Shown piece by piece: positions 1-64,000 of a stretch of DNA of 64,000 nucleotides. The DNA comes from Saccharothrix deserti. GTDB taxonomy: Bacteria; Actinomycetota; Actinomycetes; Mycobacteriales; Pseudonocardiaceae. The position numbers and the translations under genes were made by a program. The stretch is from NCBI RefSeq assembly GCF_009769385.1, contig NZ_VKAB01000044.1:1-64000 (forward strand). The letters are read 5' to 3'. Below the pieces are notes generated by a model. It ran no database searches. It was not told where the DNA came from and was given only the letters and a program-made list of their open reading frames with translations. The stretch's first letter is position 1; every line of letters begins with the position of its first letter.

Positions 1-464
1 ACAACGGCCACCTGTACCGCTCGGAGACCACGGTCGCCAACTTCCCGAACGGGATGACCAACACCGTGATCGCCTTGCAGGACACGAAGTTCAAGCTGTT
101 CGAGGCACCCAACGTCTACCGGGTCAACAACAGCTACCTACTGGTCAACGAGGCGATCGGCTCGGACGGCAAGCGCTACTTCCGGTCCTGGACCTCGCCC
201 ACGATCACGGGGTCGTGGACCGCGCTCGCCGACACCGAGGCCAACCCCTTCGCCCGGTCGAACAACGTCGCCTTCGACGGCACCGCGTGGACCAGGGACA
301 TCAGCCACGGCGAGATGATCCGCAACGGCATCGACCAGACGATGACCATCAGCCCCTGCAACCTTCGCTACGTGTACCAGGGCAAGGACTCCAACGCGAA
401 CGACTCCTACAACTTCCTGCCGTGGCGCCTGGGTCTGCTGACGCAGACGAACTCCACCTGCTGA
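1..464 (+). CDS. GH62 alpha-L-arabinofuranosidase, C-terminal part
   Basis: The window opens inside this gene; the frame begins at base 3 and ends at the TGA closing base 464. About 153 residues are visible. They carry the landmarks of the GH62 five-bladed propeller near its end: FEAPNVYRV, a YFRSWTSPTITGSW strand, DISHGEMIR, and the closing NLRYVYQG and LPWRLGLLTQ segments. GH62 enzymes are secreted and release arabinose side chains from arabinoxylan. The signal peptide and any carbohydrate-binding module lie outside the window. The pectate lyase gene follows on the same strand after 115 bases, so the pair probably belongs to a plant cell-wall degrading set. The family is recognised from memory of its motifs, not from a search. 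Confidence 0.8.
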   Translation, partial: NGHLYRSETTVANFPNGMTNTVIALQDTKFKLFEAPNVYRVNNSYLLVNEAIGSDGKRYFRSWTSPTITGSWTALADTEANPFARSNNVAFDGTAWTRDISHGEMIRNGIDQTMTISPCNLRYVYQGKDSNANDSYNFLPWRLGLLTQTNSTC

Positions 465-579
465 CCCGCCGCCGCGATCACCGATGGGATCGACGTGAGG
501 TCCGGTCGCGTGAAGTCGCCGACGAGCACGCCGAGTCCCGGCGTGCGGCTGGAACACGAGCTTTCAGGGAGGTCACACC

Positions 580-1608
580 ATGCGACACACCAGGACGACC
601 CGGCAACAGCGTGCAGCGCTGGTCGGCGTGGCGGTGGTCGGGACCATCGCGGCCCTCGTCCCGACGACGGCAGGCGCGGCGACCGAGTACTCGACGGGCG
701 CTGTCGGCGTGCCGGACGGTTTCGCCGCCGTGGCGGCTTGGGGTCAGAACGGCACCACCGGCGGCGCCGGCGGCCCGACCGTGACCGTGGACACGGCCGA
801 CGAGTTCCTCAACGCGATCTCCCGAGAAGGACCGCTGATCATCAAGGTGGACGGGATGATCGCGCTGCCCGGCCCGATGCACAACGTCACCTCGGACAAG
901 ACCATCGTCGGGTTCGGCGCGGACTCCGGCCTCACCGGCGGCGGCCTGAACATCGGCCTGCCCGCGAACAACGCCATCACCGAGCCGCCGGCCGACGCGG
1001 TCCACAACGTCATCGTCCAGAACCTGACCTTCGACGACTGGGCCGACGACGCGATCAACGTCCAGATGTTCTCCCACCACGTCTGGATCGACCACAACAC
1101 GTTCGTCCGCGGCTTCGACGGCGCGGCCGACGTCAAGCGCGGCTCGTCGTACGTCACCGTCTCGTGGAACCACAGCACCCACGGCAAGAACATGCTCGTG
1201 GGCCACAGCCCGGACAACGGCGCGCAGGACATCGGCCGGCTGAAGGTCACCTATCACCACAACTTCTTCGACCGCACCGTCGAGCGCAACCCCTGGGTGC
1301 GCTTCGGCAACCCGGCACACGTCTACAACAACTACTACGTCAACAGCAGCAAATACGGCATCCGGTCCAGCTCGGACGCGGGCGTCCTCACCGAGGGCAA
1401 CTACTTCCAGGGCGTCGCCGAACCCTTCCAGCTCGACGTGGTGGGCACCCAGCCCGGCAACCTGGTGTCCCGGAAGAACTGCTTCGTCGACTCCGGCACA
1501 CCGAAGACCCGCGGCACCGTCGCGACGATCCCCTACAGGTACCACCTCCAACCGTGCAAGGACGTGCCGGCGACGGTGATGGCGGGCGCCGGCGCGGGCA
1601 GGCTGTAG
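580..1608 (+). CDS. Secreted pectate lyase, polysaccharide lyase family 1
   Basis: A 342-residue protein with a basic N-terminus, a hydrophobic core and an AGA-A type cleavage site near residue 34, so it is exported. PL1 enzymes cut polygalacturonate by calcium-dependent beta-elimination. PL1 landmarks are clear: TSDKTIVGFGADSGLTGGGL in the early coils, VWIDHNTF near the middle, then DVKRGSSYVTVSWNH, YHHNFFDRTVERNPWVRFG (which holds the conserved Arg of the active-site region) and the asparagine ladder HVYNNYYVNSSKYGI. A Shine-Dalgarno GGGAGG lies just before the ATG at the proper distance. Length is normal for a single-domain PL1 enzyme. It follows the GH62 gene and is read alone; the DNA after the stop holds a damaged amidase-like gene. 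Confidence 0.92.
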   Translation: MRHTRTTRQQRAALVGVAVVGTIAALVPTTAGAATEYSTGAVGVPDGFAAVAAWGQNGTTGGAGGPTVTVDTADEFLNAISREGPLIIKVDGMIALPGPMHNVTSDKTIVGFGADSGLTGGGLNIGLPANNAITEPPADAVHNVIVQNLTFDDWADDAINVQMFSHHVWIDHNTFVRGFDGAADVKRGSSYVTVSWNHSTHGKNMLVGHSPDNGAQDIGRLKVTYHHNFFDRTVERNPWVRFGNPAHVYNNYYVNSSKYGIRSSSDAGVLTEGNYFQGVAEPFQLDVVGTQPGNLVSRKNCFVDSGTPKTRGTVATIPYRYHLQPCKDVPATVMAGAGAGRL

Positions 1609-1711
1609 CGGCTGACACCTCAGCCGCAGCGCCGATCTCCCTCGATCTCCCGGGCCTCGGCCGGGGCAAGTAACGCAGAACGCGAGGCCGTATGCGACGC
1701 TCGCGCGGTAG

Positions 1712-2062
1712 AGCCGTGCCTGCGTCGACCTGGCCGCCGGTGACTTCGTGCGCTTCCCCGGCGACATCCCGCACCGCCACGTCTGCCTCGGCGACCGCGT
1801 GGTGGCGCACATGGTCACCACGGTCCCGCAGGTCCGCCAGTTCGGCCCGACCGTCACCAGGCGCGGGCAGGCTGTTCCCGGCGACATCCTCTACTTCGAC
1901 TACGCCGGCAACAGCTCGATGGAGCACGCCGCAGTCGTCAACCGCGTGAGTGGAGGTCAAATCTATTACGCGCAGCACACGGAGAACCGCTACGACGTCC
2001 CCCTCCACTCCGTGTGGCCTAACCGGGGCATAAAGGTCTACCTCGCCCACGTCATCGGATGA
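1712..2062 (+). pseudogene. Amidase-domain (NlpC-like) protein remnant
   Basis: The frame is open after a TAG at about 1709 and stops at 2062. The C-terminal half (PGDILYFDYAG, MEHAAVVNRV, YYAQHTENR) resembles the cysteine-amidase domain found in many Gram-positive secreted proteins, where GD-x-x-YFD and an HxAVV strand precede a QHT motif. Only about 117 residues remain. The part upstream of VTRRGQAVPGD (GDFVRFPGDIPHRHV, roughly residues 9-23) does not fit that domain, so two fragments may have been joined. There is no convincing start or ribosome site. A short in-frame ATG at 1748 could yield a 104-residue protein but would lack the active-site cysteine region. Called a remnant. Confidence 0.45.
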
Positions 2063-2099
2063 GCTGGCCAGCCCAACGCCGACGAGAGGATTCGAACCC

Positions 2100-2480
2100 A
2101 TGTCGACGGACGAACCCACCCGGCGCCGGTTGCTCACCACGGCCACGGCCGGTCTGGCGGCGGGTGTCGCCGCCACCATCGCCGCTCCCGGAACGGCGAA
2201 CGCCGCACCGGGCGGCACCATGCTGATCGGCCGCCACAACGACGCGGGCAAGGACGGCGGCACGACGTTCCTGGTCACCGATTCGGACCAGACCCACGGC
2301 TTGCACGTGCACCAGAACGGCGAGGGGTACGGAATCTGGGGCGTCTCGGTCGGCGGCCCCGGAATGGTCGGGCGGACCGAGAACCCCGACCTGACCGTCC
2401 GCGGGATTGCGGGCTCGCCGCAGCCAGGGCGCGCAGGACAGCTTTCACTCGTGGAGAAATCGTCCCATTCATTCACTTAA
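2100..2480 (+). CDS. Tat-signal secreted protein, possibly 3'-truncated
   Basis: The ATG follows an AGAGGA ribosome site by a normal spacing. The first 37 residues form a twin-arginine signal: TRRRLLTTATAGLAAGVAAT followed by a small-residue stretch ending in ANA-A. The mature part, about 90 residues, has THGLHVHQNGEGYGIWGVSVGGPGMVG, a glycine-rich pattern like the repeating strand units of actinomycete proteins with fibre or beta-helix character. No family is assigned. The last codons (KSSHSFT) run into a locally A+T-rich stretch at 2455-2525 unlike its surroundings, so the original 3' end may have been lost. Confidence 0.55.
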   Translation: MSTDEPTRRRLLTTATAGLAAGVAATIAAPGTANAAPGGTMLIGRHNDAGKDGGTTFLVTDSDQTHGLHVHQNGEGYGIWGVSVGGPGMVGRTENPDLTVRGIAGSPQPGRAGQLSLVEKSSHSFT

Positions 2481-3051
2481 TCGTAAAAAAATGAGACGAT
2501 TCGACAACGATACAATTCCCCGCAGACCGCAGAGGAGTACCCGCAAGACCTACGCACCGATCCCGACCTTGCCGAACGCCGTCGCGATCGCGGCCAGCTT
2601 CGCGTCCCGGGTCTCCGGTGGCTCGTGGCGGAACAGTGTCCTGGCAGCAAGTCCGACAAAGCGGCGGCTGTCGCGGAAGCTGTTCGTCGCGATGGAGTGG
2701 GGGCACCCAACCGCCACCAACACCAGCCAAGCCACCCACATGCTTGGCCCACGCCTCACCTGATGACGGAAGCATGGTTACTGCCGGCTACAGGCCTCAG
2801 GGATAGTGGCGCTGTTATGGATCCCGATGTCTTCGACGTCGCCCAGGTGCATGGAGATCCGCTCGTAGAGCCACTCGAGGCTCACGGCGCCGGCCGGTTC
2901 CGCACTGTTCTTCCTGACCAACAAGCCGCTCGACGGCACCCCATCCGAGTGACCTGGTCACACCGATCAACCTGGTCTGCAAGGGGTACGTGGCCTGTTG
3001 GAGGACGAGCCGCCGGTCCGGCAAGGCCCTCGTGTCCCAAGGGTCTTCGTT
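2481..3051. other. Gene-poor stretch with an A+T-rich patch
   Basis: No gene is supported here. An A+T-rich patch at about 2470-2520 contains AATCGT and ACGATT arms (2479-2484 and 2496-2501) around an A7 run, which could fold as a weak hairpin. On the minus strand 2550-2759 encodes a 69-residue frame with a short hydrophobic segment (WVAWLVLVAVG) and no recognised family. On the minus strand 2778-2884 also reads as an open GTG-started tail (SLEWLYERISMHLGDVEDIG) that looks coding-like, but no gene body is attached. These could be remnants of a lost mobile or accessory gene. Confidence 0.35.
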
Positions 3052-3960
3052 TTAGGGACGGCGTGAGTTGTGCCCCTCGGCATGTGACGGTGCCAGGTCG
3101 ACGCGGATGCTGCCGGGATCGTCCTGGAGCACGATCACCGTGGAGCCGTTGTCGTGCTTCCAGCCGACGGGGAGCAGGAACCACCGGTCGTTCGCGTAGA
3201 GCAGCGGCCGCAACCCGTTGTACCGGAAGCGGTAGGCGCCGTCCTCGCCCTCGAGGCGGGCGACTCCCACGCCGGGACCGGGTAGGTGCAGGTCCTCCTG
3301 GCTGTAGACCACCGCCTGCGGTTGCAGCGGCAGGGCCAACTCGGTCAGCCGGGCATTCGAAGTGCCGCGCGCTTCGGCCAGGTTCGTGACCGCCCAGAAG
3401 ACCGCGATCAACACCAACGCCACGAGCACCCCCCGCCGCATGCCCACGCCCGCACGGGCCGGCGCCGTGACGCCTGCGGGGAAACAGGTCTCGTGGTGGT
3501 CGACCGTCCACAGCGTGTATTCCACCAGCAGCGCCGAAGCAGCCAACGAGATCGGGGACACGAGTCCGCGTGGCTCGCCGTACAAGCCGGCCAGACCGAC
3601 CGCACCGAGGACGACGCCGACACCGCCCAGACCCGCGACGACCTGGCGGACCCAGGCGGCCCCGGCATGGTCCAACACCAGACCGAGCACCCGGTGGATG
3701 ACGAGGACCAGTGCGGCGACGGTCAGCAGCGTCGCCGCCGGACGGAAGAACGTGTCCGCGGTACGCATCAGGTAACTGGTGGGGGCGAAGTCGAGAGCGC
3801 TCAGGCTGACCCCGAAGTACGAATAGAAGGCCTTCGCGCTGATGTAGCCGAAGTAGTACAAAACGCCGGTCACCAGGCCCGCCGGCCCGGCCAGTGCGAG
3901 CAGGTCCAACGTCACGCGCCAGAACGGGCTCTCCGCCCTCGCGCCCTTGGTGGCGTTCAT
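3052..3960 (-). CDS. Multi-pass membrane protein of unknown function
   Basis: 302 residues from the ATG at 3960; that start overlaps the stop of the upstream lipoprotein gene as ATGA, which fixes it. Four or five hydrophobic helices are visible: LLALAGPAGLVTGVLYYFGY, ATLLTVAALVLVIHRVLGLVL, VVAGLGGVGVVLGAVGLAGL, an ISLAASALLVEYTLW segment and RGVLVALVLIAVFWAVTNLA. They are followed by a roughly 110-residue extracytoplasmic or cytoplasmic C-terminal domain containing RYNGLRPLLYANDRWFLLPVGW. The family is not recognised. The coupling to a small lipoprotein suggests the two act together at the cell surface. Nothing downstream on the same strand continues the operon. Confidence 0.75.
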   Translation of the reverse strand: MNATKGARAESPFWRVTLDLLALAGPAGLVTGVLYYFGYISAKAFYSYFGVSLSALDFAPTSYLMRTADTFFRPAATLLTVAALVLVIHRVLGLVLDHAGAAWVRQVVAGLGGVGVVLGAVGLAGLYGEPRGLVSPISLAASALLVEYTLWTVDHHETCFPAGVTAPARAGVGMRRGVLVALVLIAVFWAVTNLAEARGTSNARLTELALPLQPQAVVYSQEDLHLPGPGVGVARLEGEDGAYRFRYNGLRPLLYANDRWFLLPVGWKHDNGSTVIVLQDDPGSIRVDLAPSHAEGHNSRRP

Positions 3961-4469
3961 GTCCGTGACGGTGTGGTGGTCGGCGGTCCCATGAGCGGAG
4001 CGATGATGTCGGCACCCACCACGACGCCCCGGCAGACCGTGACCGTGCCGTCGCTGCATGCGGGGCTACCGGGCCGGCTGTCGACCACCTTGAGCACAGC
4101 GGCGGTGGGATCGCCGGACACGTAGCCGAAGAAGATGCAGACTGCGGGTCCCTCGGGGCACGGCGCTGTCCGCCCGGCACGCTTCGCCTCGACGAGCGGA
4201 CCGAGGCAGACTTCCTTGGAGCCCGGCACACCGGCACCCTCCCGGCAGCGGGACTCGATCCCTTTGACCTGCTCTTCGGCGAGCTCGATGGCGGCCGTGT
4301 CCGTCACGCGGTCCGACGGCCGTCCCGGAACCATCAGGGTCACCGACGGCACGTCCTGTCCGGTCGTGACCCTCGTCGGTGTGTCGGGGTCCTGGCACGC
4401 CGCGGTCGCTGCCAAGACGAGGACGAGTGCGGTGAAGATTGTGATCATCCGAGTGCTGAGGTCGGTCAT
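3957..4469 (-). CDS. Small lipoprotein of unknown function
   Basis: 170 residues. The ATG at 4469 is preceded by a strong GGAGGTGCG ribosome site, which is why this start is preferred over an upstream in-frame ATG at 4622. The signal sequence MTDLSTRMITIFTALVLVLAATAAC has a lipobox (TAAC), so the mature protein should be lipid-anchored. The mature part has several cysteines (SRCREG, EVCLG, APCPEG, AVCIFFG, PACSDG, TVCRG), enough for disulfides. It overlaps the downstream membrane-protein gene by four bases (ATGA), so the two are translationally coupled. No family is recognised. Confidence 0.75.
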   Translation of the reverse strand: MTDLSTRMITIFTALVLVLAATAACQDPDTPTRVTTGQDVPSVTLMVPGRPSDRVTDTAAIELAEEQVKGIESRCREGAGVPGSKEVCLGPLVEAKRAGRTAPCPEGPAVCIFFGYVSGDPTAAVLKVVDSRPGSPACSDGTVTVCRGVVVGADIIAPLMGPPTTTPSRT

Positions 4470-4636
4470 GGCGCACCTCCTGCCACTACTGGAGAGGAGG
4501 CTGGACCGAACGGGCGAATACCTCCTGGCCCCACGACGTCGGCGAAGTGCTGTGCGATGTCGCTGGGCCTCGTCGCAAAGGCCGGGCCTGGCCCGGTACG
4601 ACCGGTGACGGGGCTCGGTCACGTGCAGGTGTCGAG

Positions 4637-4777
4637 GTGGAGTCGGCGGATCTCAGGATTCCGGGGAAGCTGGCTGCACATCCGTCGGTGCAGGCCGTGC
4701 TCGCCCGGCGTGCGGCGGGTGACGTCGCGAGCCCGCCGGCGGTGATCGACGCGGCGTGGCTGCGCGAACTGTGCCGG
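4637..4777 (+). pseudogene. N-terminal fragment resembling a 4Fe-4S/QueG-like protein
   Basis: A reading frame beginning at a GTG at about 4637 gives about 47 residues, including ADLRIPGKLAAHPSVQAVL and PPAVIDAAWLRELC. The phrase IDAAWLRELC resembles the start of iron-sulfur proteins of the epoxyqueuosine-reductase-like group, where it precedes a G-A-D-D-V-G-F segment. That continuation is missing; after the Cys the frame runs into the promoter region of the tetR gene. It is therefore read as a stump left by a deletion. The identification is from memory of the motif and is weak. Confidence 0.3.
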
Positions 4778-4795
4778 ACCTCGCCCGACACCCTG

Positions 4796-4809
4796 AAACC
4801 GATCGGTTT
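4796..4809. promoter_or_regulatory. TetR operator copy 1 (AAACCGATCGGTTT)
   Basis: A perfect 14-bp palindrome 33 bp upstream of the tetR start codon at 4842. The same 14 bases occur twice more in front of the SDR gene (5595-5608 and 5619-5632). Placement suggests autorepression of tetR. Confidence 0.8.
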
Positions 4810-4841
4810 TCATTTCGTCGGAACCGGGTTAACCTCGCGGT

Positions 4842-5411
4842 ATGACCACCGAAGTGAGGCCGAGTTCACGGGAGCGGCTGCTGGATGCGGCAGCCAGGCT
4901 GACCTACCGGGACGGCATCGGCATCGGCGTCGAGGCGCTGTGCAAGGCGGCGGGGGTGTCGAAGCGCTCCCTGTACCAGCTGTTCGAGAGCAAGGACGAG
5001 CTGCTGGCGGCGAGCCTGGAGGAGCGCTCCTCCGCCTACGTGGCCGGGCTCCTGCCCGCGGCGGACGACGGCCGTTCACCCCGCGAGCGGATCATGCACG
5101 TCTTCGGGCAGGTGGAGTCGCAGTCGGTCGCGCCCGAGTTCCGGGGCTGTCGGTACCTGGCCGTGCAGATCGAGCTCAAGGATCAGGACCACCCCGCGAG
5201 CCGGGTGGCCCGCCAGGTCAAGGCGAACCTGACGGCCTTCTTCCGGTCCGAGGCCGAACGGGGGGGCGCGGGCGATCCCGACCTGCTGGCCCGGCAGCTC
5301 AGCCTGGTCTTCGACGGCGCCAGCGCCCGCGCGGGGATCCATGCCGACACCCTGGCCGGGCTCGTCGCGCCCACCGTGGCCATCCTGCTCGACACGGCAG
5401 GCGTGCGCTGA
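4842..5411 (+). CDS. TetR/AcrR-family transcriptional repressor
   Basis: 189 residues. The N-terminal helix-turn-helix is intact: RERLLDAAARLTYRDGIGIGVEALCKAAGVSKRSLYQLFESKDELLAAS, with the typical GVS-x-x-x-LY-x-x-F recognition helix. The C-terminal ligand domain is of normal length and contains EFRGCRYLAVQIELKDQDHPA, typical of the YjdC/TetR_C-like subgroup that often controls SDR or oxidoreductase genes. A palindromic operator sits in its own promoter and two identical copies sit in the promoter of the following SDR gene, so it most likely represses both and is relieved by a small electrophile or substrate. The ligand is unknown. Confidence 0.9.
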   Translation: MTTEVRPSSRERLLDAAARLTYRDGIGIGVEALCKAAGVSKRSLYQLFESKDELLAASLEERSSAYVAGLLPAADDGRSPRERIMHVFGQVESQSVAPEFRGCRYLAVQIELKDQDHPASRVARQVKANLTAFFRSEAERGGAGDPDLLARQLSLVFDGASARAGIHADTLAGLVAPTVAILLDTAGVR

Positions 5412-5584
5412 CACATCGCCTTTCGGGCAGGCTCGGTGACCGCTGCGCGGCCGCCTGCGCGAGTGGTGCCGCGGCGCTGCGTGCCGCGAAGACGAGGACG
5501 CGATTCCTCCCAGGACTGAAGCCCTGGGGGGAATCTGCCGAACGCAACCCGTGACGTGGCCCGGATTCGTGGTGTTGCTCGCAC

Positions 5585-5632
5585 TTGCGTGCGGAAACCG
5601 ATCGGTTTACAGTGGTGGAAACCGATCGGTTT
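5585..5632 (+). promoter_or_regulatory. SDR promoter with two TetR operators
   Basis: TTGCGT (5585-5590) and TACAGT (5608-5613) are separated by 17 bp and make a plausible -35/-10 pair. The palindrome AAACCGATCGGTTT occupies the spacer exactly (5595-5608), and a second copy (5619-5632) lies at the transcription start region, with centres 24 bp apart. Binding there would block polymerase entry and clearance. The operator sequence is directly visible; the promoter assignment is inference. Confidence 0.7.
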
Positions 5633-5655
5633 CTCACTGGGTACAGGAGTTCATG

Positions 5656-6471
5656 ATGACCACGAATCGTCCGGTGGCACTCGTGACGGGTGCGTCCTCC
5701 GGCATCGGGAAGGCAACCGCGCTCGCGCTGGTCGCAGCGGGTTTCGACGTGGTCGGCACGAGCCGCGACACCTCGCGCGTCACCCCGCTCGACGGTGTGG
5801 CGTTCCTCGACCTCGACGTGGCCGGTGACGCCTCGGTCACCGCCGCGGTCCAGCAGGTGGTCGACCGGTTCGGGCGGATCGACGTCCTGGTCAACAACGC
5901 CGGCGTCGGCTCGATGGGCGCGGCCGAGGAAACCTCCATCGCGCAGGCCCAGGACGTCTTCAACATCAACGTCTTCGGTGTGATGCGCATGGTGAAGGAG
6001 GTCCTGCCGCACATGCGCGCTCAAGGACGCGGACGCATCATCAACCTCTCCTCCGTGGTCGGCTTCCTCCCCTCGCCTTACATGGCCGCCTACGCCGCCT
6101 CCAAGCACGCGATCGAGGGGTACTCCGAGTCCCTGGACCACGAGGTCCGCGAGTACGGCGTCCGGGCACTTCTCGTCGAACCCGCCTACACCAGCACCGG
6201 ATTCGAGGCCAACAGCCCGCGGCCCGACACGCCCCTGGAGGTCTACGCGGACCAGCGGCGCGCCTTCGACCGCATGATGGAGACAGCGATCAAGGACGGC
6301 GACGACCCCGCCATCGTCGCCAAGGTGATCGTCGAGGCAGCGACCGCCCCGAAGCCGAAGCTGCGCTACACCGCCGGCCCCATGGCCGGACGCGCGAGCA
6401 TGCTGCGCCGCCTCGCTCCTGCCGGGGTCTTCGACAAGCAGATCCGCAAGCTCAACAAGCTGGCCGGCTGA
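5656..6471 (+). CDS. Short-chain dehydrogenase/reductase
   Basis: 271 residues from the ATG at 5656, which has an AGGAG ribosome site six bases away; the ATG at 5653 is too close to that site. Classical SDR features: TGASSGIGKATALAL for cofactor binding near residue 11, NNAGVG near residue 83, and catalytic YAASK with an upstream Ser in NLSSVVGFLPSPYMAAYAASKHA. The C-terminal part has the Gly/Pro-rich EPAYTSTGFEANSPRPDTPL loop. Such enzymes are commonly annotated as oxidoreductases of carbonyl compounds or retinol-like substrates; the substrate is unknown. It is controlled by two TetR operators and is followed directly by a damaged CocE-like gene, so an operon of detoxification genes is likely. 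Confidence 0.9.
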   Translation: MTTNRPVALVTGASSGIGKATALALVAAGFDVVGTSRDTSRVTPLDGVAFLDLDVAGDASVTAAVQQVVDRFGRIDVLVNNAGVGSMGAAEETSIAQAQDVFNINVFGVMRMVKEVLPHMRAQGRGRIINLSSVVGFLPSPYMAAYAASKHAIEGYSESLDHEVREYGVRALLVEPAYTSTGFEANSPRPDTPLEVYADQRRAFDRMMETAIKDGDDPAIVAKVIVEAATAPKPKLRYTAGPMAGRASMLRRLAPAGVFDKQIRKLNKLAG

Positions 6472-6500
6472 CGCCCGCCGCACCCGAGCACACCCCCGAG

Positions 6501-7894
6501 AAGAAGACGCACAGGGAGCGGTACGGGGCGGAGATCGAGTTCGACGTTCCGGCGGAGATGCGTGACGGCAACACCCAGTGGATGGCGGCGCTGTCGAAGC
6601 CACCGGAGCTGAAGGCGATCGCGCCGTTGATCACGTGGTCCGATCCGGACGACGGGCTGTGGACGCGCGGCGGTGCGATCGAGCTCGGCATGACCGCGCC
6701 CTGGTCCCTCCTCCAGGGTGCCGACACCCTGATGCGCCGTCACCGCACCGACCTCGCCGGACTCGTGAGCAGCGTCACCGGGCTCGTGCGGGATCTGGAC
6801 GGCCTGGCGAGCGGCGGTTACGGGGAGCTGCCCGCCGGGCGGTTCCCGCGTTCGCCCGGCACGATCTCCCCGAGCTGGGCTACGAGCGTTCCCGGCGGGA
6901 GCCCGACTGGGCGCAGTCCTGCCGCGTGGCGGGCCGGCACGACGAGGTCGACCTGCCCACCTTCCAACTCGGCGGCTGGTACGACATCTTCTCCCAGGGC
7001 ACGCTCGACAACTTCACCGCCATGCGCCGAGCCGGCCGGTCCGCCACGTTGATCATGGGCCCGTGGACCCACACCAACTGGCGGCACGTGGTCGGTGACG
7101 TCAACTTCGGGTTCGGCGCGAACTCCGACTTCATGGGCATGCGGGGACGCGTGCACGACATGCAGCTCGACTGGTTCCAGCGCACGCTCGGCGACGGTGC
7201 GGCGCCGGAGCCGGACGAGGGCAAGGTGCTGCTGTTCGTCATGGGGATCAACCAGTGGCGCGAGGAAACGGAATGGCCCCTGTCGCGGGCGGTGGACACG
7301 GACTTCCACCTGCGCGCTGACGGACGCCTGACGCGGGAGCCGCCGTCCACCGCCGAGCAGGCCGAGGAGTTCACCTACGACCCGATGGATCCGGTGCCCA
7401 CCACCGGCGGCGCGCTCTTCATGTCCGACGAGTTCCGTCCCGGGCCGCTCGACCAGACGGTCGTGGAGGCGCGCGAGGACGTCCTGGTCTTCACCACCGA
7501 ACCGCTCCCCGAGGACGTCGAGGTGACCGGCCGCGTCCGGGCGGTGCTCTTCGCCGCCACGGACGGACCCTCGACCGACTGGGTGGCACGCCTGTGCGAC
7601 GTCGACGAGAACGGTGTCTCCCGCAATGTGGCCGACGGCATCGTGCGGGTGCGCGCGGCGACACCGGGCGAGGCGGCCGAGCACGTCGTGGACCTGTGGT
7701 CGACCAGCATCGTCTTCCGGGCGGGTCACCGGATCCGGGTCCAGGTCACCTCCAGCAACGTCCCGCGCTGGGACCGCAACCTCAACACGGGCGAGCCCGA
7801 GGAGAGCGCGACCACGGCCCGAGTGGCCCGGCAGCAGGTCTTCCACGACCCCGCCCGGCCGTCCCACATCGTCCTGCCCGTGGTCCCGGCCTGA
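6501..7894 (+). pseudogene. CocE/NonD (X-Pro dipeptidyl-peptidase S15) hydrolase, internally deleted and frameshifted
   Basis: The frame reads RYGAEIEFDVPAEMRDGN, the usual N-terminal beginning of CocE-type hydrolases, then jumps directly to TQWMAALSKPPELKAIAPL, which in intact members follows the G-x-S-x-GG nucleophile elbow. More than 100 residues including the catalytic serine are missing. After GGYGELPAGRF (about 6845) the frame must shift by -1 to continue as FARHDLPELGYERS; restoring one C in the TTCCCG run would do it. The rest is well preserved to 7894: DLPTFQLGGWYDIFSQGTLDNF, the catalytic-Asp region, and the C-terminal jelly-roll with VWSTSIVFRAGHRIRVQVTS-like text. No start codon is left. 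Without the nucleophile it cannot be active. Confidence 0.7.
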
Positions 7895-7953
7895 CCGGGA
7901 ACGGGGAGATCCGCACCCAGGCCGCAGCCCATTTCGTGGACAGGCCCGCACCG

Positions 7954-8880
7954 GTGACCTCGACGCGGCCGATGGTCGACATGCTGCTCGAACAAGGGCA
8001 CCCTGTGCGCGCGTTCGTGCGACAGGACGACGAACGCGCCCACTCGCTCCGCCAGGCAGGGGCCGAGGTCTTCGTCGGTGACCTGCTCGACATCGCCGAC
8101 GTGACCGCCGCGCTGAAGGGCTGCCGCCGCATCTACTTCAGCATGAGCCTGTCGCCGTACTACACCGACGCCGTCAGCCTGATGGCCGCGGCGGCACGGG
8201 CCCAGGGCGATATCGAGGTCTTCGTCAACATCTCCGAGTACGAACAGTCGTTCATGACGTTCGAGAAGATGACAGCGCCGGAGGAAGAACGGCGTTCACG
8301 GCTCGGCGGACTGGTCACGCAGTGGTCGCCGCAGCAACGGGCCCACTGGGTCGCCGAGCAGGTGCTGGACTGGTCCGGCCTCCCGACCGTCAACGTGCGG
8401 GCAGGCATGTTCGTCGAGAACCCCATCCTGACCTGGCTGGCGCTGGCCCCGCTGGGCAACGGTGAACTGCGCCTGCCCTTCGGCCACCACCGGCTCGCGC
8501 CCATCGCGGGTTACGATGTGGCGGAGCTGTGCGTGAAGATCCTGCTCGACCCGACGCCGCACATCTCGAAGTCCTACGAGCTCACCGGTCCGGAACTGAA
8601 GGACATGCACGGGTTCGCGGAGGACTACGCGGCCGTGCTGGGACGCCCGGTCGTCTACGTTCCCGAAGACGTCGAAACCTGGAACGAGACCTATGTGGAC
8701 ACCGCCTTGGCCGCGTACCCGCACATCGCGGAACACCTGAAGACGCTGACCCGGCTGATGGGCGGCGGAGGGTACGGCAGCATCACCGACCAGCTGGGAA
8801 CCCTGCTCGGCCGCCCGCCGAAGACCGTGCGGTGGGCGCTGGAGAACCATCCGGGCATCCGGAAGCCGGCGTCCGCCTGA
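7954..8880 (+). CDS. NmrA-like NAD(P)-binding protein lacking its nucleotide-binding loop
   Basis: About 308 residues. From PMVDMLLEQGHPVRAFVRQDD onward it matches NmrA/HSCARG-type atypical SDRs: GAEVFVGDLLDIADVTAALKGC, then IYFSMSLSPYYTDAV, VFVNISEYEQ and the C-terminal YDVAELCVKILLDPTPHISKSYELTGPE. In intact members a VTGATG-x-x-G loop precedes PMVDML; here the sequence reads PVTSTRPMVDML, so the glycine-rich loop that binds NAD(P) has been removed, probably by a small in-frame deletion. GTG 7954 and ATG 7972 are possible starts; neither has a good ribosome site. The protein may be a non-functional remnant in the same damaged operon as the CocE gene. Confidence 0.6.
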   Translation: MTSTRPMVDMLLEQGHPVRAFVRQDDERAHSLRQAGAEVFVGDLLDIADVTAALKGCRRIYFSMSLSPYYTDAVSLMAAAARAQGDIEVFVNISEYEQSFMTFEKMTAPEEERRSRLGGLVTQWSPQQRAHWVAEQVLDWSGLPTVNVRAGMFVENPILTWLALAPLGNGELRLPFGHHRLAPIAGYDVAELCVKILLDPTPHISKSYELTGPELKDMHGFAEDYAAVLGRPVVYVPEDVETWNETYVDTALAAYPHIAEHLKTLTRLMGGGGYGSITDQLGTLLGRPPKTVRWALENHPGIRKPASA

Positions 8881-8986
8881 GGACGCCGGCGCGGCGCAGG
8901 CCGGGTTCGAGCGTGGCGCGGCCCGGCCCACCGCGCGGCCGTCACATCCAGCCGCCCTCAGGGTGGCAACCTCGGAAGGACAAATC

Positions 8987-9721
8987 ATGGAGATCGCCGT
9001 TATCGGTGCGGGGGCGATCGGGGGGAACCTGGCCCGCAAGCTCAGCGCGGCCGGTCACGACGTTGAGGTGGCGGCCGCCCGGGGCCCCGAGACCATTCCG
9101 GCCGACGTGTTGGCGTCCGGAGTCCGCGCGGCGACCCCTGCCGCCGCGGTCCGGGACAAGGACGTGGTCATCCTGTCCATCCCGTTCGGGCGGGTCCCGG
9201 AACTGGCCGACCTGCTCGCCTCCGTACCCGGCGAGACGGTGGTCGTCGACACCTCCAACTACTACCCCCACCTCAACGGGTACATCGACGCGGTGGACAA
9301 CGGACAGGTGGAAAGCCTGTGGATCGCCGAGCAGCTGGGACGACCCGTGGTCAAGGCGTGGAACGCCGCCCTGGCCGGCACCCAGCAGACCAAGGGCGTT
9401 GTTCCGGGAACCCCTGGCCGCATCGCCATCCCGGTTGCCGCCGACTCCGATGAGGCACGGCGTGTGGCCATGCGCCTCGTGGACGAGACCGGCTTCGACC
9501 CCTTCCACGCCGGCGTACTCGCCGACTCCTGGCGGCAGCAGCCGGGCACGCCCGCCTACTGCACCGAGCTGAGCCTCGAGGACCTGGGACCGGCCCTGGC
9601 CGCGGCCGACCGGGCCGAGGCCCCGCGCACGCGTGACCGCCTGATGGAGCACTTCGCCGTCCTCACGTCCACGCCCACCCTGGAGGAGGTCGTCGAGACC
9701 AACCGCTCCGCCCACCGCTGA
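8987..9721 (+). CDS. NADPH-dependent F420 reductase-like NAD(P)-binding protein
   Basis: 244 residues; the ATG at 8987 has a GGAAGGA ribosome site six bases away, preferred over an upstream ATG at 8963. The N-terminus MEIAVIGAGAIGGNLARKL is a Rossmann GxGxxG motif. AAARGPETI is the position where NADPH-binding members carry Arg/Ser after the second strand. Next come VVILSIPFGRVPELA and VVVDTSNYYP, typical of the F420_oxidored (ProC-like) fold. The C-terminal half, with ADSWRQQPGTPAYCTELS, matches dinucleotide-binding proteins with predicted NADP oxidoreductase activity. Whether it uses F420 is not shown by the sequence. It ends the cluster that begins with tetR. Confidence 0.8.
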   Translation: MEIAVIGAGAIGGNLARKLSAAGHDVEVAAARGPETIPADVLASGVRAATPAAAVRDKDVVILSIPFGRVPELADLLASVPGETVVVDTSNYYPHLNGYIDAVDNGQVESLWIAEQLGRPVVKAWNAALAGTQQTKGVVPGTPGRIAIPVAADSDEARRVAMRLVDETGFDPFHAGVLADSWRQQPGTPAYCTELSLEDLGPALAAADRAEAPRTRDRLMEHFAVLTSTPTLEEVVETNRSAHR

Positions 9722-10091
9722 CGCCCCCGCTGCAGCCGTGCTCGTGCACGGAGCGGCACCTGCGTGGGGCCGTGGTGTCGGCGGCACGGCGCTGTGAGTG
9801 AGGACATCTGAGGTCTGACAACGCGGCGGGCGCACCCGCCAGCCACGAACCGCCGGAGTCGCTGTCAGCCGTCGGTCGTTCCGATCCATGATCCGGGAAA
9901 TGTGCCGACAGCGGACTGGGGAAAGTCCCAGACCTTTGTGGTGATCGCCTGGGTATGTTCGGGGATGTGTCGAGTCGGCACGTCGGAGCGACCTCCTGGT
10001 ACCTCCTCGCGGCGACCCGGTCGAACCCCTTCACGTGAGCGTCTTCGCGGCCGGCACCGACGGCGATCCCATCACCGCAGGTCCACTTCAG
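9722..10091. other. Intergenic stretch, no gene supported
   Basis: About 370 bp between the reductase-like gene and the LuxR remnant. A small stem GGACT-N6-AGTCC at about 9913 is visible but has no U-run. The frames here have no family features and no ribosome sites. I see no RNA gene. Confidence 0.5.
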
Positions 10092-10751
10092 TCACCGGTT
10101 CTGGCCTTGAGCGACGAGGCTCACGGCCTGGGCCCGGTTGCGCACGCCGAGCCGCCGGTACACGTTCGTCAGTCGCCGCTCGATCGTCGGCACGCTCAGG
10201 TGCATGATCCTGGCGATCTGCGCGTTGGTGTTCCCGTCCGCGGCGTGCCGGATGATGTCGATGTCCTCCGGGCTGAGTCCGGCGGCCAGGAGTATCGCGT
10301 TCCCGTCCGCGACGCCCGGCTCGTCGTCCGGACCGGCCGCCGGTTCCAGGGCGTCGGTCCGGTCGACCGGGCCGATGACCGGATCGGCGATGTCCGCGCG
10401 GATCCCGTCCAGCAGCTTCCCGGCCTGCTCGACGAGCGATGTCATGCCGATCTCGCGCGCGGCCTGCCGCGCCTCGGCCGCCGCGGCGGCCGGGTCCTGT
10501 CCGCGCAACAGGCGTCCGCGCTGGATCAGGCAGCGCACCACCCAACTCCGGCTGCGCAGGTCGCGGCTGACCCGCTCGGCCCGGGAGTTGGCGTCGAGCG
10601 CCTCCTCGGCGCGCCCGAGCAGGCACAGCGGATCGGCGAGGAACCAGCCGACCGGCCCGACCGGCAGAGCCGTGCTCAGCACGACGAACTGGTCGATTGG
10701 AGCGTCGCCGGCCGAGCGGGGCCTCGTGGCTCCGGTGGCCGGCAGCGGCAT
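10092..10751 (-). pseudogene. LuxR-family regulator, C-terminal remnant
   Basis: About 219 residues remain from an in-frame ATG at 10751. The end carries a clear LuxR DNA-binding domain: LSPEDIDIIRHAADGNTNAQIARIMHLSVPTIERRLTNVYRRLGVRNRAQAV. Upstream is a helical repeat region (LADPLCLLGRAEEALDANSRAERVSRDLRS and QGRLLRGQDPAAAAAEARQAAREIG-like text) of the kind that precedes the DNA-binding domain in large LAL or TPR-LuxR proteins. Such proteins are usually several hundred residues longer with an N-terminal sensor or ATPase. Here the coding similarity stops at about 10760, only 70 bp from the stop of the next gene on the same strand. Read as a 5'-truncated remnant. Confidence 0.65.
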
Positions 10752-10831
10752 CGGGACGGCGGTGAGGCGGACCTGACGATCCCGAGGCCGCGACGGCTGT
10801 GGACGACCTGCGGCTCGAATCGGGGTGGTAT

Positions 10832-12724
10832 TCAGGCCGCCTGCGACGCCGCGTATCCCTCGACGGTCAGTCCGACGGGGGCTGACACCGACTCGATTCG
10901 GCCGCCGGAGTCGATGGTGACGTCCAGTCGTTCTCCCGCGATGGTGAGTCCCGCGACGGCGAGCGCGCCCACGGGAGATGGGCCTCCCGGTCGGAGGAGG
11001 AGTCGGCCGGCGGGTACGTCGGGTTCCAGTCCGATCAACGCCGTGGTGAGGGCGATGGCGGAGGCCGCCGCCCAGGCCTGTGGTCGGCAGGCGGCCGGGT
11101 ACGGAACCGGTGCGCGGGTGTCGGTGCGTGCGTCGCCGCCCCACAACTCCGGCAATCGGTAGTCGAAGGCCGGTGCCGCGGCGAGGATGCCTTCGACGAG
11201 TCGGGCGGCTGCTTCGGGATGGCCGGTGCGGGCGAGGCCGGTGACCGCGATCGCGGTGTCGTGTGGCCAGACGGCGCCGCAGTGGTAGCGCAGCGGGCCG
11301 AAGCCACCGGACCGGGACGACATGGTGCGCAGGCCGAAGGCGTCGGACATGTCGGGTGCGGCGAGTCGTGCGGCGACGGCGGCGGTCTCGGCGGTGTCGA
11401 GGATGCCGGTGGCCAGGAGGTGGCCCATGTTGCTGGCGACGGCGTCCACTGGTCGGCCCGACCGGTCGAGTGCTATGGCGGGGTAGGGGCCTTGCTGGTC
11501 GGTGACCCAGAATCGGGCGCGGAACCGGTCGGCGAGGCCGTCGGCGAAGGTTCGCCATCGTTCGCCGCCGGGCAGCCCGAACGCGTCGAGGAGTGCGGCT
11601 CCGGAGAGGGCCGCCTCGTAGGCGTAGCCCTGGACCTCGGCGAGCGCCAGGGGCGCGTCGGCGAGTCGGCCGTCGGTGAACCGGACGGCGTCCCCGGCGT
11701 CCTTCCAGGCCTGGTTCGCCAGGCCGGTGCCGTTGTGGTCGACGTAGGAGAGGAACCCGTGGCCGGCCTTCGCTGCGGTGCCGATCCAGTCGAGCGCGGC
11801 CACGAGGGCGGGCAGCAGCGGCTCGACGTCGCGGGCGGGCAGGCCCCAGCGCCACGCGTCGTGGAGCAGGCAGACCCACAGGGCTGTGGCGTCGACGGTG
11901 CCGTAGTAGATCGGGGGCAGGCGGAGGCCCTGGCCGTCGTCGAAGACCCCGCGCCGCAGTTCGTGGAGGATCTTGCCGGGCTCTTCCTCCGTCACCGGAT
12001 CGGTGCCTGTGCCCTGCCGGGCGGACAGGGTGCGCAGGGTGCCCAGTGCGAGGTCGGTGCCCAGCGGCAGGAGCATCCGCGCGGCCCACAGGCTGTCGCG
12101 GCCGAACAGGGTGAAGAACCAGGGGATGCCCGCGGCGAGGAAGGTGTCGCCGGGTGATGCGGCAGTGGTCATCCGCAATGATTCGAGGTCGTCCAGGCTC
12201 TGCGCGACGAGTGCGGGCAGGCGGCGGTCGTCGGCGGTGACCTCGGGGCGCTGCCAGGTGGGCCGGGGGCCGGCGGCCGTGACGACAGCGCCGTGGTCGG
12301 AGACCTGGACGGTCAGGTCCAGGTCGACGCTCGTGCCGGGCTCGACGGTGAGAGTCCAGGTCAGCGCGGAACGCCCGGCGTCGGGCGTCGCACCAGGGGC
12401 GCCGGCGATGACGGCGACCGTCCCGTCGCCCCAGCGCAGCACACCGACGCCGGACGACAGTTCGGCCGTCGGCTCCGCGTGCGGGAGAGGAGCCCGGCCC
12501 GCCTTCGTGTGCTCCAGGTTCACGAGGTCCCCGGCGACCTCGACCCGGACGTCGAGGTGCACCGGCGTCGTGGCGGTGGAGCGGACGGTCAGCCGCTCGG
12601 CGAGCACGCCGGGGGTGATGGTGCGCCGCCGGTCGACCCGGACGGTCGGGTCGGGGATGGCGTCTCCGAGCCCCCGGGCGAGGCCGACGAAACGGCTGTG
12701 GCCGGGTCCGTCCGTCGCGGTCAT
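10832..12724 (-). CDS. Glycogen-debranching-type (amylo-alpha-1,6-glucosidase family) protein, N-terminus shortened
   Basis: 630 residues. The body is a GDE_N_bis/GH15-like glycosidase: FLAAGIPWFFTLFGRDSLWAARM contains the conserved GRD-x-L segment, followed by EEEPGKILHELRRG, LPPIYYGTVDATALWVCLLHDAWRWG, the acidic VEVQGYAYEA-like region and PLRYHCGAVWPHDTAI near the end. Intact members start with about 60 more residues, including a G-x-x-VWHSDVRVLS-type strand, before the segment RFVGLARGLGD-x-x-PDPTVRVDR that opens this protein. The ATG at 12724 touches the edge of a LacI remnant on the other strand, so the true N-terminus was probably deleted together with the divergent promoter. The neighbouring sugar importer suggests oligosaccharide use. 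Confidence 0.75.
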   Translation of the reverse strand: MTATDGPGHSRFVGLARGLGDAIPDPTVRVDRRRTITPGVLAERLTVRSTATTPVHLDVRVEVAGDLVNLEHTKAGRAPLPHAEPTAELSSGVGVLRWGDGTVAVIAGAPGATPDAGRSALTWTLTVEPGTSVDLDLTVQVSDHGAVVTAAGPRPTWQRPEVTADDRRLPALVAQSLDDLESLRMTTAASPGDTFLAAGIPWFFTLFGRDSLWAARMLLPLGTDLALGTLRTLSARQGTGTDPVTEEEPGKILHELRRGVFDDGQGLRLPPIYYGTVDATALWVCLLHDAWRWGLPARDVEPLLPALVAALDWIGTAAKAGHGFLSYVDHNGTGLANQAWKDAGDAVRFTDGRLADAPLALAEVQGYAYEAALSGAALLDAFGLPGGERWRTFADGLADRFRARFWVTDQQGPYPAIALDRSGRPVDAVASNMGHLLATGILDTAETAAVAARLAAPDMSDAFGLRTMSSRSGGFGPLRYHCGAVWPHDTAIAVTGLARTGHPEAAARLVEGILAAAPAFDYRLPELWGGDARTDTRAPVPYPAACRPQAWAAASAIALTTALIGLEPDVPAGRLLLRPGGPSPVGALAVAGLTIAGERLDVTIDSGGRIESVSAPVGLTVEGYAASQAA

Positions 12725-12727
12725 GAC

Positions 12728-13201
12728 CGCATCGACCGGCAGCCAGCCCTCCTCGGCTGGCCGGAAGGATTCGAGGTCGGCGACGACCGGCGCGGCGGCT
12801 GGGCCGACATCCTCCTCGCGTCCGGACTCGACGTCCCCGCCGGCTACGACGTGGGCGTCCCCGACGGGCTCGGCACCGGCCGCGAGGCCGCGGCGGCGTT
12901 ACTCGACCTGCCGAGTCCGCCGACCGCGATCGTCTGCGCGAGCGACTCGCTGGCGCTCGGGGCCTGGACCGAGATCACCGCACGCGGGCTGCGCCCCGGC
13001 GTCGATGTCGCGGTCGTCGGCTTCGACGACTCCCCGACCGCGGCGGTCGTCGGCCTGAGCAGCGTGGCGCAGCCGTTCGACGAGGCCGCCGCCGCCTGCC
13101 TGCGGATGCTCCAAGAAGTGCTGACGGCCCCCGTTCCGCCGGCCGGCCCGCCCGCCCCTGTCCTGCTGTCGCCCCGGCTCGTCGTCCGGGCGAGCGGCTG
13201 A
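12728..13201 (+). pseudogene. LacI-family repressor, C-terminal half only
   Basis: About 157 residues of a periplasmic-binding-protein-like sensor domain: DDRRGGWADILLASGLDVP, then GLGTGREAAAALLDLPSPPTAIVCASDSLALGAW, ITARGLRPGVDVAVVGFDDS, and AVVGLSSVAQPFDEAAAAC near the end. These are the last two thirds of the LacI effector domain. The DNA-binding headpiece and the first subdomain, some 180 residues, are absent, and no start codon or ribosome site is present. The break at about 12727 abuts the broken 5' end of the debranching-type gene on the other strand. It probably once regulated that gene and the importer that follows it. Confidence 0.75.
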
Positions 13202-13344
13202 GGCGTCCCACCACACCCTCTCCCCGAACGGCTACGTAAGTCCGTTCACCCACACCCCGCCGTCCCGCTCGCACCCTCATGCGGCGACGGCGCGGTTCCC
13301 CATACCCCCGACTCGTCATGTCGGCCTGCCCAAGGAGATTTGCC

Positions 13345-14571
13345 ATGACCAATCCACGTGTGCGCTGGGCCGTCGGCGCCGTCGCGCTGCTGTCGTTGAG
13401 CCTGTCGGCCTGCGGCAGCGGGTTCGACGACACCGACGACGCCGGCGGGCAGGCGCCCGCCGGCCCCGCGTCGGTCAACGTCCTCATCTCATCCAGCGGC
13501 GACGCCGAGACGAAGGCCGTCACGGACGTCGCCCAGGCCTGGGCGACGGGATCCGGCAACACGGCGAACGTCACCCAGGCACAGGACATGGTCCAACAAC
13601 TGGGACAGGGCTTCGCCTCGAACAACCCGCCGGACGTCTTCTACCTCGACGCCACGCGCTTCGCGACGTACGCGAGCGCGGGCAGCCTCGAACCGTACGG
13701 CGACACCTTCCCGGAGAAGGACGACTTCTACGCCAGTGCCCGCCAGGTGTTCACCTACGACGGCAAGCTCTACTGCATCCCCAAGGACTTCTCCACCCTC
13801 GCCCTCCAGATCAACACCAAGGCGTGGTCCGCGGCCGGCCTGACCGACGCCGACTACCCCACCACCTGGGAACAACTCCAGGCCGTGGCCACGAAGCTGA
13901 CCACACCCGAACAGGCCGGCCTCGCAGTCGGCGACACACGTGACCGGATCGGCGCCTTCATGGTCCAGGCCGGCGGCTGGGTGACCGACAAGGACGCCAC
14001 CAAGGTCACCACGGACTCCCCGCAGAACCTCAAGGCCCTCGAATTCGTCCGGTCGCTGCTCGCCTCCGGCGCGGCGAAGTACCGCTGGTCGGGCGAGGCC
14101 TTCGGCAAGCAGAAGGCCGCCATGACGATCGAGGGCAACTGGATCGCCGGCGCCATGAAGAGCGACTACCCGGACATCGCGTACACGACCGTTCCGCTGC
14201 CGGCCGGCCCGCAGGGCAAGGGCACGCTCGCCTTCACCCAGTGCTGGGGCATCGCGGCGAAGAGCGCGCACAAGGCCGCGGCCCTCGACTTCGTCAAGGC
14301 CATGACCGCGAAGGACTCCCAGCTGACCTTCGCCAAGGCGTTCGGCGTGATGCCGTCCCGGCAGTCCGCCCAGGCCGACTACGTCGCCGCGTTCCCGCAG
14401 GACAAGGCATTCATCGAGGGCGCCACCTACGCCCAGGCCCCCGTAAACGTCGCGAAGATCGAGCCGGTGCTGGAGGACTTCGACACCGGCCTCCAGGGCC
14501 TGCCCAACACCGACCCGGCGCAGATCCTCAAGCGACTCCAGACGAACGCGGAGGCCGTCGTAGGCAAGTGA
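13345..14571 (+). CDS. Sugar ABC transporter substrate-binding lipoprotein
   Basis: 408 residues; ATG at 13345 preceded by AAGGAG at seven bases. The signal peptide ends in the lipobox SLSAC with Cys as the first mature residue, so the protein is membrane-anchored and binds an extracellular sugar. The SBP_bac_1 fold is visible: VNVLISSSGDAETKAVTDVAQAW, NNPPDVFYLDATRFATYAS, YDGKLYCIPKDFSTLALQINTKAW, PTTWEQLQAVATKLTT, GNWIAGAMKSDYPDIAYTTVPLP and the conserved QCWGIAAKS. It is followed by two permease genes, so this is a complete CUT1-type importer except for the ATPase, which actinomycetes usually share from elsewhere (MsiK type). An inverted repeat GAACGG-N10-CCGTTC at 13226-13247 lies in its upstream region. 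Confidence 0.92.
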   Translation: MTNPRVRWAVGAVALLSLSLSACGSGFDDTDDAGGQAPAGPASVNVLISSSGDAETKAVTDVAQAWATGSGNTANVTQAQDMVQQLGQGFASNNPPDVFYLDATRFATYASAGSLEPYGDTFPEKDDFYASARQVFTYDGKLYCIPKDFSTLALQINTKAWSAAGLTDADYPTTWEQLQAVATKLTTPEQAGLAVGDTRDRIGAFMVQAGGWVTDKDATKVTTDSPQNLKALEFVRSLLASGAAKYRWSGEAFGKQKAAMTIEGNWIAGAMKSDYPDIAYTTVPLPAGPQGKGTLAFTQCWGIAAKSAHKAAALDFVKAMTAKDSQLTFAKAFGVMPSRQSAQADYVAAFPQDKAFIEGATYAQAPVNVAKIEPVLEDFDTGLQGLPNTDPAQILKRLQTNAEAVVGK

Positions 14572-14620
14572 TCCGCAGGCCAGTAGATCCGGGCACCAAC
14601 GGAACGAGAGCGAACGCACG

Positions 14621-15883
14621 ATGAGTCAACCGAACCCCGGGCCCGCACAGGGCCCGGGCACCGGTCCGGCACCGGCCCGCCCGACAGACACCGCCGAGAC
14701 CCCCACACCGTCACCCGCGCCACACGGACCGCGCGAGGACACCGGTTCGGACACTGCCAAGCCCGGACGGCGGACCCGAGCCCCTCGCGGCGGCATCAGG
14801 GGCCGGGAAGGCCTCGCCGGCGGGCTCTTCGTCGCACCCGTCATCGTCGTGCTCGGGCTCTTCCTGGTCCTGCCGATCCTCATGGCGCTGTGGGTGAGCC
14901 TGTCCGACTGGCAGGGCCAGGGCAGCCCGCTCGCACCGGGAGTGGACTTCGTCGGCGCACAGAACTACGCGCCGCTCGTCGCCGAACCCGGCCTGGCGCG
15001 AAACGACTTCATGACCAGCATGCGCAACAACGCCTACTACGTGCTCTTCGTCGTCCCGTTGCAGACCCTGCTCGCACTGGGCCTGGCGCTGCTCGTCAAC
15101 GGGAAACGCCTGAGGGGCAAAGGATTCTTCCGCACCGCGTACTACTTCCCGACGGTGACGAGCTCGGTCGCGATCTCGGTCGTCTTCCTGTTCATCTTCT
15201 CCTCCAGCGGTGTGGTCAACTCCCTGCTGGAGAAGATCGGCCTCGAAGGCCCCGCGTGGTTCGCCGATCCACGCGGTGTCATCCACCTCGTCCTCGGTGC
15301 GTTCGGCGTGGACATCACCGCGCCACCGCCCGCACTCGCCGACACGACCCTCGGCGGCCTGTCGCTGTGGGAGTGGATCGCCGGCCCCAGCGTGGCCATG
15401 TGCGCGATCATCGCACTGGTCGTGTGGACGACGGCCGGCATGTTCATGCTCATGTTCCTCGCCGCCCTGCAGGACATCCCCGTCGAGGTCGAGGAGGCGT
15501 CCGAGATCGACGGATCCGGGCGCCGGCAGCGGTTCCGCCACATCACGCTGCCGATGCTCAAGCCGACGACGTTCCTGGTCCTGACCCTCGGGCTCATCGG
15601 CACCTGGCAGGTCTTCGACCAGATCTACGTCATGAGCAAGGGCGCTCCGGGCAAGACGACGCTCACCCCCGCGTTCCTGTCCTACCAGTCCTCGTTCGTC
15701 AGCAACGAGTGGGGACAGGGCAGCGCCATCGCCTTCATCCTCTTCACGATCATCGTCGCGATGACGCTCGTCCAACGGTTCATCCTGCGCGACAAGGACG
15801 ACGCCCACGTCAAGGCCGCCGCGCGGCGGGCGGCGAAGGCGGCACGAAACGGATCCGGCCCCACCGTGCGAGGCACACGATGA
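14621..15883 (+). CDS. Sugar ABC transporter permease, MalF-like
   Basis: 420 residues with a long proline-rich cytoplasmic N-terminus (residues 1-65) followed by six or more membrane helices, starting at LAGGLFVAPVIVVLGLFLVLPILMALWVSL. The EAA loop that contacts the ATPase is present: EVEEASEIDGSGRRQRFRHITLPMLKP. An unusually long insertion between helices (about residues 205-250, with ADPRGVIHLVLGAFGVDITAPP) is typical of one actinobacterial subgroup. Its stop overlaps the start of the next permease as ATGA. It forms the heterodimeric channel with that gene product. Confidence 0.92.
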   Translation: MSQPNPGPAQGPGTGPAPARPTDTAETPTPSPAPHGPREDTGSDTAKPGRRTRAPRGGIRGREGLAGGLFVAPVIVVLGLFLVLPILMALWVSLSDWQGQGSPLAPGVDFVGAQNYAPLVAEPGLARNDFMTSMRNNAYYVLFVVPLQTLLALGLALLVNGKRLRGKGFFRTAYYFPTVTSSVAISVVFLFIFSSSGVVNSLLEKIGLEGPAWFADPRGVIHLVLGAFGVDITAPPPALADTTLGGLSLWEWIAGPSVAMCAIIALVVWTTAGMFMLMFLAALQDIPVEVEEASEIDGSGRRQRFRHITLPMLKPTTFLVLTLGLIGTWQVFDQIYVMSKGAPGKTTLTPAFLSYQSSFVSNEWGQGSAIAFILFTIIVAMTLVQRFILRDKDDAHVKAAARRAAKAARNGSGPTVRGTR

Positions 15884-16755
15884 GCACACAACACCCGACC
15901 AGCCGCGAAGGCAAAGGTCTACGTCGCCCCAGCGGCCTCGCACGCGCACTCGGCTACACCGCACTGGTCGCCATCGCGCTGATCTACATCTACCCCTTCC
16001 TCGTCCAACTCGCGACGAGCTTCAAGACCGAATCGGACGCGACCAACAACCCGCTGTCGCTGTGGCCCGACCCCTTCACCACAGCGGCGTTCAGCAGGCT
16101 CGCCGAAGCGGACTACGCGCGCTGGTTCACGAACTCCGTCGTCGTGGCACTGCTCGTCACCGCCGGCCGCGTGTTCTTCGACTCCCTCGCCGGCTACGCA
16201 CTGGCCCGGCTGCGCTTCCGCGGCAGGAAGGCGCTGTTCGCCGCCGTCATCGCGGTCATGGCCGTGCCCAGTGTCGTCCTGCTCATCCCGAAATTCCTCG
16301 TCCTCAACCAGTTCGGGATGTACGACTCCTACTCGGGGATGATCGTCCCGCTCCTCGCCGACGCCGCCGGCGTGTTCATCATGAAGCAGTTCTTCGAGTC
16401 GATCCCGGTCAGCGTCGAGGAAGCGGCACGGATCGACGGCGCGGGCACCTTCCGGACCTTCTGGTCCATCGTGCTGCCGATGGCCCGGCCCGCGCTCATC
16501 ACCCTGACCATCCTGTCGTTCCAGGGATCGTGGAACGAACTGCCGCACTTCATCGTGTCCCGGCAGAGCCCGGAACTGAACACCCTGACCACCGGGGTCG
16601 CCTCACTCGTCTCCGGTCAGCTCGGCTCCGGCAACCAGTACCCGATCAAACTCGCCGCGACACTGATCATGACCATCCCCGTGGCACTGGTGTTCTTCGC
16701 CTTCCAACGACACTTCGTCCGCGGCGGCACATCAGGCGCGACCAAGGGGGAATAG
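15880..16755 (+). CDS. Sugar ABC transporter permease, MalG-like
   Basis: 291 residues; the start overlaps the upstream permease stop by four bases. Helices include YTALVAIALIYIYPFLVQLATSF and ALFAAVIAVMAVPSVVLLIPKFLVL. The EAA loop is SVEEAARIDGAGTFRTFWSIVLPMARPAL. The segment NELPHFIVSRQSPELNTLTTGVASL is typical of CUT1 MalG-type subunits. It completes the channel of the importer whose binding protein starts at 13345. No ATPase gene is near, so an MsiK-like shared ATPase elsewhere is expected. Confidence 0.92.
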   Translation: MSTQHPTSREGKGLRRPSGLARALGYTALVAIALIYIYPFLVQLATSFKTESDATNNPLSLWPDPFTTAAFSRLAEADYARWFTNSVVVALLVTAGRVFFDSLAGYALARLRFRGRKALFAAVIAVMAVPSVVLLIPKFLVLNQFGMYDSYSGMIVPLLADAAGVFIMKQFFESIPVSVEEAARIDGAGTFRTFWSIVLPMARPALITLTILSFQGSWNELPHFIVSRQSPELNTLTTGVASLVSGQLGSGNQYPIKLAATLIMTIPVALVFFAFQRHFVRGGTSGATKGE

Positions 16756-16884
16756 GGCCGGTCACGGCCGGCATCCGGTACTCCGTGCAGTCGGACGTCT
16801 CCCAGGGCCGGATCCCGCAGGCGTGGCGGCGCGGGGCGTGAGGCCGAGTCACAGCGGGTACGTGTACCCCGATGCCCAGGTTAT

Positions 16885-16899
16885 GGATACACTGTATCC
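16885..16899. promoter_or_regulatory. Palindromic operator GGATACA-C-TGTATCC
   Basis: A perfect 15-bp palindrome, about 90 bp before the first recognisable codons of the following oxidoreductase. Near-identical sites lie at 24021-24035 (between an amidohydrolase and a divergent TetR gene) and 28817-28831 (between a LysR remnant and an FAD monooxygenase). The likely binder is the TetR protein encoded at 24076. Confidence 0.7.
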
Positions 16900-17043
16900 G
16901 TAAAGCCTGTCCGCCATGCCGACCGATCCCCGGTTGCCGGTTCCCGGCGTCCGGGTCACAGGTCGGAGCAGTGCGGGAGCCCCGAACCCGAGGCCGGCCA
17001 AGGCCGACAGATCGTCGACCTGGTCGCGTCCGCGATCCACCCC

Positions 17044-17880
17044 GTGGTGCGCGCCAAGGCGTCCGGCAAGCACTACAGCAGCACCGGGCAGTTCCCCCTG
17101 GTGCCCGGCGTGGACGTGGTGGCCCGCACGGCCGACGGCAGGATGGTGTACACCGGCGAGGTCGAGCCGCCCTGGGGCACCTTCGCCGAACGGATGGCGG
17201 CCCCGGCCGCCCTGGCCCTCCCGCTGCCGGACGGCACCGACCCCGTCGCCGTGGCGGCGGGCATGAACCCGGGCATGTCGTCCTGGATGCCGCTGACCGC
17301 CCACGTGGAAGCGCACGGCGCGCCGGACACCGTGGTGATCCTCGGGGCGACCGGAGCGGCCGGCGGCCTCGCCGTGCAGAACGCCCGAGCGCTCGGCGTG
17401 CGACGAGTGGTCGGCGTGGGCCGCGGCGTGGACGATCTCAAGCGCGTGGCCGGGCTCGGCGACGAGATCGTCGAACTCGTCGGCGACGAGGACGCGGACG
17501 CGAAGGTCATCGGCGCGGCGCTGGGCGACCAGGCACCCGACCTCGTCCTGGACTTCCTGTGGGGCCACCCGGCCGAGGCCGTGTTCCAGGCACTGGCGGA
17601 CGTCCCCGGCGCGGACGCCACCAGCTACGTGGAGATCGGCTCCGCGGCCGGTGAACAGGCCGCCGTGCCCGCCTCGCTGCTGCGCAGCCGTCCCTTCCAC
17701 CTCAGCGGCAGCGGCATCGGCTCCTTCGACATGCGCCGCTACATCACCCAGGCCACCGTCTACATCCAACTCATCGCCGACGGCATGGTGCAGGTGGACA
17801 CCCACGTCTACCCGCTCTCCCAGGCCGGCGAGGCCTGGACGGCTCCCGCGGGCCCCCGCCCCGTCCTGATCGCCGACTGA
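17044..17880 (+). CDS. Zinc-free quinone oxidoreductase-like (MDR family) protein, 5' end uncertain
   Basis: From GTG 17044 the protein has 278 residues, but coding similarity in the same frame extends upstream to about 16972 (GSPEPEAGQG, then IVDLVASAIHPV), so the usable start is unclear and about 20-35 residues may be lost. MDR features: the N-terminal substrate domain with SGKHYSSTGQFPLVPGVDVVARTADG; the cofactor domain TVVILGATGAAGGLAVQNARALGVRRVVGVGR with an A-x-x-G-x-x-G nucleotide loop; and a C-terminal LRSRPFHLSGSGIGSFDM segment. Members reduce quinones or enones with NADPH. An operator shared with two catabolic loci lies just upstream. Confidence 0.7.
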   Translation: MVRAKASGKHYSSTGQFPLVPGVDVVARTADGRMVYTGEVEPPWGTFAERMAAPAALALPLPDGTDPVAVAAGMNPGMSSWMPLTAHVEAHGAPDTVVILGATGAAGGLAVQNARALGVRRVVGVGRGVDDLKRVAGLGDEIVELVGDEDADAKVIGAALGDQAPDLVLDFLWGHPAEAVFQALADVPGADATSYVEIGSAAGEQAAVPASLLRSRPFHLSGSGIGSFDMRRYITQATVYIQLIADGMVQVDTHVYPLSQAGEAWTAPAGPRPVLIAD

Positions 17881-17966
17881 CCGACCGCCCCGGCCGTACG
17901 CACGCGTGCCCGGCGGTGGTCAGGTCATCGCCGCCGGGCAACACGACGCGGAGCGATGGCGCACGT

Positions 17967-18113
17967 GCCGACGCCGAGGTGACCGAAGCCGAGCTGGTCG
18001 AGTGGTGCAAGCAGAACATGGCCGGCTTCAAGTACCCGCGCGTCATAGAGTTCCGCGACACCCTGCCGATGACCGCCACCGGCAAGATCCTCAAGCGCGA
18101 ACTGCGCACGTAG
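17967..18113 (+). pseudogene. Acyl-CoA ligase (AMP-binding family), C-terminal fragment
   Basis: The last 48 residues of an AMP-forming ligase: VTEAELVEWCKQNMAGFKYP, then a strand ending in DTLPMTATGKILKREL with the conserved catalytic Lys of the GK motif. Nothing of the N-terminal domain, P-loop or hinge is present upstream; the preceding frame is random. A scrap left by deletion. Confidence 0.7.
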
Positions 18114-18200
18114 CCGGTCCTGTCGAGCGGTTCGCGGCGGTCCAGTGTGGACCTTGCCTGGCAACGACCCATTGACATCGCCTCCCGTCCGAGCCGATGA

Positions 18201-18671
18201 TTCGGCCGGACCGTCACCAGCAACAACAGCCTGGAGAACAGCGACTGGGGCCGCAACCGGCTCACCGACGGCGTCCTCACCAGCGCGACCGGAACCAAGG
18301 GCTACACCAGCAACTTCGCCACCTCCGCCGACGTGAGCGCGTCCCCCGTCTGGGTCGAGATCGACCTCGGCACCGACACCGACCTCGACGCCGTACGCCT
18401 GTTCCCCCGCACCGACACGTCCGCGGCCGGCGGTGGCACGGCCGGTTTCCCGGTCGACTTCACCCTCCAGACCCGAGCCGACGGGGCGACCACCTACACC
18501 ACCGTCCGCACCGTCACCGGCCAACCCAACCCCAACGGGCTCCCACAGACCTACGGCTTCAAGACCACCACCGCCCGCTACCTGCGCCTCCAGGCCACCA
18601 GACTCGGCGCACCCGCCGCCGACGAGACCACCCGCTACCGCCTCCAACTCGCCGAAATCCGCATCGGATAG
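18201..18671 (+). pseudogene. F5/8 type C (discoidin-like) domain, C-terminal fragment of a secreted glycosidase
   Basis: The frame opens after a TGA at 18198 and encodes TSNNSLENSDWGRNRLTDGV, then PVWVEIDLGTDTDLDAVRLFPRTD, FPVDFTLQTRADGATTYTTV and the closing TTARYLRLQATRLG plus YRLQLAEIRIG. This is a full discoidin-type carbohydrate-binding jelly roll as found at the end of rhamnosidases and fucosidases. No catalytic domain, signal peptide or start is attached, so it is an orphan C-terminus. A possible stem (GCCGAG near 18691 pairing with CTCGGC near 18712) follows the stop. Confidence 0.65.
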
Positions 18672-18900
18672 GACAAGCCGGCAACGCCGAGGGCCGGCAA
18701 CGGCTCTCGGCCTCGCCGGCGAGGGCAGACATCCCGCCACGCCATTCGCGCGGGCCGAGCGCACGGATCCAGTCGCCCTGGTAGGCCACTGGCTTCTCCT
18801 GATCTGCGACTGGCGGTGTGCACACGCTCAGGAATGAACTGCGGCGGACTCGCGCCATGGGAAGGCGCCGCAGCGTCGTGGTCGTGTCACGGCCGAGAGC

Positions 18901-19563
18901 TCAGGCGGCGGAGTTCGGGCGGCCGAGGGCGTCGAGGTCTGGCAGCGGGCGTTGGCAGATCTCGTGAGCCTCGGCCGCGGGCAGACCGAGCATGCGGAGC
19001 AGGTCCTCGGTGACCTGATCGGCGGCTTCGGCGTCGTCGCGCTCGGGGTGGTCGTGCAGGAATTGGCCGAGGCAGAGTGCGGCGCCGGCGACGGTGACCA
19101 GGGCGAGTTCGGGGTCGCGGACGGTGAACCTGCCGGCGTGGACGGCGGCTTCGATGTCGCGGTGGGCGCGGGGGGCGAGGCCCTTGTCCGCCCCGGCGAC
19201 GGCGAGCCCGCTGTTCAGGATGACCTTGCTGAACTCGGGGTTGCGGCGGTGCAGGCGTCCGGTCAGGCGGAAACTCTGCGCGAACACGTGTGCCGGGTCG
19301 TCCAGGCCCGTGGTCAGCTCGTCGAGCAGGGCGCCGTGGGCGTCGAGGGCGTCCGCGACCGCCGCCTCGTAGAGCCGCTCCTTGCTCTCGAAGTGGTTGT
19401 AGAACGAGCCCATCCCGACGTCGGCGGCCTGGGTGATCTCCAGGACCGGGACGTTCGTCTTCCCGGCCGCGATGAAGGCCTGGGCCGCTCGGACGAGCGC
19501 GGCACGGGTGCGCGCCTTGCGCCGGTCCAGCCGGTTCGGTTTGCCCCCGGACTGCTCCGTCAT
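18901..19563 (-). CDS. TetR/AcrR-family regulator
   Basis: 220 residues from the ATG at 19563, which has a GGGGAG ribosome site; a longer in-frame start at 19608 is less likely. Helix-turn-helix: TRAALVRAAQAFIAAGKTNVPVLEITQAADVGMGSFYNHFESKERLYEAAVADAL, the canonical VG-x-GSFYNHF recognition helix. The C-terminal domain contains FSKVILNSGLAVAGADKGLAPRA and a hydrophobic VAGAALCLGQFLHDHPE. It is divergent from the fumarylacetoacetase-fold gene, and the shared intergenic region holds two TGACG/CGTCA palindromes, so it probably represses itself and that operon. Confidence 0.88.
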   Translation of the reverse strand: MTEQSGGKPNRLDRRKARTRAALVRAAQAFIAAGKTNVPVLEITQAADVGMGSFYNHFESKERLYEAAVADALDAHGALLDELTTGLDDPAHVFAQSFRLTGRLHRRNPEFSKVILNSGLAVAGADKGLAPRAHRDIEAAVHAGRFTVRDPELALVTVAGAALCLGQFLHDHPERDDAEAADQVTEDLLRMLGLPAAEAHEICQRPLPDLDALGRPNSAA

Positions 19564-19617
19564 GCCTGCTCCCCTCAACCTGGTCGGCCCGTCCCACTGT
19601 AGTCGCAACTTTCAACT

Positions 19618-19677
19618 ATGACGAAATCGTCATCAGCTCTTGACTGATGTTACGTTCGTAATTGACGATAACGTCAT
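19618..19677. promoter_or_regulatory. Divergent promoter with two TGACGA-type palindromes
   Basis: Site 1, 19618-19633: ATGACGA-AA-TCGTCAT, a perfect palindrome. Site 2, 19662-19677: TTGACGA-TA-ACGTCAT, one pair imperfect. Centres are 44 bp apart, about four helical turns. They lie between the divergent TetR gene and the hydrolase gene and overlap the start codon of the latter, as expected for repressor sites. Confidence 0.7.
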
Positions 19678-20613
19678 GAACACTTCGGTCCTCCGCACCG
19701 CCGACGCCTGGTGGGTCCTCCCCCCACTGGTGCATCCAAAGTGGACACACGCGCCACGACCACCGCGCAGCTGCTGGCCGACCGGCCGGCGATCGCCACC
19801 GCCGCGGCGGGCACCGACGGCGTCCCCGTCGAGGACCTCGCGCTGATCTCGCCGGTCACGGCGCCCTGCCGCGTCGTCGCGCAGATGACGAACTTCGCCT
19901 CGCACGTCACCGACACCGGCGGCAAACCCGACGCCGCGCAGTTGGCGTTCTTCCGCAAGACGTCGGGCTCGATCAGCGGACCGCACGACGACGTGATCAA
20001 ACCGGCGCACGTGCGGCTGCTCGACTACGAGGTGGAGATCGGGCTCGTCATCGGCAAGGCGATGCCGGTCGGCTCGACGGTCACCGAGGACGACCTCTCC
20101 GACTACATCGCCGGCCTCGTGGTGACCAACGACGTCTCGGCGCGGGACATCCAGCTGCCCAAGACCCAGTACTACGAGGGGAAGTCCTACCCGACCTTCA
20201 CGCCGGTCGGTCCAGCGCTGGTGCTGCTGGACGCCGACGAGCTCAAGCGGTTCACCGACCTGCGGCTGAAGCTGTGGGTCAACGGCGAACTCCGGCAGGA
20301 CGCGACGGCCTCCGACATGATCTACCCGCCGCTCGCGGCGCTGCGCGGGCTGACCCGCTTCCAGCACCTCGACCCCGGCGACCTCGTGCTGACCGGAACA
20401 CCCGTCGGCACGGCCATCAGCGCGCCACCGAAACCGGTCCAGGTCATCGCCTCCCTGCTGCCGGAGCAGGTCAAGTGGAAGCTCTTCTTCCGAGGCCAGG
20501 CCAAAAATCCGAAGTACCTCGCCGACGGTGATGTCGTCGAGGCCGCCGTGGCGACCGACGACGGCGCGATCGACCTCGGCCGCCAGCGCACGACCGTGAG
20601 GGACGCCCGATGA
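19676..20613 (+). CDS. Fumarylacetoacetate hydrolase-family protein, frameshift near the 5' end
   Basis: The main frame (from GTG 19711) gives 300 residues with the FAH fold: RVVAQMTNFASHVTDTGG, then IKPAHVRLLDYEVEIGLVIGKAM (metal-binding E-x-E), DYIAGLVVTNDVSARDIQ, GKSYPTFTPVGPALV and DLVLTGTPVGTAI. The proper N-terminus, MNTSVLRTADAWWVL, lies in another frame from ATG 19676. The two join if one C is restored in the C6 run at 19720-19725, giving WWVLPPTGASKVDTRATT. Members hydrolyse C-C bonds of acylpyruvates or decarboxylate oxalocrotonate-type intermediates, with Mg2+ or Mn2+. Its stop overlaps the next start as ATGA. Without the correction translation from GTG 19711 loses only the first strand. 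Confidence 0.85.
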
Positions 20614-22598
20614 GCGAGAACACCCCGATGAGAGAGAAGACGCAGTGGCCGGACTACGCCTCACCGGCCGACCTGTCCGAGATCGAGACCGTCCCGCTCG
20701 AAGAACGCGGCCTGCCCGACTCGACCTACGCGCTGCTCGCGCGGGCCGCGACGACGTGGCCCGACCGCACGGCGATCACCGTGCTGCCCGACACCTCCCG
20801 GTGGCGCGAGCCGGTGCGCCGGACGTTCGCCGAACTCCTGGCCGATGTCCACCGGTACGCGAACCTGCTGCACGAACTCGGCGTGCGGCGCACGGACGCG
20901 GTCGCCCTGATGTCGCCCAACTGCGCCGAGCTGATCCCCGCGACGCTGGCCGCGCAACTCGCCGGCATCGCGACACCGCTCAACGGCGGCCTCTCCCGGC
21001 AGCACCTCGCGGAACTCCTCCGCCGCTCCGGCGCACGGGTCCTGATCACCGCCGGGCCCGAGCTCGCACCCGACATGTGGGACACCGCCCGAGCTCTGGC
21101 CCGCGACGGCCTGCTGGACACGATCCTGGTACTGCGCCCCACCGGGGCGGTGCCGACGTCCGAGCTCCCGCCGACGGTCCAGGGCGCGAACGTCGGCCAC
21201 CTCGGTGATCTCGCCGCCGATCTGGACCCGTCCACTTTCGCAGGCGTTCCACCCCGCGCAACCGATCTGGCCGCGTTCTTCCACACCGGCGGCACCACCG
21301 GTATGCCGAAACTGGCCGCCCACACCCACGCGAACGAGGTCGCCGACGCGTGGGTGCTGGCCGCCAACTCCCTGCTCGACGAACAGTCCGCGTTCTTCGC
21401 CGCACTGCCGCTGTTCCACGTCAACGCGCTTGTCGTCACCCTGCTCTCGCCGCTTTTCAAGGGGCAGGGCGCGGTGTGGGCCGGTCCGCTCGGCTACCGC
21501 GACCCGGCGTTGTACGGCGAGTTCTGGAAGATCGTCGAGCACTACCGGATCGCGACGATGAGCGCGGTGCCCACCGTGTACGCCGTCCTCGCGCAATGTC
21601 CGGTCGACGCGGACATCAGCAGCTTGCGGTACGCGTTGGTGGGCGCGTCGCCGTTGCCCGCCGCGGTCCGCGACGGTTTCCAGGCCCACACCGGGATCAC
21701 TCTGATCGAGGGCTACGGCCTGACCGAGGCGACCTGCGCCAGCGCCCGCAGCTTCCCCGACGCGCCGCGGCCGGGCTCGGTCGGGCAGCGGATGCCCTAC
21801 CAGCAGGTGAAAGTGGTGCGCGTCGGCGAGGACGGCACCTGGGAGGACCTACCCCCGGGTGAACGCGGCGTGCTGGCGATCAGCGGCCCGGCCGTCTTCC
21901 CCGGCTACGTCACCGGGCGCGACGACCACGGCCCCGTGCTGGACGGGCTCGGCAAGCTGGTCAACGGCTGGCTGGACACCGGTGACCTCGCGCGCATCGA
22001 CGCCGACGGCTTCATCCACCTCGCCGGCCGCGCCAAGGACCTCATCATCCGCGGCGGGCACAACATCGATCCGGCACTCGTCGAGGACGCCCTGCTGGCC
22101 CATCCCGAGGTCATCGCGGCCGGTGCCGTCGGGCGTCCGGACGTGCACTCCGGTGAGGTCCCCGTCGCCTACGTCACCCTCGCACCCGGCTCCTCGGTGG
22201 CGGAAGAGGAGCTGCGCGACTGGGCGCGCGAGCGGGTGCCCGAACGCGCCGCCGCACCCAAGACCGTGACGGTCCTCGACGCACTGCCCGTGACGAGCGT
22301 GGGCAAGCCCTACAAGCTCGCCCTCCGCGCGGACGCGGCCGGCCGGGAACTCACCGAGGCGCTGGCCGGGATCGCCGGAGTGCGCGGCATCGACGTCGCG
22401 GCAGCGGCCGGACTGTTGGCCGGTGTGGTCCGGGCCCTGCTCGGCAGCCTCGCCGGCGTCGGGTTGCCGCTCATGCTCACCGGCGCCGTCATCGCGCACG
22501 CCCGCAAGGGCAACCGGCCGCAGAAGTTCATCGCCGCCGTGGTGTCCTGGCTCCTCGTCGCCGCCTACCTGACCGTCCACATCGGAGCAACCTGGTGA
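20610..22598 (+). CDS. AMP-dependent acyl-CoA synthetase with C-terminal membrane segments
   Basis: 662 residues, coupled to the preceding gene by ATGA. AMP-binding landmarks: the P-loop FHTGGTTGMPK near residue 228, PLFHVNALVVTLLSPL, the A8/A5-like EGYGLTEATCAS, WLDTGDLARIDADGF, and the hinge-plus-latch GRAKDLIIRGGHNIDP with the catalytic Lys region VTSVGKPYKL near residue 570. It should activate a carboxylic acid to its CoA thioester. The C-terminal 60-70 residues are an extension not usual in the family, with two hydrophobic stretches (AAAAGLLAGVVRALLGSLAG and KFIAAVVSWLLVAAYLTVHI), suggesting membrane attachment. With the hydrolase it may process ring-cleavage products or side chains. Confidence 0.9.
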   Translation: MSENTPMREKTQWPDYASPADLSEIETVPLEERGLPDSTYALLARAATTWPDRTAITVLPDTSRWREPVRRTFAELLADVHRYANLLHELGVRRTDAVALMSPNCAELIPATLAAQLAGIATPLNGGLSRQHLAELLRRSGARVLITAGPELAPDMWDTARALARDGLLDTILVLRPTGAVPTSELPPTVQGANVGHLGDLAADLDPSTFAGVPPRATDLAAFFHTGGTTGMPKLAAHTHANEVADAWVLAANSLLDEQSAFFAALPLFHVNALVVTLLSPLFKGQGAVWAGPLGYRDPALYGEFWKIVEHYRIATMSAVPTVYAVLAQCPVDADISSLRYALVGASPLPAAVRDGFQAHTGITLIEGYGLTEATCASARSFPDAPRPGSVGQRMPYQQVKVVRVGEDGTWEDLPPGERGVLAISGPAVFPGYVTGRDDHGPVLDGLGKLVNGWLDTGDLARIDADGFIHLAGRAKDLIIRGGHNIDPALVEDALLAHPEVIAAGAVGRPDVHSGEVPVAYVTLAPGSSVAEEELRDWARERVPERAAAPKTVTVLDALPVTSVGKPYKLALRADAAGRELTEALAGIAGVRGIDVAAAAGLLAGVVRALLGSLAGVGLPLMLTGAVIAHARKGNRPQKFIAAVVSWLLVAAYLTVHIGATW

Positions 22599-22656
22599 GC
22601 GCGGTTCCCGTCCCGGCTCGTCCGCGTGACCAGCAGCGGTAGATCGTCAGCGCGGG

Positions 22657-23979
22657 TCAGATCCGCGCACTTGTGTCCAGGTGGCGGAGGAGCCGTTCGC
22701 CTGATCCCCTCAGGCGATCCTTCACGTCGTCGAGGTCGACGTCGACCAGGTGGTGGTCGCGCTTGCGCCACTGTCCGGCGATCATCACCGCCTCGATGTT
22801 GCCGACGCCGGCGTGCAGGGCCGCGGCGATCGGGTCGTGTGCCGGCCACAGGTTCAGCGCGCGGGCGTCGATGGCGACCAGGTCCGCCTGCATGCCCGGC
22901 TCGATGCGCCCGACCCGGTCGGCCAGGCCGAGCGCTCGTGCTCCTTCGACCGTGGCCCACGACAGCGCCTGCTTGCCGGTGATCGACGGCGTCCGCGACA
23001 CCATGCCGGTCGACTGCCGGTGGTGCTCGTGGTCGAGGCCGCGCTGATGGGCCAGCGCGATCCGTGCGGCGGTGAGGATGTCGCCGGGCACGACGGTGTC
23101 GACGTCGGTGCCGAGCGACGGTGCCGCGCCGAGGCGCAGCAGTCGTCCGGTGACGGGCACCGCGTGGCCCTGACCGAGCTCGTTCTCGGGAGTGGCGGTG
23201 AACGTGACGCCGGCCCCGACCAGCGTCTTGATCCACTCGTCGGTCATGCCGGCGCCGTGTGTGATGTTGGTGTGGGGCCCGAGCAGTCCGGCCTCTCGCA
23301 CGGCGTCCCACCCGGCCGCGGGTTCACCGCCGCTCTGGTGCACCGACACGACGACGCCGCGCTCGTCGGCGGCACGGAAGTCGGCCACCGCGACCTCGGG
23401 CGTGGAGTACTGCGGTCCCCGGATGGCCATCCCGAGGGTGAGCAGGTCGTGGGTGCGGACCGGGCCGTCGAGCAGGCGGTCGACCTCGGGGAGTGGGTGG
23501 GGGCTGTCCGGCGTCACGTAGGCGGTGCCGTGCAGGAAGACCGCGCGGATGCCGGATCGCAGGAGCCCGTCGACCGCCGCGTCGGTGTGCTCGGGTGTGC
23601 GGGTGTTGTGGCACCAGTCCCCGAGTGTGGTGGTGCCGCAGTCGATCTGGTTCAACGCGCCGGCGAGAGTGCCGATGCGCATGTCCTCGGGGTTGTAGTG
23701 CCGGGCGACGGTGCCGTGCACGTGGGTGAGGTACTCCGGCAACGTCCAGTCGGCGCCCACGCACCGCAACCCGGCCTGCCAGGTGTGCAGGTGCGCGTTG
23801 ACCAGGCCGGGGATGACGACGCGCCCGGAGAGGTCGACGGTGTCGGCGTCGGGGCTGTCGAGGTGCTCGCCCAGGTCGGCGATGCGGTCGTCGTCGACGA
23901 GGATGTCGATGCGTTCCGCGTCGGGCCGGTTCGGCGCCATGGTGACCACCCGCGCGCCGCGCAGCAGTGTGCGGCTCAT
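22657..23979 (-). CDS. Amidohydrolase (cytosine deaminase/TrzA-like)
   Basis: 440 residues from the ATG at 23979; a longer frame to 24015 has no better start. Metal-dependent hydrolase layout: LLRGARVVTMAPN beta-sandwich start, GRVVIPGLVNAHLHTWQ with the H-x-H metal ligands, CGTTTLGDWCHNT, the VSVHQSGGE strand in the position of the third histidine, ITHGAGMTDEW with the fourth, and the ATPENELGQGHAVPVTG to LGTDVDTV segment with the catalytic Asp, then IEPGMQADLVAID. Related enzymes deaminate or dechlorinate heterocycles such as triazines, guanine or thioadenosine. The substrate is unknown. It is divergent from a TetR gene and shares an operator with two other loci. Confidence 0.85.
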   Translation of the reverse strand: MSRTLLRGARVVTMAPNRPDAERIDILVDDDRIADLGEHLDSPDADTVDLSGRVVIPGLVNAHLHTWQAGLRCVGADWTLPEYLTHVHGTVARHYNPEDMRIGTLAGALNQIDCGTTTLGDWCHNTRTPEHTDAAVDGLLRSGIRAVFLHGTAYVTPDSPHPLPEVDRLLDGPVRTHDLLTLGMAIRGPQYSTPEVAVADFRAADERGVVVSVHQSGGEPAAGWDAVREAGLLGPHTNITHGAGMTDEWIKTLVGAGVTFTATPENELGQGHAVPVTGRLLRLGAAPSLGTDVDTVVPGDILTAARIALAHQRGLDHEHHRQSTGMVSRTPSITGKQALSWATVEGARALGLADRVGRIEPGMQADLVAIDARALNLWPAHDPIAAALHAGVGNIEAVMIAGQWRKRDHHLVDVDLDDVKDRLRGSGERLLRHLDTSARI

Positions 23980-24020
23980 TCGACCACCCCGTCGATCTTC
24001 ACACACCCCCGACACATAAT

Positions 24021-24035
24021 GGCTACAGTGTGTCC
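24021..24035. promoter_or_regulatory. Operator GGCTACA-G-TGTGTCC (minus strand GGACACACTGTAGCC)
   Basis: Second copy of the palindromic site first seen at 16885-16899, between the divergent amidohydrolase and TetR genes. It keeps 13 of the 15 positions of the perfect site when read on the minus strand. An in-frame ATG of the TetR frame at 24019 overlaps it and is therefore an unlikely start. Confidence 0.7.
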
Positions 24036-24075
24036 GTTATGGTGGAGGGTGTCAAACATCCGCCATACTGGCCCG

Positions 24076-24768
24076 GTGACAGCCGCACGCCGCCCTGCCG
24101 GAGAGGCCGAATCAGCTCGACGCTCACCCGGCCGTCCTCCCGTCCCGCTGGACCGGATCGTCGCGACGGCGCTGCGGATCGTCGACGAGGAAGGCGCCGA
24201 CGCCCTGTCGGTGCGGACGCTCGCCCAGCGGCTGGGCTCCGGCACGGCCACGTTCTACCGGCACTTCGCCAACCGGTCCCAGTTGGTCGCCCAAGTCGTC
24301 GACCGCATGTTCGGCGAAGTCGAACTCGACACCGAAGAACTCGCAGCGATGAGCTGGCACGAAGCACTCCGGACGGCTGCCACCGCCCTGTTCGAACTTC
24401 TGGGTCGCCACCCGAACGTGGCCCCGCTGCTGGTCGAACAGGTGCCCGTCGGCCCGAACGCGCTAGTTCACCGGGAACGGTCCATCGCGATCCTGCTCGA
24501 CAACGGCTTCCCGCCGCCCCTCGCCGCACGCGCCTACGCGACACTGGCCCACTACGTCCTGGGCTTCGCGATCCAGCTCACAAGCCCCTCGGGGCAGCAG
24601 TCCGACGACACGCGGTTGTCCGCCACCTTTCAGGGCATGGACCCGGCACTGTTCCCCGCCACCGTCGCGGTCGCCAGCTCAATGCCGGTGCCGTTGGAGG
24701 ACGAGTTCGCCTTCGGTCTGGAGCTGATCCTCAACGGACTCGACCAGGTGCGTACCGGCTCGGCCTGA
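24076..24768 (+). CDS. TetR-family regulator, likely controller of the dispersed GGATACA operators
   Basis: About 230 residues from GTG 24076; there is no clear ribosome site, so it may be leaderless. Helix-turn-helix: VPLDRIVATALRIVDEEGADALSVRTLAQRLGSGTATFYRHFANRSQLVAQVVDRM, with the LGSGTATFYRHF recognition helix of the TetR_C_1 type often seen beside FAD monooxygenases and degradation genes. The C-terminal domain has FELLGRHPNVAPLLVEQVPVGPN and ARAYATLAHYVLGFAIQ. It faces the amidohydrolase gene with an operator in between and is therefore the best candidate to bind all three copies of the 15-bp palindrome. Confidence 0.88.
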   Translation: MTAARRPAGEAESARRSPGRPPVPLDRIVATALRIVDEEGADALSVRTLAQRLGSGTATFYRHFANRSQLVAQVVDRMFGEVELDTEELAAMSWHEALRTAATALFELLGRHPNVAPLLVEQVPVGPNALVHRERSIAILLDNGFPPPLAARAYATLAHYVLGFAIQLTSPSGQQSDDTRLSATFQGMDPALFPATVAVASSMPVPLEDEFAFGLELILNGLDQVRTGSA

Positions 24769-24777
24769 GCGTCAGAA

Positions 24778-25660
24778 GAGCTTCGTCCGCGGGTCGCGCA
24801 GGGCGAGCCGCTCCAGCAGCAGGTCGACCTCGGCGCGCTCGGCCGCGCTGAGGGAGCGCCCCCGGTGAGCGCTGGGCGTCGTGGGCCAGGAGACCGCGTC
24901 GCCGCATGACGTACTTGCGGACGGCGAGACCGACGCCGGTCTGCTGGAGGAAGGCGACGACCGCGGCGTACTCGGCGGGATCGCCGTAGCGACCGACCGG
25001 GATGGAGGCGATGCTCGCGTCGGCCACCTCGCCCACAGACCGCTTCTCCCGTGCCGCCTTGCTCTCGTCGAGCGCACGGACGCGGGCCGTGCCGATCCGG
25101 CCGGGGACGACGATGTTGCAGGTGACACCGGCACCGCCGACTTCACGGGCGAGGGTCTTCGACCAGCCCACGAGCGCGGTGCGCACCGAGTTGGACAACC
25201 CCAGGTCGGCGATCGGGGCCACGACGCCGGAGCTGGTGCTGGTCACCACGCGGCCCCAGCCGCGGTCGCACATGCCCGGTACGACGCGGTCGGCGATCGC
25301 GATGACCGAGAGCACCATGGACCGGAAGTGGTCGGTCCAGGTGTCCGGGCCGTTGCCGAGCACCGGGGTCGGTGGTGGGCCACCGGTGTTGTTCACCAGG
25401 ATGTCGACCGGTCCGAGTACGTCCTCGATCCGTGTGGCGTTCGCATCGATCACCGACAAGTCGCCGAGATCCCACTCCAGGGCCAGTGCCCGGCCGCCGG
25501 CGCCGCGGATCCGATCGGCCGTGACCTCCGCCGCCTCGCCCCGCACGTCGGCGACGGCGATGACCGCGCCCTCGGCGGCGAGCCGCTGAGCCGCCGCACC
25601 GCCCAGACCCCCGCCGGCGCCGTGCACCAGCGCGACGCGTCCAGTGATACCCAGGTCCAT
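24778..25660 (-). CDS. SDR oxidoreductase whose 3' end is fused to a DHDPS-like tail
   Basis: From the ATG at 25660 residues 1-238 are an SDR: GRVALVHGAGGGLGGAAAQRL, NNTGGPPPTPV, VTSTSSGVVAPIADLGLSNSVRTALVGWSKTLARE. The catalytic Tyr position is a Ser (SNSVRTALVGWSK), as in the known divergent FabG-like group with NSLRAAVVG-type text. The expected C-terminus (ITG-x-x-IRVDGG) is missing. After AAVVAFL at about 24947 the sequence becomes GVGLAVRKYVMRRRGLLAHD, then a -frame shift leads to RGRSLSAAERAEVDLLLERL ending RTKLF at 24778. That tail resembles the C-terminus of dihydrodipicolinate-synthase-family lyases. In the original frame the protein would read on to 24731. A deletion joining two genes is the simplest reading; activity is doubtful. 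Confidence 0.65.
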
Positions 25661-25736
25661 CGAACTTCCTCCTCGGGGCTTGCCTCACTGAAGCCGCTCG
25701 GACCGCCGGTGCGCAAAGACCAATATCCAGCGCCCT

Positions 25737-25791
25737 CCATAGCCGCTCTCTATGCGGCCTCTATGCGGCCACGTATAGAGAGCGGCTATGG
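25737..25791. repeat. 17-bp perfect inverted repeat between divergent genes
   Basis: Left arm CCATAGCCGCTCTCTAT at 25737-25753, right arm ATAGAGAGCGGCTATGG at 25775-25791, 21-bp spacer. The spacer repeats CTCTATGCGGCC in tandem with the arm edge. It lies between the SDR (minus) and the alcohol dehydrogenase (plus). It could be a paired operator for a dimeric regulator or a cruciform; no U-run follows, so a terminator is less likely. Confidence 0.75.
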
Positions 25792-25876
25792 CCGCGAGCC
25801 GTGAATGGTCTTGGACACCGCGACCGCGTGGCACGCACGCTGAGGAGGCTGCTGCCACGACAGTGAGGACCTTGTG

Positions 25877-26992
25877 ATGACCGTGATCCCGGACGTGATG
25901 CGGGCCGCCGTGCTCGCCGGGCCGGGCCGGATCCGCGTACGCGATCTGCCCGTGCCGGAGCCTGGTCCCGAGGACGTGCTGGTGCAAGTGCACCGCGCTT
26001 CCCTGTGCGGAACCGACCTCAAGATCCGCAGCCGGGCGTTCTTCAAGAACGGCGGCCCGCCGGTCGGCACCTTCGTGCCAGGTCACGAGTACGCCGGCGT
26101 CGCAGTGGCCGTCGGTTCCACAGTGGACGAACTCCGAGTGGGCGATCGGGTGGTGGCCGAGGCGCACCGCGGCTGCATGCGGTGCGCCACCTGCCTGCGC
26201 GGGTCCTACACCGACTGCCTGAACTACGGCATCCCGACCAAGGGACAGCGAACCCAGGGCATGACCGTCAACGGCGGGTTCGCGGAGTACGCCCTGAACC
26301 ACGTCTCGACCCTGCACCGCCTGCCCGACCAGGTCAGCTTCGACGCCGGTGTCGTCCTGACGACCGTGGGCACCGTCATCCACGCGTTCGACGTCCTGCG
26401 CGACCTGCTCGTCGGCGCACGGGTCGCCGTCATCGGCCCGGGACCGATCGGCCTGCTCGCCGTCCAAGTCGCCAGACAACTCGGCGCGGAACTCGTCGCC
26501 CTGACCGGGACCCGGGAATCCCGACTCAAGCTCGGCGGGACCTTCGGGGCCGACCTCGTCCTGAACGCACACGAGGACGACCTCGTCGCACGGGTCCGGG
26601 CCGTCACCGACGGGCACGGGGTCGACGTCGTACTGGAGTGTTCCGGGGCTCCCTCGGCCGTCGACGACGCGTTGAGGCTGACCAGGCGCGGTGGCGCCGT
26701 CGTCCTGGTCGGGTTCTTCGAGCAGCCCGTCACCGCCGACCTCAACCACGCGGTGATGAACGGCATCACGCTGCACGCCGTGCGCGGCGAAGGCCCGCGG
26801 TCGGTCGTTCGCGCCGTCTCGCTGGCGAGCCGGGGCCGGCTCGCCACCGACAGCCTGGTCACCCACCACTTCCCGCTCGAAGAGATATCCGAGGCGTTCG
26901 ACACCTACGCCGAGCGCCGCGGCGGCGCCATCAAGGTCATGCTCGACATCGCGGATCCGGACACATCGCCGTCGCTCGACCGGGAGGGCTGA
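25877..26992 (+). CDS. Zinc-dependent alcohol dehydrogenase (MDR family)
   Basis: 371 residues; ATG 25877 has GAGGA seven bases upstream. Catalytic zinc ligands: Cys in SLCGTDLK (about residue 42) and the GHEYAGVAV His-Glu pair (about 68). The structural zinc loop is CMRCATCLRGSYTDC. The cofactor loop is ARVAVIGPGPIGLLAVQVARQLGAELVALTG, lacking an acidic residue directly after the second strand. C-terminal DVVLECSGAPSAVDDALRL and GGAVVLVGFFEQPV are typical of sorbitol/threonine-dehydrogenase-like members. It probably oxidises a secondary alcohol in the same pathway as the next genes. The DUF3500 gene begins two bases after its stop, so they form one transcript, with the 17-bp inverted repeat upstream. 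Confidence 0.9.
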   Translation: MTVIPDVMRAAVLAGPGRIRVRDLPVPEPGPEDVLVQVHRASLCGTDLKIRSRAFFKNGGPPVGTFVPGHEYAGVAVAVGSTVDELRVGDRVVAEAHRGCMRCATCLRGSYTDCLNYGIPTKGQRTQGMTVNGGFAEYALNHVSTLHRLPDQVSFDAGVVLTTVGTVIHAFDVLRDLLVGARVAVIGPGPIGLLAVQVARQLGAELVALTGTRESRLKLGGTFGADLVLNAHEDDLVARVRAVTDGHGVDVVLECSGAPSAVDDALRLTRRGGAVVLVGFFEQPVTADLNHAVMNGITLHAVRGEGPRSVVRAVSLASRGRLATDSLVTHHFPLEEISEAFDTYAERRGGAIKVMLDIADPDTSPSLDREG

Positions 26993-26993
26993 G

Positions 26994-28172
26994 GTGGACG
27001 TGCAAGGCACCGGTCCCGCGGCACAGGCCGGACCGCACGACACGGAGCGGGCGCTCGTCGGCGACATGACCCGCCTCGCGACCGACTTCCTCGACTCGCT
27101 CACACCGGAGTTGCACGCCCGCGCGCTGTGGGCACCTCTCGACGACGCGACCGTCGAGGCCGAGCGGGTCCGGTGGTTCTACACCCCCACCGACCACGGC
27201 GGGGTGCCGCTGCGCGAACTCTCGCCCCGGCAGCAGAGCCTCGCCATGCAACTGCTGGCCGGCGGCCTCACGCGACAGGCCTACGTCACCGCCTGCACCG
27301 TGATGGGCCTGGAGAACGTCCTCGACGAGGTCGACGGGTGGCAGGCCGACTGGGGCCGCGAACGCGGGCGCGACCCGGGGCTGTACTGGGTGCGCATCTT
27401 CGGGCGACCCGGTGAACCGAGCCGGGGGTGGCGGTTCGGCGGCCACCACCTGTCGGTGAACCTGCTGATCCGCGACGGGCGGATCGCGGCGGCGACGCCG
27501 TCGTTCCTGGGCGCAGACCCGGCGTCATCGCCATTGCTCGCCGGGACGCTGCGCCCGCTCGGCGGGACCGAAGACCTCGCGCGCACGTTGATGAGTTCAC
27601 TCCCGGGACCAGCTCGGGCACAGGCCCTCCTGCACCCCCGCGCGATCTCCGACATCGTCTCGGGCAACCGCGCCCGCATCGGCCCGGGTGACCGGATGAT
27701 GCACATGCCGGACCTGTTCCGCGGACCTCTGCCCACGCCGCGACTCGCCGCGCTGGTCGACCGGATCGACGACATCGCCGAGACCGGCTCCGGCTACACC
27801 GAAGAGGACCACGCGGTGATGGCCCTCGCGCACGAACCCCAGGGGGTCGCCGCCGGCGAGATGACGGCGGAACAGCGCGGGCTGCTCCGCGAACTGCTGG
27901 CGGCATACACCGACCGCTCCCCCACCCCGGTCGCCGACGCCCACCGCCGGCACTACCTCGACGAAAGCAACCTCGACGTCGTGCACTTCGGCTGGGCCGG
28001 CGACGTCGCACCGGGCGAGCCCCACTACTACCGGCTCACCGCACCGCGCCTGCTCATCGAGTACGACAACACCCAACGCGGTGCCAACCACGCGCACTCG
28101 GTGTGGCGGGACCCGAGCGGGGACTTCGGGATCGACCCGCTCGCCTCGCACCACACGTCGATCCCCCACTGA
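26994..28172 (+). CDS. DUF3500 domain protein
   Basis: 392 residues, GTG start with GGAGGG just before it. It matches the DUF3500 family throughout: RATDFLDSLTPE-like N-terminus, WFYTPTDHGGVPLRELSPRQQSLAMQLLAGGLT, then YWVRIFGRPGEPSRGWRFGGHHLSVNLLI, the conserved PSFLGADPA, and a C-terminal FGWAGDVAPGEPHYYRLTAPRLLIEYDNTQ with HAHSVWRDP-x-x-DFG. The biochemical role of the family is not established. Many conserved His, Trp and acidic residues suggest a metal-binding or hydrolytic enzyme, but that is inference. It is placed between an alcohol dehydrogenase and a LysR remnant. Confidence 0.85.
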   Translation: MDVQGTGPAAQAGPHDTERALVGDMTRLATDFLDSLTPELHARALWAPLDDATVEAERVRWFYTPTDHGGVPLRELSPRQQSLAMQLLAGGLTRQAYVTACTVMGLENVLDEVDGWQADWGRERGRDPGLYWVRIFGRPGEPSRGWRFGGHHLSVNLLIRDGRIAAATPSFLGADPASSPLLAGTLRPLGGTEDLARTLMSSLPGPARAQALLHPRAISDIVSGNRARIGPGDRMMHMPDLFRGPLPTPRLAALVDRIDDIAETGSGYTEEDHAVMALAHEPQGVAAGEMTAEQRGLLRELLAAYTDRSPTPVADAHRRHYLDESNLDVVHFGWAGDVAPGEPHYYRLTAPRLLIEYDNTQRGANHAHSVWRDPSGDFGIDPLASHHTSIPH

Positions 28173-28199
28173 CGCGGAACCGTGCCGGGATCTAGCGGA

Positions 28200-28724
28200 T
28201 CAGGGCGTCGGCCGGCAGGTCGTCACGACCGGCCAGCCGAAGCCGAGCGACACGACCTCCCCGTCCCAGTCCCCCGGTCGAGGTCCGATCGCCAGGTCGC
28301 CGCGCCCCGCACGCATCGCCGCCTCCAGGTCCCGGCGGTGGGAGTAGTCGTGCAGCCGCAACACCGTGCCGGGGTACTGATCGTGCCAGCGCACGATGCC
28401 CGCGGGCAGGGCACCCGAAGCCACCGACCGGATGGTCAGGACGTGCAACTCCCCCTCGCGCCCGCTCACCAGGTCGGCCACCGATCTGCGCGCTTCGTCG
28501 GCCGCCGCGATCACCGCCTGCGCCCTGGGCAGGAAGACCCGACCGGCGGCGGTGAGCGCGACACCGAGGCGTCCGCGTTCGAGGAGTTCGGTGCCCAGTT
28601 CCCGCTCCAGCGCCCTGATCTGCTGCGACAACGAGGGCTGCGCCACCAGCAGCTGATCCGCCGCCGCGCTGAAGGAGCCGTACTCGCAGATCGCGACGAA
28701 GTACTCGAGCTGACGGAGACGCAT
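28200..28724 (-). CDS. LysR-family regulator, C-terminally truncated
   Basis: 174 residues instead of the usual 290-310. The N-terminal winged helix is complete: MRLRQLEYFVAICEYGSFSAAADQLLVAQPSLSQQIRALERELGTELLERGRLGVALTAAG in successive segments, followed by the linker helix. The effector domain begins (ELHVLTIRSVASGALPAGIV) and runs to GDWDGEVVSLGFGWPVV, then stops, so the second subdomain and half of the first are missing. Its stop lies 27 bp from the DUF3500 stop, where a deletion could have joined the two. It might still bind DNA but should not sense a ligand normally. Confidence 0.8.
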   Translation of the reverse strand: MRLRQLEYFVAICEYGSFSAAADQLLVAQPSLSQQIRALERELGTELLERGRLGVALTAAGRVFLPRAQAVIAAADEARRSVADLVSGREGELHVLTIRSVASGALPAGIVRWHDQYPGTVLRLHDYSHRRDLEAAMRAGRGDLAIGPRPGDWDGEVVSLGFGWPVVTTCRPTP

Positions 28725-28816
28725 GCTCGCCTGACCTTTCCTCGATCAATAACGGTGCCCGTGCCCGGCCGGCCGGCGACCGCCTTCCGGTTCCGTTGTG
28801 CCGATCACGTCATTCC

Positions 28817-28831
28817 GGATACACTGTAGCC
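28817..28831. promoter_or_regulatory. Operator GGATACA-C-TGTAGCC
   Basis: Third copy of the dispersed palindrome, one mismatch from the perfect site at 16885. It lies about 110 bp before the FAD monooxygenase start and about 90 bp before the LysR start on the other strand. Confidence 0.7.
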
Positions 28832-28887
28832 ATAATTACGGTTTCAACACCGGTCCGGGAGGCGGCACTGCTCCCCCCTCGACGTTC

Positions 28888-28930
28888 CACTCCTGAGGCG
28901 TCCCACTCCTGAGGCGTCCCACTCCTGAGG
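28888..28930 (+). repeat. Tandem 16-bp repeat that triplicates a ribosome-binding site
   Basis: Unit CACTCCTGAGGCGTCC occurs at 28888-28903 and 28904-28919, with a partial third copy at 28920-28930. Each copy carries CTGAGG; the GAGG of the last copy is nine bases from the monooxygenase ATG at 28940 and is the functional site. Confidence 0.85.
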
Positions 28931-28939
28931 TGACAAACA

Positions 28940-30448
28940 ATGGACAAGCACATCGACGTGCTCGTGGTAGGCGCCGGGCCGACCGGGCTGACACTGGCCT
29001 GCGACCTGCGCCGCCGCGGGATCAGCTTCCGCGTCGTCAACGCCGCGGACCACGGCTTCGAGGGCTCCCGGGCCAAGGGTGTCCAGCCGAGAACCCTCGA
29101 AGTGCTCGACGACCTCGGCGTCCTTCCCGAACTCCGGCCCCGCGGGTCGAGGTACCCGTTACTCGGCCTCCACATCGGCCCGTTCACCCTGCCCTGGGTG
29201 ATGTACAAGCACCACAAGCCGACCGAGAACGTGCCCCACCCCGACACCATGCTCGTCCCCCAGTACGAGACCGACGCCTCCCTCCGACGACGCCTCGCGG
29301 AACTCGGCGCAACGGTGGAGGACGGGACCCGGCTGGTCTCCTTCGAGGAGGATTCCGACGGGATCATCGCGACGCTCGAAGAGCCGGGCGGCACCGAGCT
29401 GGTCCGCACCCGCTTCCTCGTGGGCACCGACGGCGGCTCCAGCGCCGTGCGTCGCGCCGCCGGGATCGACTTCGTCGGCTCGACCGACGAGAACGACCGG
29501 GCGATCGTCGCCGACGTCGACCTCAGCGGCCTGTCCCGCAACCGGTGGCACGTCTGGCCCCGCAAAGCGGGCCGTTTCATGGCGCTGTGCCCCCTCCCCG
29601 ACGGCGACAAGTTCCAGCTCATGCTCAAGCTGCGCCCCGACGAGGAGGCCGACCTGGGCCAGGAGGCGGTCGACCGCCTCGTCCAGGAGGTCGTGGGCCG
29701 GCCCGGGCTCCAGGTGCACGAGATCCACTGGGCCTCGGTCTGGAACCCGAACACCCGCTTGGCCGAGCGCTACCGGTCCGGGAACGTGTTCCTCGCCGGC
29801 GACGCCGCCCACGTCCACCCGCCCGCCGGCGCGCAGGGCCTGAACACCGGCGTGCAGGACGCGTACAACCTCGGCTGGAAGCTGGCCCAGGTCCTGGCCG
29901 GGGCACCGGACGCCCTGCTCGACAGCTACGAGGCCGAGCGGCAGCCGATCGCCGCCCGGGTGCTCGGCCTCTCCAGCGAGTTGTACGCCGGTGTGAGCAA
30001 CCGACACCTGACGGCGGTCAAGCGCGGTGACGAGGAACGGCAGCTCGCGCTCACCTACCGCGGCGGCCCACTCGCCCCCGACAGCGACCCTCAGCAGAAG
30101 GGCGTCCGCGCCGGCGACCGCGCGCCCGACGCCCGGTACACCGACACCCGCGGTCGGTCCGGCCGGCTCTTCGACGTGTTCCGCAGACCGCACTTCACGC
30201 TGCTCGCCGTCAGGCAGCCCGCGATCGACGCCCTCGACCTGGTCAACTGGCCGGATCGGGGCGCGCGCCTGGAGACCGTGGCGATCCCGGCCGGCGCCGC
30301 TCCCGGGCTCAAGCGCGCCTACGGAATCCAAGGGTCCGCGCAGATCCTGGTGCGGCCCGACGGCTATGTCGCCCACGTCGCCCAGGACAACTGGGCGGAA
30401 TCCCTGCACGAGCACTCGCGACTCATGCTGCCGCGGTTCGCCGGCTAG
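28940..30448 (+). CDS. FAD-dependent aromatic monooxygenase (PheA/TfdB-like)
   Basis: 502 residues. FAD-binding GAGPTGLTLACDLRRRGI at residues 11-28, the RAKGVQPRTLEVLDDLGV segment typical of phenol-hydroxylase-like members, and the second FAD motif FLAGDAAHVHPPAGAQGLNTGVQDAYNLGWKL. A conserved GTDGGSSAVRRAAGI (the DG motif) is present. A C-terminal thioredoxin-like domain of about 130 residues (AGDRAPDARYT to SAQILVRPDGYVAHV) is also typical. The reaction should be NAD(P)H-dependent hydroxylation of an aromatic or heteroaromatic ring. An operator shared with the amidohydrolase and oxidoreductase loci lies upstream, and a truncated alpha/beta hydrolase gene follows. Confidence 0.9.
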   Translation: MDKHIDVLVVGAGPTGLTLACDLRRRGISFRVVNAADHGFEGSRAKGVQPRTLEVLDDLGVLPELRPRGSRYPLLGLHIGPFTLPWVMYKHHKPTENVPHPDTMLVPQYETDASLRRRLAELGATVEDGTRLVSFEEDSDGIIATLEEPGGTELVRTRFLVGTDGGSSAVRRAAGIDFVGSTDENDRAIVADVDLSGLSRNRWHVWPRKAGRFMALCPLPDGDKFQLMLKLRPDEEADLGQEAVDRLVQEVVGRPGLQVHEIHWASVWNPNTRLAERYRSGNVFLAGDAAHVHPPAGAQGLNTGVQDAYNLGWKLAQVLAGAPDALLDSYEAERQPIAARVLGLSSELYAGVSNRHLTAVKRGDEERQLALTYRGGPLAPDSDPQQKGVRAGDRAPDARYTDTRGRSGRLFDVFRRPHFTLLAVRQPAIDALDLVNWPDRGARLETVAIPAGAAPGLKRAYGIQGSAQILVRPDGYVAHVAQDNWAESLHEHSRLMLPRFAG

Positions 30449-30503
30449 CCGCCGGGCCTACCGCCGCACCCCGACCGGAAACCCTCGAAGAGGAGTAACA
30501 GGA

Positions 30504-31166
30504 ATGCCATCACAGCAGGGCGTCGTCGAAGGCTTGACTTCGGTCGTGGTCCGCGAATTCGTCGGCCGCCGCGCCGAAACGGAGGACGTCACGTCGACGC
30601 TCCCGGTCGAATCGCAGGCCGCGCTGCGCCAGTTCTCGCTTGAGGGCACCACCGGTTACGGCGTCGACTACGCGGACGCCGTCGAGCTGCGTGCCCGCGT
30701 GCTCGGCGGGCAGGATTGGCGCTCGGCCGCCACCGAGCTGGCGGACGCGTGCCTGCGCCGCGTCGAGGCCGCCCCGGAGACCGCCGGGGCGGCCACACGG
30801 ATCGCCTACCTGCGCCGTGCGTCCGCACTGCTGCGCATGAGCCAGATGATGATGCTGTCCGACACCACCGAACGGCGGGAGATCTTCGCCAAGGCCGCCG
30901 AGCTGTACGCGCAGGCCGCCGAACTGCGCGGTGACCGCGAGCGCGTCACGATCGACACCGACCACGGTCCTCTGGCGGGGTGGCTCGCCCCCGCCGGCGG
31001 CAACGCGGTCGCCTCGGCCGTCGTCATCGGCGGCATCGAGGGCTGGGCCATGGACTTCCACAGTCTCGGCGAGGCACTCGTGGCGCGCGGTGTCGACGCG
31101 CTGCTGCTCGACGGCCCAGGACAGGGTCCGGGTCCTGGTGCTCGATGGTCGAGGTGCGGGCGGTGA
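30504..31166 (+). CDS. FrsA/DUF1100-like alpha/beta hydrolase, C-terminally truncated
   Basis: The ATG at 30504 is preceded by an AGGAG site. The first 205 or so residues match hydrolases of the 2,6-dihydroxypseudooxynicotine-hydrolase/FrsA-like group: a helical cap first (YADAVELRARVLGGQDW, then a LRRASALLRMSQMMMLSDTTERREIF-type region), then ERVTIDTDHGPLAGWLAPAGG, VVIGGIEGWAMDF and the strand GVDALLLDGPGQG. Intact members continue with the nucleophile Ser (G-x-S-x-G) and the catalytic His another 150 residues on. Here the sequence becomes unrelated (PGPGARWSRCGR) and stops at 31166. The catalytic residues are therefore absent. The related enzymes cleave C-C bonds of ring-cleavage products, which fits the monooxygenase neighbour. 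Confidence 0.65.
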   Translation: MPSQQGVVEGLTSVVVREFVGRRAETEDVTSTLPVESQAALRQFSLEGTTGYGVDYADAVELRARVLGGQDWRSAATELADACLRRVEAAPETAGAATRIAYLRRASALLRMSQMMMLSDTTERREIFAKAAELYAQAAELRGDRERVTIDTDHGPLAGWLAPAGGNAVASAVVIGGIEGWAMDFHSLGEALVARGVDALLLDGPGQGPGPGARWSRCGR

Positions 31167-31184
31167 CGGCTCGGCGGCGGTTGG

Positions 31185-31240
31185 TGGTGCCTGCTACCGT
31201 GTAAGCGGAGAGCCGTTTGAGGGAGACTCGACGTGGCGGG
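31185..31240 (+). other. Possible group II intron 3' remnant (domain V-like)
   Basis: CCGTGTAAGCGGAGAGCCG followed by TTTGAGGGAGACTC resembles the start of group II intron domain V (GAGCCG-stem, GAGA loop) as it occurs downstream of intron reverse transcriptases. The lower stem does not close properly on its 3' side and no reverse transcriptase is present, so if real it is a degenerate end. It sits where the upstream hydrolase gene is cut off. Alternatively it is simply structured 5' leader of the ABC-F gene. Confidence 0.25.
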
Positions 31241-31371
31241 TGAAGACGACATCTCCGGGTGAGTCCCGGATGTGACAGGCCATCGGCGTTGCCGCTGTGG
31301 CCGTCTTAGTCGTCCAACAATTTTTCCCTGCTGGGCACAGTTCTGCCCGCATCACGCCTGAGGTCTCACTC

Positions 31372-33003
31372 ATGTCTGAAAGCTGCGTCGTCGTTTCCGG
31401 CCTGTCCTTTTCCTGGCCCGATGACACCCCGGTGTTCGACGGGCTGTCCTTCACCGTCCCGACCGGCCGCACCGGTCTCGTCGCGCCCAACGGGGCCGGG
31501 AAGACGACCCTGCTCAAGCTGATCGCCGGCGAGCTGCGGCCGTCGGCGGGAAGCGTCACGGTCGACGGTGTGCTCGGCTACCTCCCGCAGGACCTGCCGC
31601 TGACCGGTGAGCCGACCGTCGCCGAAGTCCTCGGGATCGCCGCAATCCTGCGTGCCTTGGCGGCCGTCGAGTCCGGCGATGTCGACGAAGAGCACTTCAC
31701 CACGATCGGGAACGACTGGGACATCGAAGAACGCACGCGCGCCCAACTGGACCGGCTGGGTCTCGGCGACATCGGCCTCGACCGTCCCCTGCACACGCTC
31801 AGCGGTGGCCAGGTCGTCTCCCTGGGCTTGGCGGCCCAGCTGCTCAAACGGCCGGACGTGCTGTTGCTGGACGAGCCGACCAACAACCTGGATCTCGACG
31901 CACGCCACAGGCTCTACGACGTGCTCGACGACTGGCACGGCTGCCTGCTCGTGGTCAGCCACGACCGCGCCCTGCTCGACCGCGTGGACCGCATCGCCGA
32001 GATCGAGAGCGGCGAAGTCCGCTACCACGGCGGGAACTTCACCGAGTACGAGCAGGCGGTCGAGGCCGCGCGGGAGGTCGCCGAGAAGAACGTCCGCAAC
32101 GTCGAGCAGGAGCTCAAGCGCGAGAAACGGGAGATGCAGCAGGCTCGCGAACGGGCCGCGCGCAGGGCGAGCAACGCCGCGCGCAACCTCGGCAACGCGG
32201 GGCTGCCCAGGATTTTCGCCGGGACCATGAAGCGCAACGCGCAGGAGTCGGCCGGCAAGGCGAGCGGGACGCACGCGGCGCGGGTCAGCGCGGCGAAGGC
32301 CAAGCTGGACGAGGCCGAGCGGGCGCTGCGGGACGAGCAGAGGATCAACCTGGAGCTGCCGCAGACCGCGGTCCCCGCCGGACGGACGCTCTTCCTGGGC
32401 GAACGCCTGCTGGCGGGCTACGGCGAGCGGGAACTGTTCGCGGACGAGGGCGCGGACCTGGTGATCCGCGGCCCCGAGCGGATCGCGCTCACCGGCTCCA
32501 ACGGCGTCGGCAAGTCCACCCTGCTGCGGATCGTCCACGGCGACCTGGAACCCCGCGGCGGCGACGTCAAGCGGGCCGACGGCCGGATCGCCTACCTGTC
32601 GCAGCGCCTGGACCTGCTGGACGGCGCCCTCACGGTCGCCGAGAACCTGGCGGCATTCGCACCGGCGATGCCGCCGGCGCAGCGGATGAACCTGCTCGCA
32701 CGCTTCCTGTTCCGCGGATCCCGGGCGCACCTCCCGGTCGGCGTCCTGTCCGGTGGGGAACGGCTGCGCGCCACGCTGGCCTGCGTCCTGTTCGCCGAAC
32801 CGGCACCACAACTGCTGCTGCTGGACGAACCCACGAACAACCTCGACCTGGTCAGCGCAGGGCAACTGGAACGCGCGCTCAACGCTTACCAGGGCGCGTT
32901 CGTCGTCGTCAGCCACGACGAACGGTTCCTCACCGAGATCGGGATCGACCGCCGGCTCCGGCTCGAAGACGGCCGACTGCTGGAGACGGCCGCAGCCGGC
33001 TGA
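31372..33003 (+). CDS. ABC-F family ATPase (antibiotic-resistance or translation-factor type)
   Basis: 543 residues from ATG 31372, which has GAGG nine bases upstream. Two ABC domains without membrane parts: Walker [10 protein letters not shown] at about 38-46, signature LSGGQ, Walker [14 protein letters not shown]; then a basic linker ([20 protein letters not shown]) that would reach the ribosomal centre; then the second domain with [15 protein letters not shown] and [15 protein letters not shown] proteins act on the ribosomal E site and many give resistance to macrolides, lincosamides or related drugs. The frame is open upstream to GTG 31297; that 25-codon extension has a TTA codon at 31306 and could be a leader or an alternative N-terminus. 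Confidence 0.9.
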
Positions 33004-33016
33004 GCGGGGGACCGAC

Positions 33017-34265
33017 ATGGCTGAAGCAGCTCTGCTCGCACACGACCTCGTGCGCGTCCTGGGTGGTCGGCGCGTCCTCGACGGGGTCTCGCTCACCGCG
33101 TCTCCGGGCCGTCGGATCGGCCTGATCGGCGAGAACGGCGCCGGGAAGTCCACACTGCTGCGGTTGCTCGCGGGCGTGGACCAACCCGACCGCGGCAGCG
33201 TCGAGCGGCCACCGGACCTCGGCTACCTGCACCAGGAGATGTCGTTCGACCCGCTGGCCACCGTCGCCGACGTGCTCGACGACGCGCTGGCCGGCGCACG
33301 CGATGACCTGGCCGAACTGGACCGGCTCGCCGGCCTGCTCGCCGACTTCCCGGATGACGCGGAACTCCTCACCGAGTACGCCGAGCGCCTCGAACGCGCG
33401 CAGCACCACGAGGCCTGGGACGCCGACCGGCGGGCGGAGGCCGTCCTCACCGGACTCGGCCGCCCTGCGCGAATCGCTCGGCGTGACGACACACCAGGTC
33501 GCACCGAACCGTCCCCAGCGCGACAACGAGAAGATGGGCTACGGGCACCGGGCCGGCAGGGTGCAGAACCAGATCGCGCGCCGTGTGCGCCACACCACGC
33601 GCCGGATCGAGGAGCTGGAACGCCGGCAGGTCCCCGCGCCCCCGAGGCCACTGCGCTTCCTCCCGGACGCCCTCGCGGACCAGGCGCCCGACGAGATCCT
33701 GGTGTCCCTGCGCGACGTCCACGTGCCCGGGCGGCTCGCGGTCGATCGCCTCGACGTGCCCGCCACGGGACGGTTGCTCGTCACCGGGCCCAACGGCGCG
33801 GGCAAGTCCACCCTGCTGCTCGTGCTGGCGGGCCGGCTCGAACCGGGCGGCGTACGACGGCGCTCCGGGCTCCGAGTCGGCCTGCTGAGCCAGGACACCC
33901 GATTCGACCGGCCCGGACGCACCGCGTGGGAGACGTACGAATCGGTGCTGGGCGCGGAGCGAGCGGAGTCCGTTCCGCTGCTTTCACTGGGGCTGCTGCA
34001 CGAGTGGGATGTGGACAAGCCCGTCGGGGACCTGTCGGTGGGTCAGCGGCGACGGCTCGCGCTGGCGTTGGTCGTGGCGGATCCTCCTGAGCTGTTGCTG
34101 CTGGACGAGCCGACCAACCACCTGTCCCCCGCGCTGTGCGACGAACTGGAGGACGCACTGGGCCCCGGGCCGGGCGCGATCGTGCTCGCCAGTCATGACC
34201 GCCGGCTGCGCTCGCGGTGGCGGGGCACCGAGGTCCGCGTCGATCCGATGTCGGCGATCCGGTGA
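33017..34265 (+). pseudogene. Second ABC-F gene with central deletion
   Basis: The 5' part from ATG 33017 encodes an ABC-F first domain ([21 protein letters not shown], Walker [10 protein letters not shown], then [21 protein letters not shown]) up to AEAVLTGLG at about 33459. The frame then changes, and the sequence resumes at [21 protein letters not shown], which in intact relatives lies in the linker. The signature, Walker B and switch His of domain 1, probably close to 200 residues, are missing. The second domain is intact: [36 protein letters not shown] and VLASHDRRL, ending at 34265. The product cannot be a functional two-domain ABC-F. It directly follows the intact ABC-F gene (13-bp gap), so the pair was probably an operon. 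Confidence 0.8.
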
Positions 34266-34278
34266 CGTACACCCATGA

Positions 34279-34321
34279 CGTCGTCCGACGGTCGCCGCGG
34301 CTTTCCCGGGGTTCTTAACGT
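34279..34321 (+). promoter_or_regulatory. Conserved bipartite promoter upstream of ohr
   Basis: CGTCGTCCGAC at 34279-34289, 25 bases, then TTAACGT at 34315-34321, 43 bp before the ohr ATG. The same elements with exactly the same 25-base spacing precede the hydrolase at 35897 and the aldo/keto reductase at 39005. TAACGT is taken as the -10; no good -35 is present, so activation by a bound regulator is likely. Confidence 0.75.
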
Positions 34322-34363
34322 GGTGCCGAATCCCACGACATCCCGAGATCGAGAAGGAAATCC

Positions 34364-34795
34364 ATGCCTGAAACCACTTACACCGCGGTAGCCACCTCCA
34401 CGGCGGAGGGCCGCAACGGGGGGCGGGCGACCTCTGACGACGGCGTGCTCGACCTCGCCCTCGCCGTCCCGAAGGCATTCGGTGGCAACGGTGACGGCAC
34501 GAACCCGGAGCAGCTGTTCGCCGCGGGCTGGGCGTCCTGCTTCGTCGGCGCGGTGCGCCGCGTCGCGAGCGCGAAGAAGGTGCCCTTGAACGACCTCGCC
34601 GTGGTCGCGGAGATCACCCTGCACCACGACACCGACGCCGGCGAGTTCAAGCTCAGCGCCGTGCTGCACTTGGAGGCGTCCGGTATCGACCAGGCGACCG
34701 CCGACGAACTGGTCGACGGCGCGCACCAGGTGTGCCCGTACTCGAAGGCGACCCGAGGCAACATCGAGGTCACCTTGGACGCCACCGTCGCCTGA
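34364..34795 (+). CDS. ohr: Organic hydroperoxide resistance protein (OsmC/Ohr family)
   Basis: 143 residues, the normal length. Ohr features are present: TYTAVATSTAEGRNGG, LDLALAVPKAFGGNGDGTNPEQLFAAGWASCF with the first active-site Cys, and VDGAHQVCPYSKATRGN with the second Cys and the VCPYS motif of Ohr rather than OsmC. The enzyme reduces organic peroxides using dithiol cofactors, in the cytoplasm. No OhrR gene is next to it. Instead its promoter matches two others around the LuxR-family ATPase regulator. It converges with the hydrolase gene on a shared terminator. Confidence 0.93.
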   Translation: MPETTYTAVATSTAEGRNGGRATSDDGVLDLALAVPKAFGGNGDGTNPEQLFAAGWASCFVGAVRRVASAKKVPLNDLAVVAEITLHHDTDAGEFKLSAVLHLEASGIDQATADELVDGAHQVCPYSKATRGNIEVTLDATVA

Positions 34796-34810
34796 CACCC
34801 TCCGGATGGT

Positions 34811-34842
34811 CTGAGCCCGCCGCACGCGAGCGGCGGGCTCAG
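34811..34842. terminator. Bidirectional hairpin terminator between convergent genes
   Basis: CTGAGCCCGCCGC (34811-34823), loop ACGCGA, GCGGCGGGCTCAG (34830-34842): a perfect 13-bp stem between the stops of ohr (plus) and the hydrolase (minus). Confidence 0.85.
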
Positions 34843-34853
34843 GCTCGTCCACT

Positions 34854-35897
34854 TCAGAGTCGGTCGGCGTCCACGATCGCCTGGGCGAAGGGCCGCGGTG
34901 CTTCCTGCGGGACGTTGTGGCCGATGCCCGCGAACACCCGGTGGTCGTACTTCCCGGTGAACTTGGCGCGATAGGACGTCCCGCTCGCCGCTTCGCCGTC
35001 GAAGTCGCTGCCGATCGTGATCGCCGGCACGGAGATGGCCGGTGCGGTGGCGAGTACCTGTTCGTATTTCTCGTACTGCGTCTCCCCCGGCGCCAAGCCC
35101 AGGCGCCAACGGTAGTTGTGGATGACGATGTCGACGTGATCGGGGTTGTCGAAGGACGCCGCGGTCCGCGCGTACGTGGCGTCGTCGAAGTTCCACCGCG
35201 GCGACGCGGTCCGCCAGATCAACCTGTTGAAGTCGTGCCGGTTCCGGTGGTAGCCGAGAACCCCGCGTTCGGTCGCGAAGTAGTACTGGTACCACCAGCC
35301 CAGCTCGGCCGCCGGGGCCAACGGCTGCCGGTTCGCCTCGATGTTCGTGACCAGGTACCCGCTCACCGGGACAATCGCCTTGCAGCGTTCCGGCCAGAGC
35401 GCGGCGATGACCGCGACGGTCCGCGCGCCCCAGTCGAACCCGCCGAGGACCGCCTCGTCGATCCCGAGCGCGTCCATGAGCGCGATGATGTCCTGCGCTA
35501 CCGCCGACTGCTGTCCGTTGCGGACCGTCTGCGCGGACAGGAACGTGGTCGGGCCGTACCCGCGCAGGAACGGGACGATCACCCGGTACCCGTCGGCGGC
35601 CAGCAGAGGCCCGACGTCGGCGTAGCTGTTCGGGTCGTAGGGCCAGCCGTGCAGCAGCAGCACCGGCCGGCCGTTGCTGGGACCGAATTCGGCGTACGCC
35701 GTGTTCAGCACGCCGGCGTCGATCTGTTTGACGGGGCCGAGTGAAGTGTTCTCGCCCGACCCGGCCCGGAGATCCGCCTCTTCGGTCGGCACGGCGACCG
35801 GAGCGTTCCCGGCGGGGGCGTTCGACGAGCAGGCGGTCAGCGATGTCGCCGCCACGCCCGCCGCCAACGCCCGCGTGAATCGTCTCCTGCTGATCAT
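34854..35897 (-). CDS. Exported epoxide-hydrolase-like alpha/beta hydrolase
   Basis: 347 residues. The N-terminus ISRRRFTRALAAGVAATSLTAC has both a twin-arginine motif (SRRRF) and a lipobox (LTAC), so a folded, lipid-anchored exported enzyme is predicted. The alpha/beta fold: LLLHGWPYDPNSYADVGPLL with the H-G-x-P oxyanion motif, and GGFDWGARTVAVIAALWP with Asp in the nucleophile position, as in epoxide hydrolases and haloalkane dehalogenases rather than serine esterases. A cap domain rich in Trp/Tyr follows (LGWWYQYYFATERG, then RNRHDFNRLIW), and the catalytic His is in GIGHNVPQEAP. The substrate is unknown. Its promoter shares the bipartite motif with ohr and the aldo/keto reductase. Confidence 0.85.
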   Translation of the reverse strand: MISRRRFTRALAAGVAATSLTACSSNAPAGNAPVAVPTEEADLRAGSGENTSLGPVKQIDAGVLNTAYAEFGPSNGRPVLLLHGWPYDPNSYADVGPLLAADGYRVIVPFLRGYGPTTFLSAQTVRNGQQSAVAQDIIALMDALGIDEAVLGGFDWGARTVAVIAALWPERCKAIVPVSGYLVTNIEANRQPLAPAAELGWWYQYYFATERGVLGYHRNRHDFNRLIWRTASPRWNFDDATYARTAASFDNPDHVDIVIHNYRWRLGLAPGETQYEKYEQVLATAPAISVPAITIGSDFDGEAASGTSYRAKFTGKYDHRVFAGIGHNVPQEAPRPFAQAIVDADRL

Positions 35898-35933
35898 CTG
35901 AACTCCTGTGCGGAAGTCTCGGCAACGATGCCG

Positions 35934-35976
35934 ACGTTAGGCAGCCGCTGGAGGCTTCCGCGCCTGTCGGATGACG
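35934..35976 (-). promoter_or_regulatory. Conserved bipartite promoter upstream of the exported hydrolase
   Basis: On the minus strand CGTCATCCGAC (35976 to 35966), 25 bases, CTAACGT (35940 to 35934), then 36 bp to the ATG at 35897. The spacing is identical to the two plus-strand copies. The bases after the first box (AGGCGCG) also match the aldo/keto reductase promoter. Confidence 0.75.
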
Positions 35977-36022
35977 CTGCCGGTGTAGGTCATCGGCGGT
36001 GCAGGTCTCCGTCGGCTGACCG

Positions 36023-38749
36023 CTATCGGGCGGGCTTGTCGCCGAGCGCCTTGAGCATCGCCGCGAGCTCGGCACGGGAGCTCACGCCCAGTTTGGGGAA
36101 GATCCGGTGCAGGTGGGTGCCGACGGTGCGGTGGGAGAGGTAGAGCCGCTGCCCGATCTCCCGGTTCGTCAGGCCCTCGGCGGCCAGCTGCGCGATGCCG
36201 AGCTCGTGCGGGGTCAGTCGGTCCCGCGCGTCCGGTCCCCGGTTCGGGCTCGACTCCCCCGCGGTGCGCAGTTCCCGCCGGGCCCGCTCGGCCCACGCGG
36301 TCATGCCGAGCGCGTCGAACGCCTCCCTCGCCGTGCGCAGGTGGCTCCGGGATTCCACCACCCGGCGCTGTCGCCTCAGCCATTCGCCGAACGCCAGGTG
36401 GACGCGCCCGCGTTCCGCGGGCCACGCGGTCAGGTCGGCCCGCAGCGCGTTCGTGAACAGCTCCTCCGCGTCCTCGTGCGGGGCGAGCACGGCGCGCGCG
36501 TAGCGCAATCCGATGTGCAGCGCGGGCGACGGCGTCGATGCGGCCGCCCTTTCCAGGTCGCGCAGGATGTCCCGCATCGCGCCGGTCTGCCCTGCACGCA
36601 CGGCCGCATCGGTGAGTTCCGCGACGAAGTACGCGCGCAGGGCCAGTTGGTAGGCGGGGTCGGTCGGGTCGAGCAACCGGCTCAGGTCGGCGAACGCATC
36701 GTCGAAGCGGCCCTCGCTCAACGCGGCGAGCCCGCGCGCGAGCTGGACGGTGGCCAGGACGGGACGGGCGCCCGCGGCGAGCCCGACCCGCTCTGCCTCG
36801 TCGGCCAGTGCCCTGGCCTGCTTGTGGTCGCCCCGCAAGGCGGCGATCTCGGCCCGGACCGCCGTGGCCAGCCCGTACATGAACGGCTGCGCGGTCTCCT
36901 GTGCGAACTCGGCTGCTTCCGCCGCGACCGGCGCCGCCGCGGCCACGTCACCGAGGCGGACCCGGCTCCACGCCTGGACGGTCAGCGCACGGGTCAGCAA
37001 CCCGAGCCTGCCCTGGACACGAAGGCCGGGCGCCGCTGCCGCGGCGAAGTGGGCGGCCAGGTCGAACGCCCCGACCTGCAACGCCGCGCTGCCCAGGTAG
37101 CGGTCGACTTCCGGGTCGGCTCCGGTCGTGCCGGCGAGTTCGCGCAGCCGGTCGAGCACGACGCCACCCCGCTCGAACGGCGCGACGTACGCGGCGACCG
37201 CGATCATGCGGGGGTCGTCGTCCGGGACGGGAAGCCGGTCCGCCACACCCAGCAGCGAACGGCGGGTCTCGGGGCCGGGTTCCGACCAGAAGCAGCGCAT
37301 CGCCGCACCCCACAGGATCCGCATCGCCGGTTCGACCTGCCCGTCGGCGGCGACCGACTCGGCCAGCCCGGCCAGCTCCGACGTGCGTGCGGTGTCCTCG
37401 CGCACCCCGTCTTCGAACCCGCTGAGCAACCAGCTCGCGGTGGCGCGACGGCGGGGCGAGAGCTCACCGGCCTGTGCTTGCCGCACCAGGCGTTCGGCCG
37501 TCTCGCGGCGACCGGATTCGACCGCCAACTCGGCGGCCCGCAGCAACCGGTCCGCCCGCCGTCCCGTCGCACCGCTCAGCCGAGCGGCTTGTTCCAGCGC
37601 CGCGATGGCGGCGGCGACGCCGCCCCGGTGCCGCGCCCGGTCCGCGGCGCGTTCCAGTTCCGCCGCCACCTGCTCGTCGGTGCCCGCCGTCGCGGCGGCT
37701 CGGTGCCAGGCCCGCCGGTCCGGCTGCTCGCGCAGCGTCGCGGCGAGTGCCAGGTGGGCCCGGCGTCGCTCGGCGAGCGTCGACGCCGCCGGGATGGCCG
37801 ACCGCACCAGCGGGTGCCGGAACGTCACCGTGCCGGGATCGGGCTCGATCAGCCCGGCGTCGACGGCCGGCGTCAGGACCTCCGGTTCGGCCGGGACTCC
37901 CAGCACCGAGCCCGTGGCCGCGAGCGCCTCGGCGACCGAGCCGCCCTCGTTGAGCGCCGCGACCAGCAGCGCGGCACGGGTCCGCGCGGGCAGGACCGCG
38001 ACCCGGGCGGTGAACGTGCGTTCGAGGCGTTCGGTCAGCGGCAGGACCGGGTCGAGCGCGTCGAGGCCCGTCACGGCCGATGGCAGCTCGGTCAGCGCCA
38101 GCGGGTTTCCCGCCGCCTCCGCGAGCACCCGTGCCCTGACCGTCGGGGTGAGGCCGGGGGCGACCGAGTCGAGCAGTTCCGCCGCGACCTCGTCGGACAG
38201 GCGTTCGAGGTTCATCGAGGACAGGCCGGCGTCGCGCAACGGCGACCGCGCGCCGTCCGCGAGGGTCGCGATCAGGACGATCGGTTCGGACTCGATCCGC
38301 CTGGCCACGAAGGCGAGGACGTCCGCGCTCGCCCGGTCCAGCCACTGCACGTCTTCCGCGACGATCAGCAACGGCCTGCCCTCGGACCGCTCGGCCAGCA
38401 GCGACAACGCGGCGAGCCCGACCAGGTAGGCGCTGGGTTCCGCCGCGTCCTCCAGCCCCAGCGCGGTCCGCAGGGCCGCACGTTGGGGGCGCGGCAAGGA
38501 GTCCACACCCGCCCGGACCGGGAACAACAGCTGGTGCAGCCCGGAGTGGGCCAGGTTCTGCTCGGCCTCGACGCCGGTCGTCCTCAGCACGTGCAGCCCC
38601 GCGACCGACGCCGCCGCGACCGCTTCCGCCACCAGCGCGGACTTCCCGATGCCGGGCTCGCCCCGGATGAGGACGCCGCTGCCGTTCCCCGGTCCGTCCA
38701 GGAGCACGCCCAGGTCCTTCAGCTCGGCTTCCCGTCCGTACAGCGGCAT
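36023..38749 (-). CDS. Large ATP-binding LuxR-family regulator (LAL type)
   Basis: 908 residues. The N-terminus MPLYGREAELKDLGVLLDGP leads into an AAA/STAND ATPase with Walker A GEPGIGKSALVAEAV near residue 30 and a Walker B-like RPLLIVAEDVQWLD near 125. A long helical TPR-like middle follows (many LLRAAELAVESGRRETAERLV-like repeats). The end is a LuxR DNA-binding domain, RDRLTPHELGIAQLAAEGLTNREIGQRLYLSHRTVGTHLHRIF, then KLGVSSRAELAAML. LAL proteins are usually transcription activators responding to an inducer. Its gene lies between three genes whose promoters share an unusual bipartite motif, so it is the natural candidate activator. Its own upstream region shows no copy on the minus strand. 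Confidence 0.9.
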   Translation of the reverse strand: MPLYGREAELKDLGVLLDGPGNGSGVLIRGEPGIGKSALVAEAVAAASVAGLHVLRTTGVEAEQNLAHSGLHQLLFPVRAGVDSLPRPQRAALRTALGLEDAAEPSAYLVGLAALSLLAERSEGRPLLIVAEDVQWLDRASADVLAFVARRIESEPIVLIATLADGARSPLRDAGLSSMNLERLSDEVAAELLDSVAPGLTPTVRARVLAEAAGNPLALTELPSAVTGLDALDPVLPLTERLERTFTARVAVLPARTRAALLVAALNEGGSVAEALAATGSVLGVPAEPEVLTPAVDAGLIEPDPGTVTFRHPLVRSAIPAASTLAERRRAHLALAATLREQPDRRAWHRAAATAGTDEQVAAELERAADRARHRGGVAAAIAALEQAARLSGATGRRADRLLRAAELAVESGRRETAERLVRQAQAGELSPRRRATASWLLSGFEDGVREDTARTSELAGLAESVAADGQVEPAMRILWGAAMRCFWSEPGPETRRSLLGVADRLPVPDDDPRMIAVAAYVAPFERGGVVLDRLRELAGTTGADPEVDRYLGSAALQVGAFDLAAHFAAAAAPGLRVQGRLGLLTRALTVQAWSRVRLGDVAAAAPVAAEAAEFAQETAQPFMYGLATAVRAEIAALRGDHKQARALADEAERVGLAAGARPVLATVQLARGLAALSEGRFDDAFADLSRLLDPTDPAYQLALRAYFVAELTDAAVRAGQTGAMRDILRDLERAAASTPSPALHIGLRYARAVLAPHEDAEELFTNALRADLTAWPAERGRVHLAFGEWLRRQRRVVESRSHLRTAREAFDALGMTAWAERARRELRTAGESSPNRGPDARDRLTPHELGIAQLAAEGLTNREIGQRLYLSHRTVGTHLHRIFPKLGVSSRAELAAMLKALGDKPAR

Positions 38750-38955
38750 CGTGCGGCACTCCTACCCTGCGGCCATCCCACGGACCGTGCACGGGTCTTC
38801 ACCGCGACGATACCCAAACCCTGTCGGGGTCGGACGTTCCACCAGCTCAGGACGGTTGCCGTGCCGAAGGTGCCGGGTACGTCCACATCGGACTCGAACC
38901 GGACTCCGCCCCGGCAGCCGCAGCACCGCCGACAGGTGACGACTTACCCGGATGA

Positions 38956-38998
38956 CGTCATCCGACAGGCGCGAAGGCTCCCACCGGGCACTTAGCGT
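38956..38998 (+). promoter_or_regulatory. Conserved bipartite promoter upstream of the aldo/keto reductase
   Basis: CGTCATCCGAC at 38956-38966, 25 bases, TTAGCGT at 38992-38998; the ATG at 39005 follows so closely that the message is probably leaderless. The first box is part of a perfect palindrome GGATGACGTCATCC (38950-38963). Confidence 0.78.
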
Positions 38999-39004
38999 GG
39001 CCTC

Positions 39005-40114
<1,110 letters not shown>

Positions 40115-40196
40115 CGCGTCCTCGCCGCGCCCAGGATCACGCCGCCTGACTTGCACGGACGCCATTTCGGCAAGCACACCGCCGGAGCAACGACAC

Positions 40197-40475
40197 TCAG
40201 GCGTCGCCGCGCATCGAGCGGCGGATTTCTTCGAGCTTGTCGAGCCCTGCCTGCCGGCGCGCCTCGAACTGGTCCTCGACCGCCTTGGCCTCCGGGGTGG
40301 CGTCGGCGAGTTCCTCGGCACCGATGCTGGTGGCGACCCGGCTCTCGATGCGGTCACGGACGTGCTCGAAGGTGGGTACGCCGTCCTCGCTGTAGTCACC
40401 GGGCGGCACGACGGGCTGGGCCGCCCCGTCCTCGACGATCTCGGCGTCGATCACTGGTTCCCGGTCCGCGTTCAT
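40197..40475 (-). CDS. Small acidic hypothetical protein
   Basis: 92 residues starting MNADREPVIDAEIVEDGAAQ, then YSEDGVPTFEHVRDRIESRVATSIGAEELADAT and a charged helix (EDQFEARRQAGLDKLEEIRR). It is strongly acidic at the N-terminus and helical at the end, with no membrane segment. Codon use and the opposite-strand neighbours support a real gene, though the ribosome site (GGAG) is modest. I recall similar short actinobacterial proteins but no established function. Confidence 0.65.
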   Translation of the reverse strand: MNADREPVIDAEIVEDGAAQPVVPPGDYSEDGVPTFEHVRDRIESRVATSIGAEELADATPEAKAVEDQFEARRQAGLDKLEEIRRSMRGDA

Positions 40476-40736
40476 CGCCCCAACTCCGTTCGCCGTGCCG
40501 ACCCCGAGGCTACCTCCCCAGGGCTCCCCCGGCGTGGACGTGGGAGGTTCCCAAAGCGTCCTCGATGTCGTCTGCGCACGGTTCGTGGCCGACCACCGGC
40601 GGGGTGCCCGGCCCTGGCCGGTCTCGGCCTCTGTCCAGCGCCGGCCGCAACTTCTCGCGGGTGTCGCCGGTGGTCGGCCACGAACCGGCCGGGACCTCGG
40701 AAGAAGGTGGGAACGCGGACGGCCCGCTCCCCCGGC

Positions 40737-41453
40737 TCACAGCCAGCGCGGCAGTGGGGGACGTCCCCCCGATTCGGCGACACCGCCGGCGAGCCTGCCG
40801 GTGAGCCAGCCGGCGATATCGGCAGCCGTTGCCGCGCCGGTCGTCCCGGCACCCGCGGGACCCAGGTGCCACCTTCGGGCGCGGTCCGTAGGCGCCAAGT
40901 CGACCGATGGGCAGCCCTCCTTGGCCGTGAGCGCGGCGGCCACGTCGTCGATGAGCAGGTCCACGACGCCGGCGGGCAGGTCGTCGGCGGTCACGCCGGC
41001 ATCGAGGTCGACCGCGTGGAGCCACACCTCCCGGATGCGCATCCAGGGCACCTCGGCGGCGGGGATAGCGCGGCCCAGCGCGCTGCGGACTTCGGCGTTC
41101 CACTGTTCGCCGGTCAGTTCGCCGAGCGCCTTGTCGAGCGTCACGGCAGTGCCGGCCACCTCCGAGCGCAGAACGTCCGCGGGCAGCCCGGCGGACTGTT
41201 CGATTTCGAGGGCACGCTGGTCGCGACCGGCGTACATGGGCGACTCCACACCGGTACGGGCCCACGTGGCGAGCCTGGTCAACGCCTCGGCGTTGCGGGC
41301 GAGGTGCCCGACGACGTGCGCGCGGGTCCAGCCGGGCAACCGGCTGGGTGCGCGCAGGTCGTCGTCGGTGAGCTCGTCGACGACGGCCAGCAGTGTGCCG
41401 GTGCCTTCGCGCATCCAGGGCAGGGTGGCCTCGAAGTCGTGTCGGCCCGTCAT
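40737..41453 (-). CDS. Mycothiol-dependent maleylpyruvate isomerase family protein
   Basis: 238 residues; the ATG at 41453 overlaps the upstream stop as ATGA. DinB-like four-helix start: LPWMREGTGTLLAVVDELTDDDLRAPSRLPGWTRAHVVGHLARNAEALTRL, with the GW-x-x-x-H-V-x-x-H metal-binding His pattern and a further MRIREVWLHAVDLDAG His/Asp motif. These are the hallmarks of the MDMPI family. The isomerase converts maleylpyruvate to fumarylpyruvate with mycothiol. Its position at the end of an operon that makes and consumes these compounds makes that specific role very likely. Confidence 0.88.
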   Translation of the reverse strand: MTGRHDFEATLPWMREGTGTLLAVVDELTDDDLRAPSRLPGWTRAHVVGHLARNAEALTRLATWARTGVESPMYAGRDQRALEIEQSAGLPADVLRSEVAGTAVTLDKALGELTGEQWNAEVRSALGRAIPAAEVPWMRIREVWLHAVDLDAGVTADDLPAGVVDLLIDDVAAALTAKEGCPSVDLAPTDRARRWHLGPAGAGTTGAATAADIAGWLTGRLAGGVAESGGRPPLPRWL

Positions 41454-43138
41454 GCGGGTGCCCCGGCGTCGAGGCGTTCGGCGATGTCGGCGCGCAGGGC
41501 CTTCTTGTCGATCTTGCCGACCTTGGTGGCGGCGAGTTCGTCGACCAGGACCAGGCGCTCGGGGAGTTTGAACCGGGCGATGCCGATCCGCTCCATCGAA
41601 CCGCGGATCTCGTCGAGCGTGACGGTGGCCCCGGGCCGGGGCACGACGTAGAGGCAGACTCGCTCTCCCAGGTCCGGGTCGGGCATCGCGACGGCGGCCA
41701 CCTGGGCGACGCCGGGGAGTTGGTAGACCAGGTTCTCGACCTCTTCGGCCGAGATCTTCTCTCCGCCGCGGTTGATCATGTCCTTGTCCCGGCCCTCGAC
41801 GATCAGGTTGCCGTCCGCGGTCCGGCGGCAGATGTCGCCGGAGCGGTACCAGCCGTCGGCGGTGAACGCCCGGGCGTTCTGCTCGGCTGCCTTGTAGTAC
41901 CCGCGGGGCGTGTAGGGGCCGCGGGTGAGCAGGGAGCCGAGTTCCCCGTCGGGCACGTCGTGGTCCGACTCGTCGACGAGTCGGACCTCGTCGTCGGGGC
42001 ACATCGGCCTGCCCTGGGTGGTGCACACGACTTCTTCGGGGTCGTCGAGGCGGGTGAAGTTCAGCAGCCCCTCGGCCATCCCGAAGACCTGCTGGAGGTC
42101 GGCGCCGAGGACCGGCTTGATCCGGCGGGCGAGTTCGTCGGCGAGCCGCGCCCCGCCGACCTGCAGCACGCGCAGGGTCTCCAGGTCACCCGCGCCGTGC
42201 TCGACCGCGTGGTCGAGCCACCGCCCGGCCACGGCGGGGACCACGGCGGTGTGCGTGACGCCCTCGGCGGCGATGGTCGCGAACGCCCGTACCGGCTCGG
42301 GCGAGGGCAGCATGACGACCCGTCCACCGGCGAGCAGCGTGCCCAGGATGCCCGGGCAGGCGAGCGGGAAGTTGTGCCCGGCGGGCAGGCTGACCAGGTA
42401 GGCCGCGTCAGGACCGACGCCGGCGACTTCGGCGCTGCGGCGGGCGTTGTACGCGTAGTCGTCGTGGGTGCGGGCGATCAACTTGGGCAAGCCGGTCGTG
42501 CCGCCGGAGAGCAGGAAGACCGCGACGTCCCGGCTGCCGACAGCGGTGGCGTCGAGCCGGGCGTGGTCGGCGGCCGGGTCGTCGCCCGGTCCGCAGAGCG
42601 CCCGCAGGTCGGTGCTGCCGGGTGCGATCTCGGAGCCCGCGACGAGGACGTGCCAGGGGCCGCCGGTCACGGCCCGGACGTCGTCGGCGAGTTCGTGGGC
42701 CAGGTGCTGGTGGTCGAAGTCGCGCATCCGGTCCGGGACGGCGATCGCCGTGGCCTCGGAGTGCCGTGCCAGGTAGGCGAGTTCGACGCGCCGGTGCGCC
42801 GGAAGTGCCATCACCGGGACGACCCCGGCGCGCAGGCACGCGTGGGTGAGCACGACGAACTCCCACCCGTTGCCGAGTTGGACCACGATCCGGTCACCGG
42901 GACGCAGGCCGAGGTCGAGCAGGCGGGTGGCCGCGGAGTCGGCGCGGTCGGCCAGTTCGGCGTGCGTCAGCCGAACCCCGGCGACCGGGTCGACCAGGGC
43001 GGGGACGTCGGGGTGGCGGTCGGCGACGTCGCGGAGCAGGGTGCCGAGCGGCACCCCGGCCCAATAGCCCTTGGCCACGTACGTCCGTACCTCGGCATCG
43101 GGCCAGGGCACGGTGTTGTCACTGATGGGGGTGGGCAT
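41450..43138 (-). CDS. Salicylyl-AMP ligase-like aryl acid activating enzyme (EntE family)
   Basis: 562 residues; ATG 43138 is preceded by GGGAGG. Aryl-AMP ligase features: YWAGVPLGTLLRDVADRHPD, the P-loop LLSGGTTGLPKLIARTHDDYAYN, LPAGHNFPLACPGILGTLLAGGRV (the H-N-F segment of DhbE/EntE-type enzymes), QVFGMAEGLLNFTRLDDP, RPMCPDDEVRLVDE and RDKDMINRGGEKISAEEVE with a terminal ATKVGKIDKKALR carrying the catalytic Lys. Enzymes of this type activate salicylate or 2,3-dihydroxybenzoate. No carrier protein or siderophore gene is near. The gentisate genes around it point to salicylate degradation through salicylyl-CoA, as reported for the sdg genes of a Streptomyces strain. Confidence 0.88.
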   Translation of the reverse strand: MPTPISDNTVPWPDAEVRTYVAKGYWAGVPLGTLLRDVADRHPDVPALVDPVAGVRLTHAELADRADSAATRLLDLGLRPGDRIVVQLGNGWEFVVLTHACLRAGVVPVMALPAHRRVELAYLARHSEATAIAVPDRMRDFDHQHLAHELADDVRAVTGGPWHVLVAGSEIAPGSTDLRALCGPGDDPAADHARLDATAVGSRDVAVFLLSGGTTGLPKLIARTHDDYAYNARRSAEVAGVGPDAAYLVSLPAGHNFPLACPGILGTLLAGGRVVMLPSPEPVRAFATIAAEGVTHTAVVPAVAGRWLDHAVEHGAGDLETLRVLQVGGARLADELARRIKPVLGADLQQVFGMAEGLLNFTRLDDPEEVVCTTQGRPMCPDDEVRLVDESDHDVPDGELGSLLTRGPYTPRGYYKAAEQNARAFTADGWYRSGDICRRTADGNLIVEGRDKDMINRGGEKISAEEVENLVYQLPGVAQVAAVAMPDPDLGERVCLYVVPRPGATVTLDEIRGSMERIGIARFKLPERLVLVDELAATKVGKIDKKALRADIAERLDAGAPA

Positions 43139-45234
43139 CGGTGGCCTCCCTGGGAACGTGGCGGGGTGAGGACGACGGCGTCCAGCGCGACCAGGCCGCG
43201 TGAGGTGAGCCGCAACGGGTTCACCTCGATCTCGTCGAGGGCGGGATTGGCGACGAGCAGGTCGCCGAGCGCCGCGACCACCCGTCCGAGTTCGGTGGTG
43301 TCGAGGACCGGGCCGCCGCGCCACCCGTCCAGCAGGATGCGCCCGCCGAGTTCCGCGGGCATCTCCGCCGCCTCTCCCGGGCTGAGCGGTGCGAGGCGGA
43401 TCGCGACGTCGGCGAGCGCCTCGGCCGTGGTCCCACCGAGGCCGAGCAGCAGGATCGGGCCGAAGACCGGATCACGGCGGGCTCCGAGCACGAGGTCGAC
43501 ACCGGGGTCGGCCATCCTCTCCACCAGGTAGCGGTCGGCCCCGATGGCGTCCAGGCGGTCCAGGGCGGCGTCGAGGTCTTCGACCGTGCCGACGCCCAGG
43601 TGGACGCCGCCCACCTCGGTCTTGTGCAGGATCGAGGCGTCCAGGACCTTCACCGCGACCGGGCCTCCGAGGTCGGTGAGCGCGGCGTGGGCGTCGGCCC
43701 TGCTGTCGCAGGCACGGCGCTCGGTGGTGCGGACACCCAGGTCGTCGAGCAGTCGTTTGGCCTGGTCTTCGTCGTAGGAACCGCCGAACACGGCGGGAAC
43801 GGGCCGACTGACGTGGGTCGCGGCCTCCCGACTCCGGGACCGGGCGTCCGCGATGAGCGCGCCGATGGCGGCGGCCACTCCCCTGGGCTCGGTCGCGACG
43901 GCGATGCCGGCGTCGAGCAGGGCACGGCGGTCACGCGCGACGTCCTCGCCGCTGCCGCCGAGCCCGAGAACCATGGGCACGTCGGGGTCGTGAGCCTCAC
44001 GAGCCGCCCCGACCACGTCGACGGCGTCGGGTTCGTGCAGCGCGTACGCGGCGATCACGTCGACCTCGGGGTCGTCGGCGACGGTGCGGAACACCCGGGC
44101 GAGCTCGGGCCCCGGACGGCCGGTGTCGACCGGGTTGCGCTGGTAGGTCATCGGCGGGAGCAGGGTGCCGAGCCGGTCCTGTGTGGCCGGGGTCAGTTCG
44201 GGGACGCGGACGCGGCGTCCGCGCAGGTCGTCCAGCAGGAGCAGGCCCGGGCCCGCTTGGGCGGTCACCACGCCGACCCCGGCGTCGCGGTGGGGCGGGA
44301 CACGGGTCACGGCCAGCGCCCCCACCGCGTCGACGAGTTCGCGTTCGTCATCGACCAGCACAGCCCCGGCCTGGGCCAGCGCGGCGCGGGTGGTGCGCCA
44401 CGAGGTGGCCAGCGCACCCGTGTGGGAGGCGGCGAAGGCTCCGATGTCGTGCCGGCCGACGACCAGCGCGACGACGGGGCGGCGTGCGGTGAGGCGCCTC
44501 ACCGCGGCGACGAGCCGGGGGCCGTTCGCGACGGACTCGACGTGCAGCGCGACAGCTCCTGTCCCGGCGTCGTCGGCGAGGTGGTCGAGCACGTCGGGAG
44601 CGGTCACGTCGACGGCGTTGCCGAGACCCACCGCGAGGCTGATGCCGTGTCCGGCTTCGGTGAGCAGGAACGCCAGCGCGTGGTTGACGCCACCGCTGGC
44701 CGCGACGACCGCGACCTTGCCGGGCCGGACGGCGGCCACGCCCGGCACGAAGCTGGCGGTGACGCCCGCGTGCGGCGCGAGGAACCCGCTGGTGTTGGGA
44801 CCGAGCAGCCGTATCCCGGTCTCGGCCACGACGGCCGCCAGCTCTTCTTGCAGGGCGATGCCGGGTCCGCCGGTCTCGGCGAACCCGCCGCCGCAGATCA
44901 CGGCGGCACGGGCTCCTGCGCGGGCGGCCTCGGTGAGCACCCCCGGGCAGACGGCCGCCGGGACGCAGATCATCGCGAGGTCCACGGGGCCGTGTTGAGC
45001 CGCAGCCTGCACGGAGGCGTGCATCGTGTCGTCCCGCCCGTTGACCAGCGCCAGGTTCCCGCCGCGCGCGGCGAAGCCGCTCAACGACCGGGCCAGGGCC
45101 GCACCCAGCTTGCGCGGGTCCCGGGAGGCGCCGACGACGGCGATCCCCTTCGGGGCGAACAACGCGTCGAGGTTCCGTCCGGCGTCCACAACGGTGTCGG
45201 CGTCGAGGCCGGTCCGGGGTGCGGTGGCGGTCAC
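42967..45234 (-). CDS. Acyl-CoA synthetase, NDP-forming (acetate-CoA ligase family)
   Basis: About 755 residues from GTG 45234, which overlaps the monooxygenase stop as GTGA. Order: CoA-binding domain (LFAPKGIAVVGASRDPRKLG, then GARAAVICGGGFAETG, LLGPNTSGFLAP); succinyl-CoA-ligase-like domain (VAVVAASGGVNHALAFLLTEAGHG, GRHDIGAFAASHTGALATS with the phospho-His region); and an ATP-grasp domain (GGSYDEDQAKRLLDDLGV, VAVKVLDASILHKTEVGGV, LDEIEVNPLRLT). It forms acyl-CoA with ATP or the reverse. There is no stop before the next gene: the frame runs 172 bases into it, and the last 57 residues have no family features. Here it may convert salicylyl-AMP or another aryl acid to the CoA ester, or recycle CoA; this is inference. 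Confidence 0.8.
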   Translation of the reverse strand: MTATAPRTGLDADTVVDAGRNLDALFAPKGIAVVGASRDPRKLGAALARSLSGFAARGGNLALVNGRDDTMHASVQAAAQHGPVDLAMICVPAAVCPGVLTEAARAGARAAVICGGGFAETGGPGIALQEELAAVVAETGIRLLGPNTSGFLAPHAGVTASFVPGVAAVRPGKVAVVAASGGVNHALAFLLTEAGHGISLAVGLGNAVDVTAPDVLDHLADDAGTGAVALHVESVANGPRLVAAVRRLTARRPVVALVVGRHDIGAFAASHTGALATSWRTTRAALAQAGAVLVDDERELVDAVGALAVTRVPPHRDAGVGVVTAQAGPGLLLLDDLRGRRVRVPELTPATQDRLGTLLPPMTYQRNPVDTGRPGPELARVFRTVADDPEVDVIAAYALHEPDAVDVVGAAREAHDPDVPMVLGLGGSGEDVARDRRALLDAGIAVATEPRGVAAAIGALIADARSRSREAATHVSRPVPAVFGGSYDEDQAKRLLDDLGVRTTERRACDSRADAHAALTDLGGPVAVKVLDASILHKTEVGGVHLGVGTVEDLDAALDRLDAIGADRYLVERMADPGVDLVLGARRDPVFGPILLLGLGGTTAEALADVAIRLAPLSPGEAAEMPAELGGRILLDGWRGGPVLDTTELGRVVAALGDLLVANPALDEIEVNPLRLTSRGLVALDAVVLTPPRSQGGHRCPPPSVTTPCPGPMPRYGRTWPRAIGPGCRSAPCSATSPTATPTSPPWSTRSPGFG

Positions 45235-46832
45235 GCGGCACCCGCCACGAGGTCGGCGCGACCGGACAGCACGGTGGTCAACGCGCGGTCGCGGTCGGAT
45301 CCGGGTTCCACGAGCAGTGCGGGCAACCGGTCGTGCAAACGGGCCTGCTCGCAGACCAACACGCGGCACAGCGGCGTGCCGCCGTGCACCGCCACCAGGG
45401 CTGGTGCGGTGTCACCGAGTCCGGCGAGGCGGGTCAGCCGCGCGAAGACCTCCGGCAGGTCGGCCTCGTGATCGGGGGCGACGACGAGCGCGCCCCACGG
45501 GCCGCGCCGCGGCTGGTCGGCGAGCGGCAGCGGTTCCGAATCGTCCGCGCCGCCGAGGACGGCCGCGGGCACCCCGTTCGCGTCGGTGGACAACGACACC
45601 GACCTCCCGGTGGTGGACCACCCGGCACGTTCGAAGGGTGTCTCCAGCGGTTCCGCGCCGTGGGCGTCCACCCAGGCGCGGTGGCCGGCGGCCACGAACT
45701 CCGGGTCCCGCTTGGCCAGCCGGGCGTCGGTGATCGAGCGGGACATGAAGTGGTAGGCGAACTGCCACGGCTCCAACTCGTCGTGGTACCGCCCGAAGTT
45801 CTCCCACCACGCCAGGCTCGGCCTCGCGGAGTCCTGGATCTTCCGCACCGAGGGCTGCGCCGCCGCCTCGTAGGCGGACAGGGCCGCCGGGAGGTCCGAC
45901 GGCGATCCGACGACCGCACGGGCCAGCTCCACCGCGTCCTCCATGGCCATCTTCGTGCCGGAGCCGACCGAGAAGTGCGCGGTGTGCACGGCGTCGCCGA
46001 GGAACACCACGGGTGCGGCGCCTCCCCGCAGGGTGTGCCAGCGGCGGGTGCGGCGGGTGCGGAAGTTGCCCCAGCGGGAGTTGTTGACCAGCAGCCGCTT
46101 CCCGTCGATCTGGTCGGCGAACAGCTTCTCCAGGTAGTCCTTGGAGACGATGTCGCTCGCTCCCGGCGGCTGGGCGACGTCGAACTCGTCGAGTCCGGCT
46201 CGGCGCCACGACGCCTCGTCGGTCTCCACGATGAACGTCGACACCTCGTCGGAGATGGGGTAGCCGTGCACGGCGAACACCCCGTCCGGGCCGCGCTCGT
46301 GCACGAACGTCAGCCCGTCGAACAGGTAGTCGGTGCCGAACCAGATGAACTTGGCCGTGGCGGTCTCGACCTCCGCCCCGAGATCGGCTTCGCGCTCCAC
46401 CCGGTCGCGGATCTTCGAGCCGGTGCCGTCGGCCGCCACGACGAGGTCGTAGCCCGCCAAGTCGTCGAGGGCGACCTCGGTGGCGAACCGCAGCCGTGCT
46501 CCGACGTCACGGGCACGGGTTTGCATCAGCGCCAGCAGCGTGCGCCGCGCGACGGCCGCCATCCCGTTGCCGCCGCACCTGATCCGTTCGCCCTTGAGCC
46601 GCACCTCGATGTCGTCCCAGTGCCTGCCGTGCCCGGTCAGCGCCTCGCGCAGCACCGGGTCGGCTTCGTGGATACCGGCCAGTGTCCGGTCGGAGAAGAC
46701 GACGCCGAAGCCGAAGGTGTCGTCCGGCCGGTTGCGCTCGAACACGGTGACCTCGATCGACGGGTCGGCCCGGCGGATCAGGGTGGCGAAGAACAGCCCC
46801 CCGGGACCGCCTCCCACGACAGCGATGCGCAT
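45231..46832 (-). CDS. Salicylyl-CoA 5-hydroxylase-like FAD monooxygenase
   Basis: 533 residues. FAD site MRIAVVGGGPGGLFFATLIRR, the flavin-binding FGFGVVFSDRTLAGI, VVAADGTGSKIRDRV and VVFLGDAVHTAHFSVGSGTKMAMEDAVELA. The run FSVGSGTKMAMEDA and the C-terminal WWENFGRYHDELEPWQFAYHFMSRSITDARL are characteristic of the anthraniloyl-CoA/salicylyl-CoA hydroxylase group, where a CoA-thioester substrate is bound. The old-yellow-enzyme half found in bifunctional members is absent; a shorter C-terminal domain of about 120 residues takes its place. The expected reaction is 5-hydroxylation of salicylyl-CoA to gentisyl-CoA with NADH or NADPH. It lies three bases after the hydrolase gene. Confidence 0.88.
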   Translation of the reverse strand: MRIAVVGGGPGGLFFATLIRRADPSIEVTVFERNRPDDTFGFGVVFSDRTLAGIHEADPVLREALTGHGRHWDDIEVRLKGERIRCGGNGMAAVARRTLLALMQTRARDVGARLRFATEVALDDLAGYDLVVAADGTGSKIRDRVEREADLGAEVETATAKFIWFGTDYLFDGLTFVHERGPDGVFAVHGYPISDEVSTFIVETDEASWRRAGLDEFDVAQPPGASDIVSKDYLEKLFADQIDGKRLLVNNSRWGNFRTRRTRRWHTLRGGAAPVVFLGDAVHTAHFSVGSGTKMAMEDAVELARAVVGSPSDLPAALSAYEAAAQPSVRKIQDSARPSLAWWENFGRYHDELEPWQFAYHFMSRSITDARLAKRDPEFVAAGHRAWVDAHGAEPLETPFERAGWSTTGRSVSLSTDANGVPAAVLGGADDSEPLPLADQPRRGPWGALVVAPDHEADLPEVFARLTRLAGLGDTAPALVAVHGGTPLCRVLVCEQARLHDRLPALLVEPGSDRDRALTTVLSGRADLVAGAA

Positions 46833-46835
46833 GGT

Positions 46836-47657
46836 TCAGGCTCCCTTGACCACGGTGTTGCGGAGCTCGCCGACGCCGTCGACCCGGGTCACCAGCTCGG
46901 CGCCCTCGGTCAGGTACCGGGCGGGCTTGCGGGCGTGCCCCACCCCGCCCGGGGTGCCGGTGGCGATGATGTCACCGGGCACCAGCGTGATGATCCGCGA
47001 GATGTAGGCGACGAGTTCGACCGGCCCGAACACCAGGTCGGAGGTGTCCGCCTTCTGGACGGTGTCGCCGTCGACCTCGCACGTGATCGCGCCGGGTACC
47101 GCGCCGTCCTCAGTGGTCACCAGCCACGGACCGACCGGTGTGCTGCGCTCGAAGGTCTTGCCCTGCAACCACTGCACGGAACGGTATTGGAAATCGCGGG
47201 CGGTGACGTCGTTGACGACGGTGTAGCCGGCGATCGCGGCGGCGGCCTGCTCGGCGGTGGCGTGCCGGACCTCGGCTCCGATCACGACACCGAGTTCGGC
47301 CTCCCAGTCGACCTGGTCCGATCCGGCGGGCAGTTCCACCGGGTCGTGGGCGCCGACCAGGGCTCGCGCGAACTTGGCGAACAGAGCGGGGTACTGCGGC
47401 AGTTCACGGCCCATTTCGAGGATGTGGCTGCGGTAGTTGAGGCCGACGCAGAACACCTTCTCCGGGTTCGGCACCAGCGGCGCGTAGTCCAGTCCGTCCA
47501 GGCCGTGACGCGGCCCGCGCGCCTGTCGCGCGGCTTCGCGCCAGTCCGGGCGGGCGAGGAACGCACCGAGGTCGACCGCGCCCAGTTCGACCGCGCCGTC
47601 GTCGTCGACGCGAACGGCAGCGGTACCACTGCCGGTGCGGATGGTCGCGAGCTTCAC
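46836..47657 (-). CDS. Fumarylpyruvate hydrolase (FAH family)
   Basis: 273 residues, GTG 47657 overlapping the dioxygenase stop as GTGA. FAH fold: VFCVGLNYRSHILEMGRELPQYP, then WEAELGVVIGAEVRH with the metal-binding E-x-E, YTVVNDVTARDFQYR, WLQGKTFERSTPVGPWLVT and PGDIIATGTPGGVGHARKPARYL. In the gentisate route this enzyme cleaves fumarylpyruvate to fumarate and pyruvate with Mg2+ or Mn2+. The operon context (dioxygenase before it, isomerase at the end) supports this over other FAH activities. Confidence 0.88.
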   Translation of the reverse strand: MKLATIRTGSGTAAVRVDDDGAVELGAVDLGAFLARPDWREAARQARGPRHGLDGLDYAPLVPNPEKVFCVGLNYRSHILEMGRELPQYPALFAKFARALVGAHDPVELPAGSDQVDWEAELGVVIGAEVRHATAEQAAAAIAGYTVVNDVTARDFQYRSVQWLQGKTFERSTPVGPWLVTTEDGAVPGAITCEVDGDTVQKADTSDLVFGPVELVAYISRIITLVPGDIIATGTPGGVGHARKPARYLTEGAELVTRVDGVGELRNTVVKGA

Positions 47658-48739
47658 GCGCGGTCCTCTCGTGCGGTGCGGGCGAGACCCAGCGCCTCGA
47701 AAACGGGGTCGTCGGAGAAGCGGAACGCGTCGAGGCCGGACTCGGTGTCGAACGCCAGACCCGCCCAGGACGGAACGCAGAAGAGATCGCCCTTGCCGAC
47801 CTCGTAGCGGGCGTCGCCGACCGTCACCACGCCGGTGCCCTCGAAGACCTGCCACACCGACGATCCCGCGGTGCGGGTCAGCGCGGTGCTGGTGCCCGCG
47901 CGCAGCCGGTGCATCTCGCAACGCATGGTCGACAGGCAGTCCCCGGCGGTGGCCGGGTTGGTGAACCGGACGACGGCGTGCCCGGGCTCGACGACGCCGG
48001 GGTAGCCCTCCGCCTCCAGCTCGAGTTGCGCGGTCAGGGCGGCGTCGGTGTGCACCCAGCGGTAGGCCATCAACGGGGACGCCTTGGCTGCGGGAGCCCC
48101 GACCGGTGTGAGCCCGGGGTGGCCCCACAGCCGCTCGTTGCGGGAGGTCGCGGGCGTCTCCCTGGTCGCGAGCTCGTCGGGTCCGAACTCGAAGAACCCG
48201 CCGTCGATCTGCCGCACCAGCGGGATGTCCAGGCCGTCGATCCACGCCATCGGGCGATCGGTCGTGTTGTGGTGCTCGTGGAAGTGCATGCCCGGGGTGA
48301 GCAGCAGGTCCCCGCGGCGCATCGCGACCGGGTCGCCCTCCACGTTGGTCCACACACCCTCGCCCTCGACGACGAACCGGAACGCGGTCTGCGTGTGGCG
48401 GTGGGCCGGGGCCTCCTCGCGTGGACCGAGGTACTGGATGGCGGCCCACAGCGTGGGGGTCGCGTAGGGCGCGCCGCCGAGGCCGGGGTTGGCCAGGGCG
48501 ATCGCCCGTCGTTCCCCGCCGCGGCCGACCGGCACCAGCTCGCCGGCCTGCTCCGCCAGCGGCAGCAGGGTCGACCAGCGCCACAGGGTCGGCACAGAGT
48601 CCGAACGGGGGCTGGTCGGCATGAGGTCACCGATCTGGGTCCAGAGCGGGATCATGTCCGCGGCGTCGAACGCCTCGTACATCTCGTCGAGCCGGACTTG
48701 CTCTTCCCGGGTGATCTCCGGGAGCTGGGTGGAGGTCAT
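47654..48739 (-). CDS. Gentisate 1,2-dioxygenase
   Basis: 361 residues; ATG 48739 with a GGAGGAG site. A bicupin: the first cupin has PAHRHTQTAFRFVVEGEGVWTNVEGD, with the metal-binding H-x-H and later His in GMHFHEHHNTTD; the second cupin has SSVWQVFEGTGVVTVGDARYEVGKGD. PLWTQIGDLMPTSPRS and the AMPAIW-like AIQYLGPREEAPAHRH segment are typical of gentisate dioxygenases. It opens the gentisate ring at C1-C2 with Fe(II) to give maleylpyruvate. It overlaps the MFS gene stop by four bases upstream. Confidence 0.92.
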   Translation of the reverse strand: MTSTQLPEITREEQVRLDEMYEAFDAADMIPLWTQIGDLMPTSPRSDSVPTLWRWSTLLPLAEQAGELVPVGRGGERRAIALANPGLGGAPYATPTLWAAIQYLGPREEAPAHRHTQTAFRFVVEGEGVWTNVEGDPVAMRRGDLLLTPGMHFHEHHNTTDRPMAWIDGLDIPLVRQIDGGFFEFGPDELATRETPATSRNERLWGHPGLTPVGAPAAKASPLMAYRWVHTDAALTAQLELEAEGYPGVVEPGHAVVRFTNPATAGDCLSTMRCEMHRLRAGTSTALTRTAGSSVWQVFEGTGVVTVGDARYEVGKGDLFCVPSWAGLAFDTESGLDAFRFSDDPVFEALGLARTAREDRA

Positions 48740-50091
48740 GCGGTGGTCTCCTCCTTCGTGGTGGTTGCGTGTGTCCCGTCCGTGGGGTCTGCCGCCGTGC
48801 CCACGGGGATCGCGGCGGACCTCCTCGCGACCGGGACGAGTCCGATCAGCAGCGCACCCGCCAGGGCGGGAACGGCGAAGCCGTAGAAGTTCCACTGGAA
48901 ACCGATGCCGGAGGCGAGCACCCAGCCACCGAACAGCGGACCGACGATGGCGCCCGCGCGGCCCACACCGAGAACCCACCCGAGTGCGGTGGCGCGGATC
49001 GGCGCCGGGTAGTGCGCGGCGACGTAGCCGTTGACGAGGATCTGCGTTCCGACGCTGCCCAGACCCGCGACGGCGACGGCGACGAACAGCAGTCCCGTGC
49101 CGACGCGCTGGCTGAGCACGATCAGGCAGGCGGTGGCGAGCAGGAAGGCCGTCACGGTGACCGGTTTGGGGCCGAATCGATCCGCCAGCAGGGACGCGGC
49201 GAGCGCGCCGACGATCGCACCGACGTTGAGCACCAGCAGGAACGTCAGAGCCGACCCGAGCGGGTAGCCGGCCTGCCGCATGATCTGCGGGAGCCAGGTG
49301 TTCAGGCCGTACACCAGCAGCAGTCCGCAGAAGCCGGCCGCGCCGAACAGCAGCGTGGCGGCGACGGAGTCGCGGCGGAAGAGGGCTCGGGGGCCCGCCC
49401 CGTCCGCGACCGCGGTCCGCTCCTCCCGCAAGGCGGGCAGGTCCACGCCGTAGCGCTCGGCGAGTGCTCGGGCTTCGTCGTCACGTCCCTTGGTGAGCAG
49501 GTAGCCCACCGACTCGGGCAGGAAGCGCCACGCCAGCGGCAGCACGACGAGCAGCGGAGCCGCACCGATGGCGAGCAACGGTCGCCAGCCGTGGTCGGCG
49601 AGCAGGAGCAGCGCGAGCACCGCGGCGCCGACACCGCCGACGGAGTAGCCGGCGAACATGAGCGCGTTGTGGAACTGCCTGCGCCCACGGGGCGCGTATT
49701 CGACGGTCAGCGCGATCGCCGAGGGGATGACGCCGCCGAGACCGAGACCGGCCAGGAAGCGCAACAGCCCCAACGCACCCGGCCCGGGGGCCAGGGAACA
49801 GGCCAGCATCATCACCGAGAACCAGGTGATGCCGATCAGCATGATCCGGCGGCGGCCGACGATGTCGGTGACCACCCCGGCACCCAGCGCCCCGACCAGC
49901 ATGCCCGCCAGCGCGTAGCTCCCGATCGCGCCGACCGCGGCCGGGCCCATCCCCCAGCCGGGCTCGGCCAGCAGGCTCGGCACGACCGAGCCGTAGACGA
50001 TCAGGTCGTAGCCGTCGAAGACGATCGTCAGGAAGCACAGCGCGACCACGACGAGTCCGGATTGGGGGCTTGCGCTTGTCTTCTCTGACAT
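48736..50091 (-). CDS. MFS aromatic acid:proton symporter (AAHS type)
   Basis: 451 residues from ATG 50091 with GAGGAG nine bases upstream. Twelve predicted membrane helices. AAHS markers: the FDGYDLIVYGSVVPSLL segment in helix 1 with the D-G-x-D motif needed for aromatic acid transport, VVTDIVGRRRIMLIG in loop 2-3, and RFLAGLGLGGVIPSAIALTVEYAPRGRRQFHNALMF around helices 4-5 in consecutive pieces. Likely imports salicylate or gentisate with protons at the cytoplasmic membrane. It is the first gene of the operon, read from the region shared with the PaaX gene. Confidence 0.9.
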   Translation of the reverse strand: MSEKTSASPQSGLVVVALCFLTIVFDGYDLIVYGSVVPSLLAEPGWGMGPAAVGAIGSYALAGMLVGALGAGVVTDIVGRRRIMLIGITWFSVMMLACSLAPGPGALGLLRFLAGLGLGGVIPSAIALTVEYAPRGRRQFHNALMFAGYSVGGVGAAVLALLLLADHGWRPLLAIGAAPLLVVLPLAWRFLPESVGYLLTKGRDDEARALAERYGVDLPALREERTAVADGAGPRALFRRDSVAATLLFGAAGFCGLLLVYGLNTWLPQIMRQAGYPLGSALTFLLVLNVGAIVGALAASLLADRFGPKPVTVTAFLLATACLIVLSQRVGTGLLFVAVAVAGLGSVGTQILVNGYVAAHYPAPIRATALGWVLGVGRAGAIVGPLFGGWVLASGIGFQWNFYGFAVPALAGALLIGLVPVARRSAAIPVGTAADPTDGTHATTTKEETTA

Positions 50092-50204
50092 GAGCGCCAC
50101 TCCTCGTTGCCCAAGCACTCACGCCGCCATGGCGGAGCCCGCTCAAGGTACAACGAAGAAACGACGACCGTCTAGATAGTGACGTACTTTCTGTCGCGCC
50201 GGGC
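50092..50204 (-). promoter_or_regulatory. Promoter region of the salicylate/gentisate operon
   Basis: The only sizeable gap between paaX-like and the MFS gene, both on the minus strand. On that strand TATCTA near 50172-50177 could be a -10. An imperfect GAAAC/GTTTC-type symmetry around it could bind the repressor, but no clean operator is visible. Confidence 0.4.
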
Positions 50205-51029
50205 CTAACCCGCCTCCTGCTCGGGCGTCGAGGCCGCGCCGAGGAGCGCGTCGACGCAGTCCTCCGCGGCTCCGCGCAGCAGACCGTGAGCCTCCAGGAA
50301 GACCTCGTGGGCCAGTCGTCCGTGCCACCCCTCGGGCAGCAACTCCGGCGGCAGGTCCGGGTCCCGGAAGGGGAAAAGCCGGTAGTCGTGGACCAGCTTC
50401 ATGCGTTCCACGAGGGCAGCGGCCCCCTGCAGTTCGCCCGCGCGGTACACGGGCAGGCGCGGGCGGTACACCTGGAGCAGGTCGACGTAGGCGCGATCGA
50501 GTTCGGCCAGGCCCCAGGCCCGGGAGGCGATGTCCCGATCGGCATCGAGACCGGCCGACCGCGACCGGAAGATGTCCAGCCTCACGGCGGGCTCGTCGGC
50601 GAAGGCGGCGAGCACCTGCCCCCCGCGGTCGTGCGGGCTCAGCCACACGGCAGAGGACAGCGGCCCGAAGCCGAACCAGGCCAGCTTCTTGCGCAACTGC
50701 TCACGCAGGGCGCGCTCGGTCTCGGGAACCGAGTAGATGACCATGTTCCAGTGCCCGTCCCACGGTCCGCGGGCGCGGTTGAAGATGCGGTCACGCCCCT
50801 CGTCGAGCAACTCCCAGGCGGCGTCGGTCAGGGCGTACACCGTTTCCCGACCGTCCCGGTGACTGGAGAGCCACCCCTCCTTGCGCAGGCGCGGGACCAC
50901 CACGCGGACCGTGGCCTCCGGAACGTCGAAGCACCCCATCAGCGCCACGAGCCCGCGCAGGCGGACCTGCCCGCCCCGGTAGCGCAGGTAGTCCCCGAAC
51001 AGGTCGAACACCAGCGAACGTGCCTTCAC
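50205..51029 (-). CDS. PaaX-family transcriptional repressor
   Basis: 274 residues from GTG 51029, after a GGAGG-type site; longer in-frame starts lack one. PaaX layout: N-terminal winged helix KARSLVFDLFGDYLRYRGGQVRLRGLVALMGCFDVPEATVRVVVPRLRKEGWLSSHRDG in successive pieces, a central Cas2-like domain with WNMVIYSVPETERALREQLRKKLAWFGFGPLSSAVWLSPHD, and a C-terminal helical domain with YRLFPFRDPDLPPELLPEGWHG. Characterised members bind aryl-CoA (phenylacetyl-CoA) and release DNA. Here the aryl-CoA salicylyl-CoA or gentisyl-CoA, made by the operon itself, is a sensible ligand (inference). Confidence 0.9.
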   Translation of the reverse strand: MKARSLVFDLFGDYLRYRGGQVRLRGLVALMGCFDVPEATVRVVVPRLRKEGWLSSHRDGRETVYALTDAAWELLDEGRDRIFNRARGPWDGHWNMVIYSVPETERALREQLRKKLAWFGFGPLSSAVWLSPHDRGGQVLAAFADEPAVRLDIFRSRSAGLDADRDIASRAWGLAELDRAYVDLLQVYRPRLPVYRAGELQGAAALVERMKLVHDYRLFPFRDPDLPPELLPEGWHGRLAHEVFLEAHGLLRGAAEDCVDALLGAASTPEQEAG

Positions 51030-51174
51030 CCGAGACCTCCCCCCATCCGCGTGCGCCCCGCGCGCCGCGCGCAGTGTTCCATCGCGTCGATCACCCCTCG
51101 GCTCCTCGTTCGCCACGTGGACAGCACTGAACAACCCTCACTTGTGTAACAGAACCACACCGGTCGACACATGA

Positions 51175-51203
51175 TTGACACATGAACGACCTGACTTCAT
51201 GAT
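51175..51203 (+). promoter_or_regulatory. Possible promoter of the alpha/beta hydrolase
   Basis: TTGACA (51175-51180), 17 bp, CATGAT (51198-51203). A 9-bp direct repeat GACACATGA at 51166-51174 and 51177-51185, 11 bp apart, flanks the -35. The start codon of the next gene is at 51332. Confidence 0.35.
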
Positions 51204-51331
51204 GGCACGCAGTCGAAATGGCTCGACGATCGTCTGCCACACGTTGCACTTCTTCCTACGGGCGGAGTCGGTCACCGGAGCCGAACACCGTGCCGTCACG
51301 GGCAGCACACCCCTCCAGGAGGGCACAGAAC

Positions 51332-52137
51332 ATGTCTGACGCCAGGTCCCGACTGACGCACGTCACCTCCGTCGACGGCACCGAGATCGCCGTGACCGTC
51401 ACCGGCCGGGGACGGCCCTTGGTGGTGTCCCCGGGGCCCTGTGCGTCGCGCAGGACTGGCAGCTCCTGGCAGACGTCCTCGCACCACACCTGACCACCTA
51501 CGCGGTCGACCGCCGTGGCCACGGCGGCAGTGGCGACAGCCCGGCGTTCAGCATCGAACGGGAACAGGAGGACATCGCCGCCGTGCTCGACCTCGCGGGT
51601 CCCGACGCGATCCTGCTGGGCCACTCCTACGGCGCGCTCGTGACCCTGGGCGTCGCACTCACCCGGCCCCCGGTCGGTTTCATCCTCTACGAGCCCCCGC
51701 TGCCGATCGACGGGCCCGTCGGCGGCGACGCCCTCCCGGCTTTCGAACAGGCCGTGCACGACGGCGACCTCGGCCACGCCCTGACCCTCGGCCTCCGGAA
51801 CTTCGTGAGGCTGCCGGAGGCGGTGATCGAGGCGTTCCGCCGCGAAGCCGTGTGGCCCGTGCGTGCGTCGATGACCCCGACCTGGGCCCGGGAAATCCGT
51901 GCCATCGACAGCTTCGGCCACGACCTCGAACGGTTCGCCGCCCTCACGGTCCCGACCCTCCTGGTCGTCGGAGAGCTCAGCCCGCCCTGGCTGACCGACA
52001 TCTCCCGCCGCCTCCGGCAAGTCATGCCGAACGGCGACGTCGTCGAAATGCCCGGCCAGGCGCACGACGCCTACGTCACCGACCCGAAGGCCATGGCCGG
52101 CGCGATCCTCGCCTTCGCATCCAAACTGACCGCATAG
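51332..52137 (+). pseudogene. Alpha/beta hydrolase with a single -1 frameshift
   Basis: ATG 51332 has AGGAGGG eight bases upstream and opens SRLTHVTSVDGTEIAVTVTG. After VVSPG (about 51433) the frame must move by -1; restoring one G in the GGGG run at 51433-51436 gives VVSPGALCVAQDWQLLADVL. The remainder is intact: YAVDRRGHGGSGDSP, then the nucleophile elbow LLGHSYGALVTLGVAL with Ser, PTLLVVGELSPPW with the catalytic acid region, and MPGQAHDAYVTDP with the His. Total length would be about 268 residues, normal for a small esterase or peroxidase-like hydrolase. A sequencing slip is as likely as a real mutation. Confidence 0.75.
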
Positions 52138-52284
52138 CGCGCGATACGCCGGTGGTGATGCCGCGCGGGCAGCACCCGCGCCGGCCGGACCGACCCGCCA
52201 TGAGCAAGGCGTGGACCGGATGTGACCGTAAAAATCGGACGCCGTCACCCGGGAAGACCACTACCCGCACCGTCTGTGTCGTGA

Positions 52285-53725
52285 CACGATTGCGGAACAA
52301 CGCCGGTTCCGTGACCGATGCGGTGCTGGACTCCCGGCCCACGGCCCAGTTCGCGGTGTCGGAGTACCGCGACGCCGGGGACGCGTTCGTCTTCCGGGTC
52401 AACCAGAACCTCACCGGCGACACAGCGGCCGTGCAGAACGGGATCGACGCCCGGGTCGCGGGAGGCGGCGGCGACATCCCCGAAGCCGCCATCAACGCGC
52501 TGTTCGAGATCGGCACCGGCGCCATCGCGTTCCGGCCCGACGGCACCCGGATCGTGGCGTGGTTCGGCGACGCGCCCTCGCACGACCCCAGCCAGGGACA
52601 CGCGCTGGCCGACGCCATCGCCGCGCTGCAAGCCGCCGACATCCGGGTCATCGCGGTCAACGTGGGCCCGGCCGGCGGCGGACTCGACGCCGGTGGGCAG
52701 GCCACCGCGATCGTGAACGCGACCGGCGGCGTGCTGCTGAACAACGTGCCGCCCGACCAGGTGGCGCAGGCCATCCTGGACGGCATCGAGTCCGTCCAGG
52801 TCACCGTCACACCCACGACCACCGCGTGCGACCCGCAGCTGACCGTCGGCTTCACGCCGGCCACCTTCACCGTGAGCCTGGACCGGCCGAGCCCGAGGCC
52901 GGTGACGGTCGACTTCACCACCGCCGACGGGACCGCGGTGGCACCGGCGGACTACGCGCCGACCGCGGGCACGGTGACCTTCGCACCGGGGGAGATCACC
53001 AAGCTGGTGACCGTGCCCGTCAACGGCGACACGGTGGACGAGCTGAACGAGACGTTCACCGTGACGCTGTCCGCGGCCGGCGGTGCCGCGATCACCGACG
53101 CGGTCGGTGTCGGCACGATCGTCGACGACGATCACGACGGGGAGTTCTCCTGCCGGGCGAGCGCCCTGAACCTGGTCGGCATCGAGCCGGCAGTGGCCAA
53201 CCCGGCCAACGTGCCGTGCGTGGACGACGCCGAGACGGTGGCGCGGGTCGACCTGAGCGCCGCGGCGCTGTCGGTCAACGCCAAGGTGCTGTCCGCGACA
53301 ACCGACCAGACGCCGGACGACCTGACCTCGACCCCGCCGGTCGCGGGCGACAACGCCACCGCGACCGCCAAGGTCGACACGACCACGATCAGCACCCTCG
53401 GGCTGACCATCGAGCTGGGTGTGATCAAGTCCGAGGCCACGGCCCGCTGCGTGCCGGCAGCGGACTGGCACCGGAGTTCTCGGGCAGCTCGACGATCGCC
53501 TCACTCAAGATCAACGGCGTGCCGACGACGGTCGGATCCGCTCCGGTCACCATCCCGCTGCTGATCGGCTCGCTGCGGCTCAACAGCACCGAGACCACGG
53601 CGACCTCGGTGACCCAGCGGGCCGTGGTGCTGGACACCCTGCTCGCCGACGTGGTCATCGGTGAGGCGCACGCCGACATCCACGGCACCGACGTCCACCC
53701 GAACGGCAACCCCTGCACCAGCTGA
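52285..53725 (+). pseudogene. VWA plus Calx-beta surface protein, N-terminus lost and frameshifted
   Basis: The frame shows a von Willebrand A-like domain from RPTAQFAVSEYRDAGDAFVFRV, through VQNGIDARVAGGGGDIPEAA, RIVAWFGDAPSHDP and IRVIAVNVGPAGGG. The D-x-S-x-S metal motif that should come first is absent, so the 5' end is missing. A Calx-beta domain follows (VSLDRPSPRPVTVDFTTADG, then TVTFAPGEITKLVTVPVNGD, DELNETFTVTLSAAGG). A third domain follows with choice-of-anchor-like text (LSAAALSVNAKVLSATTDQTP). At about 53458 a -1 shift, repaired by one G in GCGGAC, continues as GLAPEFSGSSTIASLKINGV to 53725 (NPCTS). Such proteins are secreted adhesin-like; no signal peptide remains here. Confidence 0.7.
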
Positions 53726-53752
53726 CACCCGGTCAGCCTGCATCACACCGGA

Positions 53753-53791
53753 CGAGGTCGGGCCGCCATCGTGCACTGCGGCCCGACCTCG
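53753..53791. terminator. Strong hairpin after the VWA/Calx-beta gene
   Basis: CGAGGTCGGGCCGC (53753-53766), 11-base loop, GCGGCCCGACCTCG (53778-53791): a perfect 14-bp stem 28 bp after the stop. It can serve both strands, since dedA converges from the other side. Confidence 0.85.
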
Positions 53792-53837
53792 CACATCCAA
53801 TGCGAATCGAGGTGGCTCCGCGCCCGGTCATCACCTG

Positions 53838-53877
53838 GTCACGTGGTGAAGCGCCGGGTCACGTGGTGAAGCGCCGG
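53838..53877. repeat. 20-bp tandem duplication at the dedA 3' end
   Basis: GTCACGTGGTGAAGCGCCGG is present twice in direct tandem, 53838-53857 and 53858-53877. It covers the last codons (RRFTT) and stop of the DedA gene; the stop used is in the copy nearer the gene, so the protein end is unaffected. Confidence 0.9.
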
Positions 53878-54470
53878 GCTCGCCACCGTCGAAGCAGCAC
53901 GTACCCGGCCAGGACGAGTGCGATCAGCACGAGCGGCCCGTAGGCGAGGTAGCGCCCGACCGCGGTCAGCGAGGCGGAGAAACCGTAGCCGAGCAGCACG
54001 CAGCCCGCACCCCAGATCACCGCGCCGGTGATGTTCCAGGGCAGAAAAGTGCGCAGGTAGGGCATGCGGACCACCCCGGCCATGCCCGGGGTGAGTGCCC
54101 GCAAGACGGCGGTGAACCGACCGAACAACACCGCCTTGCCGCCGTGCCGGTGCAGGAACCCGTCGGCTCGCCGCCAGCGGTCCTCGCCGACCCACCGGCC
54201 CACGCGGGAGGCGCGCAGACCGGGACCGAGTCGGCGGCCGACCTCGTAGCCCACGCTGTCGCCGAGGATGGCCGAGCCGACCGCGATCGCGACCATCGGC
54301 CACAGTCCGATCCAGCCCTGGTGGGCGGCGAATCCGGCCACGAGCAATGCGATCTCGCCGGGCAGCACGAGGCCGACCATGACCGCCGCCTCGGCGAAGG
54401 CCAGGCCACCGGCGATGAGGTAGAACCAGGCACCGACCTGCCCACCGATCCGCTGGAGGAACTCGAGCAA
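53859..54470 (-). CDS. DedA-family membrane protein
   Basis: 203 residues with the SNARE-associated/DedA layout: helix WFYLIAGGLAFAEAAVMVGLVLPGEIALLVAGFAA containing the re-entrant E-x-x-x-x-x-x-x-PGE motif, GSAILGDSVGYEVGRRLGP, FGRFTAVLRALTPGMAGVVRMPYLRTF with the conserved F-x-R-x-x-P-type arginine/proline region, and WGAGCVLLGYGF. DedA proteins are undecaprenyl-phosphate or phospholipid flippase-like proteins of the cytoplasmic membrane. A start at 54470 (MLEFLQRIGG) is used. It stands alone between remnants. Confidence 0.9.
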   Translation of the reverse strand: MLEFLQRIGGQVGAWFYLIAGGLAFAEAAVMVGLVLPGEIALLVAGFAAHQGWIGLWPMVAIAVGSAILGDSVGYEVGRRLGPGLRASRVGRWVGEDRWRRADGFLHRHGGKAVLFGRFTAVLRALTPGMAGVVRMPYLRTFLPWNITGAVIWGAGCVLLGYGFSASLTAVGRYLAYGPLVLIALVLAGYVLLRRWRARRFTT

Positions 54471-54912
54471 AGCACACGCCCCTTCCTCGAACCACCCGTG
54501 ACAGGCTGGTTGGCAGCCGCCGCACGCCTTCGGCTCGGCGAATCCACGGCGAGGGCGCCGATACCCCGGGGTCGGCCTCCGCTCGGCAACCGATCGGCGT
54601 GGATCACATCGCGCGCAACGCGCTCATTGTGCGGGAGGTCGGTTCGCGGCGCACCGCCGTGGTGACGCCGACCACGCCACGCCGACCGCCACCGCACGGG
54701 CGTCATCGTCGTGGCGTCCGTGAATCCGGGTGAGATCATGAGCCACCTTCACGTCGACTGTCCGCTCAGCCGCCTACCCCCCGATCGGCCGACGCGGTCC
54801 ACCCGACCAGGCCCCCCGTGGAGTCGGGCAGCGTAGACAAATGCTCCAGCAGTTCGGCTCCGACGGCCGTAGGAGTGCCGGCCATCGGGCTTTGAACACC
54901 GGCACAACGGAC
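54471..54912. other. Intergenic region, no gene supported
   Basis: About 440 bp upstream of dedA. The frames on both strands have the skewed Arg/Pro composition of shadow translations and no ribosome sites or family motifs. No hairpin or operator stands out. Confidence 0.5.
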
Positions 54913-55896
54913 TCACGGTAGGACCAGCGGCGCGAGGGCCGGCGCGACGCTCAGCTCGCCACGCAGCAGGGACAACTTCAGCGGGGCATCCGGTGGCAGC
55001 TCCCGGCGCAGGTCGTCGGAGATGTAGTCCATGGTGGCGATGCGCTCGGCGTAGTCGAGGAACCGGTGGCACCCCACGGCCCGCACCTCGACCGGGCGCG
55101 GGGCGTCGAGCACGTCGGCCAGGGTGAAGCCCGCGGCGGCGGTGGACTGGATGACGTCGACGGCCGACAGATGACGCATGGCGACCCGCTCGGGGAACAG
55201 CAGACACGCGAAGTGCCGGTACAGCACGTACTCCGACGCGCCGGTCCACTTCGACGACTCGCTGGTGGCCAGGAACGCCTGCCAGAACGGCACGCCGTGC
55301 GCCTGTTCCACCCGACGGGTCAACTCCGCCGACACCACCCGTTCGAACACCATGTGGTGCTGCATCCCGCTGAAGTGGTCCACCGGACGCCACCCCGGCA
55401 CCAAGCGGGCTGCGGCGCTCAGCGCCGAGTGCCGCGACGGTGCCGCGGCTCGCGTGCCGTTCACCCAGCGCAGCGGATATCCCATGGGCAGCCGTGCCCG
55501 CCCGTCGTGATCCACGAACGACACATCGGCGACGAAGGCGATGTCGGCGTCGACGACCAGCACGTGATCCGGCGCGTCGGCGTCGAGCAGGTCGAAGCAG
55601 CGCAGTTTGAGCAGCTGTTGGAAGTACCACGACGCGTTGGGGTGACGCGACCCGGCGGCCCGCAACGCGTCCTCGATGTCCCCGATGCCGGGCTCGATCG
55701 ATGTCTCGTCCAACCACCGCACGCGCTCATCGGCCGCCGTCACCGGGAACCGCGACACGACGTGCACCGCGCGAACGGGGTTGCGGCAGTGGCGCAGCAC
55801 GGAATCCAGGCACAGCCCCACCCCACCCGCGTCCTTCGGCGCGATCGGGATGACCACGTCCAATTCCGGCAGGCTCACATCGACGGCTGACGGCAC
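54913..55896 (-). CDS. DUF6492 family protein, glycosyltransferase-like
   Basis: 327 residues from GTG 55896, which has GAGG upstream; longer in-frame starts (to 56100) have atypical composition. VSLPELDVVIPIAPKDAGGVGLCLDSVLRHCRNPV is a GT-A type first strand and helix; LLKLRCFDLLDADAPDHVLVVDADIAFVADVSF carries the DAD motif at the sugar-nucleotide or metal position. Further conserved text: SGMQHHMVFERVVSAELTRRVEQAHGVPFWQAFL, SSKWTGASEYVLYRHFACLLFP and HRFLDYAERIATMDYISDDLRRELPP. The family is a predicted glycosyltransferase of unknown acceptor. No capsule or polysaccharide genes adjoin it. Confidence 0.75.
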   Translation of the reverse strand: MPSAVDVSLPELDVVIPIAPKDAGGVGLCLDSVLRHCRNPVRAVHVVSRFPVTAADERVRWLDETSIEPGIGDIEDALRAAGSRHPNASWYFQQLLKLRCFDLLDADAPDHVLVVDADIAFVADVSFVDHDGRARLPMGYPLRWVNGTRAAAPSRHSALSAAARLVPGWRPVDHFSGMQHHMVFERVVSAELTRRVEQAHGVPFWQAFLATSESSKWTGASEYVLYRHFACLLFPERVAMRHLSAVDVIQSTAAAGFTLADVLDAPRPVEVRAVGCHRFLDYAERIATMDYISDDLRRELPPDAPLKLSLLRGELSVAPALAPLVLP

Positions 55897-56107
55897 GAGG
55901 TCATCCTCGTGTGGCCACGGGGCGCGCGCACCGCCGATCAGCGGAACCGCGTCATGTGCCGGCCGGTCCTCCACGTCATGCGCCGTCCCTGCTGCACCAC
56001 GCCCGCGAACCCGCACCGGTGGAGGCCACGTCGACTTCGACGATCCCCTGGCGTTCGAGCAGCCGGCGAGCCGCGGCCATGAAGCCGGGATTGTCGTCAT
56101 CGGCGTC

Positions 56108-56800
56108 TCAGTCGAGGACGTTGACGGCGCGGGCGATGACCAGGGCGACGGTGACCAGCGACACGGCGGATTGCAGCATCATGATCAGCTTCGCCCACCG
56201 GGACAGCGGCAACACGTCGGTCGGGCTGAACGCGGTCGCGTTGGTGAACGACAGGTACAGGTAGTCCACCAGGTGGGGTTCCCAGTCGGCCGGCGCCAGC
56301 GACGTCTCGGTCATCTGCGCGAACTCGAAGTCGGGCAGGTCCCGGCGTCCGGCGGCCCGCGCGGCCGGTCCCCCGCGGTCGAGTTCCCAGTACCACAGCG
56401 CGAACACGAGCACGTTGGTCAGCCAGACCGCCGCTCCCGAGCGCAACAGCTCGGTCGCGTCCGGCGCGTGACCGCCGATCAACCAGTCGACCAGCAAGGC
56501 GACCGACCAGGCGTTGGCGGCGCTGATGACGGCGATCAGACCGAGGCCGACCACCCGCAGCAGCGCCGATTCCCGACTGATCCGCCCCGGATCGGCGATC
56601 ACCAGCACGGCGAAGAGCACCAGCGCCAGCCCGACCAGCGGCCACCGCGCAGGGCCGACCAGGTGAGCGGGAAGGCTCGCCTGCAGTGCCACGGTCGCCA
56701 CGACCGTCACGGCGGCCGGCCACCGGTGCTCGCCAGGCGTCGGCCGCCGCCACGCCGGCGAGGATTCCCCTACCGGATCCACCACGGCATCACGGCGCAC
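56108..56800 (-). CDS. DUF1345-like membrane protein
   Basis: About 230 residues; start GTG 56800 chosen, but others nearby are possible. Four to five helices: WPAAVTVVATVALQASLPAHL, PLVGLALVLFAVLVIADPG, LLRVVGLGLIAVISAANAWSVALLVDWLI, WLTNVLVFALWYWELDRGGP, and a last helix at SAVSLVTVALVIARAVNVLD. The segment FAQMTETSLAPADWEPHLVDYLYLSFTNATAFSPTDVLPLSRWAKLIMM resembles the pore-like region shared by DUF1345 proteins and two-helix potassium channels (YLSFTNATAFSP). Transport activity is possible but not shown. Confidence 0.7.
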   Translation of the reverse strand: MRRDAVVDPVGESSPAWRRPTPGEHRWPAAVTVVATVALQASLPAHLVGPARWPLVGLALVLFAVLVIADPGRISRESALLRVVGLGLIAVISAANAWSVALLVDWLIGGHAPDATELLRSGAAVWLTNVLVFALWYWELDRGGPAARAAGRRDLPDFEFAQMTETSLAPADWEPHLVDYLYLSFTNATAFSPTDVLPLSRWAKLIMMLQSAVSLVTVALVIARAVNVLD

Positions 56801-56972
56801 TCCGGCCCGTGCGGACTGTTCACCTGATACCTCCACGCAGAACAATCGGGACTGTGGCGCACGTCGGGACGAGAAGCCCGCGATCGGCGCGCGCCCCGAA
56901 GGTGTTCGACGATGCCACCGACCGCCGTGACCCGCCACCGACGAGATCGGCCGACGAACCCACGGCACAGGT

Positions 56973-57158
56973 GTGCTGGTGGCGGGAGTGCTGTCGCCGG
57001 TCGTGGTGGGCGGGGGCCTGCCGCTGGTGACCACGGTGACCGACCGGGAGGGCAACCCGATCGCGACGTGGTACGAGCAGCACCGGGTTCCGGTCCCCCT
57101 CGGACGCCGGCGCGCACGGGCGACCTCTGAGCGCCGGCGGCTGACGATCGTGCCGTAA
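56973..57158 (+). pseudogene. N-terminal fragment resembling a class A penicillin-binding protein
   Basis: 61 residues from GTG 56973: a hydrophobic segment VLVAGVLSPVVVGGGLPLV followed by TTVTDREGNPIATWYEQHRVPV. The phrase TDR-x-GNPIA-x-x-Y-x-Q-x-R is what follows the membrane anchor in actinobacterial bifunctional PBPs, ahead of the transglycosylase domain. Nothing of that domain is present; the frame ends at 57158 after unrelated basic text. Identification is tentative. Confidence 0.4.
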
Positions 57159-57254
57159 CGCACCGCGAGGCCGGGCGATACGACCTGTGGCACTCATCGA
57201 GGTCCGGCTCGACCGACTCGGTCGACGCCGGTCCGACACCAGAGGGGTTCGCGG

Positions 57255-57782
57255 ATGAACCGGAGCAAAGCCGCCTTGCGCACCACCGCCGTCTGCCTGG
57301 TCGCCACTGCGACGCTGTCCGGCGCGGCACCGACGGCGCACGCGGCCGTCGAACAGTCCTGCCTCGTCAACGAAGTGGTGGCCTTCAGCGAACCGGTGAC
57401 CAACACCCCGAAGACCGTCGCGGTCACCGTCCAGGGCCAGCTCTTCAACTGCACCAACGGTTCCGCAGCCACCGGTGCCTACACCGAAACCGCCACGCTG
57501 CCGAACTACACCTGCACCTCGCTCTTCTACCAGGGCAGCGGCACCCGCGTCTTCACGTGGACCGACCCGACCGTCGTGCCGAGCACGTACTCCTACAACC
57601 GGACCTCCAGCCGGGTCGGCGCGAACGTCGTCATCCTGCTGTTGGGCTCGATCACTTCGGGCACGTTCACCGCCGAACCGGCGAAGATGCAGCTCACGGC
57701 ACTGAACCCCGATCCGATCGCCTGCGCGACCACGGGGATTTCCCATCTGACGCTCGTGGGTGCCCTCACCGTGGGCGTCTGA
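57255..57782 (+). CDS. Secreted protein of unknown function
   Basis: 175 residues. Signal peptide MNRSKAALRTTAVCLVATATLSGAAPTAHA-A with a classical cleavage site. The mature part is rich in Thr, Ser and Val, with four cysteines (QSCLV, NCTNG, YTCTS, IACAT) that may form two disulfides, and strand-like text (KTVAVTVQGQLF, RVFTWTDPTVV, TSGTFTAEPAKMQLTAL). It looks like a small beta-sandwich cell-surface protein. No family is recognised. A GAGGGG site precedes the ATG by the normal distance. Confidence 0.75.
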   Translation: MNRSKAALRTTAVCLVATATLSGAAPTAHAAVEQSCLVNEVVAFSEPVTNTPKTVAVTVQGQLFNCTNGSAATGAYTETATLPNYTCTSLFYQGSGTRVFTWTDPTVVPSTYSYNRTSSRVGANVVILLLGSITSGTFTAEPAKMQLTALNPDPIACATTGISHLTLVGALTVGV

Positions 57783-58023
57783 CCGCGCGCCGCCGACGAC
57801 CGTTGTCGGCCAGTGCCGGCCCGTGAGGTGCTGTGGATCGCGCCGCTGACGCAGGCCGCCTGACCGCCGTTCACTGCATCAGGTCACCGCTACGGCCACG
57901 CACCGACCAACTTTCTGCGTAGGACCGCGGGTTTGCGGACACCTCCGAGTGATTCTGCGCCATCCCATGGGTGATGTGCGGTTTGTGCTGACTGTGCGCT
58001 TGTTCGTGTCGCGAGTAGATGTG

Positions 58024-58421
58024 ACCGCCGGGCCGAGGATGCAGGCCCACCAGAACCTGTCGGGCAACCAGCGGATCAAGGGTTACCGGATCAACTGGCA
58101 CAGCACCAACCCGGCCGACACCGGCAGCTGGGACCGGACCAACGACCCCGACCAGCGCGCCATGCTCGGCAAGGCCCGCGACCGGGGCGCCAACGTGTTC
58201 CAGCTGTTCTCCCTGTCGCCATCGTCACCCGCCACGCCCTCGACCACTGGGGCATCCCCTTCAGCACCGTCGGCACCGTCGGCACCGTCGGCACCGTCGG
58301 CACCGCCGCCCGCCGCCGGATCACCGACGCCCCCGACATCCCCCTGCGCGGCAAGCAACTCACCGTCCGCTTCGACGCCCACTCCGTCCAGACCCTCATG
58401 ATCGACAACGTCCGGCTCTGA
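58024..58421 (+). pseudogene. GH30-like glycosidase, N- and C-terminal scraps joined
   Basis: The first part reads INWHSTNPADTGSWDRTNDPDQRAMLGKARDRGANVFQLFS, which resembles the N-terminal barrel of GH30 endo-beta-1,6-galactanases (YR-x-x-W-x-x-TNPADTGSWD, then RGA-x-x-F-x-x-FSNSP). At about 58215 it breaks off and a different frame continues as IVTRHALDHWGIPFSTVG, a run of TVG repeats, then ITDAPDIPLRGKQLTVRFDAHSVQTLMIDNVRL and a stop at 58421, the type of C-terminal strand pair that closes such glycosidases. The catalytic Glu residues and most of the protein (several hundred residues) are missing. Confidence 0.5.
58266..58301 (+). repeat. 9-bp minisatellite, four copies
   Basis: ACCGTCGGC is repeated four times in tandem, encoding Thr-Val-Gly each time in the frame of the GH30-like tail. 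Replication slippage in a dead gene is the likely origin. Confidence 0.9.
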
Positions 58422-58820
58422 TCCCGTCCGAGGCCCTCCGGTGTGCCAGGTCGGCGGCGCGACGACGGCCGAGTACAGGCCGTAGGCCCAGCCGGGATCG
58501 GCCCCGCACCAGTAGACGGAGTCGCCGCGCACGCCGAGCCCGAACTCGATGTAGGCCACCCGGCCACCTCGTAGGCAGGCCCACCTCGACGGGCGGACGT
58601 GCGTTCACGGGTTGGCGGAACAGCGCGACACCGGAACCATCGCGCTGTCGGCGCCACTCACGACCGTCGATGACACACCGCGTCCACGTGACAGCAGACC
58701 GTCAACCGCTCCCGCACCGATCGGCGGGGATTCCTTGTAGTAGGGGGTCGGCGGCACGGACGCCGCGCAATGACGGGCCGGAGCGCATACGTTGGTCGCA
58801 CCCCCTTCCGCACCGAGGTG
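58422..58820. other. No gene assigned between the GH30 remnant and the MpaB gene
   Basis: About 400 bp. On the minus strand 58440-58559 reads IEFGLGVRGDSVYWCGADPG with coding-like composition and might be a remnant of another enzyme, but no family or start is clear. CATACGTT at about 58785 could belong to a promoter for the next gene. Confidence 0.35.
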
Positions 58821-59696
58821 ATGACGGTGGACCTGCTACCCCTGCTACCCCTGCGGCGCTACGTCGCCGACGCCGTGTTCGGCCGCGTGGCCGGGCCCGA
58901 GGGCGAGGCTCGCCGCGCCCGCATCCACCACGCGCCGGGTCCCCGCTGGTTCGGCCCGGACCGGCCCATCCGGCGCGTGCACGGTGACGCGGCCATGTTC
59001 ATCGGCGGTCTGCGGGCACTGCTGCTGCAGTCCCTGCACCCGGTGGCCATGGCCGCCGTCGCCGGGCACTCCGACTACCGCACCGACCCGTGGGGCAGGC
59101 TGCAGCGCACCAGCCTGTTCCTGGCCACCACGACCTTCGGCACGGCCGAGGACGCGCAGCGTGCCGTGGACGGGGTGCGCGCGATCCACCAGCGCATCCG
59201 CGGCACCACCCGGGACGGGGTGCCCTACCACGCCGCCGACCCGCACCTGCTGGAGTGGGTGCACGTCGCCGAGGTCGACAGCTTCCTGTGCTGCCACCAG
59301 CGCTACGGGATCCGGCGGCTGACGCCGCAGGAGTGCGACGCCTACGTGGCCGACACGGCGCGGATCGGTGCGGCGTTGGGCGTGCCCGACCCGCCGACCA
59401 CGGCGGCGGCACTGGCTTCGCGGCTCGCGGCGTTCCGGCCCGAGCTGCGGGGAACCCGGGAGGCGCGCGAAGCCGCCCGGTTCCTCCTGGTGACACCACC
59501 CCTGCCGTTGGCGGTACGGGTGCCGTATGCGGCGGTGGGCGCGGCTGCGGTGGCGTCGTTGCCGGTGTGGACGCGCCTGCCGTTGCGGTTGCCGTTCCTG
59601 CCGGTCTTCGAGAACACCGCGGTTCGACTGGCGGGCCATGGCGTCACCAGTGCCGTCCGATGGGCCCTGCCACCCGCGGAGCGCCGCGCGAGCTGA
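58821..59696 (+). CDS. Oxygenase MpaB-like (DUF2236) protein
   Basis: 291 residues from ATG 58821 (GAGGTG just before it; a GTG at 58827 has better spacing). DUF2236 landmarks: IHHAPGPRWFGPDRPIRRVHGDAAMFIGGLRALLLQSLHPVAMAAVAGHSDYRTDPWGRLQRT in consecutive pieces, with the conserved HPVAMAAVAxHSDYR; then FGTAEDAQRAVDGVRAIHQRIRG; and LLEWVHVAEVDSFLCCHQRYG with the haem-ligand-type His. Characterised relatives (Lcp rubber oxygenase, MpaB) bind haem b. The last 60 residues are hydrophobic (VPYAAVGAAAVASLPVW). The substrate is unknown. Confidence 0.9.
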   Translation: MTVDLLPLLPLRRYVADAVFGRVAGPEGEARRARIHHAPGPRWFGPDRPIRRVHGDAAMFIGGLRALLLQSLHPVAMAAVAGHSDYRTDPWGRLQRTSLFLATTTFGTAEDAQRAVDGVRAIHQRIRGTTRDGVPYHAADPHLLEWVHVAEVDSFLCCHQRYGIRRLTPQECDAYVADTARIGAALGVPDPPTTAAALASRLAAFRPELRGTREAREAARFLLVTPPLPLAVRVPYAAVGAAAVASLPVWTRLPLRLPFLPVFENTAVRLAGHGVTSAVRWALPPAERRAS

Positions 59697-59874
59697 CCAC
59701 CTTGCGTCCACTCCGCTGAAAGCGCCACATCGGTGCGGTATCTCCCGCTTCCTGGTGGGCCACTCCACCCTGTTCGGCCGGCGACCACCGCACGAGGCGA
59801 CTTGTGGATCTTGAAGCCGGTACGAGGCCGAAGCAGCGGTGGGGTGAGGTTCGCGGCCCGACAGGGCGGCCAGG

Positions 59875-60218
59875 ATGACCTCGCTGAACCACTACGCGCT
59901 GGGTGCGGTCGCGGACTGGCTGCACCGTGTCGTGGGCGGTCTCGGCCCGGCCGAACCCGGCTGGCGGCGGATCAGCATCGCGCCACAGCCGGGCGGTGGC
60001 CTCACCACGCCCGTGCTGCACACGACACCGTCCACGGGCGCGTCGAAGCCGCCTGGCGCATCGACGGCGAGGACATGGCCGTCGACGTCACCGTGCCCAC
60101 CGGAACGACGGCCACTGTCGCCCTGCCCCTGCACACCGAAGGTGCCTGCGCCGAGGTCGGTCCGGGATCGCACTCCTGGCGGTACCCGTTGCCGGAGACG
60201 CCCGGCGCGGCTCGCTAG
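59875..60218 (+). pseudogene. GH78 alpha-L-rhamnosidase, C-terminal fragment with -1 frameshift
   Basis: From ATG 59875 the frame gives TSLNHYALGAVADWLHRVVGGL, then AEPGWRRISIAPQPGGGLT, the end of the (alpha/alpha)6 barrel and the start of the C-terminal beta domain of bacterial GH78 enzymes. At about 60003 a -1 shift, repaired by one C in CTCACCACG, continues as ARAAHDTVHGRVEAAWRIDG, then VDVTVPTGTTATVALPLH and GPGSHSWRYPLP to the stop at 60218. Only about the last 110 of roughly 900 residues remain; catalytic acids are absent. Confidence 0.75.
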
Positions 60219-60696
60219 TCCACAATGGATACACCAATGAAGGAGCTGCGCCGCGATCCGGCCGTGCGGGCCGCGGTGACCGGGACGTTCACCAGCCACT
60301 TCCCGCACCCCGGACCACCCTTCGTCCGCGAGCGCGCCCTCGTACCACGGACCCTGGACAGTGCTCGGCGAATCGATCATCACCCGGATGTGTACGACCA
60401 ACACCTGACCCGCGTCCGTTTCGGTGAGCCGCTGGACCACGAGGGCCGCATACGGGTGACTGACGGTGATCAACGGCTTCACCGCATCGCTACCGCGACC
60501 CCGGCGCGCGACCGTCACGGCCAAACCGATGCAAGAACAGCACCTCGCCGCGTAACGCAGCTGGTCGAGAATGGTCGCGCTGTCGTTCCGGACGCCCCTC
60601 GCCACTGATTCAGATCTGATGCGGACCGTTGCTGATCAGGGACCTGCCGACGGGGTTGTCCACGGGGTTGACCTGCAACAACAGGAGCAAGTGCGT
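60219..60696. other. No gene supported upstream of the IS110 remnant
   Basis: About 480 bp. The plus frame 60228-60608 (127 residues, starting MDTPMKELRRDPAVRAAVTG) and the overlapping minus frame both have skewed composition and no family features. The plus ATG has an unconvincing upstream region. A half-site GGATACAC at 60227 matches one arm of the dispersed operator only. Confidence 0.4.
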
Positions 60697-60905
60697 GACG
60701 GTTCGACCGGTGGTCCGAGTCGGTGTCGAGGTCGGCAAGACGGCGACCGAGGTGCGGTGGGCCATCGACCTGACCAGCAACGCCGGCGCGCTGCCGATGG
60801 CGGTCCTGGTCCACACCGGACAACAGGTCGTCCACGTGCCGGGCCGGGTGGTCAACCCGATGACCGGTGTGTTCCGCGGCGAGGCCAAGTCCGACGCCAC
60901 CTCGT
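60697..60905 (+). pseudogene. IS110-family transposase remnant
   Basis: The frame reads VVRVGVEVGKTATEVRWAIDLTSNAGALPMAVL, then QQVVHVPGRVVNPMTGVFRGEAKSDA. IS110 transposases begin with V-G-(I/V)-D-V-G-K and about 40 residues later have VRWA-x-DLTS and VPGR-x-VN-x-M-x-G-x-YRGE-x-KTDA. Here the catalytic Asp of the first motif is Glu, and the two motifs are joined almost directly, so an internal block is missing. The remaining 250 or more residues, with the C-terminal Ser domain, are absent. No insertion-sequence ends are evident. Confidence 0.65.
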
Positions 60906-61046
60906 GGCGGGAGTTGCGGACTGCCGAAGCCCGGCCGGTTCGAGTCCGAAGTAGAGGTGGATCTCCGCGCGCCGCCGTGCCCATGGGCGACAGGGTCGCC
61001 ATCTCGGCCTGGCGTGTCGGCAGACGGACGGTATTCCCGCCTGACG

Positions 61047-61059
61047 GGAAACGCTTTCC
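61047..61059. promoter_or_regulatory. LacI-type operator upstream of the second sugar importer
   Basis: GGAAACGCTTTCC: arms GGAAA and TTTCC around CGC, close to the GGAAACGTTTCC-type sites of LacI-family sugar repressors. It lies 86 bp before the binding-protein start at 61145. No LacI gene is in view downstream before the window ends. Confidence 0.6.
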
Positions 61060-61144
61060 TTCTCGAAGGATGTGCGTGAGTCTGCAGTAGGCACCATGGC
61101 AGCGGCAAGGGTGAGGCAATCCGCATCAACGAGGAGCGGTTGGC

Positions 61145-62458
61145 ATGCTGATCAGGTCACGGTCACTCGCAACGGCGGTCGCAGGGGTACTGGCGCTGGC
61201 ACTGACAGCCGGCTGCGCGCCCGGGCCACTGGAGCAGTCGGATTCGCCGTCCGGACCGGTCACGGTGGACTTCGGCAGCTTCAAGGGCAAGCGCATGACC
61301 TACCTGTACTTCACCGACGGACCCGATCTCGATGCCACCAAGGCCGCCATCGGGCGGTTCGAGCAGGCGACCGGCGCCACTGTCGAGTTGCAGGTCGTCC
61401 CCTACGCCGAGCTGCAAAGGTCGTTGCAGGCACGGATCACCGGGGACACCGTGCCGGAGGTCGCGCGGGTGCAGGACTGGCATCCGTACGCCGGGGAGCT
61501 GCTCGACTTCACCGACTACTTCGGCAAGTCCTATCCCGACGAGTTCACCGACGGCGCGGTGTCGACCACTAGAGACGATGCCGGACACATGTACGCGGTG
61601 CCGAGCGACCAGACGATCAACGGACCGTTCGTGAACGTCGACGCCTTCGCCAAGGCCGGTGTGCCGGTGCCGACCGCGACGACGAAGTGGACCTGGCCCG
61701 AGTTCGTCGACGCGGCGAGCAAGGTGGCGGCGGCCAACGACATGCCGTCGGCGATCTCCGTCGACGTGTCGGGCAACCGGCTGAGCACGGTGCTCAGCCA
61801 GTACGGCACGACGCTCATCGGCGCCGACGGGCAGGAAGGGCTGGACCCGGCGAAGGCCGAGCAGGCCCTGAGCATGGTCAACGACCTGTTGCAGCAGGAC
61901 AAGATCTCCAAGGACTTCTGGCTCGGCGCCGGCACCAACTACAAGGGCGGCAACGACGCGTTCCTCGCCCAGCAGGCCCCGGTCTACCTGTCCGGCCCGT
62001 GGCAAGTCGGGGCGTTCGCCAAGTCGGCGCCGTTCAAGTGGGCCGCCGTGCCCAACCCGTGCGCGGCCGAGTGCGGTGGATTCCCCGGCGCGAAGATGAT
62101 GGTGGCCTTCTCCCGCAGCAAGGAACCCACGCTCGGCGCGGCGTTCGTGCAGTGGATGAACCGCACGGAGAACCAGCGGGAGATCGACCAGGCGGCGTAC
62201 TGGCTGCCGACCCGCAAAGACCTCGTGGCCTCCGGCGTCCAGTACCCCACGCACAACGAGGACATGAACACGTTCATCTCCCAGATCGACGAGACCCCGG
62301 CGGTCGGCTTCAAAGCGATCTCCAGCCCGGCCTTCACCGGTGCGGCCCTCGCGTTGATCAAGGAGTTCGGCAAGGTCGTCGCCGGTCAGGAAAGCGTCGC
62401 CGACTGCGTGGCCAACCTCGAAAAGGAAATCGACCAGATCGTGAAGGCGTCTAAATGA
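61145..62458 (+). CDS. Sugar ABC transporter substrate-binding lipoprotein (second importer)
   Basis: 437 residues. Signal peptide with lipobox LTAGC; ATG 61145 with GGAG upstream. SBP_bac_1 fold: MTYLYFTDGPDLDATKAAIGRFEQATGATVELQVVPYAEL, then GDTVPEVARVQDWHPYAGELLDFTDYF, GHMYAVPSDQTINGPFVNVDAFAKAGVP, WTWPEFVDAASKVAAAN, APVYLSGPWQVGAFAKSAPFKW and MMVAFSRSKEPTLGAAFVQWM. It should bind an oligosaccharide outside the cell. The stop overlaps the permease start as ATGA. Confidence 0.92.
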   Translation: MLIRSRSLATAVAGVLALALTAGCAPGPLEQSDSPSGPVTVDFGSFKGKRMTYLYFTDGPDLDATKAAIGRFEQATGATVELQVVPYAELQRSLQARITGDTVPEVARVQDWHPYAGELLDFTDYFGKSYPDEFTDGAVSTTRDDAGHMYAVPSDQTINGPFVNVDAFAKAGVPVPTATTKWTWPEFVDAASKVAAANDMPSAISVDVSGNRLSTVLSQYGTTLIGADGQEGLDPAKAEQALSMVNDLLQQDKISKDFWLGAGTNYKGGNDAFLAQQAPVYLSGPWQVGAFAKSAPFKWAAVPNPCAAECGGFPGAKMMVAFSRSKEPTLGAAFVQWMNRTENQREIDQAAYWLPTRKDLVASGVQYPTHNEDMNTFISQIDETPAVGFKAISSPAFTGAALALIKEFGKVVAGQESVADCVANLEKEIDQIVKASK

Positions 62459-63357
62459 CCGGCCGCGCGGACGCACCCCGGCGGAGCCGGTTCACCCGGC
62501 GCAAGCTGGTGCCCTACCTGTTCGTGCTGCCGAACATGGTCGTCTTCGGCCTCTTCACCATCTGGCCGGCCATCAACGGGTTCAACATCAGTTTCTACGA
62601 CAGCGCCAACGGCCGCACCTTCCGCCCCGTCGGAACCGACAACTACCACCGCATCCTCGGCAACGACGAGTTCTGGACCGTCGCCCGGCACACGATCGTG
62701 TTCGTCGTCGGGTTCGTCGTCGCGAGCACCGTGCTCGCCACGGTCCTCGCACTGCTGCTGAACGGCCAGAAACGTGGCCGAGGCGCGCTGAGCGCGGCCT
62801 ACTTCCTCCCCGTCGTCGTGTCACCGGTCGTGGTCGGCCTGATCTGGAACGCCGCGCTCCAGCGCCAGACCGGCCTGGTGAACTCGGTGGTGTCGGCGCT
62901 CGGCTTCGGCCAACCCGCCTGGCTGATCGATCCGAACCTGGCCCTGATCTCGGTGATCCTGGTCGGGGTGTGGGTCCACCTCGGCTTCTACACCATGATC
63001 ATGCTGTCCGGTCTCCAGTCGATCGACTCGTCCGTCAACGAGGCCGCCACGATCGACGGGGCGGGCACGTGGCAGAAGATCCGACTGATCACCCTGCCGC
63101 TGCTGCGCCCCACGACGATGGTGGTCATCACGCTGGCCACCATCGCGGGGTTCCAGGCGTTCGACTTCATCTTCACGCTGACCGGCGGCGGCCCGGTCGG
63201 CGCGACGACGCTGATCATCCAGTACATCTACGAGAACGGCTTCACCCCGCCCATCGCCTACGGCCTGGCGAGCGCCGCCGCGGTGATCCTGTTCCTCGTG
63301 ATCTTCGCCGTCACCTTCCTCAACTACCTGGTCGGCCGACGGACGGAGGCGATGTGA
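62455..63357 (+). CDS. Sugar ABC transporter permease, MalF/UgpA-like
   Basis: 300 residues coupled to the binding-protein gene (ATGA) and to the next permease (GTGA). Six helices beginning with LVPYLFVLPNMVVFGLFTIWPAI. EAA loop: SVNEAATIDGAGTWQKIRLITLPLLRPTT. The segment GFQAFDFIFTLTGGGPVGATTLIIQYIYENGF is typical of the UgpA/MalF branch of CUT1 importers. Forms the channel with the following gene product. Confidence 0.93.
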   Translation: MTGRADAPRRSRFTRRKLVPYLFVLPNMVVFGLFTIWPAINGFNISFYDSANGRTFRPVGTDNYHRILGNDEFWTVARHTIVFVVGFVVASTVLATVLALLLNGQKRGRGALSAAYFLPVVVSPVVVGLIWNAALQRQTGLVNSVVSALGFGQPAWLIDPNLALISVILVGVWVHLGFYTMIMLSGLQSIDSSVNEAATIDGAGTWQKIRLITLPLLRPTTMVVITLATIAGFQAFDFIFTLTGGGPVGATTLIIQYIYENGFTPPIAYGLASAAAVILFLVIFAVTFLNYLVGRRTEAM

Positions 63358-64000
63358 CCGCGCGACTGGAAGAACCACCGCGGGTGGTCGCGCCGCCGAC
63401 CACGAGGTGGGCGTCGACGAGCGGCAAGACCCCGTCCGTCGGCGCGATCGCACGCACCACCGTGTTGATCGTCGGCGCGATCATCGTGGTCGCCCCGCTC
63501 GTCTGGGCCGGACTGTCGTCGTTCAAGAGCCAGGCCGAACTGGCCGCGCAGCCACCGACCCTGTACCCGCACGACTTCACGTTCGACAACTACACCACGG
63601 GCTTGGCCGCGTTCGACTTTCCGCGCTACCTGCTCAACAGCACGATCGTCACGGTGGCGGCGACGCTGCTCACGCTGCTGATCAACTCGATGGCCGCCTA
63701 CGCGCTGGCCAAGTACAACTTCCGCGGGCGCGACCTGCTCTTCCTGATCACCCTGTCCGCGATCATGATCCCGTTGCAGGTGATCCTGCTGCCCATCTAC
63801 CAGGTCGTGTCGTCGCTCGGCATGACCAATTCGCTGCTCGGCCTGATCATCCCTCCGGCGGCCACCCCCACAGGCGTCTTCCTGCTGCGCCAGTACATGC
63901 TGACGTTGCCCGACGAGACCATCGAGGCGGCGCGGATCGACGGCGCCGGCGAGTTCAGGATCTTCTGGCAGGTCGTGCTGCCGTTGTGCCGCCCGGCACT
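63354..64000 (+). CDS. Sugar ABC transporter permease, MalG/UgpE-like, 3' end outside the window
   Basis: GTG 63354 overlaps the previous stop (GTGA). The visible 215 residues include helices TTVLIVGAIIVVAPLVWAGLSS and FLITLSAIMIPLQVILLPIY, the region AQPPTLYPHDFTFDNYTTGL between the first helices, NSMAAYALAKYNFRGRDLL and the EAA loop DETIEAARIDGAGEFRIFWQVVLPLCRPA, where the window ends. A normal member has about 290 residues, so roughly 75 are missing. Glycosidase genes may follow outside the window. Confidence 0.93.
   Translation, partial: MTARLEEPPRVVAPPTTRWASTSGKTPSVGAIARTTVLIVGAIIVVAPLVWAGLSSFKSQAELAAQPPTLYPHDFTFDNYTTGLAAFDFPRYLLNSTIVTVAATLLTLLINSMAAYALAKYNFRGRDLLFLITLSAIMIPLQVILLPIYQVVSSLGMTNSLLGLIIPPAATPTGVFLLRQYMLTLPDETIEAARIDGAGEFRIFWQVVLPLCRPA

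Follow-up and report, generated by a model that had tools for sequence, protein, structure and literature searches.

The 908-residue LAL regulator encoded in the window, the 64,000-nucleotide stretch of DNA analysed here from the soil actinomycete Saccharothrix deserti, is likely a MalT-like STAND activator that uses a newly defined compound operator to switch on ohr, an epoxide-hydrolase-like gene and an aldo/keto reductase gene together. The promoter that these genes share recurs beside one LAL in dozens of related species and is therefore very probably the site that this LAL turns on. The observations behind this reading are the operator, its spacing, the -10 element, the co-occurrence of operator and LAL, the match between recognition helix and operator, and start codons close to the -10. 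Comparing genomes defines an operator of 32 bp with a fixed promoter geometry, a set of associated genes across dozens of species, and a corresponding difference in the helix. On this reading Ohr would answer to a STAND-type activator and not to OhrR, and would be linked to exported hydrolases.

Promoters and genes of the window

The first-pass annotation had reported the same two boxes exactly 25 bases apart upstream of ohr, the hydrolase and the reductase, and an exact pattern search allowing N22-28 found them at 34279-34321 (+), 35934-35976 (-) and 38956-38998 (+). In the promoters of the hydrolase and the reductase, box 1 is followed by AGGCGCG, in agreement with that annotation. Shuffled sequences gave a mean of 0.00 two-box matches (100 shuffles). 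Across the whole 10.8-Mb genome, with N20-30 allowed, there are only three exact matches, all in the window, and the reversed control gave none; the next-best sites carry 2 mismatches (search with N25 and at most 3 mismatches). The shuffles, this genome-wide uniqueness and the family-genome control rule out chance or a repeat artefact as the source of the shared promoter. The motif CGTCRTCCGAC, earlier taken as the binding site, is present, but it is only the palindromic core of the 32-bp operator. An upstream box that had been missed lies at -15 to -9 relative to box 1 in all three promoters, as GACGTAC (ohr), GACCTAC (hydrolase) and GACTTAC (reductase). Transcription of ohr is predicted to start near 34328.

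Table 1. Genes and predicted promoter elements, in order along the window
Feature	Position	Strand	Details
ohr operator	34264..34295	+	GACGTAC 34264-34270, core GTCGTCCGAC 34280-34289, GGTCGC 34290-34295; aligned with 80 nonredundant sites
ohr -10 element TAACGT	34316..34321	+	Pattern match; locked distance in relatives
ohr, organic hydroperoxide reductase family, 143 aa	34364..34795	+	TIGR03561, 159.3 bits (cutoff 88.85); OsmC
Alpha/beta hydrolase, epoxide-hydrolase-like, 347 aa	34854..35897	-	PF00561
Hydrolase -10 element TAACGT	35934..35939	-	Pattern match; locked distance in relatives
Hydrolase operator	35960..35991	-	GACCTAC 35991-35985, core GTCATCCGAC 35975-35966, AGGCGC; one mismatch
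LAL (STAND-like) regulator, 908 aa	36023..38749	-	AAA_16 and GerE; NTPase, helical-repeat region, LuxR HTH
Reductase operator	38941..38972	+	GACTTAC 38941-38947, core GTCATCCGAC 38957-38966, AGGCGC
Reductase -10 element TAGCGT	38993..38998	+	ATG 6 nt later, at 39005
Aldo/keto reductase, 369 aa	39005..40114	+	PF00248, E=5.1e-67

Profile and PDB matches uphold the gene identities first proposed (Ohr, epoxide-hydrolase-like, aldo/keto reductase and LAL). The best PDB match of the hydrolase is 5bov, a putative epoxide hydrolase (E=8e-119), and those of the reductase are 7utf and 4xk2. Two cysteines (SCF, VCP) can be read in the Ohr sequence. Inspected by eye, the N-terminus of the hydrolase resembles a Tat/lipoprotein signal, and the enzyme is probably exported. 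Going by annotation, the three gene products probably neutralise peroxides, epoxides and aldehydes. The genes around ohr are ABC-F-like, hydrolase, LAL and reductase, and the LAL is indeed the only regulator among them, with no other found between positions 34 and 40 kb of the window. An Ohr enzyme under transcriptional control recalls the OhrR-Ohr system, in which OhrR is described as a MarR-family peroxide-sensing repressor (PMC6034001). Unlike that system, a MarR-family ohrR gene is absent among the genes neighbouring ohr in the window.

The LAL protein and its relatives

The LAL has an AAA_16 domain at residues 2-160 (profile search), Walker A and B motifs read from the sequence as GEPGIGKSAL and LLIVAEDVQWLD, and a C-terminal LuxR/GerE HTH (PF00196, residues 844-898, E=2.5e-14) with the recognition helix SHRTVGTHL. 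At about 900 aa, with an N-terminal NTPase and a C-terminal LuxR HTH, it has the domain make-up of a LAL. In a structural model (pLDDT 79.9, pTM 0.60), residues 313-830 are mostly helical and the HTH spans 841-903, while at about 238-312 secondary structure alone hints at a winged helix after the NTPase. The best fold matches have TM-scores of 0.27-0.53: the first is 6mfv, a STAND protein with TPR, with low scores of 0.32/0.41, and the fourth is 8bob, a maltose-system chain (0.27/0.53). The modelled layout is that of STAND/MalT-type activators, with an NTPase, a helical-repeat sensor region and a C-terminal effector. Oligomerisation of such activators depends on inducer and ATP.

MalT, the maltose activator of E. 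coli and the prototype LAL, likewise combines an N-terminal NTPase, a helical region and a C-terminal LuxR HTH. The MalT box, quoted as the hexamer GGA[TG]GA (PMC9628970), is present on one strand or the other in 43 of 166 operators, via a GTCATCC variant; in two flanking stretches the figures are 1 and 7 of 166. Two of the three promoters studied here contain it and the ohr operator does not. Unlike the MalT system, 123 of the 166 operators lack the hexamer, the conserved unit is a palindrome plus a separate 7-bp upstream box, and the genes differ.

LALs are numerous in actinomycetes. Streptomyces coelicolor has 14 (PMC3282765), and the window regulator resembles Streptomyces SCO0877, SCO7173 and SCO6993 in being an actinobacterial LAL. 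SCO6993 is described as a dimer that binds short palindromes and for which no consensus could be predicted (PMC9628970); the available portions of PMC3282765 and PMC9628970 give no usable LAL consensus site. The effects described for these Streptomyces LALs concern phosphate and antibiotic genes (PMC3282765, PMC9628970), unlike those proposed here. PimR-type SARP-LALs are similar in being large ATP-binding activators on compound operators, but they are described as binding heptameric direct repeats without a LuxR HTH (PMC5930380), whereas the window LAL has an HTH and gave neither a Trans_reg_C nor a BTAD match in the domain search, and thus no N-terminal SARP domain.

Literature searched on LAL and Ohr topics, with most subscription journals outside its scope, describes no regulon of this make-up among the matches listed. 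The matches listed for GTCATCCGAC deal, by their titles, with animals, cells, viruses or a yeast kinase, and those for TGACGTAC with actinomycete include no title on such a promoter. PMC10269677, considered as a lead, concerns a TetR regulator.

The operator in related genomes

Aligned relatives share the pattern (T)GACGTAC-N9-GTCRNNYGAC-NSNCGC, followed at a locked distance by a TANNNT -10. Of 297 family genomes, 64 carry the full operator (the reversed control had no match), and in a phylum scan 2 of 396 do, one being the window's own; linkage and shared ancestry inflate these and every other count of sites and genomes. It precedes genes such as those for hydrolase, Ohr and reductase in, among others, Amycolatopsis, Saccharothrix, Saccharopolyspora and Nonomuraea, with the core promoter extending to Nocardia. 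The recurrence of the motif in relatives, put forward earlier as a check, is borne out by 70 named loci picked by the LAL protein alone, 50 of which have the full operator and 59 the operator or core promoter. The other 11, eight of them Nocardia and some of them incomplete, have neither by the patterns used, and a weaker core site is visible in three (L142, L145 and L172). Among 20 column-shuffled control motifs, one gave 20 sites in 18 LAL loci and the others 0-3.

A LAL with 53% or more identity to that of the window is present in 61 of 64 operator-pattern genomes (E <= 1e-70), against 2 of 80 pattern-free genomes (E <= 1e-90) that were chosen from 233 and are mostly of the same genera; in some genomes this identity spans part of the protein only. 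One of the two exceptions has an operator whose spacing is 1 bp shorter. Co-occurrence extends to genomes that have the sites and the LAL on different contigs. Within the 150 listed sites, 97 are at most 5 kb from a LAL of at least 46% identity, 50 begin -12 to +35 bp from the LAL's last aligned base, and 53 are more than 5 kb away or on contigs without a listed LAL. Because the best Ohr match in the 80 pattern-free genomes is only 65% identical (E <= 1e-30), they offer no control of the same ohr without the LAL. Autoregulation was rejected: in 57 full-length named loci, all 17 operators at most 300 bp upstream of the LAL are divergent and none is oriented toward it.

Recognition helix and operator class

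The type of operator follows the recognition helix of the LAL. Near upstream-box operators the LAL helix is SHRTVxTHL at 115 sites, SPRTVG[YH]HL at 0 and another at 1, with none found at 14; near sites without the upstream box the corresponding numbers are 10, 13, 0 and 18. Ten Nocardia sites have an SHRT helix but a different upstream half. The core alone does not identify the window regulator, because there is a sister promoter, lacking the upstream box, that pairs with the other LAL type. The core was accordingly rejected as a signature: the looser pattern (74 of 297 genomes) has reversed-control matches and sister sites. A 17-bp dyad, GTCRTC-N5-GRYGCC, suits the sister sites, but GTCRNNYGAC with its flanks is a better description of the upstream-box sites.

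Alternatively, the protein bound to the promoter could be a NarL-type response regulator, the SARP of the gene set or some other regulator, with the LAL a linked neighbour. Sister sites at L053 and L055 do lie near NarL-type HTH genes, at the 18 sites just mentioned no LS[HP]RT-type helix is encoded within 9 kb, and the SARP gene is itself often a target. Despite this, such an arrangement is improbable given the co-occurrence with the LAL across contigs, the tracking of operator type by its recognition helix and the lack of a second regulator between positions 34 and 40 kb of the window.

Promoter geometry and mode of action

In loci picked by protein alone, 97 of 100 operators are followed by TANNNT at an offset of 19-20, and none of the other offsets between 3 and 49 has it, a rigidity that suits an activator touching polymerase. 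The proposal that the second box is a TANNNT -10 is backed by this locked distance and by the 62 of 163 targets whose start codon comes 6-8 nt further on (39 ATG, 23 GTG; a raw count in which orthologues repeat). This arrangement would be typical of leaderless genes, and the window reductase looks leaderless because its start codon is 6 nt past the -10. A -35 consensus is not seen, as first noted.

Two boxes at fixed spacing, with a -10 ending in CGT, might also be read by an alternative (ECF) sigma factor as its -35 and -10. This is very unlikely, as the 25-26 bp between the boxes put box 1 too far upstream for a -35, conservation in the aligned sites continues 16 bp further upstream than box 1, the promoter's occurrence follows a LAL, and a TANNNT -10 fits the primary sigma factor.

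Repression by the LAL, bound across the -35 region, is improbable too, slightly more so than action by another regulator. The operator overlaps the -35 position and the LAL SCO6993 is described as acting negatively (PMC9628970), but no -35 consensus is visible and a fixed distance of 19-20 to the -10 would be needless for a repressor. Possible natural losses, few as they are, also count against repression, as loss of a repressor should leave the -10 working. Four of the five listed sites that have lost the TA of the -10 are in G172 (2 sites), G015 and G183; the matching LAL is apparently frameshifted in G172, where the frameshifts could be assembly errors, and G015 and G183 have no listed match of at least 53%. 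It is possible that regulator and -10 decay together in these genomes. G277 is a counter-example, with the -10 intact at three listed sites and a best LAL that is 46% identical with a TGA in the alignment, and G171 keeps its LAL yet has one site with a lost -10. In G276, a 55% LAL and a 50% LAL are both without the operator in the 10 kb read.

Under activation by the LAL, an inducer would bind the sensor domain of the 908-residue protein and cause it to assemble. The LuxR domains of the assembly would then bind GACGTAC-N9-GTCRNNYGAC-NSNCGC, which spans about -64 to -31 from the predicted start, with the palindrome near -43, and covers the missing -35. As with class II activators, this position would let it recruit RNA polymerase with the primary sigma factor to the bare -10. 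The outcome in the window would be joint activation of ohr and of the genes for the epoxide-hydrolase-like enzyme and the reductase, presumably to clear peroxides, epoxides and carbonyls.

A wider and much more tentative proposal is that a large Actinomycetota LAL superfamily reads one operator code, in which GTCRNNYGAC is shared and the helix (SHRTVxTHL or SPRTVG[YH]HL) and flanking box set the class. The upstream-box class might then serve as an extracellular-threat response, its STAND sensor detecting an oxidised lipid or phenolic signal, with largely leaderless transcripts of exported epoxide hydrolases, tannase-like esterases, lipoproteins and cytosolic Ohr and aldo/keto reductase, and the signal relayed to a SARP regulator.

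Targets in relatives

The regulated set was first given as three genes, and those three do carry the promoter, but across relatives the set is larger and includes esterases and a SARP regulator. The targets belong to unrelated gene families: two epoxide-hydrolase families, Ohr, tannase/feruloyl esterase, DUF6130 and the SARP regulator, whose gene is a frequent target of the operator.

The operator and its promoter

A pattern search of the window finds three bipartite boxes, CGTCRTCCGAC and YTARCGT, exactly 25 bases apart and placed as in the first-pass annotation. The 10.8-Mb genome containing the window holds no other exact copy, the closest further sites differ at two positions (N25 fixed, up to 3 mismatches permitted), and none occurs in shuffled windows. 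By profile and structure-database matches, the downstream genes are those first proposed, an Ohr-family peroxiredoxin, an alpha/beta hydrolase resembling a putative epoxide hydrolase of solved structure, and an aldo/keto reductase. Encoded among them is a 908-residue protein with AAA_16 (NTPase) and GerE (HTH) matches, which shows the tested features of the LALs, a known family of LuxR-family ATPase regulators.

The core pattern was run against 297 family genomes, and 60 loci picked from the matches were fetched. Together with the window and 70 named loci retrieved by LAL protein alone, these supplied 80 nonredundant sites, whose alignment shows that the annotated motif was drawn too short, as conservation reaches well 5' of box 1. 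The conserved order is (T)GACGTAC at -16 to -9 relative to box 1 (the upstream box), the palindromic core GTCRNNYGAC, NSNCGC, and the -10 element TANNNT. All three window promoters carry the upstream box (GACGTAC, GACCTAC, GACTTAC). If the start is set 7 nt past the -10, the palindrome centre lies near -43 and the CGC at the -35 position; no -35 consensus is visible in the alignment, in agreement with the earlier reading.

Of the 100 distinct operators found in 50 of the 70 named loci, 94 are followed by TANNNT at offset 20 and 3 at offset 19; the remaining offsets between 3 and 49 have none. A plausible gene lies within 220 nt of 163 of 171 distinct sites (upstream box plus -10, up to 1 mismatch). 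In 62 of these 163 targets, including the window aldo/keto reductase, the start codon (39 ATG, 23 GTG) lies 6-8 nt past the -10, the expected mark of leaderless transcripts, which supports the proposed -10 assignment. Other distances include 2-5 nt (4 targets), 9-20 nt (14) and 1 nt (13), the last probably misplaced starts.

Association with the LAL

The full operator (up to 1 mismatch) is present in 64 of the 297 family genomes, bearing out the motif in relatives, while a reversed-control pattern is present in 0 of 297. Among 396 phylum-drawn genomes it occurs in two: the genome that contains the window and another from its order. A LAL match at E <= 1e-70 is found in all 64 operator-bearing genomes and one of at least 53% identity in 61, in some over part of the protein only; the others are G015, G183 and G277. 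For comparison, 80 pattern-free genomes, picked largely from the genera of the operator-bearing ones, were searched at E <= 1e-90: 45 gave some LAL match, and 2 gave one of at least 53%. One of these, G126, has the operator with spacing shorter by 1 bp; in G276, none was found in the stretch read. Of 150 sites listed, 97 have a LAL of at least 46% identity no more than 5 kb away, and 50 begin at -12 to +35 bp counted from the end of its alignment. The other 53 are more distant or on contigs with no LAL among the matches listed, so that the association is more than physical neighbourhood.

The TA of the -10 is lost in 5 of the 150 sites: two in G172, where LAL and hydrolase each align in two frames (L209), one each in G015 (L210) and G183 (L211), which have no LAL of at least 53% among the matches listed, and one in G171, despite a retained LAL. 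Such decay suits an activator whose loss leaves the promoter useless, though cases are few and those of G172 are possibly assembly errors. G277 is a counter-example, with -10 elements intact and a LAL of only 46% with a TGA within its alignment.

Specificity and sister promoters

The upstream box is present in 130 of 171 scored fetched-locus sites and absent from 41. The nearest recognition helix within 9 kb of the 130 is SHRTVxTHL, the window LAL's type, in 115, SPRTVG[YH]HL in 0, another in 1, and none of the searched form in 14; for the 41, the counts are 10, 13 and none in 18. The 10 are all Nocardia sites with a different upstream half. A Fisher value for this table is descriptive only, since its rows are interrelated and the motif itself served to fetch most family loci.

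Sites without the upstream box, or sister promoters, are also found at four places on other contigs of the window genome, which has a second LAL (40% identical, SPRT helix). Those of L100, L102 and L103 adjoin an SPRT-type LAL. In loci L087-L091 and L096-L098, sister promoters precede NmrA-like and other small genes, and no LS[HP]RT helix was found nearby.

Locations of promoters and neighbouring genes
Location	Strand	Feature	Genes
Window 28200-30448 and 41450-45369		Flanks of locus	LysR regulator, aromatic-ring hydroxylase, AMP-binding ligase, ATP-grasp/CoA-ligase-like protein
Window 32753-34265	+	Second ABC-F-like ATPase gene	Directly 5' of ohr; ABC_tran in ORFs 32753-34090 and 33303-34265
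Window 35960-35991 and 38941-38972		Operators with MalT hexamer
Window 36023-38749	-	LAL gene
L198:8034, L199:8018, L200:8045		Sister promoters, other contigs of window genome	ABM-domain, serine-hydroxymethyltransferase (SHMT)-like, DUF4440/SnoaL-like
L201:9468		Weak sister site, other contig of window genome	FMN reductase; near second LAL
L100, L102, L103 near 7946-8141		Paired adjacent divergent sister promoters	Questin-oxidase-like gene, MFS transporter
L074:4821-7322, L120:9316-10881		Examples of operator with SARP gene	SARP (BTAD)

Mechanism and known systems

The AlphaFold model of the LAL (18 sequences; pLDDT 79.9, pTM 0.60) is made up of an NTPase, a helical-repeat superhelix and an HTH, with a possible winged helix predicted after the NTPase. 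Its best fold match is a STAND protein with TPRs; a chain of 8bob, a structure of the maltose system, ranks fourth, and both have low TM-scores. Most likely, a ligand would make the LAL assemble on the compound operator, where, as we infer, it would bind directly and recruit polymerase in a class II-like manner. From the enzymes under the operator, an oxidised lipid or phenolic may be guessed as inducer.

PMC9628970 quotes the MalT hexamer as GGA[TG]GA. The GTCATCC variant brings this hexamer into 43 of 166 operators (two window promoters and 41 relatives), where it occupies one strand of the palindrome; the other 123 operators lack it. Two flanking windows of the same 166 sites contain it in 1 and 7 cases. 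Kinship with MalT recognition is possible, but the hexamer is not the conserved unit. SARP-LAL regulators use heptamers (PMC5930380), which this operator does not resemble. Literature on the motif and on LAL and Ohr topics gave, among the matches listed, no description of the gene set linked by sequence to the operator.

Genes under the operator

Family names for the 163 targets come from Pfam matches of one to three representatives per family. The largest family is that of epoxide-hydrolase-like alpha/beta hydrolases (53); tannase/feruloyl esterases (32), Ohr (26), SARP-type (BTAD) regulators (22) and DUF6130 (17) are followed by a second epoxide-hydrolase family with an EHN domain (4), LuxR proteins (2), creatininase-family proteins (2), one aldo/keto reductase, one cupin, one methyltransferase and two unidentified genes. 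Several hydrolase, tannase and DUF6130 N-termini resemble signal peptides by eye. In L060 and L064 the aldo/keto reductase lies 3' of DUF6130, a probable operon. Target sets vary among species, so this looks like one regulator with a shifting set of hydrolytic and redox enzymes. The 22 SARP sites suggest a LAL-to-SARP cascade.

In the window, the ABC-F-like gene 5' of ohr is divided between two frames and is frameshifted, through decay or sequencing error. The genes flanking the locus may form a phenolic catabolic neighbourhood.
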